Source of the DNA: Streptomyces sp. HB132
GTDB taxonomy: Bacteria > Actinomycetota > Actinomycetes > Streptomycetales > Streptomycetaceae
DNA length: 64,000 bases
Assembly: GCF_016909575.1 (NCBI RefSeq)
Contig: NZ_JAFBGA010000021.1
Coordinates: 1 to 64,000, forward strand
Direction of reading: 5' to 3'
Shown here: piece after piece, positions 1 to 64,000 of the stretch
How the letters are laid out: the number at the start of each line of letters is the position of its first letter
Numbering within the stretch: position 1 is the stretch's first letter
Position numbers and translations under genes: made by a program
The notes under the pieces: model-generated
What the model was told of the DNA's origin: nothing
Seen by the model: the letters and a program-made list of their open reading frames with translations, nothing else
Database searches by the model: none

Positions 1-936
1 ACTCGGGGGTTGGAGCTGGATCTGTTCGTGGTGTTCTCGTCGGCGGCGGGGGTGTTCGGTACTCCGGGGCAGGCGAATTATGCGGCGGCCAATGCCTTTG
101 TGGACGCGTTGGTGTCGGAGCGGCGGGCGGGTGGTCTGCCGGGTCATTCGTTGTCGTGGGGGTTGTGGGAGGAGACGAGTGGGCTGACGGCGTCCTTGGA
201 CGAGGGGGGCCGGGACCGGTTGAGTCGTGGTGGTGTTCGTGCGTTGAGCACGTCCGATGGGCTGGCACTCCTTGACCGTGCGTTGGCTTCGGACGAGGCT
301 CATACGGTTCCCGTCGGGCTGGATCTCGCGAGCCTGCGGGAGGGTGGGTCTGTACCCGCGTTGTTGCAGGGGCTGGTACGCAAACCCCCACGCCGAACAG
401 CCACGGCTGACGCGGGATCGCTGCGCGACAGGCTGCTGGCGCTTCCCGGGGCTGAGCGTGCGGACGTCCTGCTCGACGTGGTCCGCGAAAACGTCGCTGC
501 CGTCCTGCGGTACGCCACGGCCACGGGGATCGCCCCCACCCAGTCCTTCGCCACGCTCGGATTCGACTCACTCACCGCCGTCGAACTGCGCAACCGGCTC
601 GCCTCCGTCGTCGGCAGCAGGCTGCCCACCTCGCTCGTCTTCGACTACCCCACCCCCGTCCTGCTGAGCGGACATCTCCTCGGACTGCTCCTGCCGGCGA
701 CGGACCCGGCCGAGCGGAGCGCGGAGACGCTCGACCGGCTCGAGGCGATGCTCGCCGAGGAGTGGGACGGCGCCGAGGCCAGCAGGGTCACGGCCCGCCT
801 GGAGACCCTGCTGGTGCGCTGGCGGGACCGGGCCAAGGCCGTCGTCGGCAGTGTGTCCGACGGTGACGACGACCTCGACTCGGCGACGGACGACGAAGTC
901 CTCCGCTACATCGACGACGAACTCGGGCTCAGCTGA
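1..936 (+). CDS. Modular type I polyketide synthase, C-terminal end (KR-ACP-docking), partial
   Basis: The reading frame is open from base 1, so the gene starts upstream of the window. The visible 311 residues begin within a ketoreductase: the FSSAAG stretch and the GQANYAAAN catalytic Tyr/Asn region lie in residues 8-35. An ACP follows with the phosphopantetheine serine in [11 protein letters not shown] at residue 190. The acidic, helical tail (about residues 235-311, ending in ELGLS) looks like a C-terminal docking domain for the next PKS protein, whose start lies 48 bp downstream. Codon style changes near base 370-420: before it many codons end in G or T, after it C dominates. This is typical of a module built by recombination. 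The identity as a PKS module end is secure. The extender unit and the fate of the KR product cannot be read because the upstream domains are missing. Confidence 0.95.
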   Translation, partial: TRGLELDLFVVFSSAAGVFGTPGQANYAAANAFVDALVSERRAGGLPGHSLSWGLWEETSGLTASLDEGGRDRLSRGGVRALSTSDGLALLDRALASDEAHTVPVGLDLASLREGGSVPALLQGLVRKPPRRTATADAGSLRDRLLALPGAERADVLLDVVRENVAAVLRYATATGIAPTQSFATLGFDSLTAVELRNRLASVVGSRLPTSLVFDYPTPVLLSGHLLGLLLPATDPAERSAETLDRLEAMLAEEWDGAEASRVTARLETLLVRWRDRAKAVVGSVSDGDDDLDSATDDEVLRYIDDELGLS

Positions 937-984
937 TGGCCGCCGCGACCACGCGTGTGTGTCACTCCAAGAAAGGTTCTGAGC

Positions 985-3900
985 ATGGCTGACAAGGTGC
1001 AGGTCGTCGAATACCTGAAGCGGGTGACGGCAGACCTGAAACGGACCAGGCAGCGTGTCCGGGACCTGGAGGACGCGCATCGCGAGCCGATGGCCATCGT
1101 GGGGATGAGCTGCCGGTTCCCCGGACACGCGGGCACCCCCGAAGCGTTCTGGGACTTCGTGCGGGACGGCGGTGATGCCATGGGCCGGTATCCGGACGAC
1201 CGCGGATGGCTGCTGGACAACGAGCAGGACCCGGACGGGACGGAGCCCCTCAGGCAGGGCGGGTTCATCGACGCGGCCGCCGATTTCGACGCGGGTTTCT
1301 TCGGCATCTCCCCCCGCGAGGCCATGGAGATGGACCCGCAGCAACGCGTGCTGCTGGAAGCCTCCTGGGAAGCGTTCGAACGTGCCGGCATCGACCCGAC
1401 GACCCTTCAGGGCAGCCGGACCGGAGTGTTCGTCGGAGTGAACGGTGCCGACTACGGGGCCCTGCTCAACCATTCCCGGCACGAGTCGCACGGATATGTG
1501 CTGACCGGCACCGCGTCGAGCGTGGTCTCGGGCCGCGTCGCCTTCACCTACGGCTTCGAAGGGCCCGCGGTCACGGTCGACACCGCGTGTTCTTCGTCGC
1601 TGGTGGCGCTGCACCTCGCCGCTCAGGCGCTGAGGGCCGGTGACTGCCCGCTCGCGGTGGTGAGCGGGGTGACCGTGATGTCGACCCCCGGCGTGTTCGC
1701 GGAGTTCGGCAAACAGCGCGGGCTGGCGGCCGACGGCCGGTGCAAGGCGTTCGCCGCCTCGGCCGACGGCACGGCCTGGGGCGAGGGCGTCGGCGTGCTG
1801 CTTGTGGAGCGGCTGTCGGACGCGCGCCGCAACGGTCACCGCGTCCTCGCCGTGGTGAAGGGCTCCGCCGTGAACCAGGACGGCGCGTCGAACGGGCTGA
1901 CCGCGCCGAACGGCCCCTCCCAGCAACGTGTGATCAGGGACGCGCTGGCCAACGCCGGAGTCGCGTCGAGTGACGTGGACGTGGTGGAGGCGCACGGTAC
2001 GGGGACGTCGCTGGGCGATCCGATCGAGGCGCAGGCGCTCCTCGCGACGTACGGGCAGGGGCGCCCGGACGGGCGGCCGGTGCTGCTGGGCTCGGTGAAG
2101 TCCAACATCGGGCACACCCAGGCTGCGGCGGGCGTCGCCGGGATCATCAAGATGGTCCTGGCACTGCGGCATCAGGAGGTGCCGCCGACCCTGCACGTGG
2201 ACGAGCCCAGCCCGCACATCGACTGGTCGTCCGGCGCCGTCGAGCTGGCGACCGAGGCAATGCCCTGGCCGGAGACGGACAGGCCGCGCCGCGCGGCCGT
2301 GTCGTCCTTCGGGATCAGCGGCACCAACGCCCACGTCATCCTGGAAGAGGCCCTGGAAGAACCCGTCGCCGGCGAACCGGTCGCGGCGGGCGGGGTCCTG
2401 CCCTGGGTGCTCTCCGCCAAGACGGCCGACGCCCTGCGGGGCCAGGCGGAACGGCTCCGCGACTACGCCGGTGTGGCCAGGGAGAACGCTGCCACGGCCC
2501 AGGACGCCGGCGCGGTCGCCATGGAACTGGCCTCCTCCCGGGCGGCGTTCGACCACCGCGCGGTGGTCCTCGGCGAGGACTTCGAAGGGTTCGAGCAGCT
2601 GCTGGGCACGCTGGCGGGCCAGGACCGGGCGGCAACCGGACGGCACATGGTGTCGGCCGCGGTGCGCCCCGGAGCCAAGGTGGCCTTCGTCTTCGCCGGG
2701 CAGGGAGCCCAGTGGGCGGGCATGGGCCGACAGTGGCACGACGAACTCCCCGCCTTCGCAGCGGCGTTCGACGCGGTGTGCGAGGAGGCCGACAGAGGGC
2801 TCGAGGTCCCGCTGGCGGACGTCGTCCTCGCCCCGGAGCACTCCGCCCACGCGAACCTGATCGACCGGACCGAGTACACCCAGGTCGCCATGTTCGCGAT
2901 CGAGGTCGCGCTGTTCCGCACGCTGGAAGCCTGGGGGGTGCGCCCGGACGTCGTGATGGGCCACTCGATCGGAGAGATCGCCGCGGCCCACGTGGCCGGG
3001 GTGCTGTCGCTGTCCGACGCCGTGAGGCTGACGGTCGCCCGCGGCAGGCTCATGCAGCAACTGCCCGACGGCGGGACCATGCTGGCGGTCGAAGCCGGTG
3101 AGGCCGAGGTCGAGGAGTGGCTTCGGAGCACCTCCGGGCGCCAGGTGTCGATCGCGGCGGTGAACGGCCCGACGGCCGTCGTCGTCTCGGGCGCGGCCGA
3201 TGACGTGCGGAGCCTCGCCGAGGCCGCCGAACGGGCCGGGCGCCGTACCCGCGGGCTGCGGGTCAGCCACGCCTTCCACTCACCGCTCATGGAGCCGATG
3301 CTCGCCGAGTTCCACACCGTCCTCGACGGGCTGGCCTGGGCGCCGCCGACGATCCCCATGGTGTCCACAGTCACCGGCGCCGCGGTGTCCACGGAGGAGC
3401 TGACCTCACCGGGGTACTGGGTACGCCACGCGCGCGAGGCGGTCCGGTTCCAGGACGCCGTCCGTTCCCTGGAGGGACGCGTCGACGCCTTCCTCGAACT
3501 CGGCCCGCACACGGTGCTGACCAGGCAGATCGAGGACAGTCTGCGCGAAGGGGAGCCGGTCGTCACCTCGGTCGCCCACCGGGAACGGCCCCAGGTCGCG
3601 AGTCTGCTGCGCGCCGTGGGGACGCTGTGGACCCGGGGGATCGACGTGGACTGGGCCTCTGTGCTGCCCGCTCCGGCAGGCCGGCCCGACCTGCCCACCT
3701 ACGCCTTCGAACGGCAGCGCTTCTGGCCCCGGATGTCGCCGCGCGGCCTCGCCGGTGACGCTGCGGCTGCCGGCCTCACCGGTATCGAACACCCGCTGTT
3801 GGGCGCGGCGGTCAGCGTGGCGCAGGGCGACACAGTCGTCCTCACCGGGCGGCTCTCCCTCGCGACGCACCCCTGGCTGGCCGACCACGCCGTGCTGGGC

Positions 3901-6900
3901 GCAGTGCTGTTACCGGGTACCGCCTTCGTGGAACTGGCCCTGCGCGCCGGACAGGACGTGGGACTCGGGCAGCTGGCTGACCTGACGCTGGAGACTCCGC
4001 TGGTGCTCGAGGCATCGGGCGCCACCCAGATCCAGGTGATCGTGGAGCAGGCCGACTCCACCGGTTGCCGGTCGCTCACCATCCACTCGCGCCCCGAACC
4101 CGCCGCCGACGCCACAGGGCCCGGATCGGTGGAGTGGACCCGACACGCTCGCGCCGTGATCGAGGCACTGCCCAACGGACCGAACGTCACCGACTTCGGT
4201 GCGGTGACCGGGACCGTCTGGCCGCCGCGGGGTGCCACCGGCATCGACATCGAGGACTTCTACCCGGCGCTGGCCCGCCAGTCCTACGCCTACGGCCCTA
4301 CGTTCCAGGGACTGCGCGCCGTCTGGCGGCGCGGTGACGACGTCTTCGCCGAGGTGGCCCTGCCCGACGGCGCGACGGCCGACGCATTCGGAATCCACCC
4401 GGCACTGCTGGACGCGGCGCTGCACACGGTCGGGCTCGGCGTGCTGCCCGACGAGGCAGGCGATGCGGCGAGACTGCCGTTCACGTGGTCCGGAGTGCGG
4501 CTGTGGGCGAGCGGTGCACGGTCGGTCAGGGTCTGGCTGTCGGCCGCCGGTACCGCGGCGGTCCGGGTCCGGGCCGCCGACGAGGCCGGTGCCCCGGTCA
4601 TGGGGATCGACGAACTGGTGTTGCGCCCGGCGTCGACGGCCCGGGTCGCGCGGCCCGTGGTGGCGGAGTCGCTGTTCATACCGCGGTGGGAGCGGTGGGA
4701 GCAGGCAGCCACGCCCGGCGGGAAGCCACCGCTGCTGTGGGCCGACGGCGTGAGTGCCGCCGACCTCGCGGCCGAGGAGCCGGATCTCGTGCTGCTGGAC
4801 GGCGCGAGCCGGTCGGGATCCGGCCGGCACATGCCGGATCAGGCCCTGGAAGCGGTGACCACCGTGCTGGAACGGGTGCGGGAGTGGCTGACGCACGACG
4901 GTCTCGCGAGTGCGCTGCTGGTCGTGCTGACCCGGGGCGGGACCCGGGTGACCGCCGCTGACGGCATCGATCCGGCGCAGGCGTCGACGCACGGACTGGT
5001 GCGCTCGGCGTGCTCGGAGCACCCGGACCGGTTCGTGCTGCTCGACACCGACACCGACGAGGTGCCGGTGGCCCCGCTGCGAGCGGCGATCGAGGCGGGC
5101 GAGACGGAGATCGCCGTCCGCGGCGGCGCGGTGTTCGTACCCCGGCTGGTCCGTGGCGCCGTACCCGCCCAGGCTTCGACCGCTCCCCGGCCGGGCGGCG
5201 GCACGGTGCTCGTCACCGGCGGCACCGGCGTCATGGGCTCCGCCGTCGCCCGGCACCTCGTCACCGCGCACGGAGTCACCGACCTGGTGCTGGCCGGCCG
5301 TCGTGGCCCCGACGCCCCCGACGCCGCCGAGCAGGCCGAACGGCTGCGGGAACTCGGTGCCACCGTGCGGCTGGAGGCCTGCGACGTCGGCGACAGGGAC
5401 GCGGTCGCGGAACTGCTGGCGGGGATCCCCGGCCTCCGTGGCGTGGTGCACGCGGCCGGGGTCCTGGACGACGGGGTGATCACGTCGCAGACGCCGGAGC
5501 GCGTGGCGACGGTCTTCCGGCCGAAGGCCGCCGCCGCGTGGCACCTTCACGAACTGACCCGGGACATGGACCTCGACCTGTTCGTGATGTTCTCCTCCGC
5601 CGCCGGGATCTTCGGCTCCCCGGGGCAGGCCAACTACGCCGCCGCCAACAGCTTCCTCGACGCGCTGGCCCGGCACCGTCACGCCGAGGGCCTGCCCGCC
5701 CACTCGCTGGCCTGGGGACTCTGGGCCGAAACCAGCGCGATGACCGGCACCCTGAGCGACACCGACCTAGGCCGGATCAACCGCAGCGGTCTGCGGGCGT
5801 TCTCCGAGGAGGAGGGACTGGCGCTGTTCGACGCCGCGACCCGGTTGTCCGAACCGGTCGTCCTCCCGGTACGCCTCGACCTGCGTGGCCGGAACGACCC
5901 GCCCCCACTGCTGCGCGGGCTGGTCACCGCCCCCCGGCGCAAGGCGTCCGCCGGCTCCGGCGCGCCGGCCGAGCAGGGCTGGCATGACCGGCTGACGGGA
6001 CTGACGGCCGCCGAACGCTCCCACACACTGGTCGAGTTGGTGCGCGGACACGTAGCCGCGGTGCTGGGCCACGCCACTGCCACCGACATCGGGCCCGAGC
6101 AGTCCTTCGCCACGCTCGGCTTCGACTCCCTGACGGCCGTGGAACTGCGTAACCAACTGGCCGCGATCACCGGTGTGCGGCTGCCCACGACCCTCGTTTT
6201 CGACTACCCCAGTCCGGAGGCGCTGGCCGGGTTCCTCGGCTCGGTCCTGGTCGGTCGGGAGGAGACGGGGGAGCGGGCGGAGCGGCCGGCCGTGACGGCC
6301 GACGAGCCGATCGCGATCATCGGTATGAGCTGTCGGTATCCGGGCGACGTGGGCTCCCCGGAGGACCTGTGGGACCTGGTGGTCGACAACCGTGAGGGCA
6401 TCGCCGGATTTCCCACCGACCGCGGCTGGGACCTGGAGGCCCTCTACGACGCCGACGGCACCACCCCGGGCACGACCTATGTGCGGGAGAGCGGCTTCCT
6501 CTACGGCGCGGCCGACTTCGACGCGGGCTTCTTCGGCGTCGGGCCCCGAGAGGCACTGGCGATGGATCCGCAGCACCGGCTGCTGCTGGAGCTCTCCTGG
6601 GAGGTGCTGGAGCGGGCCGGCCTCGAGACGACGAGCCTGCGGGGCAGCAGCACAGGTGTCTTCTCGGGTCTGATGCACCACGACTACGTGGCCCGGCTGC
6701 AGTCGGTCCCCGAAGAGGTCGCGGGGTATCTGAGCAACGGGAACGCGGGCAGCGTGGCGTCGGGCCGGGTGGCCTACACGTTCGGCTTCGAAGGGCCTGC
6801 GGTGACCGTCGACACGGCGTGCTCCTCGTCGCTGGTCGCGCTGGACATGGCCGTGTCGGCGCTGCAGCGAGGATCCTGCGACCTGGCGCTCGCGGGAGGA

Positions 6901-9900
6901 GTCGCCGTCGTCTCGACCCCGGCGGCGTTCACCGAGTTCACCATGCAGCGCGGACTGGCGGCCGACGGCCGCTGCAAGGCGTTCGCCGGCTCGGCGGACG
7001 GCACGGCCTGGAGCGAGGGCGTCGGGGTGCTCCTGGTGGAGCGGCTGTCCGACGCGCGCCGCAACGGTCACCGCGTCCTGGCCGTGGTGCGGGGTTCGGC
7101 GGTCAACCAGGACGGTGCGTCCAACGGGATGACCGCGCCCAACGGCCCCTCCCAGCAACGGGTCATCCGCCAGGCGCTGGCCAACGCCGGACTGGCTCCG
7201 TCCGACGTGGACGTGGTGGAGGCACACGGCACCGGCACGACGCTGGGCGATCCGATCGAGGCCCAGGCGCTGATCGCGACGTACGGGCAGGACCGGCCGA
7301 GGGAGCGGCCGGTCCTGCTGGGGTCCGTCAAGTCGAACCTCGGGCACACCCAGGCCGCCGCGGGCGTGGCCGGCATCATCAAGATGGTCATGGCGATGCG
7401 GCACGGCACGGTGCCCGCCACGCTGCACGTGGACGAGCCGAGCCCGCACGTCGACTGGTCGGCGGGCGCAGTCGAGCTGGCGACCGAGGCGCTGCCGTGG
7501 CCGGAGACGGACAGGCCGCGCCGCGCGGCCGTGTCGTCCTTCGGTATCAGCGGCACCAACGCGCACGTCATCCTGGAACAGGCCCCGGATGAGACCCGGG
7601 CCGCCGGTCCGGTCGCGGAGCCGGTCATCGCCGGAGGCGCCCGGCCGTGGGTGCTGTCGGCGAAGTCTGCCACCGCCCTGCGCGGCCAGGCGGAGCGACT
7701 GCGGGAGTTCACGCTCGGTCCGGTGGGCGCCGGGGCGCCGGTGAACGACGTCGCGGGCGCGCTGGCGGGTTCCCGCACGGTGTTCGGCCACCGAGCGGTG
7801 GTGCTCGCCGCCGACCGCGCCGGATTCACCGAAGGGCTCGCCGTCCTCTCGGGTACGGGTTCCGGCGGCACGACGGAAGTGGTGCAAGGGGTGGCGCGGC
7901 CCGGTGCGAAGGTCGCGTTCGTCTTCCCGGGCGGGCAGCCGGCGTGGGCGGGCGTGGCGACCGGGCTGCTGGACTCCTCCCCGGTCTTCGCCGAGTCCCT
8001 GGCGCAGTGCGCGGAAGCACTTGCTCCGCACACCGGCTGGGATCTGCTCGACGTCCTCCGTGACCGGCCGGCCACGCTGGAGGACCCGGGCACGGCCCGG
8101 CCGGTGAGCTGGGCCGTCATGGTCGCGCTGGCCGCGCTTTGGCGTTCGGTCGGTGTGACCCCCGCCGCCGTGGTCGGCCTGGCCGAGGGAGAGATCTCCG
8201 CCGCCTGCGTGGCCGGCACCGTCTCACTGGCCGACGGGGCGGCCCTGGTCTCGTCCCCGCTCGCGCCGTCGCCCCTCGGGGCGCAGGCTCTTCCCCCGAG
8301 CGGTTCCCTCCCCGTCCACGCGGCGACCGCCGCTGACGCGGACCGGGGGAGCGAGGGCGGACCGCCGCCACTCACCGAGGTGCTGGACCTGCTGTTCGGG
8401 GAGGGTGTGGACACCTTCGTCGAGGTCAGCCCGCACCCCGTTACCACGGCCGTCGTCGAGGAAGCGGCAGCCGCCGCCGGACGCGAGGTGGTCGTGGTCG
8501 GTTCCCTGCTGCGTGGCCAGGACGAGCGGACCGCGCTGGTGCGGTCCGCCGCGGTGCTCTGGTCGGGCGGGGTGGGCGTGGACTGGCCGCTGCTGGTGCC
8601 CCCGCCCGGGAACGCGGTCGACTTGCCGACGTACGCCTTCCAGCACAAGCGCTACTGGCTGGATGCCCCCGAGGCCCCCGGCGACGGCCAGGCCCGGAAG
8701 CCCGCCGCGCGTGAGCTGCCACGGTCCGAGCCGGCGGAGGACGTCCTCGCCCTGGTGCGGGAGGCCGCTCCGGACAAGCGCCGTCGGCTGCTGGAAGACG
8801 TCATCCGGACCGAGGTCGCCGCCGTCCTGAGCCACGAGGACGCCGGGGACATCGCCCTGGACATCGAGTTCCTCCACCTCGGGGTCGATTCACTCGCGGG
8901 CCTCATCCTGCGCGACCGGCTCGAGGAACTGCTGGAGGTGGAGCTCGGGGCGACGGCGATGTTCGACCATCCGACCACGGCCCGGCTCGCGGGCCGGCTG
9001 GCGGAACTCGTCGGGGACGGGGCGGTGGAGGCCGTCAAGGCGCCGGCGGCTCCCGGGGCCTTCGACAGCATCGAGGCGCTCTACCGGGAGTCGTACGCCC
9101 TCGGGCAGGCAGGGTCCGCGGGCATGGACCTCGTCCAGGCGGCGGCGCGGATCCGGCCTTCCTTCACCACCGGGAGTGCTGCCGAGCACGTCCAGCCCCC
9201 CGTCCGGCTGTCCCGGGGGGACGGCAGCCGGGCAGCCCTGATCTGCCTGCCGGCCATCACGGCCACCGCCGGGCCGGTGCAGTACGCAAAGCTGTCGCAA
9301 CGGGTGCAGAGCGGACGAGAGGTCGTCGTGCTGACCAACCCCGGTTACGCGGAAGGGCAGTTGGTTCCCGAGACCTTCGAGAGCTTCATCGAGCAGCGGA
9401 TAGCGGCGTTGCGCGCGTCCGTCGGAACGGACCGCTTCGTACTTCTCGGTCACTCGGCGGGCGGGCTGATCGCCCACGCCATGGCGATGCGGGCCGAGCA
9501 GGTGGGGCTCGCCCCCTCCGGGGTCGTGCTCATCGACACGTTCCAGGCGGGCGACCGGTTCTCCCAGAAGACGACCAACGCGATGATGGACGGCCTGTTC
9601 GCCCGCGAACACCTCCTCGGTTCCGATGCGTTGAGTGGCGTCCGGCTGACGGCCATGGGGCGCTACCACACGCTGATGGCCGAGTGCGAGATCGCCCCGA
9701 TCGAGAGCCCGACCCTCTTCCTGCGCGCGGCCGACCCTCTGCCGCACCAAGCCGAAGGTCCCGACGGCGACGGTTCGGCCGAGGGTGACTGGCGGCCTTC
9801 GTGGCCCTTCCGGCACACGCTCGCCACCACGCCCGGCGACCACTTCACGATCATGGAGGACAACATTGCCGTGACAACCGAAGCCATCGAGCGGTGGCTT

Positions 9901-9918
9901 ACCGACCAGGGGATCTGA
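985..9918 (+). CDS. Terminal bimodular type I PKS: KS-AT-DH-KR-ACP-KS-(decayed AT)-ACP-TE
   Basis: This 2977-residue PKS finishes and releases the polyketide. The start ATG at 985 has GAAAGG 9 bases upstream; an in-frame GTG at 955 is less likely. Residues 1-33 are an N-terminal coiled-coil docking segment. KS1 runs from about 34 to 460 (Cys202, His337, His377). AT1 has GHSIG with Ser661 and HAFH at 762-765, predicting malonyl-CoA. The DH has HxxxGxxxxP from His968 and Asp1143. The KR has a GGTGVMG nucleotide motif, an LDD motif at 1494-1496 (B-type) and Tyr1551. ACP1 carries Ser1715. KS2 starts near 1774 and keeps Cys1946. The AT2 remnant has GLAEGE at 2398-2403 instead of GHSxGE and lacks the middle of the domain. 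ACP2 carries Ser2636. The TE has GHSAG (Ser2824) and His2953. A TTA codon lies at 3910-3912. The gene is followed by the carbamoyltransferase 56 bp downstream. Confidence 0.96.
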
Positions 9919-9974
9919 CCCCCTCCGTCCGCACCACGCCCGCAATCCGGCACGCCAGCCTGTGAAGGACAGTA

Positions 9975-11762
9975 ATGATCATTCTTGGATACAACGGCTT
10001 CTCCCGAATCGCCGAGCTCTTCGGCAAGCACTACGGCTACACCGCTGACAGCGTCGACCGGCACAGCTTCCTCGGCCACGACGCGGCGGCCGCCCTGTTC
10101 ATCGACGGCGAGCTGGTGGCCGCCGTGGAGGAGGAGCGGATGAACCGGCAGAAGAAGACGACGGCCTTCCCCGTCAACGCCATGAACTGGTGCCTTGAGA
10201 AGGCCGGGATCACCTACGAGGACGTGGACCGCTTCGCGTTCGGATGGAACTTCTCCGAGGAGTTCGCCGACACGGCCATCAAGGCCATCGCCAACGCTCC
10301 GATACCCCCCGAGTACAAGTTCCAGACGCTGGGCTCCTTCGGTGAGATCTACACCGGAGCGTTCAGCCGCCCCGCGCTGATCGAGGACTTCACGCGCAGC
10401 ACCGGATTCGCCCTGCCGGACGAGAAGCTGATCACCGTTCCGCACCACCGGGCGCATCTGGCCTGCGGCCGGTTGTTCGCCGGGTTCGAGGACGCGGCCT
10501 TCTTCATCAGCGACGGCCAGTCCGAGAAGGACAGCGCGATCATGGGCGAGGTGCGTGACGGCAAGGTCGAGGTCTTCGACCAGTACACCATCGACTCCGC
10601 CAACTCGATCGCCCAGCTGTTCGCCGAGGTCACCCGCTACCTCGGATTCACCCCCAACAACGACGAGTACAAGGTCATGGGCCTGGCCGGTTTCGGTACG
10701 CCGGTGGAGCAGAACCCGTTCCTTGACCGGATCGTCACCCTTGAGGAGGCCGGCAGGTATTCACTGGTCCTGGCGCACGACCCGCGTGGCCCCCGGGCCT
10801 ACCACGGCCTGTTCGACGAGATGTTCGACGGTAATGACGGCAACCGCAACGACTTCGAGTTCCGGTTCAAGGTCGCCCGAGCCGCCCAGCACATGGTCGA
10901 GGTGGTGACCGAGCACCAGCTGCGCGCGCTCGCCGAGGCCACCGACCTCCGCGACCTGATCTTCGAGGGCGGGCTTGCACTGAACTGCGTCAACAACACC
11001 AAGCTGTTCGAGAACCTGCCCTTCGAGCGGGTCGAGGTCAGCTTCGGCGCCAGCGACCCGGGTGTCTCCATCGGAGCCGCGGCACACGCCGCCGTGGCCG
11101 AATCCGAAAAGCTCGCACCCGCCGGGTCGCCCTACCTCGGTCCGGAGTACGGCACCGAGGAGATACGCACGACGCTGGGCGGGTACGAATCTTCGGTCAC
11201 CTGGCAGGAGATGCCGACCGACGAGATCGTGAAGAAGACCGCGGAACTGCTGCAGGACCGGACCGTCATCGCCTGGTTCCAGGGCCGCACCGAGTACGGC
11301 CCCCGGGCGCTCGGCAACCGGAGCATTCTCGCCAACCCCGCACACGCGGACATGAAGGACATCATCAACACCCGGGTCAAGCACCGGGAGGAGTTCCGGC
11401 CGTTCGCCCCGATCGTGCTGGAGGAGGACGCGGCGCGGGTGTTCGAGCTGGGCAAGAAGGAGCGCTCGCCCTACATGACCTTCGTCTTCCCGGTGCGGCC
11501 CGAATTCCAGGACAAGATCGCGGCAGCCACGCATGTGGACGCCACCTCGCGGATCCAGACGGTGACCGAGGACGGCAACCCGCTGCTGGCCGAGCTCCTG
11601 CGCGAGTTCACCGCCCGTACGGGAGTGCCCTGCCTGGTGAACACCTCGTTCAACGTCGCGGGCGAACCGATCGTCTGCTCGCCGAAGGACGCGGTCGAGT
11701 GCTTCCTGGGTACCGACATCGACCACCTGGTCATCGGTGACTTCCTGGTCTCCAAGCGATGA
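9975..11762 (+). CDS. O-carbamoyltransferase (NodU/CmcH/TobZ family)
   Basis: This 595-residue protein matches the full length of carbamoyltransferases that move carbamoyl from carbamoyl phosphate, via carbamoyl-AMP, to a hydroxyl. The HHxxH metal-binding cluster of the Kae1/YrdC-like fold is at His157, His158 and His161. Other conserved stretches are EGGLALNC, GRTEYGPRALGNRS, KHREEFRPFAP and NTSFNVAGEP. The ATG has a good ribosome site (GAAGGACAG, 9964-9972). Its stop overlaps the next start in an ATGA, so it is translated with the ABC-like genes. Known relatives tailor ansamycins, aminocoumarins and cephamycins. Here the likely substrate is the polyketide released by the upstream PKS, but a role on the peptide product is possible. 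Confidence 0.95.
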   Translation: MIILGYNGFSRIAELFGKHYGYTADSVDRHSFLGHDAAAALFIDGELVAAVEEERMNRQKKTTAFPVNAMNWCLEKAGITYEDVDRFAFGWNFSEEFADTAIKAIANAPIPPEYKFQTLGSFGEIYTGAFSRPALIEDFTRSTGFALPDEKLITVPHHRAHLACGRLFAGFEDAAFFISDGQSEKDSAIMGEVRDGKVEVFDQYTIDSANSIAQLFAEVTRYLGFTPNNDEYKVMGLAGFGTPVEQNPFLDRIVTLEEAGRYSLVLAHDPRGPRAYHGLFDEMFDGNDGNRNDFEFRFKVARAAQHMVEVVTEHQLRALAEATDLRDLIFEGGLALNCVNNTKLFENLPFERVEVSFGASDPGVSIGAAAHAAVAESEKLAPAGSPYLGPEYGTEEIRTTLGGYESSVTWQEMPTDEIVKKTAELLQDRTVIAWFQGRTEYGPRALGNRSILANPAHADMKDIINTRVKHREEFRPFAPIVLEEDAARVFELGKKERSPYMTFVFPVRPEFQDKIAAATHVDATSRIQTVTEDGNPLLAELLREFTARTGVPCLVNTSFNVAGEPIVCSPKDAVECFLGTDIDHLVIGDFLVSKR

Positions 11763-13306
11763 GCGGGCCAAGAGCGGGGGACACCGTGCCCGGGCAGGGC
11801 GTCGTGTGGCGCACCCGCGGGGCGCTCCTGCTGGAGGCGGTGGGTGCCGTGGCGACCGTCGCCTCGGTGATCGCCGTCGTCGAGGTCTGCCGGGAGCTGC
11901 TCACCGGGAACGCGACCGAGAGCCGCCTGCTGTGGCTGGTGGTCACCGCCGCCGGCGCGGCGGTGACCGGGCTCACCGTGCAGACGGCGGGCCGGTTACT
12001 GAGCCGGGAGGCGGCCGTCCGCAGCCAGGAGTTCTATCGTGCCGGGGTAGCCTCCCGGCTGCGCGGCGACCCCGACGCCAGGCCGCTGCACAAGGCATGG
12101 CAGGCGCACGGCACCGCCTTGGGCCGCGACCTCGTCGCGGCCGGGCTGATGGTCGGCCGAGCCGGCTCGGAACTCCTGTCGGCCGTCCTGCTGTCCGTGC
12201 TGTCGATCGGATACCTGTTCTGGGTGGACTGGCGGATGGCGCTGGTCACGCTGACCCCCATCCTGCTGGGATTCGTCACCTTCGGCGTCATCTCCGCCCG
12301 CTTCTTCCGCGAGATGAAGGACGACTACGAATCGAGCATCGGCGCCGTCAACGTCGTGGGCCCGCGGATCGGCCTGGACGCGAGGATCAACCGCGCCGGC
12401 TCGCGGGGCCGCACAGCTGCCGAGACCAGGGAATCCGCCCTCCGGCTGGCCGATGTCACCGACGAGTTCAGCGGTTTCTTCATCACACGCATCGGCACCC
12501 TGCTGGGCGGAAGGGCACTCGCCGAGATCGCCTTCTCACCCCTGACCGTCCTCGTCTTCGTCCTCGTCGGAGGCGTGCCCATGGTCCGGGCGGGCTGGCT
12601 CGCGCCGGCCGACCTGGTCCCGTTCGTGCTGGTGGGGGCCGGACTGGCGGCACCGTTGCTGGCCATCACCTACGCGGCGGAGGAGGCCGGCGAAGGCAAG
12701 AAGGCGACGACGCAGCTGACCGCGTTCGCCACCGGCGCCAAGGCGGCGCCCGATGCGGAGGAGACTCCGCCGGAGCTGCCCGACCGGGGGGTGCTGACGG
12801 TCGTCGAACCCGAACCCGGGGCCGCGGACCGGTTGATCGACCGGATCGCCGCCGGCGTGCCCCACGAGCGGTTCGCGGCGGTGGGGGCGGAACCGGCAGT
12901 CGTGATCGGACCGGTCCTCGCGTACATCACCGCCGACTGCCCGGACGGCCGCTTGGAGGAGGCGGAGCGTGCGGCCAGGATCGCCGGGGTGCACGACGTG
13001 ATCTCGTCGCTCCCCCGTGGGTACGCCTCGGTCGTGGGTGCCGAGGCTTCGCTGTCACGTCCGGAGCTTCAGCGCATCGCGCTGGCGAGGGTGCTCGCCG
13101 GGAACCGCGACACAATCCTGCTCGACGAGCGGGCCTTCCCCGGCGACCCGGACGTGCTCAGGGCGGCGGTGGAGGACCTGCGCGAGCGGGCGGCCGTGGT
13201 CGTCGTGTCCGCCGGGGCGCCCGGGACCATCGCGGCGGATCTCGCCCTGACGACCGCCGGGCACCCTGCCCGGACCTCAGCACCATCCGGGGAGCCCAGC
13301 CGATGA
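11759..13306 (+). CDS. ABC transporter-like half protein, membrane domain plus degenerate ATPase domain
   Basis: A 515-residue protein whose first ~330 residues hold about six hydrophobic helices of an exporter-type ABC membrane domain. The C-terminal ~190 residues resemble an ATP-binding domain but are shortened. No Walker A GxxGxGKS/T is visible; the equivalent stretch reads EPEPGAADRL. The signature is LSRPE instead of LSGGQ. A Walker B-like ILLDE remains. The ATG overlaps the carbamoyltransferase stop by four bases and its own stop overlaps the next start in the same way, so three genes are translationally coupled. A TTA codon lies at 11996-11998. It probably pairs with the next gene as a heterodimer for export or product handling. 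Without a Walker A it should not hydrolyse ATP in the usual way. Confidence 0.8.
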   Translation: MSGPRAGDTVPGQGVVWRTRGALLLEAVGAVATVASVIAVVEVCRELLTGNATESRLLWLVVTAAGAAVTGLTVQTAGRLLSREAAVRSQEFYRAGVASRLRGDPDARPLHKAWQAHGTALGRDLVAAGLMVGRAGSELLSAVLLSVLSIGYLFWVDWRMALVTLTPILLGFVTFGVISARFFREMKDDYESSIGAVNVVGPRIGLDARINRAGSRGRTAAETRESALRLADVTDEFSGFFITRIGTLLGGRALAEIAFSPLTVLVFVLVGGVPMVRAGWLAPADLVPFVLVGAGLAAPLLAITYAAEEAGEGKKATTQLTAFATGAKAAPDAEETPPELPDRGVLTVVEPEPGAADRLIDRIAAGVPHERFAAVGAEPAVVIGPVLAYITADCPDGRLEEAERAARIAGVHDVISSLPRGYASVVGAEASLSRPELQRIALARVLAGNRDTILLDERAFPGDPDVLRAAVEDLRERAAVVVVSAGAPGTIAADLALTTAGHPARTSAPSGEPSR

Positions 13307-14904
13307 GACCCGTACTGAACCGCTTCCTGTCCCTGTCCGGCTCCGGCCGCCAGCAGGTGGTGGCCCTGATGCTGTTCCTCGTCCTGGGCGCGGTCACCCA
13401 GGGCATCGCCTTCGCCCTCGTCGTGCCGATCACCGACGGCGTCTTCGCCCGGAGCGGTCCGGTGCCCTGGGGGTGGATCGCCACCCTGGTGGCCATCGCC
13501 GCCGTACAAGCGGTCCTGCACCACCGGAGCGTGCCGATGGGCAACCGGCTGGGCGCCGACCTGGTCACCACTCTGCACCGGGCCGTCGCCGAGCGGGCGT
13601 CGGTGCTGCCCGCCAGGTCCCTCGGCCCGGCCCACGCCGACCGGATCGCCTCACTGGACGGCACGGCGGTGGTCGTGCTGATGGGTCTGCCCGCGCACGT
13701 CCTGCGCCCGCTGGTGGCCGCGGTCGCCACCCCGCTGACGGTGATCCTGATCACGGCGTTCGTCGAGATCCGCTTCGCGGCGGGGCTGGCTGTCGGTCTG
13801 GTCCTGATGGTGGCGGCCTCCTTCGGCGTGGTCCGGCTGCTCACCCGGACCGAGGAGACCGACAGCGCCGAGTGGCTCCGGCGGGTCTTCACACAGCCCG
13901 CCGCCGCGGAGCACGCCCCCGAGGCGGAGAACCGTGCTCCGTCGGCGCTCCCGCACGCGGTGGGGGAGGTGCTGCTGTGGCGCGTCGTCGAGATCGCGCT
14001 CTGCCCCGCCGTCGCGGCCTGCGTGGTGCTGACGACCACGGACGATCTGTCGCCCGGGACGGCCGTCGCCCTCGTCGTACTGGCGGTGCTGACCTTCCGC
14101 CCGGTCATGGAGGCGGCGCTGCTGAGCAGCACCGTCATGAAGTCCCGTGGGGTGCTGACCACGATCGGCAGACTGCTCGACGCCGGTGACGCCGAACCTC
14201 CCCGAGCCGACTGGCCGGAACACGGCGACATCGAGTTCGACGACGTCGGTCTGCTCGTCGGGCGGACGACGGTGCTCGCCGGAGTCTCGTTCCGGCTCCC
14301 CGCGGGCACCACCACGGTGATCACCGGCACTCCTGACGGCAACCGCCTGGTACTGGGCGACCTCCTGGCCGGAGACGTACGTCCGACCTCGGGGCAGGTG
14401 CGGATCGGAGGGGTGGACGTCGGCCTGATCGCCGCTTCCGAGACCGCCCGGCGCCTTTGCAGGGTCTCCCCGGCGGACCCCGCTCTCACCCGGGAGGAGG
14501 CGGCCCGGTTCCTCGGCTCCCCCGAGGGATCCGGGCTGCCGGATCTGCCGGGCGTGGCCGACGCGCTGGACCGACTGCGCGCAACGGTGTCCGCCCCCTC
14601 CGAGGACGTCGGCCCGCCGCTGTCCGGCCCCGACCTGTGGCGGCTCGCCCTGCTGCGCGCGGTCTCGGCCGACCCTGCCGCAGCCGTGGTGGACGCGACC
14701 GCCGGCGAGGACCTGTTCACCGGCGACCCGGAACTGGCGGAGCTGCTGTCGGCCTTCACCCGTGGCCGCACCTGCTGGCTGGTCCTCGGCGCCGGGCACA
14801 CACCACCGCCCTGCGGAGCGTCCCTGACCGTGGACGGCTCCCACGTCTCCAGCGGCACACAGCACGGCATCACCTGGAAAGAAACCGAGATGCGGAGGAA
14901 TTGA
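13303..14904 (+). CDS. Second ABC transporter-like half protein with degenerate ATPase motifs
   Basis: A 533-residue protein starting at the ATGA overlap with the previous gene. The N-terminal ~300 residues contain several hydrophobic spans of an ABC exporter fold. The C-terminal part follows the order of an ATP-binding domain (IEFDDVGLLVG, then VSFRLPAGTTTVITG), but the Walker A position reads GTPDGNRL with no Lys-Ser/Thr. The signature region reads LSGPDLWRLALLRA, and the Walker B acidic pair is reduced to VVDATAGED. Both partners of the pair are therefore altered at ATPase residues, which is unusual because heterodimeric exporters normally keep at least one functional site. The 98-residue gene follows two bases after the stop. 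Confidence 0.78.
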   Translation: MRPVLNRFLSLSGSGRQQVVALMLFLVLGAVTQGIAFALVVPITDGVFARSGPVPWGWIATLVAIAAVQAVLHHRSVPMGNRLGADLVTTLHRAVAERASVLPARSLGPAHADRIASLDGTAVVVLMGLPAHVLRPLVAAVATPLTVILITAFVEIRFAAGLAVGLVLMVAASFGVVRLLTRTEETDSAEWLRRVFTQPAAAEHAPEAENRAPSALPHAVGEVLLWRVVEIALCPAVAACVVLTTTDDLSPGTAVALVVLAVLTFRPVMEAALLSSTVMKSRGVLTTIGRLLDAGDAEPPRADWPEHGDIEFDDVGLLVGRTTVLAGVSFRLPAGTTTVITGTPDGNRLVLGDLLAGDVRPTSGQVRIGGVDVGLIAASETARRLCRVSPADPALTREEAARFLGSPEGSGLPDLPGVADALDRLRATVSAPSEDVGPPLSGPDLWRLALLRAVSADPAAAVVDATAGEDLFTGDPELAELLSAFTRGRTCWLVLGAGHTPPPCGASLTVDGSHVSSGTQHGITWKETEMRRN

Positions 14905-14906
14905 CG

Positions 14907-15203
14907 ATGACCACGGAACAGGTTGCGGGAGTGGACGTGCTGGTCCACGGGCTCCGCCGGTACGTCGAGTCGCTGCAGGTATCGGCCGGTGACTCGGTGG
15001 CGGTGCGCAGACTGATGAACGACCTCGACCGGCTGGAGCTGGACCTCGGGGACCTACGCCTCCCGCAGGACGCCGTTCCGCCGCAGTCGCCCGTGGAAAG
15101 GGGCGTCGAGGTGATCAGGGTTCCGGACGCCGTGGGCGATCCCGGGCAGTGGCACGGCGTGGACGACGAGGGCATCGGAGGTCACCGACGTCACCACGCG
15201 TGA
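14907..15203 (+). CDS. Small protein of unknown function, 98 aa
   Basis: The ATG is preceded by a strong GGAGGAA ribosome site (14894-14900) and lies two bases after the ABC-like gene stop, so it belongs to the same operon. The sequence begins MTTEQVAGVDVLVHG, continues with an amphipathic, leucine- and aspartate-rich helix (about residues 10-50, MNDLDRLELDLGDL) and ends in a polar tail rich in Gly, Asp and His. There is no signal peptide, membrane span or carrier-protein serine motif. I do not recognise the family. Its position suggests an accessory partner of the ABC-like pair or the PKS. A strong hairpin follows at 15221-15243. Confidence 0.6.
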   Translation: MTTEQVAGVDVLVHGLRRYVESLQVSAGDSVAVRRLMNDLDRLELDLGDLRLPQDAVPPQSPVERGVEVIRVPDAVGDPGQWHGVDDEGIGGHRRHHA

Positions 15204-15220
15204 CCCCCCACAGCTGCGCG

Positions 15221-15243
15221 GACGGGGCCCCTCGGGCCCCGTC
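15221..15243 (+). terminator. Hairpin terminator after the left-arm operon
   Basis: A perfect 10-bp stem GACGGGGCCC / GGGCCCCGTC closes a three-base CTC loop. It lies 18 bases after the stop of the 98-residue gene and 55 bases before the type II thioesterase. There is no T-run, as is common in Streptomyces. It probably ends or weakens transcription from the PKS operon. Confidence 0.55.
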
Positions 15244-15297
15244 GCCGGCCTGCTCACCTCCGCACCCGCACACCTCCGACGGACGGATCACACACCC

Positions 15298-16065
15298 ATG
15301 ACCTCACCCACGTCTACGCAGGACCCGTGGATCCGGGCCTTCCACCCGGCTCCGCAGGCATCCCGCCGGCTGATCTGCTTCCCGCACGCGGGCGGCTCGG
15401 CCAGCTTCTACTTCCCCGTCTCGGCGGCGCTGGCCCCCGACGTGGACGTGCTTGCCGTGCAGTATCCGGGCAGGCAGGACCGCCGCCACGAGCCGGGCAT
15501 CGTCGACATCGGCGTCATGGCGGACCAGGCGGCCGAGGCGCTGCTCCCGTACGCGGACCGGAGCCCGCTCACCCTCTTCGGTCACAGCATGGGAGCATGC
15601 GTGGCCTTCGAGGTGGCCCGCCGCCTGGAACAGGCCGGCCGGGGCCCGGACCACGTCTTCGCCTCCGGCCGCCGTGCTCCCTCCAGCTACCGCGACGAGA
15701 CCGTGCACCAGCGCGACGACGACGGCATCGTGGCCGAGATGCGGGCGATGAGCGGCACCGATGCGCGGGTCCTGGGCGACGAGGAACTGCTGCGCATGGT
15801 GCTGCCCGCCATCCGCAGCGACTACCGGGCGGTCGAGACCTACCTTGCCGACCCCGGCGCCGCGGTGACCTGCCCTGTCACCGCCCTGACCGGGGACGCC
15901 GACCCCTGGACCACGCACGAGGAGGCCCGCGCGTGGGAGAAGCACACGACGGGCCCGTTCGAACTCAAGGTCTTCTCCGGAGGCCACTTCTACCTCAGCA
16001 GCCGCGCCCGCGAGGTCATGGCTGTCCTGGAGGACCATTTCGCCTCCGGAGGAGCACCCCGGTGA
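15298..16065 (+). CDS. Type II thioesterase (editing), left arm
   Basis: A 255-residue alpha/beta hydrolase of the TEII family that clears misprimed or stalled acyl groups from carrier proteins. It has the FPHAGG oxyanion region near the N-terminus, the nucleophile GHSMG with Ser97, and the C-terminal catalytic histidine in GGHFYLS. It has no signal peptide. It is transcribed rightward and converges on the megasynthase gene, whose stop lies 33 bases beyond. The ribosome site is weak (GACGGA upstream). It could serve the PKS on its left or the NRPS-PKS on its right. Confidence 0.93.
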   Translation: MTSPTSTQDPWIRAFHPAPQASRRLICFPHAGGSASFYFPVSAALAPDVDVLAVQYPGRQDRRHEPGIVDIGVMADQAAEALLPYADRSPLTLFGHSMGACVAFEVARRLEQAGRGPDHVFASGRRAPSSYRDETVHQRDDDGIVAEMRAMSGTDARVLGDEELLRMVLPAIRSDYRAVETYLADPGAAVTCPVTALTGDADPWTTHEEARAWEKHTTGPFELKVFSGGHFYLSSRAREVMAVLEDHFASGGAPR

Positions 16066-16088
16066 GGCGTCCACCGCCCGGCGCGTAC

Positions 16089-16116
16089 GTCCCACGCGTC
16101 AGGGGACGCGCGGGAC
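16089..16116. terminator. Hairpin between convergent thioesterase and megasynthase genes
   Basis: GTCCCACGCGTC pairs with GACGCGCGGGAC around an AGGG loop with one mismatch. It overlaps the last codons of the megasynthase and lies just past the type II thioesterase, where both transcripts converge, so it may terminate in both directions. Confidence 0.45.
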
Positions 16117-19100
16117 GGGCAGCGGGCGGTGCGGGGCCTGTGTGACGTGGTGGAGGTGCTCGCCGAAGGCCAGGGCCCAGGACCTGATGGTGGACCCGTC
16201 GAAGAGATCCGTCGAGTACTCGAAGGTGACGGCGATCGTGTCGGGGCCGGGCACCAGGACCACGTACAGCTCGTTGCGGGCCACACCCGATGTCGGGAGG
16301 TCGCGTACCGACGCCGAGATCGACCGCATGTCCAGGGTGGACGGCGGGGTGGTGACCACGGTGAAGAGCACGGTCGGGAAGAGCGAGGCGCCCGTCTCCG
16401 GTGAGACCAGCTCCACCACGTCGGTCAGGGGCAGTTCCTGGTGGTCGAGCGCGGTGAAGAGCGTCGAGCCGAGCTGCTTCACGAGGTCGGCGAACGTGGC
16501 GGCCTCGCCCAGCCGGGCACGCAACAGGACCGCGTCACCCAGGAGCCCGACCACGCCGGACCGGTCGCGGCGGGTGCGGTTCGCGCTGGACGCGGCCAGC
16601 ACCACGTCCGTGAGCCCGCCGCACAGTCCGGACGCCCAGCTCGCGAACGCCGCGGCCAGGACGGTGTAGGGCGTCGTCCCCAGGCGGGTCGCCGTCTCCG
16701 CGAGCCGCCCGGGGACGTCCCCGTCGATGGCCCATGTGTGCAGCGCGCCCCTGCCGGAGAGCTTCGCGGGGCGCGGCCGGTCGTACGGCAACGGCAACCG
16801 CAGCGGTACGCCGTCGAGTTCGGTACGCCAGAACCGGCTCAGTTCCGCCCTGCGCTCTGCGCCCAGCTCGTTCTCCATACGGGCGTAGTCGGTGAACTGT
16901 ATTTCAGGCAGGGGGAGTCGACTGTCGACGCCTTGGTGCCGGGCGTCGTGGAGCTCCTGCAGTTCGTGCCAGATGACGCCCATGGACCAGCCGTCGCAGA
17001 CGGCGTGGTGGAACACGGTGACCAGCACCCAGCGATCCCGCCCGAGCCGAGCGAGCCGGAAGCGGAAGAGCGGCGCGCTGTCCATCGCCAGCGGGCGCGT
17101 GGCCTCGTCCCGGCACCACCGCTCGACCGCGTCGGCGTCGTCGCCGTGCGCGGTCAGGTCGTCCACCGGCAGGTCCACGGGCACCTGGGACAGCACCTCG
17201 ACCAGGTACCGCCCGTCGCGGTGCACGGCTCTGCTCCGCAGCGCGTGATGGCGACCGACCAGGTCCTCCAGAGCACCCGCCAGGTGCCGGGGGTCGAGCT
17301 CGCCGTTCAGGTCGATGCGGTGAGCGACGTTGTAGACCCCGGGGTCGGAGTGCTCGTGGTGCCGGTGCCACAGTCTGCGCAGCGTGGAGGGCATCGGCGC
17401 GGTGTCCACCACCGGCCCGGCGGGAGCGGGCCGCTCACCGCGGCCCGCGACGCCACGGATCGTGGGGTCGAGGAAGAACTCGGCCATGGACAGCTCGATG
17501 CCCAGCTGGTCCGCCGTGCGGTTGAGGAGCCTGATCGCGCTGAGGGAGTGACCGCCGAGCTCGAAGAACGACTCGGTGACCGGGATCTGGCGCGAACCGA
17601 GCTCGTCGCACCACAGCTCGTGCAGGGACTTCTCCAGCCTGGTCGAGGGCTGCGCGTCCGTGCCCCGTGCCGTGCCGTCCGGCTCAGGTTCGGGCAGCCG
17701 GCCCCGGTCCAGCTTCCCCGCGGTGTTCACCGGGAGCCGGTCCAGGCACACCCAGCGGCGCGGCACCAGATGGTCGGGGAGCTCCGCGGACAGCGCGTCT
17801 CGCAGCCCGCGCAGGTCCGCCGCCGGAGCGGCAGGGACCACGTAGGCGACCAGCTCCTTCTCGCCGTGCTGGTCGTGGCGGGACACGACGGCAGCGTCCC
17901 GTACCCCGGGTAGGGCGCTCAACGCCCCCTGCACCTCGGCCGGTTCCACCCGATGGCCCCGGATCTTCACCTGATCGTCCGTACGGCCGCAGTACTGCAG
18001 GGAGCCGTCCGTGCGCCAGCGTCCGAGGTCCCCCGTCCGGTACGACAGAGAACCCGCGCCGTCCGGCAGGAAGGCGCCGGCCGTCTCGGCCGGGCGGGCG
18101 TGGTAGCCGTGCGCGACCGGCGCGCCTCCCACGTGGATCTCGCCGACCGCACCCGGAAGCACCTCGTGCCCCGCACCGTCCAGCAGGACGATCCGCGCTC
18201 CCGGCACCGGCGTGCCGATCGGCGGCCACTCCTCGCCACCGGGGTCGACCCGGTGCGAGGTGACGATGACGGAGGTCTCCGTCGGCCCGTACTGGTTGTA
18301 CAGCGCGCACCGGGTGTGTGCCGCGAGGAAGCGGCGGAAGGAGTCGGTGAGCTGAAGCGCCTCACCTGCGGAGAACAGCTCGCGCAGCGAGGGCAGTTCG
18401 GGCCGCGTCTCCATCAGATACCTGAGCGGCGTGGAGGGCATGAACATCCGCTGCACCTCGTGACGGCGCACCGCCTCCGCGACCGCCACGGGGTCGTGCC
18501 GCACCTCGTCGTCGATCAGCACCAGCGTCGCCCCGGAGCACAGCGTCGTGAAGATCTCCTGCACGCTGACGTCGAACGAGGGCGATGTCCACTGCAGGGT
18601 GCGGAGCCCGACGTGGGCGTCCAGGTGGCCCCGTACGAGGTTGACCGGACCGCGGTGCGGCACGACGACGCCCTTGGAACGGCCGGTCGAGCCCGAGGTG
18701 TAGATGCAGTACGCGGGGTCCTCGGGCCTCGCTCCGTCGGCAGGGGGTTCTGCCTCGGGGGCGCCGTCGACCTCGTCCAGGAGCCTCACCGGCAGCCCTG
18801 GCCGGAGCCCGGGATGACGCGCGAGGACGGCGGCTGAGGTCAGCAGCAGGACGGGCGCGCCGTCGTCGAGGAGCGCTGCGAGCCGTGGCGAGGGCATGGA
18901 AGGGTCGAGCGGCAGATACGCGGCGCCGCTCCTGAACACCCCCAGCACGGCGGCGACCAGCTCCGGGCCGCGCGGCAGCAGCAGAGCCACACGTTCTCCG
19001 CGCACGGCTCCACGGGCGCGCAGGTCGTGGGCGAGAGTGTTCGCGCGGACGTCCAGTTCCCGGTACCGGACGCTCTCCGCACCGTGCACCAGGGCGACGG

Positions 19101-22100
19101 CGTCGGGTGTCCTGTGCACCTGCTGCTCGAACAGCCCGTGCAGGGTGTCCTCGACCGCGGGTGTCGGCTCCTCCAGACGTCCCAGCCTCGCGAGGGACGT
19201 ACGGTCGGCCGCGGTCACCGCGGTCAGATCGCGCAGCGGCGCGCCGGGAGCGTCGAGAGCGCGGCGCAACACCTGCTCCACGTGGTGCGTGAAGCGACGC
19301 ACCGTGGCCTCGTCGAACAGCGCGGTGTCGTACTCGACCATGAACCGCACCCCGTCACGGTGGTGCGTGAAGTAGACGCTCAGGTCGAAGGGGGCGCGCG
19401 CGCTCGGTACGTCGAGCAGCGTCGCCGCCAGCCGGGGCGGGTCGAACGTCACCTCGCCCTCGTTCTCGTACTCCACCATCACCTGGAAGAGCGGGTTGCG
19501 TCCCGGGTCCCGGCGTGGGTTGAGCTCCCCGACCAGCTCGTCGAAGGGGACACCGGTGTGCTCGTACGCGGCTGTGCTGCTGGCGCGCACCCGGTGCAGC
19601 AGCGTCGGGAAGTCCGGGTCGCCGGCCAGATCCAGACGCAGGGGAACGGTGTCGAGGAACAGGCCGATGTGGTGCTCCGCGCCGGCGGGCCGGGCGGCGA
19701 CAGCGGTGCCGAGGACCACGTCGTGCTGCCCGCTCAACCGGCCGAGCACCGCCGCGACGGCACCGGTGAGTGCCATGAACGGAGTTGCCCGGTGGCCGGC
19801 CGCGAAAGCCTTCAGCGCGCCGGTGAGTTCGGCGTCCAGCTCGTGGGTCAGGCTCGCGCCCGCCCCCGACCTGACAGGGGGACGGGGCCGGTCCGTGGGC
19901 AGGTCGAGCTCAGGGGCCCCGGCGAGCTCACGCCGCCAGAAGCCGAGGGACTCGGCGTGGTCCTCCGCCGTGCGGGCCGGGGCCACCTCCGGCAGGGGCG
20001 GCGGCCCGGGGGCCCCGGGTTCGACGGCGCGGTAGCAGGCGGCCAGGTCTCGGACGAGCACCGCCGTGGAGGCCGAGTCGAAGACGATGTGGTGTGCCAG
20101 CAGGAAGAGCAGATGCCGCTCCTCGGACAGCCGCAGCAGCCTCGCCGTCACCAGCGGCCCCTCGCGCAGGCCGAGTACCCGGCGCCCCTCCGTCCCGAGC
20201 GTGGCGCGCAGCGCCTCGTCCTCCGACGCCCCTGTGTGGTCGTCGACCGGACAGTCGATCCGCACCCGGTCACGTATCTCCTGGTACGGCACCCCGCCGG
20301 AGTCGAGGAACGTCGTCCGAAGCGCCGGATGCCTGTCGGCGACCTGCTGGAGGGCCCGCTGCAGTGCGGGTACGTTCAGCGGACCGTCCAGGCGGATCGC
20401 CTTGGGCTCGTGGTACATGCTGGTCCTCGGATGCAGCTGCTCCAGGAACCAGATGCGGCGCTGCGCCGGTGACAACGGCACCCGCTTCGGATCGGGCGCC
20501 GTCTGCTCCGGAGCGCCGAGCTGCTCGCGGCGGCGGACCCGGTCGAGCAACGGCAGAGCATCCAGGACCCGCTCCGTCGGCACGCCGAAGTCCACGAAAC
20601 AGGCGATCTCGTCCGTGCCGGCGTCCACCAGACGGCGTACGGTCTCGGCCGCCGTGTGCTCGTCGCCGATCAGGGCGCGCGTGGCGCAGTAGCGTTCGTA
20701 CGCCCTCTCCAGGAGGAACTCGACGTCCTCCTCGGGAGTGTTGTCGAGGTCCGCCGTGAAGCCCAGGCTGTTGGTGACCTGACCGAAGAGGGACAGGGAG
20801 GAACGCAGGTACGACACGAACGGCCGGTACGCCTCCGCCCGTGCGCGGTCCGCGTCCTCACCGAGGTACGTGTGCACGAGCACCACCACCCGGCCCGCAG
20901 CCGGGTCGAGCCCGTGCTCGGCACGGGTACGCCGGTACAACGCGATGTTCTCCGCCAGTTGCTCCACGGTCTGCGTCATCAGGTTGGTGACCACGCCCAG
21001 GCCCTCGACCGCCGCCCGGCGGTAGCTGTCCGGGTTGCTCACCACCGCTACGTACAGGGGGATCTCCCGCTGCAGGGGGCGGGGGTGGAGGCTGATCTCG
21101 ACGGGCTCGCCGTCACCGGCGGTCGTCGGCACGGACTGCCCCGACCAGAGCTGCCGCACGGTCTCCAACTGCTCGTACATCAGTTCGCGATGCCGGCCGA
21201 AGTGCTGCGGGGCGAGCGAGAAGTCGGTGGCGTGCCAGCCGCCGGCGACGCACAGACCCGCCCGGCCGCCGGAGATGTTGTCGACGACCGACCACTCCTC
21301 GGCGACCCGCACCGGATGGTGGAGCGGGAGGACGACCGAGCCCGCGTGCAGCCGGATGCGGCTGGTGTGGGCCGCGAGCGCGGCGGCCAGCACGGAGGGG
21401 TTGGGGAAGAGCGCGCCGAAGGAGTTGAAATGGCGCTCCGGGAGCCACAGGGCGTGGAATCCGTTCTCGTCCGCGTACTTCGAAGCCGCCATGATCAGCG
21501 CGTACTTGTCACGGTCGGCGTCCTGGGGATAGTCGCCGAAGAAGTACAGGCTGAAATCGCACCCGGCGGCGGGGGCGGGCAAGGGCTGCCCCTGCTCGCG
21601 AACCGGCTCGGGGGGCTGCGACGGGAGGGGCGGGCTGTGGGCCTGGGTGTGGGCCCGGACCGGCGTCGGCGTCGGGGCTGCCGTCGGCACGGGGGCCGGG
21701 GCCCGGACCGGAGTCGGCGCGGGGCTCGGTGCCGGTATCGGGGGAGCGGCGGGCGGCGCGGACGCGAGTACGTCCAGTTGGCGGGACATCACTCCGGTGA
21801 CCTGGTCGACGAGATGCTCGGCCAGTTTCAGCTGCTGCCCCAGCAGTTCGTGAAGCCCGGAGGGCGCTTCGGCAGCCGGTTCCGGTGCTGCCACGGGCGC
21901 CGGTACGGCCTCCGGTGCCGGTGCCGGTGCCGGTGCCGGTGTCTGCGCCGGCACCTGGTCCGGCTGCCGCTCGTCCGCCTCCCGGCGTGGTTCCCGGCGC
22001 GGCTCCCCAGTCACCCCCACCGAACCGGCGGCCGTCCCCTTCCCCAGCTCCGCCAGACGTACGGCCAGCGCGCGCGGGGTGTCCGCCGAGGCGAACAGCT

Positions 22101-25100
22101 CCCGTACCGGGACACGTACGCCGTACCGCTGCTCGAGCTCCGCCGTCATGCCCATCAGGGAGAGCGAGTCCGCGCCGAGCTCGAAGAACGAGGAGTCCGG
22201 TGCGACGTCGGCAGCCGGGCGGCCCAGTTTCTCGGAGGTCAGCCGCCTCACCTCGGCGAGCAGTTCGTCCGGCACGGTGCGCTCCTTCACAGGGGTGGCC
22301 GACGTTTCCGCCGGGTGGTGCGAAGCCTGAGCCGGCGAGCCGGTCAGCGGCGCCACGGGGCGCCTGCGCAGGGGGTGCCCCGGCAGGGGCACCCTGTTCC
22401 CGCCGGCGTTGACCGCGCTCCACTCCAGGTCGGCCCCCCTGCGGTACAGCGCGGCCAGTGACATGAGGAGCCCGTGCGTCTGGTCGGTACCCCGGGGGGC
22501 CGAGCCCTGCCCTGCGAGCCAGCGGCTCTCCGGTACGCAGTGCCGGCCGAGGCCGGTGAGGGTGTCCCCGGCACCGATCTCCAGGAAGTCCAGACACCCC
22601 TGCCCCGTCGCCGCGGCCATGGCCAGATCGAAGCGGACCGGCTGCCGCGCCTGGCGGCCCAGGTAGTCGGCGTCGAGGATCCAGCCCACCGGGCGCACCC
22701 GGCCGTCGGCGGTGGTCACCAGCGGCGTACGCAGCGGACCGTACGTCACCCGCTCGGCCCGCGACCGGAAGTCGCGCAACGCGGGCTCGACCGCGGCGGA
22801 GTGGAACGCCCTGTCGACGGGCAACGTCCGCCACCGCAGGCCCTCCCCGTCCAGCAGCCGCGCCGCCTCCGCGAGAGCGTCCGGCGGACCGGAGATCACC
22901 TGGGACCGCGGTCCGTTGAACGCCGCGAGTTCGGCCCCGGCGGCCCGCGCGATCCGCTCCGTGTCCTCCGGCCGGGCGCGGACAGCGAGCATGCCGCCCG
23001 GAGGGCAGGCGGTGTGCATCAGCCGCCCGCGCCACGCAGTGAGCCGCAGTCCGTCGTCGAGAGTGACGGCGCCGCCCGCGTAGAGGGCCGCGTACTCGCC
23101 GACGCTGTGGCTGAGCAGCAGCGCGGGGCGCACGCCGACGGCACGCCACACGTCGGTGAGCGCGGCCTGGTGGGCGAACAGGGCGGCCTGGGCCGTCTCG
23201 GTGGGCCAGACGCCGTCGTCGGCGGACTCGTCGACCAGCAGGGGGAGCAGGGTGCCGCCGAACTCGTCGGCGTAGACCTCCTCGCACCGTTCCAGTGTCC
23301 GCCGGGCGACGGGATGCGCGGCGTAGAGGCCCCCGGCCATGCCCCGGCGTCCGCTGCCCTGCCCGGAGAAGGCGAAGGCGAGCGGTCCGAGCGGACCGGA
23401 CGGTGCGGGCCGGGGCTCGTCCAGGGCGTCCGCGAGCTCCGCGGCGGTCCTGCCGACCGCCGCGTCCCGTGCCGCCCGGTGCGGCCTGCCGAGCGCCAAG
23501 GTGGCCGCCACGTCCGCCGCCGCCGGACCCGGTTGCTGCCGCAGCCGGTCGCGGAGCAGACCGGTGTATTCCTCCAGGGCCTGGGTGTCGCGGGCCGACA
23601 CCGGCACGAGGACGGGAAGCCCGGACGTGTGGGCCGCGGGTCGCACGGGCGCCTCCTCCAGTACCACATGGGCATTGGTGCCGCCGACCCCCAGCGCGCT
23701 GACCCCGGCCCGGCGCGGCACGCCGTCCTGCGCCGGCCAGGGCCGCAGCTCGGTGCCGAGGACCAGCGGGCCGCCCTCCAGGCGCAGTTCGGGGTTGGGC
23801 CGCGTCAGATGGAGGGTGGGGACCAGCGTGCGGTGCCTGAGCATGAGGACCGTCTTGAGCAGACCGGCCATCCCGGCACAGCTGTCGAGGTGTCCGATGC
23901 TCGGCTTCACCGACCCGACGGTGCAGAACCCCGTACGCCGCGTACCCTCCCCGAGTGCCCTGCCGAGCGCCTCCAGTTCCACCGGATCGCCGAGCGGGGT
24001 GCCCGTCCCGTGCGCCTCCACGTACGAGATCGAGTCGGCGGGTACGGCCGCTCTGCGCAGAGCCTCCCGCACGACCTCCACCTGGCCCGCGACGCCCGGC
24101 GCGCTGAACCCGACCTTGGCCGCCCCGTCGTTGTTGACGGCGGAGCCCAGGATCACCGCGTGCACGGTGTCGCCGTCGGCGAGTGCCCGGTCGAGACGCT
24201 TGAGCAGCACGGCCGCCACGCCGTTGCCGCCCACGGTGCCGTCGGCCTCCGCGTCGAAGGCGCGGCAGCGTCCGGTGGGCGACAGGATGGAGCCGGGGTG
24301 GCTGCGGTAGCCAGTCTCCTGGGGGAGGTGCACGGCAGCGGCTCCCGCGAGCGCCAGGTCCGCGTCGCCGGTGAGCAGGGCCTGTACGGCGAGGTGCGTG
24401 GCGACCAGCGAGGTGGAGCACGCGGTCTGCACGCCGATGGCGGGCCCGGTGAGCCCGAGCCGGTAGGCGACACGGGAGGCGAGGAAGTCGGGCTGCAGCC
24501 CGATGGCTGACTGCATGCCGTCAGCCGGGTCGTCCGGAACACCCGTCGCAGGCGGCTGCTGATGGTCGTAGAGGTTCATGCCGGTCCCGGCGAACACCCC
24601 CACCCTGGTCCCCTGTCCGGTCACCGCGTAACCGCCGTCCTCGAGGGCCTCGTGGCAGCACTCCAGGAACAGCCGGTGCGCGGGGTGGGTGAGCCCGGCC
24701 TCCTTGGGGCTCATCCCGAAGAAGTCCCCGTCGAACGCGTCGACACCGTCGATGACCCCCGCGACCGGCACCATGCCGGGCGCGCGCCGCTGCTCCGGGG
24801 AGAGGCCGGCCGACGCGAGCTCCTCCTCGCCGAAGACCCGGACGCTGTCCACGCCGTCGCGCAGATTGGCCCAGTACCGCTCCACCGAGTCCGCGCCGGG
24901 GAAGCGCAGCGACAGACCGATGACCGCGACGCGCTGGTCGGCCGTGTCCTTCGAGGCGGTGCCCAGGGGCTGCGGCTGTTCCCCGGGGGTGGCGGCCGCC
25001 AGATGCGAGGCCAGCGCCATGGCCGTCGGATGTTCGAAGAACGCGGCCTGGGCGATCGGCGTCGCGAGCCGCTGCTCCAGACGCGATCGCAGGCGGGTGA

Positions 25101-26946
25101 GGAGAAGCGAGTTCAGCCCCAGCTCGTAGAACCGTTCGTGCACGTCCACCGCGTGCCCCAGCAGGGCGGCGATCTCCTCCCTCACCACCTGTGCCACTTC
25201 GCCGGAGCGGAGGTCGTCCGGCGGGGCCGAGTGGGCAGGGGGACCACCCGCGACGAGCCGCTGCCGAAGTTCGGCGCGGCGTACCTTCCCCGCGGGGGTC
25301 CTCGGGAAGTCGTCGTGCGGTACGGGCAGGACATGGGAGACGGTCAGACGGAGCCGGGAGAACAGCGCCGCCTTCACCTCCCTCACGATCCGCGCGTCCT
25401 CGTCGGCCGAGCGGCTGACGAAGAACACGGCCAGCCGCTCGGTGCCGCTGTCCGGGTCCGGGACGCCGCAGGCGGCCACTTCCCCCTGTCTGACGCCTGC
25501 GACGGCGGTCGCCGCCTCCTCGACCTCGTGGCAGTAGACGTTGTGCCCGTTGAGAATGATCAGGTCCTTGCGCCGCCCGGTGATCACGACCTGTCCGGCG
25601 TCGAGGAAGGCCAGGTCGCCCGTGTCCAGCCAGTCCCGGCCGGCCGGGTACGCCTCGGCGTCCGCCTCAGGATTGTTCACGTAACCAGGGGTGAGGCGGG
25701 TGGGCGTGTGCACCTGCAGCCGGCCGATCCTGCCCGCGGGTGTCGGCTCGCCGCGATCGTCCACGACGCGCAGGGTGACGCCGTGCACCGGCGAGCCGGC
25801 CGCGACGAAGGTGACGCAGTCGTCCTCCGGGGTCCGGGCGTCGGCCCTTACCAGATCGCCGCCCAGACTGCTCTTCAGCAGGCGGTGCACGGTGCCGGGG
25901 CGGTCCAGTCGTCCGTGCGTGACGGCCGTGACCGTCTCGGCCATCCCCCACACCGGCACGATGTGCCCCTCCCGCACCCCCGACGCGGCGGTTGCGTCGA
26001 GGAAGCGGCGCAGCACCGGCAGTACGATCTGCTCGCCGCCGCACAGCAGCGACTTGAGGCCGCCCAGGTCGCGTACGCGGTGCGGCTGCTCGGCGAGCGC
26101 GTCGGCTGTCAGCCCGTAGGCGAACGTCGGGGCCCAGCTGTGTTGCGCCCCGTGCTCCTCGATGAGGTCGAGCCAGCGCAACGGCTCGGCCAGCACACGC
26201 TCGGTCGGCGCGTGGACGTTGGTACAGCCCACGAATACCGCCAGCAGGTGGTACAGGAGGAACGCGCCGCTGTGATCGACCGGCAACCAGTTCACCATGG
26301 TGTCGTCCGGCCGCACGTCCATGATCCGCCGGGAGCTCGCGGCGAAGTCCGCCAGGCCGGCGTGGGTGAGCCGCGCCGCCTTGGGGACGCCCGTGCTGCC
26401 GGAGGACAGCATCAACAGCGCGACGTCGGACCCGGCCGGCTCCACGTGGGCGTCCGCGGGCTCAGCGTCCAGGCAGTCCCGCGCGACCGCGGCCCGCAAC
26501 TCGGGGGCCGCCGTGGCCAGGGCCTTGACCCCGGCGGCGTCACTGAGCACCAACGGTTGGTCCAGCACCGCACAGGCGTGCAGCAGGCGTTCGTACGCGG
26601 GCGAGCCCGGCACGGCGCGGTCCGCGAGGGCCGCGGGCAGAGCACCACCCAGCAGACAGGCCCAGAAGGCGGGGAAGAACTCACTCAGCGGCAGCCCGCA
26701 CAGAATCACCGGGTCACCGGGGCGCAGCCCACGCTCCCGCAGTCCGGCCAGCATCCGGGCGGCCTGCGACAGCAGTTCGCGATACGGCAGGGTGGTCGTG
26801 GAACCGTCCGGGGCGACGGCGACGACGGCTGCCCCGTCGTCCGACTCCGCGGCACGCAGGAGTGCCTGCACGGCATCGCGCGGGTCGCTCTCCGTGTACT
26901 CCGGCTCAGGACCCCGGCAGAGAGTCTGCCCCTGCACGTGTTCCAT
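16099..26946 (-). CDS. Hybrid PKS-NRPS megasynthase: AL-ACP-KS-AT-ACP-LLM-C-A-PCP-C
   Basis: This 3615-residue protein starts at the ATG at 26946 (AAGGGG six bases upstream); an in-frame GTG at 26967 is weaker. Domains: acyl-AMP ligase about 30-560 (SSGSTGVPK); ACP with Ser613; KS about 668-1090 with Cys843; AT with Ser1281 in SHSVGE and AFH near 1380, predicting malonyl-CoA; ACP with Ser1594; a Pro/Ala-rich linker about 1650-1790; a luciferase-like flavin monooxygenase about 1796-2145 of the type embedded in secondary-metabolite synthases; a C domain with HHIVFDS from 2285; an A domain about 2600-3080; a PCP with Ser3134; and a final C domain with HHAVCDG near 3312. The A-domain pocket, aligned by eye, reads roughly D-V-Q-T-F-A-Q-V-I-K, closest to proline codes. 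There is no KR, DH or TE. It follows the MFS gene with a short overlap. The terminal C domain must accept an aminoacyl-PCP from another protein, probably from the right-arm operon. Confidence 0.95.
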   Translation of the reverse strand: MEHVQGQTLCRGPEPEYTESDPRDAVQALLRAAESDDGAAVVAVAPDGSTTTLPYRELLSQAARMLAGLRERGLRPGDPVILCGLPLSEFFPAFWACLLGGALPAALADRAVPGSPAYERLLHACAVLDQPLVLSDAAGVKALATAAPELRAAVARDCLDAEPADAHVEPAGSDVALLMLSSGSTGVPKAARLTHAGLADFAASSRRIMDVRPDDTMVNWLPVDHSGAFLLYHLLAVFVGCTNVHAPTERVLAEPLRWLDLIEEHGAQHSWAPTFAYGLTADALAEQPHRVRDLGGLKSLLCGGEQIVLPVLRRFLDATAASGVREGHIVPVWGMAETVTAVTHGRLDRPGTVHRLLKSSLGGDLVRADARTPEDDCVTFVAAGSPVHGVTLRVVDDRGEPTPAGRIGRLQVHTPTRLTPGYVNNPEADAEAYPAGRDWLDTGDLAFLDAGQVVITGRRKDLIILNGHNVYCHEVEEAATAVAGVRQGEVAACGVPDPDSGTERLAVFFVSRSADEDARIVREVKAALFSRLRLTVSHVLPVPHDDFPRTPAGKVRRAELRQRLVAGGPPAHSAPPDDLRSGEVAQVVREEIAALLGHAVDVHERFYELGLNSLLLTRLRSRLEQRLATPIAQAAFFEHPTAMALASHLAAATPGEQPQPLGTASKDTADQRVAVIGLSLRFPGADSVERYWANLRDGVDSVRVFGEEELASAGLSPEQRRAPGMVPVAGVIDGVDAFDGDFFGMSPKEAGLTHPAHRLFLECCHEALEDGGYAVTGQGTRVGVFAGTGMNLYDHQQPPATGVPDDPADGMQSAIGLQPDFLASRVAYRLGLTGPAIGVQTACSTSLVATHLAVQALLTGDADLALAGAAAVHLPQETGYRSHPGSILSPTGRCRAFDAEADGTVGGNGVAAVLLKRLDRALADGDTVHAVILGSAVNNDGAAKVGFSAPGVAGQVEVVREALRRAAVPADSISYVEAHGTGTPLGDPVELEALGRALGEGTRRTGFCTVGSVKPSIGHLDSCAGMAGLLKTVLMLRHRTLVPTLHLTRPNPELRLEGGPLVLGTELRPWPAQDGVPRRAGVSALGVGGTNAHVVLEEAPVRPAAHTSGLPVLVPVSARDTQALEEYTGLLRDRLRQQPGPAAADVAATLALGRPHRAARDAAVGRTAAELADALDEPRPAPSGPLGPLAFAFSGQGSGRRGMAGGLYAAHPVARRTLERCEEVYADEFGGTLLPLLVDESADDGVWPTETAQAALFAHQAALTDVWRAVGVRPALLLSHSVGEYAALYAGGAVTLDDGLRLTAWRGRLMHTACPPGGMLAVRARPEDTERIARAAGAELAAFNGPRSQVISGPPDALAEAARLLDGEGLRWRTLPVDRAFHSAAVEPALRDFRSRAERVTYGPLRTPLVTTADGRVRPVGWILDADYLGRQARQPVRFDLAMAAATGQGCLDFLEIGAGDTLTGLGRHCVPESRWLAGQGSAPRGTDQTHGLLMSLAALYRRGADLEWSAVNAGGNRVPLPGHPLRRRPVAPLTGSPAQASHHPAETSATPVKERTVPDELLAEVRRLTSEKLGRPAADVAPDSSFFELGADSLSLMGMTAELEQRYGVRVPVRELFASADTPRALAVRLAELGKGTAAGSVGVTGEPRREPRREADERQPDQVPAQTPAPAPAPAPEAVPAPVAAPEPAAEAPSGLHELLGQQLKLAEHLVDQVTGVMSRQLDVLASAPPAAPPIPAPSPAPTPVRAPAPVPTAAPTPTPVRAHTQAHSPPLPSQPPEPVREQGQPLPAPAAGCDFSLYFFGDYPQDADRDKYALIMAASKYADENGFHALWLPERHFNSFGALFPNPSVLAAALAAHTSRIRLHAGSVVLPLHHPVRVAEEWSVVDNISGGRAGLCVAGGWHATDFSLAPQHFGRHRELMYEQLETVRQLWSGQSVPTTAGDGEPVEISLHPRPLQREIPLYVAVVSNPDSYRRAAVEGLGVVTNLMTQTVEQLAENIALYRRTRAEHGLDPAAGRVVVLVHTYLGEDADRARAEAYRPFVSYLRSSLSLFGQVTNSLGFTADLDNTPEEDVEFLLERAYERYCATRALIGDEHTAAETVRRLVDAGTDEIACFVDFGVPTERVLDALPLLDRVRRREQLGAPEQTAPDPKRVPLSPAQRRIWFLEQLHPRTSMYHEPKAIRLDGPLNVPALQRALQQVADRHPALRTTFLDSGGVPYQEIRDRVRIDCPVDDHTGASEDEALRATLGTEGRRVLGLREGPLVTARLLRLSEERHLLFLLAHHIVFDSASTAVLVRDLAACYRAVEPGAPGPPPLPEVAPARTAEDHAESLGFWRRELAGAPELDLPTDRPRPPVRSGAGASLTHELDAELTGALKAFAAGHRATPFMALTGAVAAVLGRLSGQHDVVLGTAVAARPAGAEHHIGLFLDTVPLRLDLAGDPDFPTLLHRVRASSTAAYEHTGVPFDELVGELNPRRDPGRNPLFQVMVEYENEGEVTFDPPRLAATLLDVPSARAPFDLSVYFTHHRDGVRFMVEYDTALFDEATVRRFTHHVEQVLRRALDAPGAPLRDLTAVTAADRTSLARLGRLEEPTPAVEDTLHGLFEQQVHRTPDAVALVHGAESVRYRELDVRANTLAHDLRARGAVRGERVALLLPRGPELVAAVLGVFRSGAAYLPLDPSMPSPRLAALLDDGAPVLLLTSAAVLARHPGLRPGLPVRLLDEVDGAPEAEPPADGARPEDPAYCIYTSGSTGRSKGVVVPHRGPVNLVRGHLDAHVGLRTLQWTSPSFDVSVQEIFTTLCSGATLVLIDDEVRHDPVAVAEAVRRHEVQRMFMPSTPLRYLMETRPELPSLRELFSAGEALQLTDSFRRFLAAHTRCALYNQYGPTETSVIVTSHRVDPGGEEWPPIGTPVPGARIVLLDGAGHEVLPGAVGEIHVGGAPVAHGYHARPAETAGAFLPDGAGSLSYRTGDLGRWRTDGSLQYCGRTDDQVKIRGHRVEPAEVQGALSALPGVRDAAVVSRHDQHGEKELVAYVVPAAPAADLRGLRDALSAELPDHLVPRRWVCLDRLPVNTAGKLDRGRLPEPEPDGTARGTDAQPSTRLEKSLHELWCDELGSRQIPVTESFFELGGHSLSAIRLLNRTADQLGIELSMAEFFLDPTIRGVAGRGERPAPAGPVVDTAPMPSTLRRLWHRHHEHSDPGVYNVAHRIDLNGELDPRHLAGALEDLVGRHHALRSRAVHRDGRYLVEVLSQVPVDLPVDDLTAHGDDADAVERWCRDEATRPLAMDSAPLFRFRLARLGRDRWVLVTVFHHAVCDGWSMGVIWHELQELHDARHQGVDSRLPLPEIQFTDYARMENELGAERRAELSRFWRTELDGVPLRLPLPYDRPRPAKLSGRGALHTWAIDGDVPGRLAETATRLGTTPYTVLAAAFASWASGLCGGLTDVVLAASSANRTRRDRSGVVGLLGDAVLLRARLGEAATFADLVKQLGSTLFTALDHQELPLTDVVELVSPETGASLFPTVLFTVVTTPPSTLDMRSISASVRDLPTSGVARNELYVVLVPGPDTIAVTFEYSTDLFDGSTIRSWALAFGEHLHHVTQAPHRPLPVPRVP

Positions 26947-28192
26947 GCGTATCCCCTTCTTTTCCACTCGTGGACGAGCGCGACCGGGCGCGCCCGGTGA
27001 CGAAGAACAGCAGAACCAGTGCTCCGCACACGGCCGCCCCGTGGAACACGCCGACGACCGTCAGGGCGGGCAGTGCTTCGAGAGCTGCCGCGGCGAGTAC
27101 GGTGCCCAGCGCGAACCCGGCCGTCTCCGCCGTGGCGGACAGCCCGAACAGCCTGGTGCGCTGCCGGTCGGGGGCCGCCTGGAGGCGTGCGGTGTAGACC
27201 GTCTCGGCCCAGCCGTCGGCGAATCCCGCGCACGCTGCGGCCGCCATGAGAGCCGCGGCTGGCAGGCCGGTGAACGCGGCCACGAAGGAGACCGACATGC
27301 CCAACGTGCACAGGGCGAAAGCCCGTTCACCCCACGACGAGGCCCCCCGCGTGCGCCGGATCACCATTTGGGCGGCGATGGTGCCCACCGCCCACGCCGC
27401 CCAGAACCGGGTCATGAAGAGCGCCGGGTCGGACGGTGCGGAGGCGTTCGCGACCACGGGCAGTGCGACATTGTGCGAGGAGGACGCGAGGGCGTCGATC
27501 CCTCTGAGCAGGATCATGCCGAGCAGCAGCGCGGGAAGACCGGCCATGCCGTGCCACACGCGCGGACGCCCCGGGCGGACAGCGCCCTTCCCCCAGCCGT
27601 CCTCCTCCGGTACGGCCTCCTCCTCGCCGTCCGTACGCGGGCGCAGGACGAGCAGCGCACCCGCCGACACCGCGAAGCTCGCGGCGTTGACGGTGAACGC
27701 GGTGCCGTAGCCGCCCAACGCGATGACGGGAGCGGCGGAGGCGAAGCCCAGGACCGTGGCGATCGACCGTGCCGTGACCAGCAGTCCGGTCGCCCTGGTA
27801 CGGGACTCCTGGCCGACCATCGCGGGAACCGCGCTGCGCAGGGCGACGGTGAAGTACGTGTTCCCCGCGCCCATGACGACGACCGTGCCGCACAGCAGCC
27901 ACATCGGCGTGCGGGCCGCGCACAGGGCCAGAACGGACAGGACCAGGCACTGGGCGAGGTCCGTGCACACCATCGTCCTCAGCCGGGTCGTCCTGGCCGC
28001 CAGAGCCGCGGCGGTGAGTCCCGCGACGAAGCCGGAGAGCAGGCGCAGCGCCATCACCACGCCTACCCCGAAGGCCGTGCCGGTGACCTGGTACGAGAAC
28101 AGGCTCATCGCGATCAGGTTCAGGAAGTTGCCGTAGCCGGAGACCGCGTACGCGCAGACGAGAGCACGGAACCGCCTGTCCACACCCCCCAC
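26906..28192 (-). CDS. MFS transporter, probable product exporter
   Basis: A 428-residue integral membrane protein with about twelve hydrophobic spans split by a charged, Glu-rich central loop (around residues 190-225), as in 12-helix major facilitator proteins. The start is a GTG at 28192 with GAGGGG just upstream. The gene lies 99 bp after the aminotransferase stop and its 3' end overlaps the megasynthase start by about 40 bp, so the three genes form one unit read leftward. Position next to the synthase suggests export of, or self-resistance to, the product. The substrate cannot be read from sequence. Confidence 0.88.
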   Translation of the reverse strand: MGGVDRRFRALVCAYAVSGYGNFLNLIAMSLFSYQVTGTAFGVGVVMALRLLSGFVAGLTAAALAARTTRLRTMVCTDLAQCLVLSVLALCAARTPMWLLCGTVVVMGAGNTYFTVALRSAVPAMVGQESRTRATGLLVTARSIATVLGFASAAPVIALGGYGTAFTVNAASFAVSAGALLVLRPRTDGEEEAVPEEDGWGKGAVRPGRPRVWHGMAGLPALLLGMILLRGIDALASSSHNVALPVVANASAPSDPALFMTRFWAAWAVGTIAAQMVIRRTRGASSWGERAFALCTLGMSVSFVAAFTGLPAAALMAAAACAGFADGWAETVYTARLQAAPDRQRTRLFGLSATAETAGFALGTVLAAAALEALPALTVVGVFHGAAVCGALVLLFFVTGRARSRSSTSGKEGDTHGTRAGADSLPGS

Positions 28193-28291
28193 TACGACCC
28201 CTCTCCGCGCGTGGCCGCGCTCACCGGACCGCGTCCGACGGCCGCGTCGGGCACCCGCTCGTCCTCGCGGAGACCGGCGGAGGCGGGACGG

Positions 28292-29572
28292 TCACGTGTC
28301 TGCCGAAACCGCTGAAGCACGCATCTCCCTCAGTACGTCGGCCACATGACGGATGCCCTCGGAGAGCACCTTCTCCTCGGTGCTGAGACTGATGCGGAAG
28401 CAGCGGGTCGCGTGGCCGTCCAGGCCGGGGGAGGAGAGCGGGTCCACGAAGAAGTGCCGTCCCGGCACGACGAACACGCGTCTCTCCTTCAGCCTGCGGT
28501 AGAGGTCGAGATCGTCGAACCACGGGTGGTCCACCCACAGCCAGCAGAACATGCCGCCGACGCCCGAGTGCATCCGCCAGTCCATGTCCGGCGGCATCGC
28601 CTCCGCCAGCAGGCCCGCGGCGAAGCGCCGCTTCTCCCGGTAGTAGGGCGTGATCGCCTCGCGGGTGACGCGGTCCAGCCGGCCGTCCCCCAGGACGCGC
28701 GCAAGGGCGGCCTGTGGCAGTTGCGGGGCGTGCAGGACGGAGTTGGACATGAACGACGCCAGCGCGTCGATGTACTTCGGCGGGCCGATCGCGAACCCGA
28801 CGCGTTCTCCGGGAAGCCCGGCCTTGGACGCCGAGAAGCAGTTGATCAGGTGGTCGTGCAGAACAGGCTCGGTGTGCACCTCGGCGATCCTGGGGAACGG
28901 GGAGCCGTACGCCTGGTCCAGGAGAAGCGGAACGTCCCGTTCGGCGGCCAGTGCGGTCAGCGCGTCCAGCTCGGCCCGGTCCAGGGCGCGCCCGGTCGGG
29001 TTGCCGGGGCTGGAGACCAGCATCATCCCGATGTCCGGCTGCCGCCTGAGAGCGTCGATGTCCAGTGCGTACCGGAAGCTGTGTTCGCCCTGCCGCTCTA
29101 TCAGGGGCGGTACTCCCACGATGCCCCCGTCGTGCATGCACAGGCCCTGGTAGCCGGTGTAGTCGGGAACCATGGGCAGGACCATCTTCCTGTCGCCCAG
29201 CCTGCCCGGCCCCGCGAAGAGGGCGGCCGCGGCGAAGCACAGCATCTGGCTGCCGGGCCCGATCACGACGTTCTGCGGGCCGAGCTGCCAGCCGTACGTC
29301 CGGTTGAAGTACTCCACGACGGCCCCGATCAGGACCTGGCTGCCGCGGGAAGGGCCGTAGTGGCAGCCGGCCCGCTCGAAGTCCTCGGCCAGTGAGTCCG
29401 TCAGGGCGGCCCGCCACATCTCGCCGGCGTCCGCGATGGTGGCCGGATTGCCCACGCTGAGGTTGAGCCACTCGCCGGCCGACGCGTCCGCCGTGCTGGC
29501 GGCCACATCGTCCATGATGCTGCGGAGGCCGGAGACGCCGGCCATCTTGGTGCCACTCAGTGACAACTCCAT
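28292..29572 (-). CDS. PLP aminotransferase, valine-pyruvate (AvtA-like) family
   Basis: A 426-residue fold-type I aminotransferase. The ATG at 29572 follows a clear AGGAGA ribosome site; longer in-frame versions start in low-complexity sequence. Features shared with E. coli AvtA include SGLRSIMDD near the N-terminus, GNPATI, a GPGSQM cofactor loop, SSPGNPTG, DQAYGSPFP and the PLP lysine in SASKAGLPG (Lys250). AvtA transfers amino groups between valine or alanine and 2-oxo acids. In this cluster it may supply a nonstandard amino acid or aminate an acyl precursor for the megasynthase, with which it is co-transcribed. It is a separate protein, not a fused aminotransferase domain as in several lipopeptide synthases. 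Confidence 0.9.
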   Translation of the reverse strand: MELSLSGTKMAGVSGLRSIMDDVAASTADASAGEWLNLSVGNPATIADAGEMWRAALTDSLAEDFERAGCHYGPSRGSQVLIGAVVEYFNRTYGWQLGPQNVVIGPGSQMLCFAAAALFAGPGRLGDRKMVLPMVPDYTGYQGLCMHDGGIVGVPPLIERQGEHSFRYALDIDALRRQPDIGMMLVSSPGNPTGRALDRAELDALTALAAERDVPLLLDQAYGSPFPRIAEVHTEPVLHDHLINCFSASKAGLPGERVGFAIGPPKYIDALASFMSNSVLHAPQLPQAALARVLGDGRLDRVTREAITPYYREKRRFAAGLLAEAMPPDMDWRMHSGVGGMFCWLWVDHPWFDDLDLYRRLKERRVFVVPGRHFFVDPLSSPGLDGHATRCFRISLSTEEKVLSEGIRHVADVLREMRASAVSADT

Positions 29573-30490
29573 GCGGTTCTCCTGGAACTCGAGTGATGAG
29601 TGCCAGCGCGCGGCGCGCGCGGGAGCACGCGCGCCCAGGGGTGCGGGCCGGGGAGGGCAGGGTGGCGAGGTGCGCACCATCCGGGCGCGGTGCGGTGATA
29701 CTGCCGCACCGGCTGGAGGCGGCGAGTGGACGCGAAGTCACCCGACGGTCCCGCAGGCGGGGGCCTCGGCCGGAGGCGCGCACAGGAAGCACAGCGTGTC
29801 GTTCATGTTCTTAGCGCCGGGCGATTCTGTCAACGCCCTTGATCGACAGGGCCCCCGCCGACGGACGCGCTCACGGCGCGGGTGTGCGTGCGGACGATGC
29901 CCAGATCGAGGGGAACTGTCCGATAGTCAATGCGATGCCCCAACAGTCGAATTACTCCGTACGTCGAATTGACCAAAGTGGTACGGACCTCTGACGGATA
30001 CTCAAGACAGGTGTGTGCAGAGAAAGATGATCAACTCTTCCCTGATTCGGTCCCACCCCATACAGTGAGGTCGTCCTTCGGGGCCCCTCGTGGTAGATGT
30101 GGTGCATATCCGATGCGCCGCTCGGTCGTACACGAGGCGGGCAGCACACCCCTGGCTGTTGCCGAGGGTGAATCGCTGCCGTCGTATGCTGCCGGCCCGG
30201 CGCGAGAGGGGAGACGGGGATGCGGGGCGCAGTCTGCTGTGGCGTCAGGACGACGTGCGGTGCCGCCGTGTGACGGCGGGCGCCGGCACGTGTCGTGCCC
30301 GGAAGCAGCGCGGAGGGACGAGGCCCTGACCTCGGCTGTCGGCCGTATGCCGTGATGGCGGGGACCGCCCCGCCGCGCGTGGGACCGGACCGTGGCGGCG
30401 CTGTCGCCGTGGGACGGCGCAACCGTGAACGAGCCCGGGCCGTCAGGTGGGAACCGCGCCGGGGCCGGGGGACGTACATCAAGGAGCGGA
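29573..30490. other. Divergent intergenic region between the two biosynthetic operons
   Basis: About 0.9 kb separates the leftward aminotransferase operon from the rightward NRPS operon and should hold both promoters. A TTGACA -35-like element reads leftward at 29833-29828, but its -10 is not convincing. A 22-codon ORF beginning MNDTLCFLC lies leftward at 29806-29738. An AT-richer stretch around 29920-30060 may contain regulatory sites. I found no convincing protein-coding gene or clear repeat here. Confidence 0.5.
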
Positions 30491-31009
30491 ATGTCCGACG
30501 CCGTTGTGGGGCTGGTCGACAGCGTACTGGAAGAAGCGGCGGGGAGTTCGGGCCGTACTTCGTCGTCACTCGGCGATTCATTCGTGGACCTTCGGCCGAA
30601 CTCCGTCGCACTTCCGCACGTGACGACCGCTTCCGCGGACCCGCACGACATCCCGGTTGATTCGGCCGACCTGATTCAGGCCGGTTCGGTGGGTGATCCC
30701 GTCGAAATACTCGGGCTCTTGCGAATCGTCGGAAAGGGGAATGAAGTGGGAAGCGGAATAGAGACTTCTTTCCGGTGGCACACCGCCGATGTGGACCGCG
30801 GGCGGCAGGGTCGCCGCGGAGGGCAGGCGCAGCACCGCCGGGCCGGTGAGCCGCTCACCGCCGCCCACGCGGACACCCTCCGCGAACGGTCCGGCCGCCG
30901 TGCTCCCGGGCCCGGGGGACGCATCCCCTCCCGTCCGTCCGGGACGGGCGAGCGGCGGGGCCCGGCTCACGGCCGACTCCCCGGCCGTACCTGTTCCGGT
31001 GCGAAGTAG
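30491..31009 (+). CDS. Carrier-protein-like small protein (divergent ACP/PCP)
   Basis: A 172-residue ORF starting at an ATG with AAGGAG four bases upstream. Residues 1-80 follow the carrier-protein pattern: an amphipathic first helix, then DSFVDLRPNSVALP with a possible phosphopantetheine serine at the start of helix II, then IPVDSADLIQAGSVGD, which matches the usual helix II-III spacing. The canonical Gly-Gly-x-Ser or Leu-Gly-x-Asp-Ser is replaced by Leu-Arg-Pro-Asn-Ser. The remaining 90 residues are Arg/Gly-rich and low in complexity. They may be a tail, or the frame may not be translated that far. It lies eight bases before the free A domain, the obvious partner. Homology is judged by pattern only, so it could be a dead or non-canonical carrier. 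Confidence 0.5.
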   Translation: MSDAVVGLVDSVLEEAAGSSGRTSSSLGDSFVDLRPNSVALPHVTTASADPHDIPVDSADLIQAGSVGDPVEILGLLRIVGKGNEVGSGIETSFRWHTADVDRGRQGRRGGQAQHRRAGEPLTAAHADTLRERSGRRAPGPGGRIPSRPSGTGERRGPAHGRLPGRTCSGAK

Positions 31010-31016
31010 GCGGCGC

Positions 31017-32474
31017 GTGGAGACGATTCGAGACACCTTCGACGCTCAGGCCGCGCGGACCCCTGGCGCGGTGGCCGTGCGCGCCACCCGGACCTTCACC
31101 TATCGCGAACTGTCGGAGACGGCGGCCGCCCTCGGCGAGGAGATCCTCGCGCACACCCCGGCCGGCTCGCTGGTCGCCCTCGACGCCGCCGGCCCGGCCG
31201 GCGGGGTCATCGGCATCCTCGCCGCGGCCGGCAGCGGGTGCGCCGTACTGCCGCTGAACCGGGAGAGTCCCCCCGCGCACCGCCGGCGGATCCTCGCGGA
31301 CGCCCGCCCGTCCCTCGTCCTGCGCGAGACCGCCGAGTGCGCGTTCACCGTCGAGCCCGTCCTGGCTGCCGGGGGACCCTTCGTTCCCCGCGGGCCGGAC
31401 ATGGCCGATGTCGCCTACGTCATGTACACCTCGGGGTCGACCGGGCGTCCCAAGGGCGTCATGGTCCCGCACACGGCGCTGCTCGACCGGCTCGCGGGGT
31501 TGGCGTCGACGCCCGGGCTCGCGGCGGGCGAGACGATGGTCGCGGCGACCGCTCTGTCCTTCGACATCTCGATGGCGGAGATGCTGCTGCCGCTGACGGT
31601 CGGCGCGTCCTTGCTCGTCGTGCCGGGCGAGGTGCGCTTCGACCCGTACTGCTTCCAGGACTTCCTGGGCGAACACGCACCCCAGGTCATCCAGGCCACG
31701 CCCAGCTTCTGGCGCATGCTCCTCTCGGCGGAGTGGGCCGGCCTCGAGGGCGCCAGGCTCTGGTGCGGCGGAGAGGCCCTCACCCCGGAACTGGCGCGTC
31801 GTCTCATACCCCTGGGCGCGGAGCTCTGGAACCTGTACGGCCCCACGGAGGCCACGATCTGGGCCACCGCCGCACACGTCGAATCACCGGACGTCATCTC
31901 CCTGGGGCGCCCCCTGAAGGGCACCGGCCTCTATCTCGCGGCCGTGGACGACGACGGCGCGACGCATCTGGAGGAGGCCGTCACCGAGCCCGGTACGGAC
32001 GGCGAGATCGTGCTGTACGGAGCGGGAATCGCGCTGGGCTACCTGGACAGGGACGACCTGACCGCCGAGCGGTTCCCCGTCGGGACGACGCCCGACGGCG
32101 GCGGACGGCTCTACCGCACGGGCGACCGTGCCAGACACCGGGCGGACGGCTCCCTGGAGTACCTCGGACGTGCCGACGACCAGATCAAACTGCGCGGCCA
32201 CCGCATCGAACTCGGTGAGATCGAGGCCGTCCTGGAGGAGCACCCGGCAGTCGCCGCCGCAGTCGCCGTCCTGCGCGACGCCGACCGGCCGGAGCGCGCG
32301 TCGATCACCGCTCATGTCGCCTCCGGAGGGGACGGCGCCTCCGTCAAGGAGATCCAGGACTGGCTGCGCGAACGGCTCCCCGCCAGCCACTGCCCGAGCC
32401 GGATCGTCGTTCGCGACACCCTTCCGCGGACCACCGCCGGAAAAGTCGACCGGGTACTTCTGGCGAACGAGTAG
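31017..32474 (+). CDS. Stand-alone NRPS adenylation domain
   Basis: A 485-residue acyl-/amino-acid-adenylating enzyme with no carrier domain. The GTG at 31017 lies eight bases after the upstream stop; upstream in-frame sequence to 30789 is low complexity. Motifs seen: YTSGSTGRPKG (A3), FDISMAEML (A4), YGPTEATIW (A5), YRTGDRARH (A7), LGRADDQIKLRGHRIE (A8) and TTAGKVDR with the A10 lysine. Aligned by eye, the pocket reads about D-I-A-F-W-G-L-I-W-K. This shares D-I and G-L-I-W-K with glycine-type codes, but the assignment is weak. It should load an amino acid onto a carrier in trans: either the upstream carrier-like protein or the PCP-TE protein, which lacks its own A domain. Confidence 0.93.
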   Translation: METIRDTFDAQAARTPGAVAVRATRTFTYRELSETAAALGEEILAHTPAGSLVALDAAGPAGGVIGILAAAGSGCAVLPLNRESPPAHRRRILADARPSLVLRETAECAFTVEPVLAAGGPFVPRGPDMADVAYVMYTSGSTGRPKGVMVPHTALLDRLAGLASTPGLAAGETMVAATALSFDISMAEMLLPLTVGASLLVVPGEVRFDPYCFQDFLGEHAPQVIQATPSFWRMLLSAEWAGLEGARLWCGGEALTPELARRLIPLGAELWNLYGPTEATIWATAAHVESPDVISLGRPLKGTGLYLAAVDDDGATHLEEAVTEPGTDGEIVLYGAGIALGYLDRDDLTAERFPVGTTPDGGGRLYRTGDRARHRADGSLEYLGRADDQIKLRGHRIELGEIEAVLEEHPAVAAAVAVLRDADRPERASITAHVASGGDGASVKEIQDWLRERLPASHCPSRIVVRDTLPRTTAGKVDRVLLANE

Positions 32475-32622
32475 GGGATGCGGCCGGAACGCCGTGGACG
32501 CACTGCCGTGAGCGGTTCCACCGGCGCCGCCGCACCCGCACCGGGCGCCCCGGGCCGCCGTACGGGCGCACATGGCGCCGTCCGGCATCCGGGGACACCA
32601 ACAAGCCTATGGAGGAAACGAG

Positions 32623-33960
32623 TTGAGTCAGGTGAAGACCGCGCCGCTGACCTTCGGCCAGCTGTCGGTGCTGAGGGACCTCGACCTGTCGGGGCCCGAA
32701 GAGCAGAGCGACGGCAATCTCCCCCTCGTCCTCGACGTCCCCTCCGGCGCGGGCGTGGACCAGGTGACCGAGGCCTGGGCGAGGCTGGTCGAGCGGCACG
32801 AGGCGCTGCGGACCGTGTACGACCGCCGGGCCGCTGAGCCCACCCAGACGGTCCACCCCTTCCTGGGCCTGGAACTCGACACGACCGAGCTGTCCGACCC
32901 CACCCGTGAAGCGGCCCTGGCCGTCGCCGAGGAATGGGCACAGCAGGAGATCCACTTCGACGTGGATCACTCGTGGCGCGCCGCCGTCGCAGTCCACCGA
33001 GGTGTCGTCACCCACCTGGTGTGCGTCGTGCACCACCTGGCCGCCGACAGCGCGGCCTGCACCCTGGTGGAGGACGAGTTCCACACCCTCGTGTCCGGGG
33101 GCACCCTCGCCCCCGACCCGCCGCAGCCCGTCGAGCTCGCCCTGGAACAGCACCGGGACGAACAGCAGCGCCACAGGACCATCGAGTTCTGGCTCGACGA
33201 ATGGCGGGGCTTCGTCGACGAGGACCGGCAGGGCGGCGACACGAGCCGGCGGTACCGGGCCGTGCTGTACTCCGAGCGCGCCCAGACCGCCGCTCGCGCG
33301 GTCTCCGAGCGCCTCTCCGTGTCCGTCCAGTCCGTGATCCTCGGCGCGGCATCCCTCGCACTCTTCGACCTGAACGGCCGTGACCGGGCCACGTTCGGGC
33401 TGCTCGCCGGAAACCGCATAGCCAAGCGCTGGCAGACTCTGCTCAGCAGCATGAACCAGCTCGCCCCGGTCACTGTGGCCGCCGACCGGGACGCCTCACC
33501 CGAGGCGTTCCTGCGCACGCTCTACATGGGCAGCCTGGAGCGCCTGCTCCACGGCTCGTACAGCGTCGACGAACTCCGTACCCGGCTCGTGGAGGCCGGC
33601 AGCGTCAACCCCGACCCTCTGCAGTTCGACTGCTACTTCAACTACCTCGGGGAGATCGCCCTGCCCCCGGACGAGGGATCACCGGCACACGACGGTGTCG
33701 AGTGGTTCGCCGACGCCTGGCAGGGCGGGCCGCGCTTCAATCTCAGAGTCGCCATGGGATCAGGTCTGCACCTGTCGCTGACCGCGAGCGAGGACTACCT
33801 CGGCGGCGAGGCGACCGGCCGATACCTCGCCTCCGTCGAGACCGCGCTGATGAGCCTCGCCGACGGCGCGCCCGGCACCGTGGGTGCCGTCGACCTGGCG
33901 CCGCTGCGGAAGATCAGCCCCCCGCCGCGCGGGGAGGACGGAGGTACCGCCGATGAGTGA
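32623..33960 (+). CDS. Stand-alone NRPS condensation domain
   Basis: A 445-residue free-standing condensation enzyme. A TTG start at 32623 is favoured because GGAGG lies seven bases upstream; in-frame ATGs further upstream have no ribosome site. The N-terminal LTFGQLSVL corresponds to C1. The catalytic motif is HHLAADS, keeping both histidines and the aspartate, with Ser replacing the usual Gly. YFNYLGEI is near the C-terminus. It should form an amide or ester bond between two carrier-bound substrates. The gene ends overlapping the P450 start by eight bases. It probably works with the free A domain and the PCP-TE protein as a module split over three polypeptides. Confidence 0.88.
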   Translation: MSQVKTAPLTFGQLSVLRDLDLSGPEEQSDGNLPLVLDVPSGAGVDQVTEAWARLVERHEALRTVYDRRAAEPTQTVHPFLGLELDTTELSDPTREAALAVAEEWAQQEIHFDVDHSWRAAVAVHRGVVTHLVCVVHHLAADSAACTLVEDEFHTLVSGGTLAPDPPQPVELALEQHRDEQQRHRTIEFWLDEWRGFVDEDRQGGDTSRRYRAVLYSERAQTAARAVSERLSVSVQSVILGAASLALFDLNGRDRATFGLLAGNRIAKRWQTLLSSMNQLAPVTVAADRDASPEAFLRTLYMGSLERLLHGSYSVDELRTRLVEAGSVNPDPLQFDCYFNYLGEIALPPDEGSPAHDGVEWFADAWQGGPRFNLRVAMGSGLHLSLTASEDYLGGEATGRYLASVETALMSLADGAPGTVGAVDLAPLRKISPPPRGEDGGTADE

Positions 33961-35197
33961 CGCACAGCGGACGGCGCAGGGCGCCGCCCCCCGTACGGGC
34001 CGTTGCCCCTACCACGTGCCCGGCCGAGCGCAGGCGGACCCCTGCACGGACTACCTCCACCTGCGGGACGACGAGTCCGTCCGCTGGGACGAGGACCTCG
34101 GAGTATGGCTCGTCACCGGATTCCGCGAGGTGACCGAACTCCTGCGCCACCCGTCCCTCTCGGCGGCCTGGCCCGAGCAGGGCAGGAGCAAGCTGCACAC
34201 CCCAGCGGAGGGCGGGAGCGGCGACGGGAGCCGCACCTCCGAACTGGTGCGCAGGTGGTTCATGTTCAACGACGACCCCGCGCACGCCGACGCCCGGAAG
34301 ATCGTCGCCCCGCTCTTCTCGGCCGAACGCCTGGCCGCGGCACGCCCCGTCGTGGAGAAGCTCGTGGACGAACTCCTCGCGCCCGAGCGTGACGTGCTCG
34401 ACGTCATGGAGGACCTCGCGGTTCCTCTGTCGAGCCGGGTCATCTGCCACATCCTCGGGCTGCCCGACGACGTGGCACCCCGCCTCGCCGTGTGGGCGCC
34501 CGACATCGCGGCTCTGCTCGTCGCGGACTACCTCCCCGAGGTGGTCACCCGCGGGTACCAGGCACTGCACGAGGTGACCGCGGCCGTCGACGACGCGCTT
34601 CGGGGCGAGGTGCCCGAGGGGTCGGGCCTGTGGCTGCTGGCACAGGCGCACAGGAGAGGTGAGATCGAGCTACAGGACGTCTGGGCCACCGCGAGCCTGC
34701 TCATCTACGCCGGCTTCGAGACGACCTCGACCTTCATAGGCAAGGCCGTACGGGCCGCCCTGCACGCGGGGGCCTGGGCGGAGGTCCTGGAGGCCGGGCC
34801 GACCGCCGCCGTGGAGGAGCTGCTGCGCTTCGACACCTCGGTCCAGCAGCTCGCGCGCTTCGCGACCGCCCCGGTCGACGTCGCCGGGCACCGCATCGAG
34901 GCCGGCGACCTCGTGCTGATCATGCTCGGTGCGGCCAACCGCAGCCCGGCCGTCTTCGACGACCCCGACCACCTCCGGCCCGGTCGGGAGATCAGACGGC
35001 ACCTCACGTTCGGATTCGGCGCGCACTACTGCCTGGGAGCCGGACTGGCACGTCTGGAGACCGAGGTCGTCCTGCGCAGGCTCGGCGCCCGCTGGGACGT
35101 CGTCGAGGAGGCCGCCGTGCCCGTGACCCGTTCGCACTACGGCCTCACCGTTCTGGAACACCTCAAGGTCAGAGGGGGAACCCGTAATGACGCGTGA
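33953..35197 (+). CDS. Cytochrome P450, probable hydroxylase of carrier-bound amino acid
   Basis: A 414-residue bacterial class I P450. The I-helix motif is AGFETTS with Glu256 where most P450s have Asp. The K-helix ExxR is EELLR. The heme thiolate is Cys360 in FGFGAHYCLGAG. No membrane anchor is present, so it is soluble and needs a ferredoxin partner not encoded here. It overlaps both neighbours: eight bases with the C domain and eleven with the A-PCP-C gene. P450s placed this way in NRPS operons often beta-hydroxylate a PCP-bound amino acid, and the I-helix Glu is common among them. The next gene carries the nearest A-PCP and is the likeliest substrate platform. Confidence 0.93.
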   Translation: MSDAQRTAQGAAPRTGRCPYHVPGRAQADPCTDYLHLRDDESVRWDEDLGVWLVTGFREVTELLRHPSLSAAWPEQGRSKLHTPAEGGSGDGSRTSELVRRWFMFNDDPAHADARKIVAPLFSAERLAAARPVVEKLVDELLAPERDVLDVMEDLAVPLSSRVICHILGLPDDVAPRLAVWAPDIAALLVADYLPEVVTRGYQALHEVTAAVDDALRGEVPEGSGLWLLAQAHRRGEIELQDVWATASLLIYAGFETTSTFIGKAVRAALHAGAWAEVLEAGPTAAVEELLRFDTSVQQLARFATAPVDVAGHRIEAGDLVLIMLGAANRSPAVFDDPDHLRPGREIRRHLTFGFGAHYCLGAGLARLETEVVLRRLGARWDVVEEAAVPVTRSHYGLTVLEHLKVRGGTRNDA

Positions 35198-38100
35198 CGC
35201 CGCAACCAGCTCCTGGGAACACGGCCGGCTCATCCACGAGGCCGTCGTCCGCCGGGCCCGCGCGCATCCCGGCGCCCTCGCCGTCGTACAGGGCGAAACC
35301 CGTCTCACGTACGGGGAACTGGACGCGGCCAGCGACGACTACGCCGCGGAGCTGCGCGCCCTGGGCGTCACCGAGGGGCACCGGGTGCCCGTACTGATGA
35401 GCCGCTCACCCCAGTACGTGGCCGTCGTGCTCGCCGTCCTCAAGTGCGGGGCCGCCTACGCCGCTCTGGACCCGAGCTGGCCCGAGGAACGGCTGGCCTC
35501 CATCCTCGGTCGGCTCGAACCGCCGCTCGCGGTGGTGGAGGAGCCCCGGCACCTCGATGTGCCCGCCTGGTCCGCGTCGGACCACCCCGTCGCCGAAGCG
35601 GTCCGACGCCGGCGCCCCGCCCCCGTCGCCGCCTGCGACGGCGGAAGCGCGGCCACCGTCTTCTTCACCTCGGGCAGCACCGGCGTCCCCAAGGGCGTGG
35701 TCACCCCGCACCGTGCCACCGCGCGGCTCTTCCAGCCCGGAGGCTTCGCCGACCTCGGTCCCGGGCATGTCATGCTCGCGTCGGTGGCGTTGCCGTGGGA
35801 CGTCGCCAGCCTAGAGCTGTGGGGGCCTCTGGCCTGCGGCGGCACGGTGGCGCTCGTGGAGGACGAGTACCTGCTCCCCTCCGGGCTCGCCGGGCTCGTA
35901 CGCGACCGGAACGTGGACACGGCATGGCTGACCACGTCCCTCTTCAACGCGTTCGTGGACGAGGACCCCTCCTGCTTCCTCGGGCTGCGGCACGTGCTGA
36001 CAGGCGGGGAGCGGCTGTCGCCGCACCATGTCCGCCGCTTCCTGGACGCCCACCCCACGGTGCGGCTGACCAACGGTTACGGACCCGTCGAGTCGTGCGT
36101 CTTCACCACCACGCACGACGTGGCGCGGCAGGACACGGAACGCCCGCACGGCATCCCCATCGGCAGGCCCGTGCCGCACACGACCGTCCACGTGCTGCGG
36201 GACGGCCGCACGTGTCCGCCTGGGGAGACCGGAGAGATCTGCATCGGCGGGGACGGACTCGCCCTCGAGTACCTGGGCATGCCCGAGGACACCGCCGAAC
36301 GCTTCGCGGACACCGTCGTCGACGGAGACACCGTCCGCATCTACCGGACCGGGGACCTGGGGTTCGCCGACCCCGACGGGCTGCTCCACTACATCGGCCG
36401 GGCCGACCGGCAGGTGAAGATCCGAGGACGTCGGATCGAGCCGCTGGAGATCGAGAACGTCTGCCTCTCGCTGCCCCAGGTCAAGCAGGCGGTCGCGGTG
36501 CCGGTGGCCGGCCAGGACGGCTCCTACACCTCCATGGTGCTCTTCTACGTCGCTGAGCCGGGAGCAGCCGGGGGGAACACCGTCCCGGCTGCCGTACACG
36601 ACCAACTCGTGGCCGGGCTGCCGCCCCACAGCGTCCCCGACGACCTGCGGCGCGTCGACGCGATCCCGTTGTCGGCCACCGGGAAGACGGACACCGCGCG
36701 TCTGCTGTCGATGTCCCGTGCGGCCCCCGACGACGCATCGGCCGAGACGCCCGCGCCCGGCGCGACCGCACAGCCCGAAGGCCGGTGGACGGCTGTCGTC
36801 CGGGAGGAACTCCGCGCACTCCTGGGAACAGAGGCGGCGCCCGACGTGCCGTTCGCGATGCTGGGAGGCACGTCCCTCGACGCCATCCGCCTCTGCGCGC
36901 GGCTCTCCGACCGTACGGGTGTCTCCGTGCCCGTCTCCGGCTTCCTGCGCAACTCGACGGCCAACGGGCTGGTACACCTCCTGGAGACCGGCTCCGCCCC
37001 CGAACCGCCCATGACGACGGGTCGCGACGACCGGGTCCGACTCGACGGCATCCAGGCCCACTTCGGCCTGCTCCACGAGCTGGACCCGAGCGATTCCGCG
37101 GCCCTCTGCCACCTGCTGTGGGAGGTCACCGGCCCGCTGGACACCGCCGTCCTGGAGCAGGCCCTCAACGACCTCCAGCAGCGCCACGAGGCCCTCAGGA
37201 CCGCGTACCGCCTCGACCCCGAGCCGGTGGCCGTCGCACCGGACGCCGTGCACCCCGTCCGCGTCGAGACGCTCAGCGCCGACGACGGGCCGGGGGCCGC
37301 GCGGCTGGAAGAGGCGCTGAACCGGCCCCTGCCCGTCGAGGACGGGCGGGTCTGGCGGTGCGTGCACGTTCCGGTGGACGAAGCCAGGGCGCTGCTGGGC
37401 GTCACCGTCCACCACATCGCCTTCGACGGGTGGTCGCAGGATCTCCTCGTCGCAGAGCTGACGCACGCCTACGAGGCCCGCGGCCGCGGCGCCGCACCGC
37501 GCTTCGAGCACCCCGCGCCGACCCTGCGTCAGGTCGCCGACGAGGCCGCGCGGTTCGGGGCACCCGAAGAGGCCGCCGCTCAACTGGCGTACTGGACGGA
37601 GCATCTCCAGAACCTGCCGGAACTCACCGTGCCCGTACCCGGGCCGGAGGAGGAGCGGCCGGTCACGAACCTGGGGTTCACCCTCGACGCGGCGGTCACC
37701 GACCGCCTCCGCGCCGAGGCCGGACAGCTGGGATCGACCCTGTTCCTGCCTCTCGTGGCCGGGTACGCGGCCGCACTCGCGGAGGTGACAGGGCAGGACG
37801 ACTTCGGCATCGGCGTACCCCTGGTGCGCCGTTCCGGACCCGACTCGATGGCAGCAGTGTCCTGCCTGGTGGACGTCGTGTGCCTGCGCCTTTCCGGAAG
37901 GGAGGGCGCGCCCGCGCTCGCAGACCTGGCGAAGGTGGCACGTCCCGTCGTCGACGAGGCATTCGCCCGCCAGGACGTGGCCTTCGCCGAGGTGGCCCGG
38001 GCGGTCCGGCCGCCCCGGACCGGCCGCAACCCGCTCTACCAGACCATGTTCGCCATGCAGAGCTCCGCGCCCGTGGAGCTCGCGCTCACCGGGTGTGAGG

Positions 38101-38297
38101 TGCGACGCCTGCCGATGGAGCCGCCGACAGCCATGCACGAGATCGTCTGCGAGGTCTGGCCGACGGCGGGCGGCGGGCTGCGCGTGGACGTCTCCTTCCA
38201 GGCGGACCGTGTCGTCTCCGGCACCGGACACCGCCTGGCCCGCGTCTACGAGGAGCTGCTGGTCTCCGGCGAGCTGCCGGCCTCTCCGCGCCCGTGA
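35187..38297 (+). CDS. NRPS A-PCP-C
   Basis: A 1036-residue synthetase with the order A (about 20-510), PCP (phosphopantetheine Ser563 in LGGTSLDA) and C (about 600-1030, HHIAFDGWS near 742). ATG at 35187 has AGGGGGAA upstream. A motifs: FTSGSTGVPKG, YGPVES, YRTGDLG, RQVKIRGRRIE and SATGKTDT. The pocket reads about D-V-L-?-L-G-G-V-F-K, resembling valine/aliphatic codes; position 278 could not be placed. It begins with A and ends with C, so it receives its upstream partner through another protein's C domain, plausibly the last C domain of the megasynthase, and passes to the A-PCP protein encoded next. Confidence 0.95.
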   Translation: MTRDAATSSWEHGRLIHEAVVRRARAHPGALAVVQGETRLTYGELDAASDDYAAELRALGVTEGHRVPVLMSRSPQYVAVVLAVLKCGAAYAALDPSWPEERLASILGRLEPPLAVVEEPRHLDVPAWSASDHPVAEAVRRRRPAPVAACDGGSAATVFFTSGSTGVPKGVVTPHRATARLFQPGGFADLGPGHVMLASVALPWDVASLELWGPLACGGTVALVEDEYLLPSGLAGLVRDRNVDTAWLTTSLFNAFVDEDPSCFLGLRHVLTGGERLSPHHVRRFLDAHPTVRLTNGYGPVESCVFTTTHDVARQDTERPHGIPIGRPVPHTTVHVLRDGRTCPPGETGEICIGGDGLALEYLGMPEDTAERFADTVVDGDTVRIYRTGDLGFADPDGLLHYIGRADRQVKIRGRRIEPLEIENVCLSLPQVKQAVAVPVAGQDGSYTSMVLFYVAEPGAAGGNTVPAAVHDQLVAGLPPHSVPDDLRRVDAIPLSATGKTDTARLLSMSRAAPDDASAETPAPGATAQPEGRWTAVVREELRALLGTEAAPDVPFAMLGGTSLDAIRLCARLSDRTGVSVPVSGFLRNSTANGLVHLLETGSAPEPPMTTGRDDRVRLDGIQAHFGLLHELDPSDSAALCHLLWEVTGPLDTAVLEQALNDLQQRHEALRTAYRLDPEPVAVAPDAVHPVRVETLSADDGPGAARLEEALNRPLPVEDGRVWRCVHVPVDEARALLGVTVHHIAFDGWSQDLLVAELTHAYEARGRGAAPRFEHPAPTLRQVADEAARFGAPEEAAAQLAYWTEHLQNLPELTVPVPGPEEERPVTNLGFTLDAAVTDRLRAEAGQLGSTLFLPLVAGYAAALAEVTGQDDFGIGVPLVRRSGPDSMAAVSCLVDVVCLRLSGREGAPALADLAKVARPVVDEAFARQDVAFAEVARAVRPPRTGRNPLYQTMFAMQSSAPVELALTGCEVRRLPMEPPTAMHEIVCEVWPTAGGGLRVDVSFQADRVVSGTGHRLARVYEELLVSGELPASPRP

Positions 38298-40105
38298 ACA
38301 GCCACCACCCGAAGGGATCCCACCTCCACATGCAGGACATTCCAGAGGAACGGACGGTCGTGCGCCTGCTGCGGCGCTTCGTCGAGGAGAACCCGGACTC
38401 GACGGCGATCGAGTGCGGCAAGGACGTGCTGACCTACCGCCGTCTGTGGGACGAGGCAGGCACCGTGGCGGCGCGTCTCCAGGAGACGGAGGGATTCGAG
38501 CCCGACTGCCTGTTCGCCGTCCTCTTCGATCGGGGCGTACCCGGCGTGGTCGCCCAGCTGGCGGCCTGGCGCGCCGGGGCCGCCTACCTCCCGCTCGACC
38601 CCGCCCTGCCGGACGGGCGCATCGAGTCGGTCCTCGACGACGCACGGCCGCTCGCCGCACTGGCGCAGCCCGACCTGCGGCACCGGATACCGCGGACGGT
38701 ACCCGTGCCGCCGGGTGCTCTCCCCGGCCCGACCGGGGAACCGAAGCGGGTCGGGACCACGCTCGCCTACGTCATCTACACGTCCGGTTCCACCGGGACG
38801 CCGAAGGGCGTCGAGGTCGCGCACGCCAGCCTGTCGAACCTGCTGGACTGGCACCGTGAGACGTACGGGACAGGGCCCGGCACGCGCGTGGCCGCCTTCG
38901 CCGGCCTGGGGTTCGACGCCTCGGTCTGGGAGACCTGGGCGGCGCTCGCCAACGGCGCGACCCTCGTCCTGCCTGCCGAGCCACTGGGCGGCGACGTCGC
39001 GGCCATCGCGGACTTCCTCCAGGAGAACGCGATCGAGCAGTGCTTCCTGAGCACTCCGCTGGCCGAGGAGCTGATCGGTTCGGAGACGCCGCCGCAGTCC
39101 CTGCGGGTCCTCCTCACCGGAGGCGACCGGCTGCGGGTACGGCCCGGCGGGTCGTTCCCCGCCGCGGTCCACAACCACTACGGCCCGACCGAGGCCACCG
39201 TCGTCACGACCGCCAGCCGCGACCTGCGCGGAACCGACGAGCCCGGCCGGCCTCCGGTCATCGGGAAGCCCATCACCGGCGCGCGCGTCCGTCTGGTCGA
39301 CGCACGGGGCCTGGACGTGGACGGGCCCGGCGCGACAGGTGAACTCCTCATCTCGGGGGCGGTCCTGGCGTCCGGTTACCGCAACGACCCCACCCTCACC
39401 GGGGAGAAGTTCGTACGTACGGCCCCCGCGGCCGCGGGTGGCCCCGAAAGCCACGGCGGGAACACCGCCGGCACGTCCGACCGGTGGTACGCCTCCGGGG
39501 ACGTCTGCCGTTGGACCGACTCCGGCGACCTCGAGTTCGTGGAACGACGCGACACCCAGCTCAGCGTTCGCGGCAACCGGGTCGAACCGGCCGAGATCGA
39601 GCACGCCATGCTGGTGGTGGCGGACGTCAGCCAGTCGGCCGTCGTGCTGTGCGACGACGGCTCGGGCGGCTCGCTGGTCGCCTTCTACACCGGCGAGGCC
39701 ACCGCGGAGGCGCTGCAGGAGGCGCTGGCGGCAAGGCTGCCCCGGTACATGGTCCCCTCCCGCGTCCAGCGGTTGGACGCCATGCCGCTGACCCCGAACG
39801 GCAAGATCGACCGCAACGCCCTGCTGGACGCGCGCGCCGAGCCGGCCACGCAGTCCGAGGCGGCCTTCCGACCCGGCTCCGTCGAGGAGGGCATCGCGGA
39901 GATCTGGACCGATCTGACCGGCATCGTGCCGGGCGCCCGCGACAACTTCTTCGACGTCGGCGGGCATTCGCTGCTCGCGGCACGCATGATCGGCAAGGTA
40001 CGTGACCGGTTCGGCGTGAAGGTCGGGCTGCGGGCCGTCTTCGATCACCCGGTCCTCGAGGACCTCGCTGCCGAGGTCGACGCAGCCTCGAAGAACGGAG
40101 ACTGA
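38294..40105 (+). CDS. NRPS A-PCP
   Basis: A 603-residue protein with an A domain (about 15-510) and a PCP with Ser559 in VGGHSLLAAR. The GTG at 38294 overlaps the previous stop as GTGA. An ATG at 38330 with GAAGGG upstream is an alternative that removes 12 residues. A motifs: YTSGSTGTPKG, FDASVWETW, YGPTEATVV, YASGDVCRW, DTQLSVRGNRVE and TPNGKIDR. The pocket reads about D-A-W-?-L-G-H-V-V-K, close to leucine codes. There is no C or TE domain, so it should be the acceptor for the C domain of the preceding protein and donate to the split terminal module. Confidence 0.94.
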   Translation: MNSHHPKGSHLHMQDIPEERTVVRLLRRFVEENPDSTAIECGKDVLTYRRLWDEAGTVAARLQETEGFEPDCLFAVLFDRGVPGVVAQLAAWRAGAAYLPLDPALPDGRIESVLDDARPLAALAQPDLRHRIPRTVPVPPGALPGPTGEPKRVGTTLAYVIYTSGSTGTPKGVEVAHASLSNLLDWHRETYGTGPGTRVAAFAGLGFDASVWETWAALANGATLVLPAEPLGGDVAAIADFLQENAIEQCFLSTPLAEELIGSETPPQSLRVLLTGGDRLRVRPGGSFPAAVHNHYGPTEATVVTTASRDLRGTDEPGRPPVIGKPITGARVRLVDARGLDVDGPGATGELLISGAVLASGYRNDPTLTGEKFVRTAPAAAGGPESHGGNTAGTSDRWYASGDVCRWTDSGDLEFVERRDTQLSVRGNRVEPAEIEHAMLVVADVSQSAVVLCDDGSGGSLVAFYTGEATAEALQEALAARLPRYMVPSRVQRLDAMPLTPNGKIDRNALLDARAEPATQSEAAFRPGSVEEGIAEIWTDLTGIVPGARDNFFDVGGHSLLAARMIGKVRDRFGVKVGLRAVFDHPVLEDLAAEVDAASKNGD

Positions 40106-40109
40106 ACGG

Positions 40110-40883
40110 ATGTCAGGCAACACGACCACCCACGCCGGGCCGATCGTCGTCATCGAGTTCGGCAACGAGATACCTCAGCGCAGCTTCGACCCCGTCCTCC
40201 CGCCGGAACTGCACGCGCACCGCATCAGGATCGACCCGCTGCGGTACCCCGGACTGGCCGAGAAGGTCCCCGACCTGGCGGCACAGGCGCGGCACTGGGC
40301 AGCCGAGATCGCGGCGGCCGGCCCCCCACGGGCCGTGTTCGCCTACTGCACCGCCGCCGAACTCGCGACACTGCTCGTCGACGAACTGCCCGCGCCGGGC
40401 ACGCCGCTCGTCGTCTTCGACCCGGTGGTCCCCGACCCCGGAACGCCCCGGGAACTGCTGCTGGACCTCGCCCTGGGCATGGACGACACACTGGAGCCGT
40501 CGGAAGTGCCGGACATCACCGGCCTCCCGGCGTCCGACGCCCTGCGGCTGGCCAGTTCCTTCCTCCGTTCCCTCGTCACCCGGGCCGCACCCGACCTGGA
40601 CGACGAGATCGCCGACGAACTGACGGAGGGCCAGCGGGCCTGGCTCGGCTTCACGCTGTCCGCCGCGGCCGAGCGCACCACCCTTCCGCAGCTGGGTCGC
40701 GTCGTCCTCAGCAGGGACTCCGAATGGGCGGAGGCCGACGCGCACTCGGTGCACCGGACGGGGCTGAACGTGCAGGAACTGTTCGGGACACCGGCGGTGA
40801 CACCTCTGGTGGCGGAATTCCTCTCGGCTCCCGAGGCCGGAGAAATTCAGGGGGAGGAAGAGCCGTGCAGTCGCAATTCGTAG
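40110..40883 (+). CDS. Thioesterase-like protein with cysteine at the nucleophile elbow
   Basis: A 257-residue protein with weak resemblance to NRPS thioesterases. It has an N-terminal beta strand (PIVVIEFG), a helix, and a strand-turn-helix FAYCTAAELATLL where a GxSxG elbow would sit. Cys80 occupies the nucleophile position and both flanking glycines are lost. PLVVFDP matches the strand that usually carries the acidic residue. It starts four bases after the A-PCP stop and overlaps the PCP-TE gene by 19 bases. It could be an inactive TE homologue, a chaperone for the split module or an unusual acyltransferase. The family is not firmly recognised. Confidence 0.6.
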   Translation: MSGNTTTHAGPIVVIEFGNEIPQRSFDPVLPPELHAHRIRIDPLRYPGLAEKVPDLAAQARHWAAEIAAAGPPRAVFAYCTAAELATLLVDELPAPGTPLVVFDPVVPDPGTPRELLLDLALGMDDTLEPSEVPDITGLPASDALRLASSFLRSLVTRAAPDLDDEIADELTEGQRAWLGFTLSAAAERTTLPQLGRVVLSRDSEWAEADAHSVHRTGLNVQELFGTPAVTPLVAEFLSAPEAGEIQGEEEPCSRNS

Positions 40884-41920
40884 AACGAGACGCCACCGAG
40901 GCCGTCGTCGCCGCCCAGTGGTCGCGGGTGCTGGGCCGGCCGCCCGCGTCCCTGGACACGGACTTCTTCGGCTCGGGTGGGTCCTCCCTGCTGGCAGCGA
41001 AGCTGGTCTCCGCGCTGCGGGGCGCCCTCGGCACCCGGATCCCCCTGCAGACGCTGTTCGAGGCCTCGACGTTCGGGGGTCTCAGCGCCCGGATCAGGAA
41101 CGACACCCCGGGATCCGGTGGCCGGCTGCTGACCCTCAACCCCAAGGGCACCGGCGCGACTCTGCTCCTGGTGCCGGCGGCCAGCGGTGGGGTCATCGGG
41201 CTCCACCGGTTCGGCGGCGACCCGATCGACCGTCCGGTGCTCGGCCTCCAGGCCCGGGGCCTCGACCCGGCTGAGGGCGAACCCTGCCGGACCCGGGCGG
41301 AGATCGTCGACGACTTCATCGGCGTCCTGGAGAAGGCGGACGCGCCGCGCAGCCTGCACCTGGCCGGATACTGCGTGGGAGGCATCCTCGCCTACGAACT
41401 GGCCGCCGGGCTCCGCCTGCGGGGCTGGGACGTGCGGTCCGTCATCCTGCTCAACACCTCGCTGTACTGCCCGCCGCTGTCCGTGAGCGACGCCGCCCGG
41501 GAGAAGCTCGTGTCCGTCGCGGGGGAGGCGGGCATGGTCATCCCCGAGGGTGAGGAGCCGGACGCGGCAGCGGTGTTCCGGGCGGTGAGCTCGATGGGAC
41601 CCGACCCCATCGAGACCGACTTCGCCGAATTCGAGGCCGGCTTGCGGGTCTTCGGCTCCGTGGGGTCCGCGGTGTCCGGCTACGTGCCCGAGCCGGGCGA
41701 CTTCGCCGTGCGCCTGTTCTCGACGGATGACAGGGACGATCCGTCGGACATCGAGCGCACCACGCACCCGGTCACCGACTGGCCGGACCTGGGGCTCGCC
41801 GATTACCAGCAGCACCACGTGCCCGTCGACCATTTCGAGATGATCGTGCACGAGCCGACCCTCAAGGCCGTCGAGAACGCCATGAAAGACATCGACGACG
41901 GCCGAGAGGATCGGAGCTGA
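40865..41920 (+). CDS. PCP-thioesterase didomain with cysteine nucleophile
   Basis: A 351-residue terminal NRPS fragment. The GTG at 40865 has GGAGGAAG just upstream. Residues 8-75 are a PCP (Ser41 in GSGGSSLLAAK). Residues about 100-345 are a type I thioesterase with GYCVGG, so Cys170 replaces the usual serine, and a candidate catalytic His323 in VDHFEM. Cysteine thioesterases occur at the ends of several NRPSs, including ones that make strained beta-lactone or beta-lactam rings, but also in ordinary lines. It has no C or A domain and should be charged by the free A domain at 31017 and acylated by the free C domain at 32623. It closes the right-arm operon. Confidence 0.9.
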   Translation: MQSQFVERDATEAVVAAQWSRVLGRPPASLDTDFFGSGGSSLLAAKLVSALRGALGTRIPLQTLFEASTFGGLSARIRNDTPGSGGRLLTLNPKGTGATLLLVPAASGGVIGLHRFGGDPIDRPVLGLQARGLDPAEGEPCRTRAEIVDDFIGVLEKADAPRSLHLAGYCVGGILAYELAAGLRLRGWDVRSVILLNTSLYCPPLSVSDAAREKLVSVAGEAGMVIPEGEEPDAAAVFRAVSSMGPDPIETDFAEFEAGLRVFGSVGSAVSGYVPEPGDFAVRLFSTDDRDDPSDIERTTHPVTDWPDLGLADYQQHHVPVDHFEMIVHEPTLKAVENAMKDIDDGREDRS

Positions 41921-41931
41921 CCGCGCGAGGA

Positions 41932-42711
41932 CTACCGGCCGGACGACTGACCGGATCCGGCGATACGATTCGCTATCTCCTCGAGAAGCTGTTTCCTGGA
42001 CTCATGCAGGAAGAAGTGGTCTCCGGGCAGGACCACCGCGTCGAGTTCACCCTCGACCAACTCTGACCACTGCTGGAGATGGTCCATTCCGACGGCCGGG
42101 TCGCTCGTGCCGCCGAATACCGTGACCGGTGCGCCCGGAGGCTTCTGCGGCAGAAAGGAGTAACGCGAGAGCATCGCATAGTCCGCGCGCACCGCAGGAA
42201 GCAGGATCCGCATGAAGTCGGCACTCCGGAGAATCTCCTCCGGAGTGCCGTTCATTCGCCTCAGTTCCTCGATCAGTTCCGCTTCGGGAAGCGTGTGCAG
42301 GTCCCGCCGTCCGTCGTGAACGGCCGGCAGCGCACGGATTCCCGAAAGGAACATATGGACCGGTTCGACATCGTGGTCCTCGCGCAGGACACGGGCCGCC
42401 TCCCAGCAGACGATCGCCCCGAGGCTGTGTCCGAACAGGGCGAAGGGCTCCTTCGAGTATTCCAGCAGAGCCGGGACGACGGCGTCCAGGGCCGCTTCCA
42501 GGGTGTCGACCGGATCCTCGAACAACCGCTCCTCACGGCCCGGCGGCTGAATGGCGTGGACGTCGATCTCGTCCGGCAGCAGATCGGCCCAGCCGCGGAA
42601 TGAAGAAGCGCCGCCGCCGGCGTAGGGGAAACAGAACAGCCTTATGCCCCCCGGCGGGTCGGTCTTCGACAGTCGTTGGACCCAGGGCTGCGTGGGCGGA
42701 ATTCCGTGCAT
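41932..42711 (-). CDS. Type II thioesterase (editing), right arm
   Basis: A 259-residue TEII-family hydrolase. The ATG at 42711 has GAGGA upstream; longer in-frame versions extend into low-complexity sequence. It shows FCFPYAGGGASSF, the nucleophile FGHSLGA, an aspartate in the GTSDPAV loop and the catalytic histidine in PGDHFFLH. It is read leftward, converging on the PCP-TE gene 11 bases away. It is a second, independent TEII next to the peptide-forming genes, in addition to the one at 15298, which fits two assembly lines each having an editing enzyme. Confidence 0.93.
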   Translation of the reverse strand: MHGIPPTQPWVQRLSKTDPPGGIRLFCFPYAGGGASSFRGWADLLPDEIDVHAIQPPGREERLFEDPVDTLEAALDAVVPALLEYSKEPFALFGHSLGAIVCWEAARVLREDHDVEPVHMFLSGIRALPAVHDGRRDLHTLPEAELIEELRRMNGTPEEILRSADFMRILLPAVRADYAMLSRYSFLPQKPPGAPVTVFGGTSDPAVGMDHLQQWSELVEGELDAVVLPGDHFFLHESRKQLLEEIANRIAGSGQSSGR

Positions 42712-43402
42712 GTGCGTCCTCGTCTTCGTTTCCGGTCCAACTCGTCGGCCAGAACAGCCTGCCACAGTGCCGCCTGCGGGGCGAGCTTCCACAGCGAATT
42801 CCATGCTGCTTCACCGGGTGTCGCGTTCGTCACGGTGAATGCATTGTGGCCGGTGCAGACCTGAGTCGGTGTCACCGCGGGTCCGCACGGGATACGACCC
42901 CGGGAGACGGGTCGTCGAGCCGCATTGATTTCCCGCACCCTCGGTATTCCCGGGCGCAGTCCCGGGTGATCGGGTGCGGTGCGGGGCGATGTACGTCGAG
43001 GGGGCCGACACTTCCCTGACGGGTTCCCCGGAGAACGTGCGCTGCGACTGTCGCGTCGTCGAGCCAGCCGCTGCGCGACGCGGCCGCCCCGGCGGCGTCG
43101 AGTGACCGAGCCCGACGGCTGGTGCCGTTCTCGCGGCTGTCCGTGGGCGTCTCTCAGCAGCGTGCCGCGCGGACGCACGTCCACTCGGTCGGCGGACGAC
43201 GATCCCGCGCGTCCGCATCCGCCGCCACCGCTGTTCGGACTGCGGGCAGGGGACGTCGTGGCCGTGGCCGCCGCGCTGGGGTGAAGTGTCGCCGAACGCC
43301 GCGAGCGTGCTCGCGTTCCCGGCGGGAAGGGGATCCGTCGGGCGGACGCCCGCTCGCCGTGCTTGCATCACCGAGCGACCCGGGTGAACTGACCGCGTTC
43401 CC
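42712..43402. other. Intergenic region upstream of the right-arm type II thioesterase
   Basis: About 690 bp between the thioesterase and the acetyltransferase, both read leftward. It should contain the thioesterase promoter. Open frames here are arginine-rich and have no ribosome sites or recognisable motifs. I see no gene or repeat. Confidence 0.4.
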
Positions 43403-43903
43403 TCAGCTGATGGTCAGGTCCTTGACCAACACCCGTCTCGTGCTCGTGCCATCAGGCAGGAGATCACCCGGCACGCCGGTGTCCGTGAACCCGTGGCGCT
43501 CGTAGAGGGCGGCAGCCCTCTTGTTGTCCGGCATCACGGACAAGCGCAGAGACTTGGCACCCCGCTCGGCAGCCCACCGTGCGACGTCCCGGATCAGGCA
43601 GTCGCCGACCCCCCTGCCCCGGACCGTGGGACTGACCCACATCGAGATCAGTTCAACGCTGTCCTCTGCCTGCTCGACCGGAACGCCACTGGCCATCCCC
43701 GCAGGACGACCGTCGACCACCGCAATGGCATGGTGTGCACCGGGGATCTCCAGACGGGAACGCCAGCGACCTTCGTGATCGCCAGGGCCCTGCCACTGGG
43801 CAAGCGTCGAACCGAACGCATAAGGCGCCTCCGCCAGGGCCGCCTGCCGCAGTTCTCGCCAGATCGGCCAGTCGTCTGGTTCCAGAGTGCGTACTTCAAG
43901 CAT
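43403..43903 (-). CDS. GNAT-family N-acetyltransferase
   Basis: A 166-residue acetyl-CoA-dependent acyltransferase. The ATG at 43903 begins MLEVRTLEPDDW, the usual GNAT opening. The acetyl-CoA loop is VSPTVRGRGVGDCLI, and the C-terminal helix-strand reads NKRAAALYERHGF. The product ends KDLTIS. It stands alone between non-coding stretches at the cluster edge. It could acetylate the product for self-protection or be unrelated. Nothing in the sequence fixes the substrate. Confidence 0.88.
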   Translation of the reverse strand: MLEVRTLEPDDWPIWRELRQAALAEAPYAFGSTLAQWQGPGDHEGRWRSRLEIPGAHHAIAVVDGRPAGMASGVPVEQAEDSVELISMWVSPTVRGRGVGDCLIRDVARWAAERGAKSLRLSVMPDNKRAAALYERHGFTDTGVPGDLLPDGTSTRRVLVKDLTIS

Positions 43904-44937
43904 GACGCAGACCCTGCCCCGCTTACGAAGCAACGGCAACGGGATAACGTCCGATCTTCGTGCCACACCGGTGAAGGTGTCACTTCGCCGTTCATGCCGG
44001 CGATGCGCCGTACCCCATGCCGCCGACGCATCCAGCGAAAGACGCCCGCGGGCACCGAGGTCGGGTCGGTGATCCGTTCTACGGCATCCGCAGCGCGCTG
44101 CGCACCCGCCCTCGACCCGCTCGGCAGGACGCTGACGCGACGTGCCGCAGACATTCTCGCCGAACTCCGACCGAAAGGGCACGTCCAGCGGCCTGACCGA
44201 GGCAGTCAACGGCCGACTCGGACACCTCCGTGGCATCGCCCCCGGCTTCCGTGATCCGGCCGGCCATATCTCCCGGAGCCCGCTCGGCACCGACGGCTTC
44301 AGGCGCCGACCATGCTCTCTGTGATGCGCCCGTTTCGGGCTCTCCGCCTTCGTTTTCGGGAGCTCACCGGGAGCGGGGGCCGGCAGCGTCGATGAAATGC
44401 CGCCGGACCGCACGTGTGCGTCGAGCCGTCGAACGACGCGATCGGGCGACGGTCCGGCCGAGGGCGCTGCCATCCGACCGGAGAGGCAAGACATTCACGT
44501 CGAATTGTCCAACAGTGGCCATGGCTGATCTCCTGTCGCCGTGCTCGGTCCAGGTTTCTCCGGTATGCACGGCCGTACATCCTGCCGTGGCGAGGGAAGT
44601 CATCTCCCGCACCGAACTGCCGAATGCCCCAAAAGCCTTCCCCCCGAGCCGGGCGGGCTGTCCAACTCGCCCTCGATGTCGGGTAAGTCGGCGTACGGAG
44701 TTGTGTGCGGAATGGGCGGCCGAGGGCAGTTCCGGGTTTCCTCCGAATCGCTTGCCGGTGCACTGCGGCTGACGTAGCGTGGCTCGGGCCGGGCGTGATC
44801 GCAAAGGGCCGGTGTTCGCTGATGGTTCGGCCGAATCCGCGCCGTCGGCAACGAGGTCGCTCCCGCTCCGGAAACCCCGCGCGAGAAGCGGCCTCGGGAC
44901 GGGTGGGTCGTAAGACCCACCGCACGGGGGAGCGCTG
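43904..44937. other. Gene-poor stretch between acetyltransferase and phosphopantetheinyl transferase
   Basis: About 1 kb without a convincing large gene. The only element with a good translation signal is a 52-codon ORF on the - strand (44522-44364). The divergent flanking genes should have promoters here. Other frames are arginine-rich and inconsistent in codon use. Confidence 0.4.
44364..44522 (-). CDS. Possible small protein, 52 aa, unknown
   Basis: The ATG at 44522 is preceded by AGGAGATCAGCC, a near-ideal ribosome site with six-base spacing. The product starts MATVGQFDVNVLPLRSDG and continues as a very Arg-rich tail ending GPRSR. The first 18 residues look like normal protein; the rest could be an out-of-frame continuation of a decayed gene. 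I do not recognise a family. Confidence 0.25.
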   Translation of the reverse strand: MATVGQFDVNVLPLRSDGSALGRTVARSRRSTARRTRAVRRHFIDAAGPRSR

Positions 44938-45591
44938 ATGATCGAAAAGCTGTTGCCGCCTTCGGTGGCCGTCGCCGAGACGTACGGCGACCCGCCCCAT
45001 GCTCCGTTCCTGCACGGGGAGCTGGAGGTCGTGAGCGGTGCCGTGGAGGGGCGAAGACGGGAGTTCGCCGCCGTCCGATGGTGTGCCCGCAGGGCGCTCG
45101 CGGATCTGGGTATCGGACCGGCGGCCATCCTCCCCGGTGAGCGCGGTAGCCCCGTGTGGCCGGATGGCGTCGTCGGCAGCATGACGCACTGCGACGGATA
45201 CCGGGGAGCCGCTGTCGGCCAAGTGCCCGGCGTGCTTGCGTTAGGGATCGACGCCGAGCCCCATCTGCCCCTGCCGGAAGGGGTGCTGAACATCACGGCG
45301 CTCCCTGCCGAGCAGCGGCGGATCACGGACATGGGGGGACTCGCTCCCGAGATCTGCTGGGACCGGCTGCTGTTCAGCATGAAGGAAGCCGTCTACAAGG
45401 CGTGGTTCCCGCTCACCCGCCGTTGGCTGGGTTTCGAACAGGCGGACATCACGATCGGCCACGACGGGACCTTCTCGGCCCACCTGCTCGCGGACGACCC
45501 CGCGGTCCCCTCCGACGGGTTCGCGGGCCGATGGCTCGTGGAGGAGGGGCTCATGGTCACCGCCGTCGCGGTCACGGCGCAGCGGCACTGA
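44938..45591 (+). CDS. 4'-phosphopantetheinyl transferase (EntD/Npt type)
   Basis: A 217-residue enzyme that transfers the phosphopantetheine arm of CoA to carrier-protein serines, converting the PKS and NRPS carriers here to holo form. Family motifs: GSMTHCDGYRGAA (CoA-binding), LGIDAEPH (Mg-binding Asp and Glu) and FSMKEAVYKAWFP (catalytic Glu/Lys). The ATG at 44938 has GGGGGAG upstream. A TTA codon at 45241-45243 encodes the leucine in VLALGIDAEP, making expression depend on the bldA leucyl-tRNA. Activation of the whole pathway could therefore be tied to development. Confidence 0.95.
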   Translation: MIEKLLPPSVAVAETYGDPPHAPFLHGELEVVSGAVEGRRREFAAVRWCARRALADLGIGPAAILPGERGSPVWPDGVVGSMTHCDGYRGAAVGQVPGVLALGIDAEPHLPLPEGVLNITALPAEQRRITDMGGLAPEICWDRLLFSMKEAVYKAWFPLTRRWLGFEQADITIGHDGTFSAHLLADDPAVPSDGFAGRWLVEEGLMVTAVAVTAQRH

Positions 45592-46081
45592 CGGCGGCGC
45601 GCCGGCGTACGGGCATTCACCGCGGGCCCGATGTCGGCATGGCCGCCCTGTTGGCGCCTCCGGCCGGACGCCGCTCGGTGACATTGCTCCTTCGATCCGA
45701 TTCGACGTATTCACTGGTGATTCAGGTCACTGATGGCTCCATTGATGATGTTCATGCCTGTGTAATAATCAGGGATCGAAAGGATTTATTCGGTGGCGAT
45801 GGGCCGACTTGGGGGGTGGGGGTGGTCGGATTTCCCTTTCGGGCCACGACTCCGAATTTCTGTGTACCGGGGTCCGGTGGCCGCTGTGCGGCGTGGAAAG
45901 CCAACAGGTTCGGCCGCGTGAGCTTGCAATATCCTGCGGATCCTGTTCGCGCCGGCCGCATTGGGTGCCGAGCGGCCTTGCACGCCGGGGCTTCAGGCGT
46001 TGTGGGCCTGAGGGTCTTATCTCCTTCTTCTCGAGCGAACCTGCAGTGTGTGGTGGCGGAAAGCGGTACAGGGATTTTCCA
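45592..46081. promoter_or_regulatory. AT-richer intergenic region with candidate promoter
   Basis: About 490 bp between the phosphopantetheinyl transferase and the HTH gene. It is less GC-rich than its surroundings around 45690-45800. TTGATG (45742-45747) and AATAAT (45764-45769) are spaced 16 bases apart and resemble a sigma70-type promoter reading rightward, with a leader of about 300 bases to the HTH gene. The region could mark the edge of the biosynthetic island. Confidence 0.4.
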
Positions 46082-46906
46082 ATGGTGACGACGGGAATCG
46101 ATGTGTCGAGTGAAGTGCAGCGGGGCGAGCGATGTCGAAATTGCGATGATGACGTCGCCAGGATGCGGCAGGCCGGCCAGGACCGGCTGCGCGTGTGCGG
46201 AAAGTGTTTCGATCAGTTCAGGCAGGATCTGAAAGCCCTTCCGCGACTCTATCGCCAGTGCGAGGAAATGCTGACTGTATCGCCACAGAAGGGCGAAAAG
46301 GTATCTCACCAGCTGGGTCGCGGAATTTCACTCAATTCCCGAGCCGTGGACGCCCGTGATTCCCTCCGGGTATGTCTGCTCGCCTGGTCCGACCTGGTCG
46401 CCGCCGAGCGGGCCTGCGCCGCCCCCGACCGGTCGGTCGACGCGATGGCGGCCTTTCTCCACGGCCATGCCCGGTGGCTCTGCGCACACACGGCAGCAGG
46501 CGACGTCGTCGCCGAGATCACCGAGACGACAGCCACTGCGAGACGGGCCGCCTATCCGAGCCGCACCCGCAAGTTCAGGGTCGGCTCGTGCGTCGAGCCG
46601 CAGTGCGGCGGCTCCCTGGTCGCCGTGATCCAGCCCCATGAGCAACTCCTGCCGAGCGAACTGCGCTGCGACATCGCTCCCGAGCACACCTGGCCCGCGC
46701 ACCGCTGGCGTGAACTGGACCGGCGGGTGAGCCGGCAGAACGCCTCGGGCGGCGAGCGGTGGCTCACCGTCGTGGAGGTCTCCAAGCTGTGGGGGCTGTC
46801 CACCAGCAACGTCTACCGCCTGGCGTCGGTGAACAGCTGGCGGCGGCGTGCGAACGGCCGCCGCGTCTACTACTACGAGGCCGACGTGCTCCAGTCGGTG
46901 GGGTGA
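46082..46906 (+). CDS. HTH protein with N-terminal zinc ribbon, unknown role
   Basis: A 274-residue protein. CRNC near residue 18 and CGKC near residue 39 form a putative Cys4 zinc ribbon. The middle is helical. The last ~60 residues are an excisionase/MerR-like winged HTH (LTVVEVSKLWGLSTSNVYRLAS, followed by RVYYYEADVLQS). Similar proteins are common in actinomycete chromosomes and mobile elements. The ATG at 46082 has a poor ribosome site; a GTG at 46102 is not in the same frame, so 46082 is kept. It may be a DNA-binding regulator, but nothing ties it to the cluster beyond proximity. Confidence 0.65.
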   Translation: MVTTGIDVSSEVQRGERCRNCDDDVARMRQAGQDRLRVCGKCFDQFRQDLKALPRLYRQCEEMLTVSPQKGEKVSHQLGRGISLNSRAVDARDSLRVCLLAWSDLVAAERACAAPDRSVDAMAAFLHGHARWLCAHTAAGDVVAEITETTATARRAAYPSRTRKFRVGSCVEPQCGGSLVAVIQPHEQLLPSELRCDIAPEHTWPAHRWRELDRRVSRQNASGGERWLTVVEVSKLWGLSTSNVYRLASVNSWRRRANGRRVYYYEADVLQSVG

Positions 46907-47205
46907 CGAAGCGCCGTCGAGGCGGGGGACAGGGCCGGTCGGCGCATGACCTCAGGTCGGACGGCGGGGAGTCCGGGAACCGGCGCGTTCCTGCCCCCGC
47001 CGCCGGGCGCCCCTGAACCGGTCCGCGTTCCCGTCCCTGCGGGGCGCCCCTGAACCACCCGTCACCCGAGGGCGGTTCAGGCACCGCTCCGCAGTGCGCA
47101 CCGTTGGGCTGTCGCCTGAAACCGTTCCGGCCGTTTCCGGGCACAGGCCCCCCGTGTCGGCAGGAGGCAGGCCGCCTGCCCGTTCCCGGCCGCCCCGACG
47201 GATGC
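46907..47205. other. Intergenic region with repeat and hairpin between convergent genes
   Basis: About 300 bp between the HTH gene and the DUF5709 gene, which converge. A 15-bp direct repeat GGGCGCCCCTGAACC occurs at 47005-47019 and 47042-47056, and the second copy forms one arm of a hairpin (47049-47081). Confidence 0.5.
47049..47081. terminator. Hairpin between HTH and DUF5709 genes
   Basis: CCTGAACC pairs with GGTTCAGG, with an inner CCC/GGG pair and a loop of about nine bases. It lies between convergent genes and probably terminates one or both. Confidence 0.5.
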
Positions 47206-47667
47206 TCAGGGCCCTTCGTCGTCCTGGATGTGCACCGCCGCCTCCTCGGCGGACGCCGCGCCTCCGTCGATGCCGACGTCGCGGCCGAGCACCCTGTTGT
47301 TGCGTACGGCCCCCGGTTCCTCGTCGGCGGCGGCGACGCGTCCGGCGCGCTCGTCCCCGGCGTCGTCCTCCTCGGGGCCGTTGTCCTCGGGTTCGTCGTC
47401 GGCCCGGCCCTCCAGGACCGGGTCCTCCTCGGGCACCTCCTGCGCGAGGCGCCGGTCGAGCGACTCACCCTCCCGCTGCTCCTCACCGGTGGTGCCGTAC
47501 TTCGACACGCCGAGGGGCTTCTCCGGCGGGGAGTAACCCGTGTCCAGCATGTCGTCGAGGTCGGGCTCGTCGATCACGTTCTCCGGGTCGAGGTCGTCCG
47601 TCGGCCGGTTGTCCGCGTCGGACCCGTCCGGCTGGTAGACGTCGTCACCGCGTCCTGCTTCCGTCAT
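47206..47667 (-). CDS. DUF5709 family protein
   Basis: A 153-residue acidic protein typical of Streptomyces. The ATG at 47667 has AAGGAG upstream with about seven-base spacing. Characteristic stretches are DDVYQPDG, DPENVIDEPDLDDMLDTGYSPPE, and KPLGVSKYGTT followed by ESLDRRLAQE. The C-terminal third is rich in Glu, Asp and Ala. There is no signal peptide or membrane span. The biochemical function is unknown. Confidence 0.85.
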   Translation of the reverse strand: MTEAGRGDDVYQPDGSDADNRPTDDLDPENVIDEPDLDDMLDTGYSPPEKPLGVSKYGTTGEEQREGESLDRRLAQEVPEEDPVLEGRADDEPEDNGPEEDDAGDERAGRVAAADEEPGAVRNNRVLGRDVGIDGGAASAEEAAVHIQDDEGP

Positions 47668-48054
47668 CGGGCCGCTCCTTCCCTTGAGGTGTGCCGTACC
47701 CGCCGCCGCCCTGCGCGGGCCGTGCGGCGTCGTTGCTCTCCTGCCCACGTACACGCGTCTCAGTGATGCGGTTTCCCGACGGACGCTCGCCCCTGTGGGC
47801 ACACGCGGTACGGCTGCCGGGCTGAGGGGAAGTCCTGGTCAGGCCCATTCCGGTCGGCCCCGGCAGCTTATGACCGATCCCCGGCCGCTGCGACCGGGGC
47901 GGGCCGCCGACCGGCAGCGGAGGGCGGTCGTGGGAAAAGCGGGACAGTGCCGGACCGCAGGTCTGGAGCGCCGTGGAGAGGGAAGACGGCGAAACGCCGG
48001 GGTGAGACCCGGTCTCACTCGCAGCCCCAAGGGCATCGAAACGACGGGAAAGCC
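47668..48054. other. Divergent promoter region, DUF5709 and PAP2-DGK genes
   Basis: About 390 bp between divergent genes; both promoters should be here. I could not identify a convincing -35/-10 pair or a repeat. Confidence 0.35.
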
Positions 48055-49809
48055 ATGCCGACCGACATACCGGAAAGACCCGCAGTCCTTCCCGGCACGC
48101 ACGGCGCCGACGTGCCGCCCCCTGCCGCAGGGCACCCGCCGTCCCGTCCCGGCCCCGAGTGCTCGCCCGGCACACCGGAGACCGCCGGGGGCATGGGCCG
48201 GGCCGTGGGAATCATCGTCTCGGCGGCGGTCTGCCAAGCCGCCCTGATGGTGGGGCTCGGGCTCCTGATCACGGGGCCGGCGGCCCGGTTCCGTCCCCTG
48301 GCATCCGAGGACGAGGTCACCGACGCACTGGAGCGGGCCCGCACGGGCACTCGCGACACGGTGTCCCTCGTCGTGTCCGAGGCGGGCAACACCGTCACGG
48401 TCGTCGTCGGCACACTCCTCGCCTGCCTCGTCCTGCTGCTGGTCCCGAGGCTGCCCCGGTGGCGCGACGCGCTCTTCCTCGCCGTCGCCGTCTCCCTCCA
48501 GTCCCTGGTCTTCCTGGTCATCACCGAAGCGGTGGACCGGAACCGGCCCGATGTGGAACGCCTCGACACCTCGCCCCCCACCTCCAGCTACACCTCAGGA
48601 CACACCGGCGCGGCGACAGCCCTCTACGCGGGCCTCGCCGTCCTCGTCCTGCACCGGACCAAGGGGCCGTGGCGCAGAGTCGTGGCGGCCCTGCTGCTCC
48701 TCCTGCCCCTGCTGGTGGGTGTCGCCAGGGCATACCGCGGGATGCACCATCCGACGGACGTCGCCGGGGGTCTGCTCAACGGGGGGCTGTCCCTGCTGAT
48801 CGTCGGCCGCGCGCTCCTGGCGGGACCACATGTGCCGGCCGCCGCGCCCGTCGTTACGGAGGCCCGCGAGGAATCGGCCGGTACGGAACCCGGCCGCACC
48901 GTCGTCGTCTTCAACCCCACCGTCACAGACGAGGCGGCCCGCGCCGGTCTACGGCGGGTCCTCGAGGACCATGGCCACCGCGCGGCGGAGTTCGTGCCGA
49001 CCACGGCCGACGACCCGGGCGAGGGGCAGACGGCACGGGCGGTGCGGGAGGGTGCGTCGCTCGTCGTGGTGTGCGGTGGTGACGGGACGGTCCGCGCGGC
49101 CGCGGAGGCACTCGCCGGCACGGGCATACCGCTCGCGGTGGTGCCCTGCGGCACGGGCAACCTGCTCGCCCGCAACCTCGGTCTGCCGGTGAAGCCGGCG
49201 GAGGCGCTGGCAGGCGCGCTGCGCGGGGCTCCGCACCGCATCGACCTCGGGCGCGTCGAGGGTGACGGCATGGCGCCCGCGCACTTCACCGTGATGTCCG
49301 GCGCAGGGCTCGACGCCGCCATGCTGGAGAGCACCGGAGACCGCGCCAAGGCCCTCCTCGGCTGGCCCGCCTACGTGGTGGCGGGCCTGCGGGAGCTGCG
49401 GGCGCCCCGGATGCGCCTGACGGTCGGCCTCGACGGGGCGCCGCCCCTGCGACGCACCGCCCGGATGGTACTGGTCGCCAACACCGGCAAGGTGCAGGGC
49501 GGCACCGCGCTGGTCCCGGCGGCCCGGCCGGACGACGGCCTGCTCGACCTCATGATCCTCGACCCGCGCGGACCCGCGGGCTGGCTGAGCGCCGCAACCA
49601 CCCTGGTGCGCCGCCGGCCGGACGGCGGGGCCGGCCGGACGGACGGGCCCCCTGCCGTGGAGTACTTCACCTTCCGCCGGGCGGACGTCCTCTTCGACGC
49701 ACCGCAGCAGCGCGAGCTGGACGGCGACACCGTGGCGCCCGGCCGACGACTCACCGCCGAGGTCAGGCCCGGTGCGCTGACCGTGCTCATGCCCGTACGA
49801 GGAGACTGA
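48055..49809 (+). CDS. Fused PAP2 lipid phosphatase and diacylglycerol kinase
   Basis: A 584-residue two-domain protein. After an N-terminal Pro-rich tail, residues about 45-260 hold five or six membrane spans and the PAP2 signature: DRNRP, TSGHTGAA (Thr replaces the usual Pro) and RAYRGMHHPTDVAGG. Residues about 280-580 form a DAGK/sphingosine-kinase catalytic domain with GGDGT and PCGTGNLLARN. One half removes phosphate from lipids such as phosphatidate and the other adds it, so the fusion probably recycles lipid headgroup or undecaprenyl-type intermediates at the membrane. The ATG at 48055 has GGGAAAG upstream. It lies just before YihY and a second PAP2 gene, with minimal spacing. Confidence 0.9.
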   Translation: MPTDIPERPAVLPGTHGADVPPPAAGHPPSRPGPECSPGTPETAGGMGRAVGIIVSAAVCQAALMVGLGLLITGPAARFRPLASEDEVTDALERARTGTRDTVSLVVSEAGNTVTVVVGTLLACLVLLLVPRLPRWRDALFLAVAVSLQSLVFLVITEAVDRNRPDVERLDTSPPTSSYTSGHTGAATALYAGLAVLVLHRTKGPWRRVVAALLLLLPLLVGVARAYRGMHHPTDVAGGLLNGGLSLLIVGRALLAGPHVPAAAPVVTEAREESAGTEPGRTVVVFNPTVTDEAARAGLRRVLEDHGHRAAEFVPTTADDPGEGQTARAVREGASLVVVCGGDGTVRAAAEALAGTGIPLAVVPCGTGNLLARNLGLPVKPAEALAGALRGAPHRIDLGRVEGDGMAPAHFTVMSGAGLDAAMLESTGDRAKALLGWPAYVVAGLRELRAPRMRLTVGLDGAPPLRRTARMVLVANTGKVQGGTALVPAARPDDGLLDLMILDPRGPAGWLSAATTLVRRRPDGGAGRTDGPPAVEYFTFRRADVLFDAPQQRELDGDTVAPGRRLTAEVRPGALTVLMPVRGD

Positions 49810-49810
49810 T

Positions 49811-50764
49811 ATGGGCACCGCCACCAAGGTTCCGCAGACCCGCGACATGGTGGGCAGCGAGCTCTCCGGCGACGAGGCGCTGGTCACGCTCCGTCGCTAC
49901 GGCCGCTGGCCCCTGCTGCGCGACTCCTTCGTCCGCTTCCGGTACGCCGACGGCTTCAGCCACTCCCGTGCGCTCGCACTGCAGACCGTGCTGGCCGTGG
50001 TGCCGCTGGTCATCGCCTTCGTGGGGCTGTCCACGGCCCTGCACACGGAGAACCTGGGAAGGGTCGCTGAACTGACCATCCACCGGATCACGGCAGGCCC
50101 CAGCGCCGCGGTGGTCGACGACGCACTGGACCGCAGCCGGCGGACGGCCGACGACGGTGCCCAGCTCGCCCTCTGGTTCGGACTGGTCTTCTCCCTGACC
50201 AACACCACCACGGCCATGTGCCAGATCGAGCGCGGCGCCAACCGCATCTACGGGGTAGAGCGTGACCGGGTCTTCCACCTGAAGTACCTGCGGGGTCTGG
50301 TGATGTCGCTGACCGCCGGGATCCCCCTCGGTGCCGGCTTCGTCGCGATGGTGGCCGGAGGCGACCTCGTGGCGGCCGTGGTCGACGTGTACGACCTCGG
50401 TGCCGGTGCCCGGTCCGCCTGGGACATGCTGCGCTGGCCCGCAGGGGTGGTCCTCGTGATCCTCTCGGCGAGCGCGATCTTCCGCTGCTCGCCGAGGCGC
50501 CGCCAGCCCGGCTACACCTGGCTGGCCTTCGGCGCCGCCGTCTATCTGGTGCTCTGGACCACGCTGACATGGCTCCTCAGCCTCTATCTGCAGGTCAGCG
50601 GTTCGTTCGACACCGTGTACGGGCCGCTCACAGCCTTCATGTCCCTGCTGCTGTGGGCCTACCTCACCTCCATCGCCCTCTTCCTCGGACTCTCCTTCGC
50701 CGCTCAGCTGGAAGCGGTGCGGGCCAAGGTGTCCGATCCCGTACAACCCGACCCGGGAGCCTGA
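49811..50764 (+). CDS. YihY/BrkB family inner membrane protein
   Basis: A 317-residue polytopic membrane protein starting one base after the previous stop. It carries about six hydrophobic spans and family stretches such as SRALALQTVLAVVPL near residue 60, a central NTTTAMCQIERGANRIYGVE and a C-terminal AYLTSIALFLGLSFAAQLEA. The YihY/BrkB family is widespread but its transport or structural role is unsettled. Neighbouring lipid phosphatases suggest an envelope function. Confidence 0.9.
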   Translation: MGTATKVPQTRDMVGSELSGDEALVTLRRYGRWPLLRDSFVRFRYADGFSHSRALALQTVLAVVPLVIAFVGLSTALHTENLGRVAELTIHRITAGPSAAVVDDALDRSRRTADDGAQLALWFGLVFSLTNTTTAMCQIERGANRIYGVERDRVFHLKYLRGLVMSLTAGIPLGAGFVAMVAGGDLVAAVVDVYDLGAGARSAWDMLRWPAGVVLVILSASAIFRCSPRRRQPGYTWLAFGAAVYLVLWTTLTWLLSLYLQVSGSFDTVYGPLTAFMSLLLWAYLTSIALFLGLSFAAQLEAVRAKVSDPVQPDPGA

Positions 50765-51550
50765 ATGACCGCCCGACCCGCTGACCCGGCCCGACGACGG
50801 AGCCGCCGCGACGTCGACCGCAGATTCGGGATCCGGCTGTTCGGTTCGGCTGCCGTGGCCGCGGTCGCCGCCGTCCTCTTCGGCCTGCTGCTCGTCCTCG
50901 TGGAGAGCGGGTGGCAACCGCTGCGGCGCCTCGACGCGGGCGCGGCCCGGTGGCTGAACCGTGCCGCCCTCGACCACCCCGCCTGGACCGGCACCCTGCG
51001 CTTCTTCTCCGACGTGGTGTGGGACCCCGTGACCCTGCGTGCGGCGGTCGCGGTGCTCACCCTGTGGCTGGTGTACCGCCGTGCCTGGCGGCTGGCCGCG
51101 TGGTCGGCCGTCACGGCGGTGGCCGGAGGGCTGACGGGGCTGCTGGTGAAGATCGTCGTCGAGCGTGCGAGGCCTGTCCTCCCCGAACCGGTGGCGCACG
51201 CCCCCGGCTTCTCCTTCCCCTCCGGCCACGCGATGGCGGCCACGACCTCGTTCGCGATCCTGCTGCTCGTCCTGCTGCCCTTCGTGCGCCGCGGTCTCCG
51301 TCCGCTGTGCTGGGCCGTCGCCGCCGTATCGGTGCTGGGCGTCGGCTTCACCCGCGTCGCGCTCGGCGTCCACTGGTTCAGCGACGTGGTCGGCGGCTGG
51401 ACGCTCGGACTGGCGGTGGTGGCACTGACCGGGTGGTCCTTCAAGGCATGGCGCGCGGACGCGGGCCTGGGACGGACCGAGGTGGCCGAGGGCCTGGAGC
51501 CCGAGCTGAGCGGCGAAGACCCCGAGGCGGGGGGACCCACCCCTGGATAA
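50765..51550 (+). CDS. PAP2-family membrane phosphatase
   Basis: A 261-residue membrane phosphatase whose ATG directly follows the YihY stop codon. The three PAP2 motifs are complete: KIVVERARP, FSFPSGHAMA and RVALGVHWFSDVVGG. About six membrane spans are visible, with a short charged N-terminus and an acidic C-terminal tail. It should dephosphorylate a lipid phosphate, such as phosphatidate or a prenyl pyrophosphate, on the outer membrane face. It forms an operon with the PAP2-DGK fusion and YihY. Confidence 0.92.
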   Translation: MTARPADPARRRSRRDVDRRFGIRLFGSAAVAAVAAVLFGLLLVLVESGWQPLRRLDAGAARWLNRAALDHPAWTGTLRFFSDVVWDPVTLRAAVAVLTLWLVYRRAWRLAAWSAVTAVAGGLTGLLVKIVVERARPVLPEPVAHAPGFSFPSGHAMAATTSFAILLLVLLPFVRRGLRPLCWAVAAVSVLGVGFTRVALGVHWFSDVVGGWTLGLAVVALTGWSFKAWRADAGLGRTEVAEGLEPELSGEDPEAGGPTPG

Positions 51551-51579
51551 GAACGTTTGTTCTAATGTCCGGGTAGACT
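51551..51579 (+). promoter_or_regulatory. LexA-type SOS box and leaderless promoter of the AlkB gene
   Basis: GAACGTTTGTTC at 51551-51562 fits the actinobacterial LexA core GAAC-RNNY-GTTC. TAGACT at 51574-51579 fits a -10 element, which would place transcription start at or beside the ATG at 51587. No ribosome site is present. The mRNA is therefore probably leaderless and the promoter repressed by LexA. Confidence 0.65.
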
Positions 51580-51586
51580 GGCTCCC

Positions 51587-52213
51587 ATGTCCGTTCATCT
51601 CCAGGGTTCGCTGTTCGACCAGGCCGACCGTCCGCACCTGGGCCGTCTCACCGGGCTGCGCAGGACGGTCCTCGGCGACGGCGCGTGGATCGACCTGTTG
51701 CCGGGCTGGCTGAGCGGCGCCGACGAGCTCTTCGCCGAACTGGCGGAAGCAGTGCCGTGGCGGGCCGAGCGGCGGCAGATGTACGACCGGACGGTCGACG
51801 TGCCCCGCCTTCTCGCCTTCTACCGTGCCGGGGACGCGCTGCCGGGCACGGTCCTGGACGAGGCCCGCGACGCGCTGTCCCGCCACTACGGCGACGAGTT
51901 GGGCGAGCCCTTCACCACGGCCGGTCTCTGCTACTACCGCGACGGGCGTGACAGCGTCGCCTGGCACGGCGACCTGACCGGACGAAGCTCACGCGAGGAC
52001 ACCATGGTGGCGATCCTCTCCCTCGGCGCCCCGCGTGATCTGCTCCTGCGGCCGTGCCGAGGCGGCGACACCGTACGCCGGCCGCTCGGCCACGGCGACC
52101 TGATCGTCATGGGCGGATCGTGCCAGCGCACCTGGCAGCACGCCGTTCCCAAGACCGCGCACGCCCGGGGGCCGCGGATCAGCGTCCAGTACCGCCCGCG
52201 CGGAGTGCGCTGA
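51587..52213 (+). CDS. AlkB-like 2-oxoglutarate/Fe(II) dioxygenase, DNA alkylation repair
   Basis: A 208-residue AlkB-family protein that would oxidatively remove alkyl lesions from nucleic acid bases. The iron ligands appear as HGD in VAWHGDLTG and the distal His in WQHAVPKT. The 2-oxoglutarate-binding arginines lie in RISVQYRP. The N-terminal region (GDGAWIDLLPGWL) is also typical. No ribosome site precedes the ATG, which fits the leaderless promoter and LexA-type box upstream. This predicts induction by DNA damage. Confidence 0.9.
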   Translation: MSVHLQGSLFDQADRPHLGRLTGLRRTVLGDGAWIDLLPGWLSGADELFAELAEAVPWRAERRQMYDRTVDVPRLLAFYRAGDALPGTVLDEARDALSRHYGDELGEPFTTAGLCYYRDGRDSVAWHGDLTGRSSREDTMVAILSLGAPRDLLLRPCRGGDTVRRPLGHGDLIVMGGSCQRTWQHAVPKTAHARGPRISVQYRPRGVR

Positions 52214-52254
52214 AACGGCCGGGTCTCCCCGTCGTGATGCCCAGGGCCGGTGGC

Positions 52255-53610
52255 TCACGAAGCGGGGGTGACCGTCGGCTTCGGCACTGAGGGACGGGGC
52301 GGCCGGGTGCGGGGGCCGAAGACGGCCAGGGCGACGGCGCCCACCATCCAGACGCCGGCGATGAAGTAGAAGACGCTCTGGTATCCGGTGCGGTTGTAGA
52401 GCGCCGCGATGATCAGCGGCCCGGCGGCGTTCGACAACCGGCCGATCCCGTAGGTGATTCCCGTCCCCAGGGAACGGCTCCGGGTGTCGAAGAGTTCGGG
52501 GGAGTAGGCGTACGCGAGGGCGGTGTAGCCGCGCTCGAACAGGTTCACCAGGAAGCCGAAGATCACGATCAGGATCGGGTCGAACGTCAGCCCGTACAGC
52601 AGACCGCACAGCGCGATCACCGTGCCGAAGGCGACGAGGCACCACTTGCGCTCGAACCGGTCGGTGACCAGGGAGGCCAGGAAGGAGCCGAGGGGCGCGC
52701 CGACCGTGGTGAGGGCGATGTAGAAGACGGACTTCTCGACGCTGAAGCCTTCCTTGGCGAGCAGGGTGGGCGCGAAGCTCGAGTATCCGAAGAAGCCGAT
52801 GGTCTGGGTGACCCACAGGACAGTGAGCAGCAGCGTCGGTGCGAGGTACCTCTTCCGCAGCAGCAGACGCACCGGGGTCTTCACCGCCGGGGGCTCCTCG
52901 ACGGGCTCCGCCGGTTCGGCCAGCGGCCCCTTCTCGGCGATCACCGATGCCTCGATCTCCCGCAGGACCGCGTCGGCCGCGGCGTGGTCACCCCTGTTCT
53001 CGTGCCAGCGGGGGGACTCCTTGAGCTGCTTGGAGAACAGCACGAGCAGGATTCCGAGCGCACCCCACAGGTACACCAGCCGCCAGGACCAGTCGGTGAG
53101 CGGAACGACGAGACTGGCGATCAGGTTGGTGGCCGGCGTACCGCAGATGCCGATGACCATGGCGTACGCCTGGTACTTGCCGCGGACGGCCGCCGGATAC
53201 ATCTCGTTGACGTAGATGACCGCCACGACGGTCATCGCCGACAGGCCCGCCGAGGTGAGCACCCGGAAGACGCCCAGCGAGAACACGTCCCACGAGAACA
53301 CCGAGACGAATGAGAAGAAGCCGAAGAACACGGTGGTGCGGAGCAGCGTCTTCCGGCGGCCCCACCGGTCGGCGACGGCTCCCGCGACGATGGACCCGAT
53401 GAACATGCCGACGAACGACAGCGAGGTCACGTATGCGACCTGATTGACCGTCACGCCCCAGAGTTCGATGAGCTTGGGGGCGGTCGTCGCGAAGCTGTTG
53501 ATGTCCGCGAACTCGAAGAAGTAGGCGAAGGCGACGGCCAGCAGGGTCGTCTTGTGGAAGCGGGAGATCGGCAGCCGGTCCAGCCGGTTCGCCGCATTGG
53601 CGTGCTGCAT
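52255..53610 (-). CDS. MFS transporter, aromatic-acid/metabolite:H+ symporter type
   Basis: A 451-residue twelve-helix major facilitator. The first loop has VADRWGRRKTLL, the family's A-motif. A long cytoplasmic centre (about residues 185-240) precedes a second six-helix half with a matching VTDRFERKW. It is immediately downstream of, and on the same strand as, LigI, LigK and LigJ homologues. It probably imports an aromatic acid or pyrone dicarboxylate that these enzymes degrade. The ATG at 53610 has AGGGAC upstream. Confidence 0.88.
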   Translation of the reverse strand: MQHANAANRLDRLPISRFHKTTLLAVAFAYFFEFADINSFATTAPKLIELWGVTVNQVAYVTSLSFVGMFIGSIVAGAVADRWGRRKTLLRTTVFFGFFSFVSVFSWDVFSLGVFRVLTSAGLSAMTVVAVIYVNEMYPAAVRGKYQAYAMVIGICGTPATNLIASLVVPLTDWSWRLVYLWGALGILLVLFSKQLKESPRWHENRGDHAAADAVLREIEASVIAEKGPLAEPAEPVEEPPAVKTPVRLLLRKRYLAPTLLLTVLWVTQTIGFFGYSSFAPTLLAKEGFSVEKSVFYIALTTVGAPLGSFLASLVTDRFERKWCLVAFGTVIALCGLLYGLTFDPILIVIFGFLVNLFERGYTALAYAYSPELFDTRSRSLGTGITYGIGRLSNAAGPLIIAALYNRTGYQSVFYFIAGVWMVGAVALAVFGPRTRPPRPSVPKPTVTPAS

Positions 53611-53653
53611 GGGGACGGTCCCTGTCGGAGTGCGGGTGCGGGTGGGGAGGGGA

Positions 53654-54574
53654 TCAGACGCCTTCGCCGGGCCAGTAGAGGCTCATCGGGTTGTCGACGA
53701 GGAGCCGGTGCTGCTGCCCGGAGGTGACCGCGACCTGCGGCACGTAGTCGACCAGGAGCCCGTCGTCGGGCATGTGGTCGGTGAGATTGGGGTGCGGCCA
53801 GTCCGTGCCCCAGAGCACCCGGTCCCCGAACTCCTCGACCACGCGGCGGCCGAAGGGCACGACATCGCGGTAGGCGTGCCTCTCACCGCCGAGGGCGGCG
53901 GGACCGCTCACGCTGAGGCGCTCGGGGCAGGACACCTTCACCCATACGTCGTTGGACGCGACGAAGCGGAGGAAGCGCGTGAACTGCGGGCCGCCCACCG
54001 GCAGCGTCACATCGGGCCGCCCCATGTGGTCCACCACGAGGGGGGTGGGCAGGGAGCCGAAGAAGCCCTCCAGCTCGGGGAGATCGGCGCTCTCGAAGTA
54101 GAGCACGATGTGCCAGCCCAGCGGCGCGACCTTCTCGGCGATCCTGGCCAGGTCCTCCTTCGGTGAGGTGCTGACAAGGCGGCGAAGGAAGTTGAAGCGC
54201 ACCCCGCGGACCCCCGCCGCGTCCAGCGCGCGCAGTTCGGCGTCGGAGATGTCCGGACGGACGGTCGCGATCCCCCGCGCCCGCTCACCGGCCGCTCGCA
54301 CCGCGTCGAGCATCGCCGTGTTGTCCGCGCCGTGGCAGGTGGCCTGGACGACGACGGCGCGGGCGACCCCGAGATGGTTGTGCAGGGAGGCGAGTGCGCT
54401 CTTCCCGGCGTCGCAGGGCGTGTACTTGCGCTCGGGGGCGAAGGGGAACTCGCCCTGCGGTCCGAACACGTGGCAGTGGGCGTCGACCGTGCCCGCCGGA
54501 AGCCGGAACGCGGGCACGGACGGATCCGGGTGCCAGTCCAGCCAGCCGGCTGACCTGGGGGAGCGAACACTCAT
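53654..54574 (-). CDS. ligI: Amidohydrolase, 2-pyrone-4,6-dicarboxylate lactonase (LigI-like)
   Basis: A 306-residue TIM-barrel amidohydrolase. The metal motif DAHCHVFGP is at the start of the barrel, followed by FAPERKYTP, VVQATCHGADN and the final DNPMSLYW. These match the LigI family, which opens 2-pyrone-4,6-dicarboxylate to oxalomesaconate. The ATG at 54574 has AGGAGATCTC upstream. It lies between the transporter and the aldolase gene. The neighbouring LigK and LigJ homologues support the assignment more than any single motif. Confidence 0.82.
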   Translation of the reverse strand: MSVRSPRSAGWLDWHPDPSVPAFRLPAGTVDAHCHVFGPQGEFPFAPERKYTPCDAGKSALASLHNHLGVARAVVVQATCHGADNTAMLDAVRAAGERARGIATVRPDISDAELRALDAAGVRGVRFNFLRRLVSTSPKEDLARIAEKVAPLGWHIVLYFESADLPELEGFFGSLPTPLVVDHMGRPDVTLPVGGPQFTRFLRFVASNDVWVKVSCPERLSVSGPAALGGERHAYRDVVPFGRRVVEEFGDRVLWGTDWPHPNLTDHMPDDGLLVDYVPQVAVTSGQQHRLLVDNPMSLYWPGEGV

Positions 54575-54710
54575 GAGATCTCCTGGTGGTTCGGATGGGG
54601 GAGGGCGCGAGGGGCGCCGGTCCCTGAGCGCGGGCGTGCCGGGGGACGCGGTGTACACGGGGCCGGCCGGGCGGGCCGGCCCCGCGTCCGCTCGCCGTTC
54701 CCGCCCGCGG

Positions 54711-55394
54711 TCAGTCGACGTAGCGCAGCCCGGCGGCCTCGAGCGACTCGCGCATGCCGTACATGTCGAGGCCGAGCTCACCTGCGGCCAGGCGGCGGCG
54801 CTTGCTCTCCTCGTTGTCCTCCCGGCGCCGGGAGGCGGCCGCCACCTCGGCGACCCGCCCGGCCGGAACGACGGCCACACCGTCCGCGTCCGCCACCACG
54901 ACGTCGCCCGGGTGGACCAGCGCGTTGGCGCACACGACCGGCACGTTCACCGAGCCGAGAGTCGCCTTGACGGTTCCCTTGGAGTTGACGGCACGGCTGA
55001 AGACGGGGAAGTCCATGTCCCGCAGCTCGCGGACGTCTCGGCATCCGCCGTCGATGACCAGACCCACACCGCCCCGGGCACGTACCGAGGTGGCGAGGAG
55101 TTCGCCGAAGAATCCGTCCTCGCACTCGGTGGTGCAGGCCGCCACGAGGACGTCGCCGGGCCGCAGTTGCTCCACGGCCACGTGCAGCATCCAGTTGTCG
55201 CCGGGCTGCAGGAGCACGGTGACCGCGGTACCGCTGAAGGCCGCCCCCGGATAGACGGGGCGGATGTAGGGGCGCATCAGACCGGTGCGGCCCATGGCCT
55301 CGTGGACGGTGCTGACGCCGAAGGGCTTCAGGGCCTCGAGGTCCGCGGCAGCGGGGCGTCCGACCGTGCGGTGGACCACTCCCAGTTCGTACAT
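54711..55394 (-). CDS. ligK: 4-hydroxy-4-methyl/carboxy-2-oxoglutarate aldolase (LigK/RraA-like)
   Basis: A 227-residue RraA-fold protein of the class II pyruvate aldolase group. It has PGDNWMLHVAVEQLRPGDVLV, the GGCRDVRELR substrate/metal motif and a C-terminal VHPGDVVVADADGV. LigK cleaves 4-carboxy-4-hydroxy-2-oxoadipate to pyruvate and oxaloacetate. The ATG at 55394 is chosen because a GTG four codons earlier (55406) lies only two bases from the GGAAGG ribosome site, too close. It is flanked by LigI and LigJ homologues in the same direction. Confidence 0.85.
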   Translation of the reverse strand: MYELGVVHRTVGRPAAADLEALKPFGVSTVHEAMGRTGLMRPYIRPVYPGAAFSGTAVTVLLQPGDNWMLHVAVEQLRPGDVLVAACTTECEDGFFGELLATSVRARGGVGLVIDGGCRDVRELRDMDFPVFSRAVNSKGTVKATLGSVNVPVVCANALVHPGDVVVADADGVAVVPAGRVAEVAAASRRREDNEESKRRRLAAGELGLDMYGMRESLEAAGLRYVD

Positions 55395-55420
55395 GGCTGT
55401 GCTCACTTCCTTCCGCGGGT

Positions 55421-56446
55421 TCAGCGGCCCTGGCGCTTCAGCAGGGCGTCCAGCCGCGGGTACACGGAGCGCGCGTTGTGCTCCTGGATGTCCGCCAGCC
55501 CGTCCGGGGAGAGCCCGGCGGCCTCGGCGTAGCGGCGTGTGTCGTCGAAGTGATGGCCGGTCCGGGGGTCTACGTCACGGACGGCGCCGATCATCTCCGA
55601 GGCGAAGAGGATGTTCCGGGTGGGCACGACGTCGAAGAGGAGATCCGAGCCGGGCTGGTGGTAGACGCACGTGTCGAAGAAGACGTTGCCCAGGACGTGC
55701 TCCTCCAGCGGTGGCTTCCCGAGCGCCATCGCCAGGCCGCGGAACCTGCCCCAGTGGTAGGGGACGGCGCCACCGCCATGGGGAATGACCAGCCTGAGCG
55801 TGGGGAAGTCCGTGAACAGGTCACCCTGCACGAGCTGCATGAACGCGGTGGTGTCGGCGTTCAGGTAGTGCGCCCCCGTGGTGTGGAACGCGGGGTTGAC
55901 GCTCGTGCTGACATGGACCATCGCCGGGACGTCGTACTCGGCCATCTTCTCGTACAGGGGGTACCACGAGCGGTCCGTCAGGGGCGGGGCGGTCCAGTAC
56001 CCCCCGGAGGGGTCGGGGTTGAGGTTCAGTGCGACGGCACCGTACTCCTCGACGCACCGGATGAGTTCCGGTATGCAGGTCGCGGGGTCGACGCCCGGGG
56101 ACTGCGGAAGCATCGCGGCCGGGACGAATCGCTCCGGATACAGCCGGCTGACACGGAAGCACAGCTCGTTGCAGAGGGCCGCCCATTCGGCGGAGGTGCT
56201 GAAATCCCCTACGTGGTGGGCCATGAAGGAGGCCCTCGGCGAGAAGACCGTCATGTCGACGCCGCGCTCGTCCATCAGCCTCAGCTGGTTCGACTCGACG
56301 CTCTCACGCAGCTCGTCGTCGCTGATCTTCAGATCCGCCGTTCTCGGTGAGAGCGACGGGTCCCCGAGACCGGCGATCTGCTGGTGCCGCCACGCCTCCA
56401 GCGCGGGCGGGGCCGTCGTGTAGTGGCCGTGGCAGTCGATGATCAT
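55421..56446 (-). CDS. ligJ: 4-oxalomesaconate hydratase (LigJ-like amidohydrolase)
   Basis: A 341-residue amidohydrolase-superfamily enzyme, first in its operon. The N-terminal MIIDCHGHYTTAP, the central SPRASFMAHH, AAMLPQSPGVDP, NLNPDPSGGYW, HTTGAHYLNADTTAF and the late LFASEMIGAVRDVDPRTG agree with LigJ along the whole length. It hydrates 4-oxalomesaconate to the LigK substrate. The ATG at 56446 has AGAGGAACAG just upstream. With LigI and LigK it forms a lower meta-cleavage branch for protocatechuate or gallate. Confidence 0.9.
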   Translation of the reverse strand: MIIDCHGHYTTAPPALEAWRHQQIAGLGDPSLSPRTADLKISDDELRESVESNQLRLMDERGVDMTVFSPRASFMAHHVGDFSTSAEWAALCNELCFRVSRLYPERFVPAAMLPQSPGVDPATCIPELIRCVEEYGAVALNLNPDPSGGYWTAPPLTDRSWYPLYEKMAEYDVPAMVHVSTSVNPAFHTTGAHYLNADTTAFMQLVQGDLFTDFPTLRLVIPHGGGAVPYHWGRFRGLAMALGKPPLEEHVLGNVFFDTCVYHQPGSDLLFDVVPTRNILFASEMIGAVRDVDPRTGHHFDDTRRYAEAAGLSPDGLADIQEHNARSVYPRLDALLKRQGR

Positions 56447-56557
56447 CTGTTCCTCTTCGAAGTGCCTGCGTGTGCTGCCTGGGAGTATCCGGCCGTCGGG
56501 CCGCTCCCGGGCCCGGCTCGCCCGGCCGGCTGTCACGCCACCGTAACCGTCGATGAA

Positions 56558-56569
56558 ATTGTTGACAAT
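56558..56569. promoter_or_regulatory. Candidate GntR operator/promoter in lig-gntR divergent region
   Basis: ATTGTTGACAAT is a near-perfect inverted repeat (ATTGT-tg-ACAAT) and contains TTGACA reading rightward and TTGTCA reading leftward. It lies in the 220-bp space between the LigJ homologue and the divergent FCD-type GntR gene, a usual place for an autoregulatory operator. Confidence 0.5.
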
Positions 56570-56666
56570 ATGCCTGACGAGAAAGTTTCAGGCATCATCG
56601 CTGAGGTCACCGTTTTCGTACGCGCGGCGGTGAGGAAGTTTTCGAAGACGAACGGAAGGCGGAGGA

Positions 56667-57335
56667 GTGACGTCTGATCAGGCCACCGGCCGGGCAGGCC
56701 GGAGCGCGGTCTCCAGCGGTATCCGGGAGGCGCTCGCGGCGGGCGACATGGTGCCGGGGCAGCGCCTCGTCGAGCAGGAGTTGTCCGAGGTCTTCCGGGC
56801 GACGCGGAGTTCGGTGCGGGAGGCGCTGCAGGATCTGGCCGCCGAAGGCCTCGTGGAGCTGATCCCCCGGCGCGGGGCGCGAGTGCGGGTGATCTCGGTC
56901 GAGGAGGCGGTCCAGATCACCGAGTGCCGCGCGCTGCTGGAGGGCCTGTGCGCACGGCGGGCGGCGGAGAACGCCTCGGACGAGGTGCGGCAGGAGCTGA
57001 AGGGCATCGGCTCGGCGATGAGCCGCGCTGTGGCGGAGGGCGACCCGGACGCCTACTCGGTGCTGAACCGCAGGCTGCACGAGTCCATCGGCGAGGTCAG
57101 CGATCAGAAGGTGGCCCAGGCCCTGCTCGAACGGATGAACGGCCAGATGGTGCGCTACCAGTTCCGTCTCGCGCTGCGCCCGGGCCGTCCGGCGAGGTCG
57201 CTGCCGCAGCACCTGGCGATCATCGACGCGGTGGTGGCGGGTGATGCCGACGCCGCGGAGGCGGCCGCCCGGGCACACGTCGAGAGCGTCGTCGAAGCGC
57301 TGCGGGAGACACCCACGCCCGCCCGCCTGGGCTGA
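56667..57335 (+). CDS. GntR-family regulator (FCD/FadR type)
   Basis: A 222-residue regulator. The GTG start has GGAAGG seven bases upstream. Residues about 10-75 are the winged HTH (LVEQELSEVFRATRSSVREALQDLAAEGLVELIPRRGARV in sections). Residues about 85-215 are an all-helical FCD effector domain with conserved metal-type residues (NRRLHESI, QHLAIIDAV, AARAHVES). It is divergent from the LigJ-LigK-LigI-transporter operon and is the obvious candidate to control it in response to an aromatic-acid intermediate. Confidence 0.92.
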   Translation: MTSDQATGRAGRSAVSSGIREALAAGDMVPGQRLVEQELSEVFRATRSSVREALQDLAAEGLVELIPRRGARVRVISVEEAVQITECRALLEGLCARRAAENASDEVRQELKGIGSAMSRAVAEGDPDAYSVLNRRLHESIGEVSDQKVAQALLERMNGQMVRYQFRLALRPGRPARSLPQHLAIIDAVVAGDADAAEAAARAHVESVVEALRETPTPARLG

Positions 57336-57383
57336 CGGACCTGTGACCCCGTGCGGGTGATCGGGGCGCGGGGCTCGTAGGCC

Positions 57384-57420
57384 GGCCTCCCGCCCGGGTC
57401 GTCGACCCGGGCGGGAGGCC
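57384..57420. terminator. Bidirectional hairpin terminator
   Basis: A perfect 17-bp stem, starting GGCCTCCCGCCCGGGTC, with a three-base GTC loop. It lies between the convergent GntR and PLDc_N/SHOCT genes and ends ten bases before the latter's stop. Confidence 0.8.
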
Positions 57421-57429
57421 GTGGCGGTC

Positions 57430-57837
57430 TCAGGCCAGCAGCTTCTCCTTGGCCTTCTCGTACTCCTCCTGGCTGAGGTGGCCCTTCTCCCTCAGCTCGG
57501 AGAGTTTGGCGAGGTCGGCCACATGGCCGCCGCCGGCCCCGGTGCCGCCGTCGTCGTGGGCGGCCTGCTTCACGTACTGCCGGAAGGCCGCCTCGCGGTT
57601 CTCCGCCTCCTTGACCTCGCGGCGCCCCATGCCCTTGCCCCGGGCGATCAGGTAGACGAGCACGCCCACATAGGGCAGTACGATCACGAAGATCAACCAG
57701 GCCGCCTTGGTCCAGCCGCTCAGCGAGTGGTCCCGGAAGATGTCCGTGACCACCTTGAAGAGCAGGAAGAACCACAGGACCCACAGGAACAGAAACATCA
57801 TGGTCAGGAAGAGGTTCAGCAGCGGATAATCGTCCAT
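57430..57837 (-). CDS. PLDc_N and SHOCT domain membrane protein
   Basis: A 135-residue protein. Two hydrophobic spans (about residues 7-32 and 44-65) form the PLDc_N cardiolipin-synthase-like N-terminal unit, with WTKAAWLIFVIVLPYVGVLVYL. A charged stretch leads to a C-terminal SHOCT motif (LAKLSELREKGHLSQEEYEKAKEKLL). It is a common small Streptomyces membrane protein of unknown function. The + strand hairpin next to its stop probably ends its transcript. Confidence 0.88.
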   Translation of the reverse strand: MDDYPLLNLFLTMMFLFLWVLWFFLLFKVVTDIFRDHSLSGWTKAAWLIFVIVLPYVGVLVYLIARGKGMGRREVKEAENREAAFRQYVKQAAHDDGGTGAGGGHVADLAKLSELREKGHLSQEEYEKAKEKLLA

Positions 57838-57916
57838 GGGTCTGCTCCGATCGGGCGGAATGTACTTTTATTGGTACATCCGCTGCCCTCCCGCCGCATT
57901 TCCGGCTGGCCGGGCG

Positions 57917-58411
57917 TCAGACGGAGAGGGTGTCCAGGAACGCCGAGAGCTTGCCCCTGGTCCGCTCGATCTGCTGCTCGACGGTCAGGGACTCCTCGAA
58001 GCGCCCGCCGGGGGCGGCCGTCTTCCTGCCGCGCACGTACAGCGAGCAGTCGAGGTCCGTGCAGAGGTAGATGCCCACCGAATTGCCGTCCCTGCCCGCC
58101 TGTCCTCGCTTCCGGGCGGTCATCAGGGACACCCCGCTGCCCGGGTGCGTGGTCAGGCAGACCGAGCACATACTGCGGTGCAGGAAGCCGCGCTGCTGGG
58201 ACGGGAAACGCAGCGTGATGCCGACGAGCTCGCCGCGCTGCTCGGTGACGATATAGCTCCGGTCCGGGGCCGAGAGGTCGCGCCAGCCCAGGAAGTCCAG
58301 GTCCTCCCAGCGGCGCTCCTCGAGGTCGCGGGGCAGCGGCAGGCGCTTCGCCTCACCTTTGGAACAGTTGATGAACGATGTCCGGATGTCCTGCTCACTG
58401 ACGGCTCTCAT
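57917..58411 (-). CDS. FBP-domain zinc-finger protein (EF-G-binding, FusB-like C-terminal type)
   Basis: A 164-residue protein with a four-cysteine treble-clef arrangement, CSVC around residue 80 and CTDLDC around residue 120, as in the FBP_C domain. Related FusB/FBP proteins bind elongation factor G. The ATG at 58411 has no clear ribosome site, so a leaderless transcript is possible. The short space upstream carries two copies of a 13-bp repeat. The gene follows the Nudix gene by 56 bases. Confidence 0.8.
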   Translation of the reverse strand: MRAVSEQDIRTSFINCSKGEAKRLPLPRDLEERRWEDLDFLGWRDLSAPDRSYIVTEQRGELVGITLRFPSQQRGFLHRSMCSVCLTTHPGSGVSLMTARKRGQAGRDGNSVGIYLCTDLDCSLYVRGRKTAAPGGRFEESLTVEQQIERTRGKLSAFLDTLSV

Positions 58412-58432
58412 GGCATCGACGCTAACTCTGCC

Positions 58433-58466
58433 TATGAGCCCTAGGCAAATGAATATGAGCTCTAGG
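58433..58466. repeat. Tandem 13-bp repeat upstream of the FBP gene
   Basis: TATGAGCCCTAGG (58433-58445) and TATGAGCTCTAGG (58454-58466) are spaced 21 bp apart, two helical turns, in the 56-bp gap between the Nudix stop and the FBP start. The spacing suggests a regulator binding two sites on one face of the helix. Confidence 0.5.
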
Positions 58467-58467
58467 C

Positions 58468-58962
58468 TCAACCCTGCGACGGAGCGATCCGCAGGTGGTG
58501 GGCCGCCGGATGGTCGATGGCGAGATCAGGCCGCCAGACGGCCAGGATCTGTGCCGATGGGTCGAACAGAGGGCTCGGCAGCTCCTCGGGGGCGATCCAC
58601 CGCCACGCGCTGATGAGATGCGGCTCGGTCACCCGCGGGTCCGCGGACTCCACACGCACCAGAGCGGCCATGCTGATCCGGTTGATGCCGCCCACCACGT
58701 CGTGCACCATCGCGAAGACCGTCACGGCGTCCACGGGCACCCGGAGCCCCGTCTCCTCGCGCAGTTCGCGGGCGGCGGCGGCCGCGACCGACTCGTGCGT
58801 CGGGTCGACCTTGCCGCCGGGCAGCTCCCAGGTGCCGCCCCGGTGCCTGCCGAGCAGGATCCTGCCCTCCGCGTCCTGTACGACGACACCGACCCCCAGG
58901 GCGGCCTGGGCGAGCGGTGGGCGGGCGTTCCGGGGAGGGGTGTTCACGGATTCGGCGGTCAT
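58468..58962 (-). CDS. Nudix hydrolase (MutT-like)
   Basis: A 164-residue Nudix enzyme. The ATG at 58962 gives a product starting MTAESVNTPP; a longer in-frame version adds 19 Arg-rich residues. The Nudix box is GGKVDPTHESVAAAAARELREETGL when read in two pieces, with the REETG core intact. Upstream VGVVVQDAEGRILLGRH is typical of the fold. It should hydrolyse nucleoside diphosphate-X compounds, possibly oxidised nucleotides or dinucleotides. It lies 64 bp after the NAD-kinase-like gene. Confidence 0.9.
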   Translation of the reverse strand: MTAESVNTPPRNARPPLAQAALGVGVVVQDAEGRILLGRHRGGTWELPGGKVDPTHESVAAAAARELREETGLRVPVDAVTVFAMVHDVVGGINRISMAALVRVESADPRVTEPHLISAWRWIAPEELPSPLFDPSAQILAVWRPDLAIDHPAAHHLRIAPSQG

Positions 58963-59026
58963 CGCTGCTCTGCTCCCGGCTGGTCGGATACGGGTACGCA
59001 CGGACCGCGTCATCCTCACACGGCGG

Positions 59027-59926
59027 TCACGCCACCAGGTTCAGGGCGATGTCCGCGATGCCGAGCCGTACGGACTGACCCCACGTCAACTCCAGTGCGT
59101 CGGACTCCATCCCGTCGCCGAAGACCACCATGCGGTCCGACTCGACGGTGAGCCGGAGGCCGTCCCCGCGGCCCAGTTCTCCCGAGACCATCGAGGTGCC
59201 GGTGGCCGGTGAGGGCCAGGCCTCGCGCACGAACCAGACCAGCCGGGGATCGGAGGGGGCCGGCAGGCGCAGCGGGCTGCCCCGCTCGAGCCAGAGGGAG
59301 CGCAGCCAGCCGGTGGAGCCCGTGCCCGTGCCCACCAGGACTCCCGAGGACGCCTGGGGCTCGCCTGCGGAAGGGGCGCCGTCGGGGCCGATGCGGTAGC
59401 GGGCGGTCTGGTGGCCGGGTGATCCGAGGTAGATCTCGTTGAGGGCGAGCAGCCGCTGGGTGTCGTCGGCGACGGCCTCGGTCATCGTGAGGGCGTCAAC
59501 CGGCCCGCCGGGTGACACGGCTGCCCGGCACAGGGCCGCAGCGTCACGGACCCGGTGGCGTACGAGGGTCCCGGGATTGCGGCCCGGGTCGGTGTCGATG
59601 CCCACGACCGGCTGTCCGGTCAGGTACTTCGCGGTGTTGGCGACCAGTCCGTCCTGCCCGACCACGACGACCACGTCCTCGGGCCCGAACAGGAAGCGGT
59701 CGAGGTCCGCCCGCTCCACCCGGGTGCGGCGCCACCGCAGCGGCACGGCCGCGGCGACCTCCGTGAGCGCCTGTTCGTTGCGCCGGTGGCGGTCGGCCAC
59801 CTCCTCGATGGACCGGCCGCGTCCCGCGAGCACGAACGCGGCCTGCCCGTGGGTCCCGTGCCGTGCCAGGAGCTCCTCGTACTCGGTCGTGCGGTGCACC
59901 AGCACCGCACGAGGGGCCAGACTCAC
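59027..59926 (-). CDS. NAD kinase-like protein with altered GGDG motif
   Basis: A 299-residue protein of the ATP-NAD kinase fold. The phosphate-binding GGDGT is replaced by GQDGL. The NE motif (NEIYLG) and GTGSTGW, which bind NAD and the metal in true NAD kinases, are kept. The N-terminal half looks normal for the family. The GTG start overlaps the SPFH stop as GTGA, so the two are translationally coupled. It may phosphorylate NAD with altered efficiency, use another dinucleotide or be a sensor. Confidence 0.8.
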   Translation of the reverse strand: MSLAPRAVLVHRTTEYEELLARHGTHGQAAFVLAGRGRSIEEVADRHRRNEQALTEVAAAVPLRWRRTRVERADLDRFLFGPEDVVVVVGQDGLVANTAKYLTGQPVVGIDTDPGRNPGTLVRHRVRDAAALCRAAVSPGGPVDALTMTEAVADDTQRLLALNEIYLGSPGHQTARYRIGPDGAPSAGEPQASSGVLVGTGTGSTGWLRSLWLERGSPLRLPAPSDPRLVWFVREAWPSPATGTSMVSGELGRGDGLRLTVESDRMVVFGDGMESDALELTWGQSVRLGIADIALNLVA

Positions 59927-60936
59927 GCCCGCGCCTCCGGCTCCGGCCTGCCGAGCCTGGCGAGCAGGCCCGTCAGGACGTCGGGGGACAGGGTGAGGCT
60001 GTCGATGCGGGGCAGGTTCTCGGCCAGCCGCGTCGCGGCCAGGGCGTGCAGCGTGCCGGGGTCGACATCCGCGTGCGCCCGCAGCCAGGCCGCCTGCGCC
60101 TCGGCCCGTGCCGCCCCGACGTCACGGGCGGCCTCCGCCTCCGCGCGGGCCAGGCGCACCGTGCGGGAGGCCTCGGCAGCCGTACGCACCTCGTCGGCCG
60201 CCGACTTCTCCTCCGCCTCGCGGCGGGCGTTGGTGCCGCGCTGGTCGACCAGCTGCTCCTCGCGACGTGCGAGTTCGATCTTGCTCGCGAGTTCGTTCTC
60301 GGCGATGGTGCGTTCACGCTCGACCGCCACCGCCCGGCGCTCGTACACCGACCGGTCGGCCTCCTGCTGGATCTGTTCCCTGGCCGGGGTGCGCAGAGCG
60401 CGCTCGACCTCGGCCTCGGGGCGGATCGCGACGACGCGCACCGCCACCACGTCGATGCCGGTGGCGGGCAGCCTGGGCTCGGCCGCGAGCCCGGTGGCGA
60501 CCCGCTCCCGTACGGTCGCCACGCCGTCCACCAGGGCGGTGGCGAGCGGGGTGCGGGCCAGGACGTCCAGGGCGTGCTGCTGTGCGGTCTCGGTGAGCAG
60601 GGTGGCGATCTGCTCCAGGGGTGCGGCCCGCCAGACCCCGCTGTCGGGGTGCACCGAGAAGTCGAGCCGGGCTGCGGCCTCGGCCGGGTCGCTGATCCGG
60701 TAGGTGACCGTGGCCTGCACGGTGACGTCCTGGAAGTCGGCCGTGCGGGCGTGGAACGCCATCGCCAGCTCCCGGTCGTCGACCGGCACCTCGGAGAGCG
60801 CCGCGGAGAGCGAGCGGTACCAGAAGCTCAGCCCGACGCCCTCGTGGACGAGTTTGCCGCGCTTGTGGTGGCGGATGTGCGTGGTGGGGGCGGAGCGCAG
60901 GTGCCGCCAGCCGAAGCGCCTGGTGATGTCGGCCAT
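59923..60936 (-). CDS. SPFH/Band 7 (prohibitin-like) domain protein
   Basis: A 337-residue protein. The ATG at 60936 (MADITRRF) has GAGGG upstream; an in-frame ATG at 60960 is an alternative. Residues about 20-190 form the SPFH beta domain. Residues about 190-285 are a long charged coiled coil rich in Glu, Ala and Arg (AENELASKIELARREEQL and similar), used for oligomer rings in this family. No strong N-terminal membrane span is visible, so it may associate with the membrane indirectly or assemble in the cytosol. It is coupled to the NAD-kinase-like gene. Confidence 0.85.
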   Translation of the reverse strand: MADITRRFGWRHLRSAPTTHIRHHKRGKLVHEGVGLSFWYRSLSAALSEVPVDDRELAMAFHARTADFQDVTVQATVTYRISDPAEAAARLDFSVHPDSGVWRAAPLEQIATLLTETAQQHALDVLARTPLATALVDGVATVRERVATGLAAEPRLPATGIDVVAVRVVAIRPEAEVERALRTPAREQIQQEADRSVYERRAVAVERERTIAENELASKIELARREEQLVDQRGTNARREAEEKSAADEVRTAAEASRTVRLARAEAEAARDVGAARAEAQAAWLRAHADVDPGTLHALAATRLAENLPRIDSLTLSPDVLTGLLARLGRPEPEARA

Positions 60937-61024
60937 ATCGGGGACCCTCTTTCTCGTCATGGCGACGATAACGGATCCCCTTCTTGTCGTCAATGAGACG
61001 AGAATGGGCGGTGGGTACGGAAAA

Positions 61025-61062
61025 GGCCGGCCGGTGGTCTCCTCGGGGACCACCGGCCGGCC
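61025..61062. terminator. Hairpin terminator after the TetR gene
   Basis: A perfect 15-bp stem GGCCGGCCGGTGGTC / GACCACCGGCCGGCC with an eight-base loop. It lies between the TetR stop and the SPFH start and probably ends the leftward TetR transcript. Confidence 0.7.
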
Positions 61063-61136
61063 GGTGTGCGCCGACCCCGTCCCCACGGTGCGGCGCGTGG
61101 TGGGCCGCCGTCATCCGCTCGGGCGACGGCCCACGT

Positions 61137-61775
61137 TCATGAGATCCCGTTCCCCGGAGGGAGGGCGGGTAGGCCGAGTGCCGGAAGCACGGCGTGATCG
61201 ACGAAGCGGGTGAGGAAGCCGTCGTCGGCGTACCGCCCCTCCAGCAGAGGCCGCGCGCGCATGATGCCGAGCACCTGGGCGGCCACGTAGTCCGCGGCGG
61301 GGTTGTCCGGGTCCATCTCGCCTCGCCGGACGGCGCGCTCGACCATCGTGTCGATGGCGGCGATGGCCGGTGCGATCAGTGTCGAGCGCAGTGCGCAGAG
61401 CAGGTCGGGATTCTGCAGAGCGGCGTGACTGAGTGCGTGCATCAGCGCGGTGTCCTGTCCGGATGCCGCGTCCACCGCGTGAGCCACCTCGTGCAGATCC
61501 TCGCGCAGGCTGCCGGTGTCGATCTCCGAGAAAAGGGTCTGGCGGGTGCCGTGCAGCGAGGCCACGACCAGTTCCGGCTTCGAGCCCCACTGGCGGTAGA
61601 GCGTCGACTTGCCGCACCGGGTGCGCGAGGCGACGCCCTCCATGGTCAGCGCGTCGTAGCCGCTCTCCCGGAGCAGGTCCAGCACGGCGGTGTAGAGCTC
61701 CTGTGCCCGCTCCGGTGTGATCTTCGACCGGCGTGACGCGGGTGCTGACTCCTGGGTGGAACCGGGCGGCGGCAT
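61137..61775 (-). CDS. TetR-family transcriptional regulator
   Basis: A 212-residue repressor. The ATG at 61775 has GAGAGGGAAG upstream; longer versions read into the upstream repeat array. The HTH covers about residues 15-65 (YTAVLDLLRESGYDALTMEGVASRTRCGKSTLYRQWGSK). The rest is a helical ligand-binding/dimer domain. It is divergent from a PAP2-like protein and a DMT transporter. The shared intergenic region carries five phased 10-bp palindromic units, the likely operators. It probably controls itself and the divergent pair. Confidence 0.92.
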   Translation of the reverse strand: MPPPGSTQESAPASRRSKITPERAQELYTAVLDLLRESGYDALTMEGVASRTRCGKSTLYRQWGSKPELVVASLHGTRQTLFSEIDTGSLREDLHEVAHAVDAASGQDTALMHALSHAALQNPDLLCALRSTLIAPAIAAIDTMVERAVRRGEMDPDNPAADYVAAQVLGIMRARPLLEGRYADDGFLTRFVDHAVLPALGLPALPPGNGIS

Positions 61776-61808
61776 CTGCTTCCCTCTCTGCGGCTCTGCG
61801 GCTGGGGA

Positions 61809-61888
61809 CCCTCGATACGTCAGTGTATCGATACGCACGTGTACCGATACGCCTCCGTATCGGTACACTGGCGTATCGATACGGCGTG
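61809..61888. repeat. Five-unit 16-bp operator-like array
   Basis: Units start at 61809, 61825, 61841, 61857 and 61873, exactly 16 bp apart. The first ten bases of each are CCCTCGATAC, GTATCGATAC, GTACCGATAC, GTATCGGTAC and GTATCGATAC. GTATCGATAC is a perfect palindrome; the remaining six bases of each unit vary. The array fills the gap between divergent TetR and PAP2-like genes, fitting a cooperative TetR operator. Confidence 0.85.
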
Positions 61889-61941
61889 GACTGGCCACGC
61901 CGGCGTCGTAACAGCGCACCGTCAGCAAAGGGGCACGGGTG

Positions 61942-62751
61942 ATGCACACCCGCAGCGAGCCTGCGGAGCGGGAGCCGGACACCTCAGCCCGACCGCCCCT
62001 CGTCCGCGAGCTGCTTCTCGTAGCCGGACTCTTCCTCGTCTACAAACTCGGCCGACAGGCCGCGAACGGCCATGTCGAGGAGGCCTTCCGCAACGCCGGA
62101 CACGTATGGAGCCTCGAACGAGCCGTGGGGCTCCCCGGCGAAGGGGCCGTCCAGGGCGCACTGCTGCACAGCCACACGCTCGTCCAGGCGGCGAACACCT
62201 ACTACGCCACCGTGCACTTCCCCGTCACCCTCGCCTTCCTGGTCTGGCTGTACTGGCGCCGTCCGCGCCACTACGTCCGGTCACGCCGCGTCCTGGCCGC
62301 GCTCACCGGTGCCGCGCTCGCACTGCACCTGCTCTTCCCGCTCGCCCCGCCGCGGATGCTGCGGGCCGCCGGCCTCGTCGACACCGGGCAGGTCTACGGG
62401 CCCGCGGTGTACGGAGACAGCCCCGCGACCGACTCGATGGCCAACCAGTTCGCGGCCATGCCCTCACTGCACGTCGGCTGGGCCCTGGCGGTCGCCGTCG
62501 GACTGATCGTCGCCACCCGCTCCCGGTGGCGCCTGCTGTGGCTGCTGCACCCGCTGCTCACCCTGCTCGTCGTCGTGGGCACCGCCAACCACTACTGGCT
62601 CGACGCGGTCGTGGTCGCCGCCCTGCTCGCCGTGACCCACGCCGCGCTCGGACTGCCCCGCACCTCGGTGCGTGCCCACCTGCCGTGGGCGAGCGTGCGC
62701 GCCCAGCACTATGCGGCCCCCGCCTACGCACGGTCGGGAGCGCGGCGATGA
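61942..62751 (+). CDS. PAP2-like membrane protein (inositolphosphotransferase/phosphatase type)
   Basis: A 269-residue membrane protein of the PAP2-like group related to inositol phosphorylceramide synthases. About six membrane spans are seen. The active-site-type motifs are MPSLHVGWA and NHYWLDAVV; the first PAP2 motif is not obvious. The ATG at 61942 is favoured over the GTG at 61939 because AAAGGGG is well spaced from it. It overlaps the DMT transporter in an ATGA. Expression is probably controlled by the divergent TetR through the 16-bp array. Confidence 0.87.
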   Translation: MHTRSEPAEREPDTSARPPLVRELLLVAGLFLVYKLGRQAANGHVEEAFRNAGHVWSLERAVGLPGEGAVQGALLHSHTLVQAANTYYATVHFPVTLAFLVWLYWRRPRHYVRSRRVLAALTGAALALHLLFPLAPPRMLRAAGLVDTGQVYGPAVYGDSPATDSMANQFAAMPSLHVGWALAVAVGLIVATRSRWRLLWLLHPLLTLLVVVGTANHYWLDAVVVAALLAVTHAALGLPRTSVRAHLPWASVRAQHYAAPAYARSGARR

Positions 62752-63716
62752 ACGCCACGCTCACGGCCGTCGCGCTCTCCCTCGTCTCCGCCGGTGCCTA
62801 CGCGGCCGCCGCGGTCGCGCAGGCCCGGCTCGCCGGGCGGACCGGCCCCTCCGCCGGAGCGCTGCGCCTGCTGGGCCGCCGAGCCTGGTGGTCGGCCGTC
62901 GGTCTGAACGCCGGCGGCGCACTGCTGCACGTCGCCGCGCTGAAGTACGGGCCGCTCACCCTGGTCCAGCCGCTCGGCGCCCTCACCCTCGTCGCCGCCG
63001 TCCCGCTCGGGGCCCGTTCGGCGGGTCGCAGGGTCAGCCGCACGGAGTGGCGCGGCACGCTCCTCACGCTCGTGGGCCTCGCCGCGCTGCTCCTGGCCGC
63101 GGGCGGCGCCGCGCCTCACGACACGCTGAGCCTCCCCGAGGCCCTGGGCGTCGGCGCCGTGACCATGGCGCTCGTCGCCCTCCTCGGCCGGCCGGGCGCG
63201 AGGCCCGGACTCCGGCACGCCGCGGCCTCAGGCATCACGTCCGGGGTGGCCTCCGCCCTCACCCAGACCCTGACGGTCGCCGCGACCGACCACTCGGGCC
63301 CGCTGCTGGACTGGCGGCTGGTGACCGTGGCGGTGCTCGTCTCCTTCTTCGCCCTGGGCGGCCTGATGCTCTCCCAGACCGCCTACCGGGGCGGCCTCGG
63401 CGCACCGCTCGCCGTGGTGACCCTCGCAAATCCCGTCGCCGCCGCCGCGATCGGCCTGGTCCTGCTCGGCGAGCGCCTCCAGGGCGGGGTGCTGGGGCTG
63501 ATCCCCGCGCTCGCCGGAGCCGCGGCCGCCGTGCAGGGTGTGATCCTGCTCAGCCGGGCACAGGCACGGAACACGACCGTCCCCGCTTCCCTGCCCGTCG
63601 TGACCGGGCCGCCGTCCAGGGTTGTCATCGGCGGTCCACCCCTGACCACCCCGCGCGCCCCCGAGCCAAGGGCGCTGCGCCCGGAACCGGTCGGGAGCCG
63701 GTCCGGTCCCGGCTAG
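62748..63716 (+). CDS. DMT-family (EamA-like) transporter
   Basis: A 322-residue protein with about nine or ten short hydrophobic spans arranged as two similar halves, and conserved helix-end residues such as VQPLGALTLVAAVP and LAVVTLANPVAAAAIGLVLLGERL. It ends in a Pro/Arg-rich cytosolic tail. It is translationally coupled to the PAP2-like gene and probably shares its TetR control. The substrate is unknown; a drug/metabolite exporter is plausible. Confidence 0.88.
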   Translation: MNATLTAVALSLVSAGAYAAAAVAQARLAGRTGPSAGALRLLGRRAWWSAVGLNAGGALLHVAALKYGPLTLVQPLGALTLVAAVPLGARSAGRRVSRTEWRGTLLTLVGLAALLLAAGGAAPHDTLSLPEALGVGAVTMALVALLGRPGARPGLRHAAASGITSGVASALTQTLTVAATDHSGPLLDWRLVTVAVLVSFFALGGLMLSQTAYRGGLGAPLAVVTLANPVAAAAIGLVLLGERLQGGVLGLIPALAGAAAAVQGVILLSRAQARNTTVPASLPVVTGPPSRVVIGGPPLTTPRAPEPRALRPEPVGSRSGPG

Positions 63717-64000
63717 GAAGCCCCGGGCCCGACGTCGCTCGCCGCCCCCGGACCCTCCAGGTCGTCGACGGCCCTGGTCAGCCAGCTCGTCCAGAACGTC
63801 TCCAGGTCGATGCCCCCGCGCAGCACCAGACGGCGCAGCCGGTCCTCCTGCGAGGTCCGCTCCGGAGGGAAGTCCCGCTCCTCGATCCGCAGGTACTCCG
63901 CCAGCTGCTCCTGGTGCAGCACCAGGTGCCTGCGCAGTTCCCCGGCCAGTCCCGGGGCGCCGACCACGGCGGCCGCCCGCATCCGCAGCAGCAGCGGATC
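63713..64000 (-). CDS. PadR-like regulator, C-terminal fragment
   Basis: The - strand frame is open to the window edge, so the gene begins beyond 64000. The visible ~95 residues (DPLLLRMRAAAV, then ELRRHLVLHQEQLAEYLRIEERDFP, then LRRGLVLRGGIDLE-type and WLTRAVDDLEG segments) follow the helical C-terminal domain of PadR regulators. Its stop overlaps the DMT transporter stop by four bases on the other strand. The DNA-binding half is not in the window, so the family call is by pattern only. Confidence 0.6.
   Translation of the reverse strand, partial: DPLLLRMRAAAVVGAPGLAGELRRHLVLHQEQLAEYLRIEERDFPPERTSQEDRLRRLVLRGGIDLETFWTSWLTRAVDDLEGPGAASDVGPGAS

Follow-up and report, generated by a model that had tools for sequence, protein, structure and literature searches.

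Two questions are raised by a megasynthase gene of Streptomyces sp. HB132: what a luciferase-like oxygenase does when it is embedded directly after a polyketide extension, and whether such a synthase completes its product alone. The gene lies on the minus strand (16099..26946) of the window, by which we mean the whole 64,000-nucleotide stretch of DNA analyzed here. The minus-strand frame 16099–26967 is unbroken; a start at its GTG (26967) gives 3622 aa, and a start at the ATG at 26946, which has AAGGGG ahead of it, gives 3615 aa. This ATG is also the end coordinate given in the initial annotation of the locus.

Domain organization of the megasynthase

The synthase is one intact protein with the order AL-T-KS-AT-T-LLM-C-A-T-C, as the initial annotation had described it, including the lack of KR, DH, and ER domains. 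Its Pfam content comprises two AMP-binding, two Condensation, and three PP-binding domains, one KS (N- and C-terminal halves), one AT, and one Bac_luciferase domain; KR, DH, ER, MT, and TE are absent at E ≤ 0.001, and the class III aminotransferase (AMT) family PF00202 is also absent from the Pfam results. Because the whole-protein E-values are low (oxygenase, 4.5e-53; AT, 1.5e-51; KS-N, 5.2e-68; A and C, ≤ 1.2e-120) and dozens of species have this order, the arrangement is not due to chance. The active-site motifs look intact, and all three carrier motifs retain their serine.

The domains are all encoded on the minus strand. The AL (25255..26868) is predicted to be a FAAL-like acyl-AMP ligase that loads a carboxylic acid starter: it scores under the cut-off in all 25 best NCBIfam models (of 101), the best of which are fatty acyl ligases (PRK07768/PRK09192), and its best PDB matches are 6ulx/6ulw and McyG 4r0m, ahead of FAALs. 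It is followed by the first carrier domain (approximately 24964..25167; FYELGLNSL), the KS (23806..24936; ACSTS/EAHGTGT/GHLDSCAG), the AT (22558..23376; SHSVG and AFH, motifs that we take to be malonyl-type), and the second carrier domain (22063..22254; FFELGADSL), the expected seat of the substrate of the oxygenase. A Pro/Ala-rich linker (21568..22062) containing the helix-like island GLHELLGQQLKLAEHLVDQVTGVMSRQLDVLA leads to the LLM, an FMN-type luciferase-like oxygenase domain (20533..21555); such islands are also visible in the linkers of 11 of the 14 relatives inspected among the 68 that lack the AMT. The first condensation domain (19192..20484; HHIVFDS) lacks the canonical glycine (HHxxxDS), as do 58 of the 68 AMT-less rows, the window included. 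Behind the adenylation domain (17713..19131) and the third carrier domain (PCP, approximately 17428..17637; FFELGGHSL), the protein ends with a second Condensation stretch (approximately 16123..17412), which phmmer relates to solved C domains and which carries HHAVCDG; of the 65 terminal C domains counted in AMT-less proteins, again including the window, 61 have HH..DG. At what we take to be the code positions, the adenylation domain reads DVQFFAQVIK, with Gln at 322, where proline codes presumably carry His. The proline-like residue proposed initially is a reasonable reading of this code but a provisional one in view of that Gln, and more remote relatives have codes quite unlike DVQFFAQVIK.

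A two-gene cassette in actinobacteria

The synthase is half of a conserved two-gene cassette that occurs in many actinobacteria of many genera. Its partner is an MFS exporter gene (26906..28192, minus strand; Pfam MFS_1, 2.9e-20), the end of which overlaps the synthase, counted from its ATG, by 41 nt; the identical overlap is present in S. aurantiacus (NZ_CP114282). Among the 68 AMT-less relatives, the MFS gene stands immediately upstream of the synthase in 59, and 54 have the exact domain order, so that the order, which the initial annotation did not recognize, is not peculiar to the present locus, nor is the unit an oddity of the window alone. Further assembly-line genes occur downstream in the flanks examined of just four of the 68, on the same strand in two, and the cassette therefore probably completes its own product. 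Apart from frames that shadow the MFS gene and synteny between closely related species, clustering of flanking frames brought out that gene alone. No match to a class III AMT was found in the available DNA of the 68 AMT-less loci, and the gap between the carrier domain and the LLM is 38–347 aa in AMT-less relatives versus 612–732 aa in the five AMT-bearing relatives with both ends.

Dependence of the cassette on the other biosynthetic genes of the window is rejected on the evidence of 40 kb from each of two genomes, G138 and G198. Both have a carbamoyltransferase at 72–75% identity to that of the window, and their other matches to its genes or domains are only a P450 (29%) and a TE (36%) (E ≤ 1e-20, half length); both genomes were searched, and neither belongs to the set of 56 in which an LLM reaches E ≤ 1e-120.

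The HB132 genome also contains a sister cassette (C15), MFS / KS-AT-T / AMT-LLM-C-A-T-C, in which a class III AMT precedes the LLM. The MFS gene, LLM-C-A-T, and the terminal C are kept in all eight sister loci read. The sister Streptomyces cassettes (C15; L119–L126) share with the window the MFS neighbor, an LLM at 58–62% identity, the terminal C, and the lack of any TE seen; they differ in the presence of the AMT, in having no AL in the synthase proteins, in a PKS part that forms a separate protein, and in a DALILGVVLK-like adenylation code.

The luciferase-like oxygenase domain

The LLM belongs to the MupA/Atu3671 family TIGR04020 (468.9 bits against a curated cut-off of 244.45, positions 1–341 of 341). 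It matches the crystallized PuwE oxygenase domain (6ket) with 404 bits and 170 of 343 residues identical (49.6%). An AlphaFold model built with 31 sequences has a mean pLDDT of 83.6 (the single-sequence fold was poor, with a mean of 34.3), and its top fold match is 6ket (TM 0.87/0.90), so that the modeled fold resembles that of the PuwE domain; the type II Baeyer–Villiger enzyme 4uwm ranks 21 (TM 0.71/0.71, 16% identity). The domain shares 86 positions whose conservation reaches 97% or more in AMT-less rows and in AMT-bearing rows alike, PuwE included; this conservation is what bears on a loss of flavin-binding residues, the other observation that the initial annotation had named as counting against its reading. 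Sites 1906 and 1961 track AMT status, and position 1909 is G in the window and in two other AMT-less relatives and S in 61 of 69 AMT-less rows; changes at these three sites could mean that AMT-less LLMs perform somewhat different chemistry. On a careful LLM tree of 50 hand-chosen rows out of the 105 of an earlier quick tree, AMT status switched three times or more (the starred branches force three changes of the AMT-less label), and LLM domains hence function both with and without an AMT.

As initially annotated, the LLM comes after a malonyl-type extension without reductive domains (Pfam, motifs), so that the substrate available to it would be a β-ketoacyl carrier thioester. Of the outcomes envisaged at that time, namely α-hydroxylation, oxygen insertion, and C–C cleavage, the first is the best supported, since among solved structures the PuwE oxygenase domain is the closest to the LLM. 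By this analogy, the LLM most likely α-hydroxylates the carrier-bound β-ketoacyl chain with FMNH2 and O2. A mass-shift assay alone would not discriminate, since α-hydroxylation and Baeyer–Villiger insertion alike add 16 Da. The activity of the PuwE oxygenase was assigned from the structure of the product rather than by assay, according to the available text on this enzyme.

Proposed mechanism

In the proposed mechanism, the AL would place a carboxylic acid onto the first carrier, and the KS-AT pair would add one malonyl unit and leave the β-keto group as it is. The LLM, with reduced FMN and O2, may then hydroxylate the acidic α-carbon of the chain bound to the second carrier. The first C domain could couple the resulting α-hydroxy-β-ketoacyl group to proline or a related cyclic imino acid, and the terminal C domain may release the product, most simply through attack of the α-hydroxyl on the aminoacyl thioester to form a bicyclic morpholinedione, or by use of a free amine; the α-hydroxyl would be the sole LLM-made nucleophile common to both HB132 cassettes. 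The MFS protein would then export the product. We hold this scheme, in which a self-contained two-gene cassette loads, extends, α-hydroxylates, condenses with an imino acid, releases by its terminal C, and exports, with moderate confidence. The malonyl unit, the imino acid, and the release step are predicted from motifs.

Several more specific proposals are tentative and, taken together, rather doubtful: that the product represents an undescribed class of α-hydroxy-β-ketoacyl imino acids, that release proceeds through the α-hydroxyl on a prolyl thioester, that the LLM family acts before transamination, and, as a sub-case, that the target is of the immunophilin type. Given that the AMT changed at least three times while the LLM was retained, AMT-less lines would show the family acting on the β-ketoacyl chain. 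If so, the puwainaphycin oxygenase would act ahead of its aminotransferase, and the same order would extend to microginin. FK506 contains a pipecolyl α-ketoamide, and since an α-oxidized acyl-imino acid resembles this group, an immunophilin-type target is worth testing.

Alternative explanations

The LLM could instead behave as a type II Baeyer–Villiger-like enzyme, inserting oxygen beside the β-ketone to give an acyloxyacetyl (ester) unit or cleavage before condensation. Baeyer–Villiger enzymes with the LLM fold exist (4uwm), the ketone is kept in a synthase without reductive domains, and the LLMs CalD and MndB are said, in the available part of PMC8739492, to shorten chains by α-hydroxylation and Baeyer–Villiger oxidation. 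We nevertheless regard this route as unlikely, as the PuwE oxygenase is by far the closest solved relative (49–50% identity versus 16% for 4uwm), and in puwainaphycin the keto carbon becomes the β-amino carbon next to the α-hydroxyl (PMC4219810, available text), and the PuwE domain thus keeps the C–C bond. Loss of oxygenase activity in the lineage of the window, which would leave a plain β-ketoacyl-prolyl compound, is suggested by G1909 near the expected flavin site; it is very improbable, in that the 86 conserved positions are retained, the model folds well, and the same glycine recurs in the two other relatives.

Membership of the synthase in a larger line, in which the terminal C would hand the chain to the neighboring NRPS genes (35187–41920), would accord with the A-T-C, A-T, and T-TE genes about 8–15 kb from the start of the synthase gene and with the ability of a terminal C to act for a partner protein when it has no A of its own. 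These genes, however, lie on the opposite strand with their own C and TE, downstream assembly-line genes are as rare among relatives as described above, and the S. aurantiacus plasmid carries the cassette with no other annotated NRPS/PKS gene within the 23.4 kb examined; such a line is quite unlikely. Less likely still is that a trans-acting aminotransferase, such as the AvtA-like protein encoded at 28292–29680, performs the missing transamination and so gives a puwainaphycin-like 3-amino-2-hydroxy acyl peptide. This PLP transaminase gene directly precedes the MFS gene, with which it shares its strand, and is present in one near relative (L037), but its best family is valine–pyruvate transaminase (403.4 bits against a cut-off of 402), it belongs to Pfam class I/II rather than class III, and it occurs in one of 80 relative loci (available flanks); class III matches are likewise missing from the available DNA of the 68 AMT-less loci. 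Given its family and this single occurrence in the available flanks, we reject it as a cassette member.

Literature and significance

Text searches of open-licence papers found no characterized cluster with the domain order of the synthase, a same-order cluster with a known product being what the initial annotation had named as evidence against its own reading. Among the matches listed from such papers, nothing was found for a named product, TIGR04020, or an embedded LLM, and "α-hydroxy-β-keto" matched one paper, PMC10100901, the available text of which deals with the product of a thiamine enzyme on the way to a carbazole. Luciferase-like enzymes are not mentioned in the available parts of the photoxenobactin and chalkophomycin papers, and a search of papers for PDB codes yielded none. 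With loading, extension, oxidation, amino acid incorporation, release, and export in two co-directional overlapping genes, the cassette lends itself readily to heterologous expression, and its occurrence in many genera makes a common use of its product probable. Since one genome carries both an AMT-bearing and an AMT-less cassette, it can be tested directly whether oxygenation or transamination comes first in AMT-OX lipopeptide lines, and also what bare terminal C domains do in release.

Comparison with known systems

Trans-AT PKSs that bear an LLM are defined by a module without an AT, and the calyculin and mandelalide lines are of the trans-AT type. These two and palmerolide, also a trans-AT line, resemble the present system in having an LLM within a PKS/NRPS line (PMC8739492, available text), whereas the window synthase has an integral AT (Pfam). 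In fabrubactin biosynthesis in Agrobacterium, the flavin monooxygenase FbnE is proposed to make α-hydroxycarboxylates (PMC12971057), and the pathway includes the FAAL FbnG (PMC11837247), as far as the available text of both papers goes; this is a siderophore pathway, and FbnE is likened to the LLM by description. Synthases of the iturin/mycosubtilin type (MycA, ItuA, and BamA) combine FAAL, PKS, and NRPS modules in a single protein (PMC4219810, in part), as the window synthase would with its FAAL-like AL, but have an aminotransferase in place of the LLM, a domain that Pfam does not detect in the window synthase. The puwainaphycin synthetase of Cylindrospermum (PuwC/PuwD, PuwB, and PuwE) has a FAAL-loaded acyl chain, which the FAAL-like AL may parallel, and an oxygenase 49.6% identical to the LLM, and PuwE has an elongation-only PKS module followed by the oxygenase domain ahead of an NRPS module (PMC4219810, available sections). 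In contrast to the window synthase, PuwE combines its oxygenase with a class III aminotransferase, a reducing PKS (PuwB) precedes it, loading is encoded on separate genes, and the chain continues to further NRPSs; in the window, a single protein contains all domains and closes the line with a bare C. The synthase is a puwainaphycin/iturin-type acyl starter machine minus the aminotransferase, and an unusually self-contained one.

Domain organization of the megasynthase

The megasynthase frame occupies 16099-26967 on the reverse strand, with 3622 codons open from a GTG; an ATG at 26946, preceded by AAGGGG and giving a 3615-aa protein, is the likelier start, and residues are numbered here from the GTG. 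A Pfam search of the protein identified two AMP-binding domains, KS, AT, three PP-binding domains, Bac_luciferase, and two Condensation domains, and no KR, DH, ER, MT, or TE. The order in the initial annotation, acyl-AMP ligase (AL)-carrier (T)-KS-AT-T-luciferase-like monooxygenase (LLM)-condensation (C)-adenylation (A)-T-C without reductive domains, is upheld by Pfam and NCBIfam matches within one open frame. So far as the motifs are readable, they are intact: the KS retains Cys/His/His, the AT possesses its serine and an AFH motif of the malonyl type, and the serine is kept in all three carrier motifs. The first C domain reads HHIVFDS and the last HHAVCDG. The AL domain falls below the cut-off of all family models shown and resembles the McyG ligase among solved structures. 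The megasynthase is real and intact, ordinary in its parts and unusual as a whole.

Other assembly lines are present in the window. The region 10-16065 holds the last part of a modular type I PKS, truncated where the contig begins at position 1 (KR-ACP beside this boundary, followed by KS-AT-DH-KR-ACP-KS-AT-ACP-TE), together with genes for a NodU-type carbamoyltransferase and a type II thioesterase. Two Rfam ASpks antisense RNA matches within the PKS coding sequence (2026-2100 and 7258-7332, reverse strand) probably stem from conservation of the coding sequence and not from a small RNA. A separate NRPS set at 30789-41920 comprises a stand-alone A-like ligase, a lone C, a P450, A-T-C, A-T, an uncharacterised 257-aa protein, and T-TE.

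The LLM domain

NCBIfam assigns the LLM to the MupA/Atu3671 family (TIGR04020; 468.9 bits against a cut-off of 244.45). Its best solved relative is the oxygenase domain of the puwainaphycin synthetase PuwE (6ket; 404 bits, E 4.7e-120), with 49.6% identity across 343 positions. The same structure is the top fold match (TM 0.87 by query, 0.90 by target) of an AlphaFold model built with 31 family sequences (mean pLDDT 83.6); bacterial luciferases come next, and the type II Baeyer-Villiger enzyme 4uwm ranks 21st with 16% identity. A set of 86 LLM positions shows conservation of at least 97% in rows lacking a class III aminotransferase (AMT; n = 69, window included) as well as in AMT-bearing rows (n = 16, PuwE included); at the level of these positions, the loss of flavin-binding residues that had been considered does not appear to have occurred. 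Immediately ahead of the LLM, a helix-like island amid Pro/Ala-rich linkers (21568-22062), seen in several relatives too, may serve in dimerisation or docking.

Distribution and gene neighborhood

A scan of a genome collection described as holding 84,980 species yielded 556 stretches encoding an LLM relative. Among the best 80 of these, AMT precedes the LLM in 7, 5 are cut off before the LLM, and 68 are AMT-less, in hosts including Streptomyces, Saccharothrix, Amycolatopsis, Kribbella, and Micromonospora. The order beside a proline-type module, initially not recognised, is no one-off: 54 of the 68 AMT-less loci share it exactly, in 6 more the first T is the sole domain not recognised, and the other 8 are incomplete or split. 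Within the genus, 56 of 392 genomes, the present one included, have such an LLM at E ≤ 1e-120, a count that mixes both cassette types. Text searches, mostly outside subscription journals, turned up no publication describing this domain order, TIGR04020 within synthetases, or a product of such a line from actinobacteria.

In 59 of the 68 AMT-less loci, the synthase is directly preceded by a same-strand MFS gene; four more (L053, L062, L078, and L111) have such a frame, missed by the count through the way the synthase frame was measured or because that frame is broken. It was not seen in L071, L074, L084, L087, and L115, of which L071 begins inside the synthase. Clustering of flanking frames gave no further conserved family, apart from synteny among close species, with flanks less well seen in the 6 loci shorter than 18 kb. 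Other assembly-line genes lie downstream in 4 of the 68, on the same strand in 2. The biosynthetic unit is two genes, MFS and megasynthase. A 41-nt overlap of these genes is common to the window and a Streptomyces aurantiacus linear plasmid (L127, NZ_CP114282; LLM at 84% to that of the window), the one plasmid location seen. On this plasmid, the cassette adjoins phosphonate genes (aepX, aepY, and a transketolase), with a transposase nearby. In the window, an AvtA-like valine-pyruvate transaminase (28292-29680) adjoins the MFS gene; it is also present in one other locus (L037), with no match in the remaining loci of the 80, flanks as covered.

Aminotransferase status and LLM sites

On a 50-row LLM tree, the AMT-less rows form one large group, on a weakly supported branch (88/73), a Micromonosporaceae group, and Actinokineospora. 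The AMT-less rows need three changes, and the starred branches force three; AMT was thus lost or gained more than once. Three LLM sites loosely track AMT status: 1906 (C in 62/69 AMT-less, G in 15/16 AMT-bearing rows), 1961 (H in 51/69, F in 11/16), and 1867 (R in 54/69, E in 13/16). Five AMT-less rows that nest among AMT-bearing ones (L100, L101, L106, L110, and L113) are without C1906. All five carry a Ser-to-Pro change, P1909, found in 0/16 AMT rows and also in L116, left unassigned for AMT. Counting against this pattern, P1909 also occurs in L012, 1 of the 15 TIGR04020 rows at greater distance, most of the large AMT-less group keeps S1909, and the window has G1909. The site aligns opposite residue 107 of luciferase alpha, presumably near the flavin, and P1909 may mark an oxygenase adapted to β-keto substrates. 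Coming from related rows, these site patterns are hints.

Proposed chemistry and release

When a KS-AT-T module has no reductive domains, its product is a β-ketoacyl thioester, which the LLM would α-hydroxylate on the carrier. The 3-amino-2-hydroxy acyl unit is assigned to the AmT and Ox domains of PuwE (PMC4219810). Chain shortening is attributed to LLM domains of other lines (PMC8739492), which speaks against the α-hydroxylation proposed here. After this proposed step, a cyclic imino acid would be condensed onto the chain. The adenylation code is DVQFFAQVIK; among the 67 AMT-less rows counted, the window included, 51 share its DVQ start. DVQ is the opening of proline codes; since Gln occupies 322, the domain is called "proline-like."

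Neither the synthase nor its MFS partner contains a TE, whereas the terminal C looks competent in nearly all relatives (HH..DG in 61 of 65 AMT-less terminal C domains counted); together, these point to release by the terminal C. Attack of the α-hydroxyl on the thioester would be the preferred version, with a free amine as the alternative nucleophile. The type II thioesterase gene beside the synthase (15298-16065) was not found in the covered flanks of AMT-less relatives, except for one TE-like match in L115.

The same genome holds both cassette types: on contig C15, a sister cassette (L119, G000:C15:130000-149900, 3310-15367) has the layout MFS / KS-AT-T / AMT-LLM-C-A-T-C, which is the layout of 8/8 such loci picked from a longer list. 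Its A code differs from that of the window (DALILGVVLK and kin), and the sister terminal C domains show 31-36% identity to the window's, with HHxxxDG in 8/8. The putative sister product would be a 3-amino-2-hydroxy acyl unit on a hydrophobic residue, resembling aminopeptidase inhibitors such as bestatin or amastatin. The megasynthase of the window is related to the AMT-OX lipopeptide starters but has no AMT; it ends in a bare C and is packed into a two-gene cassette with an exporter of its own.
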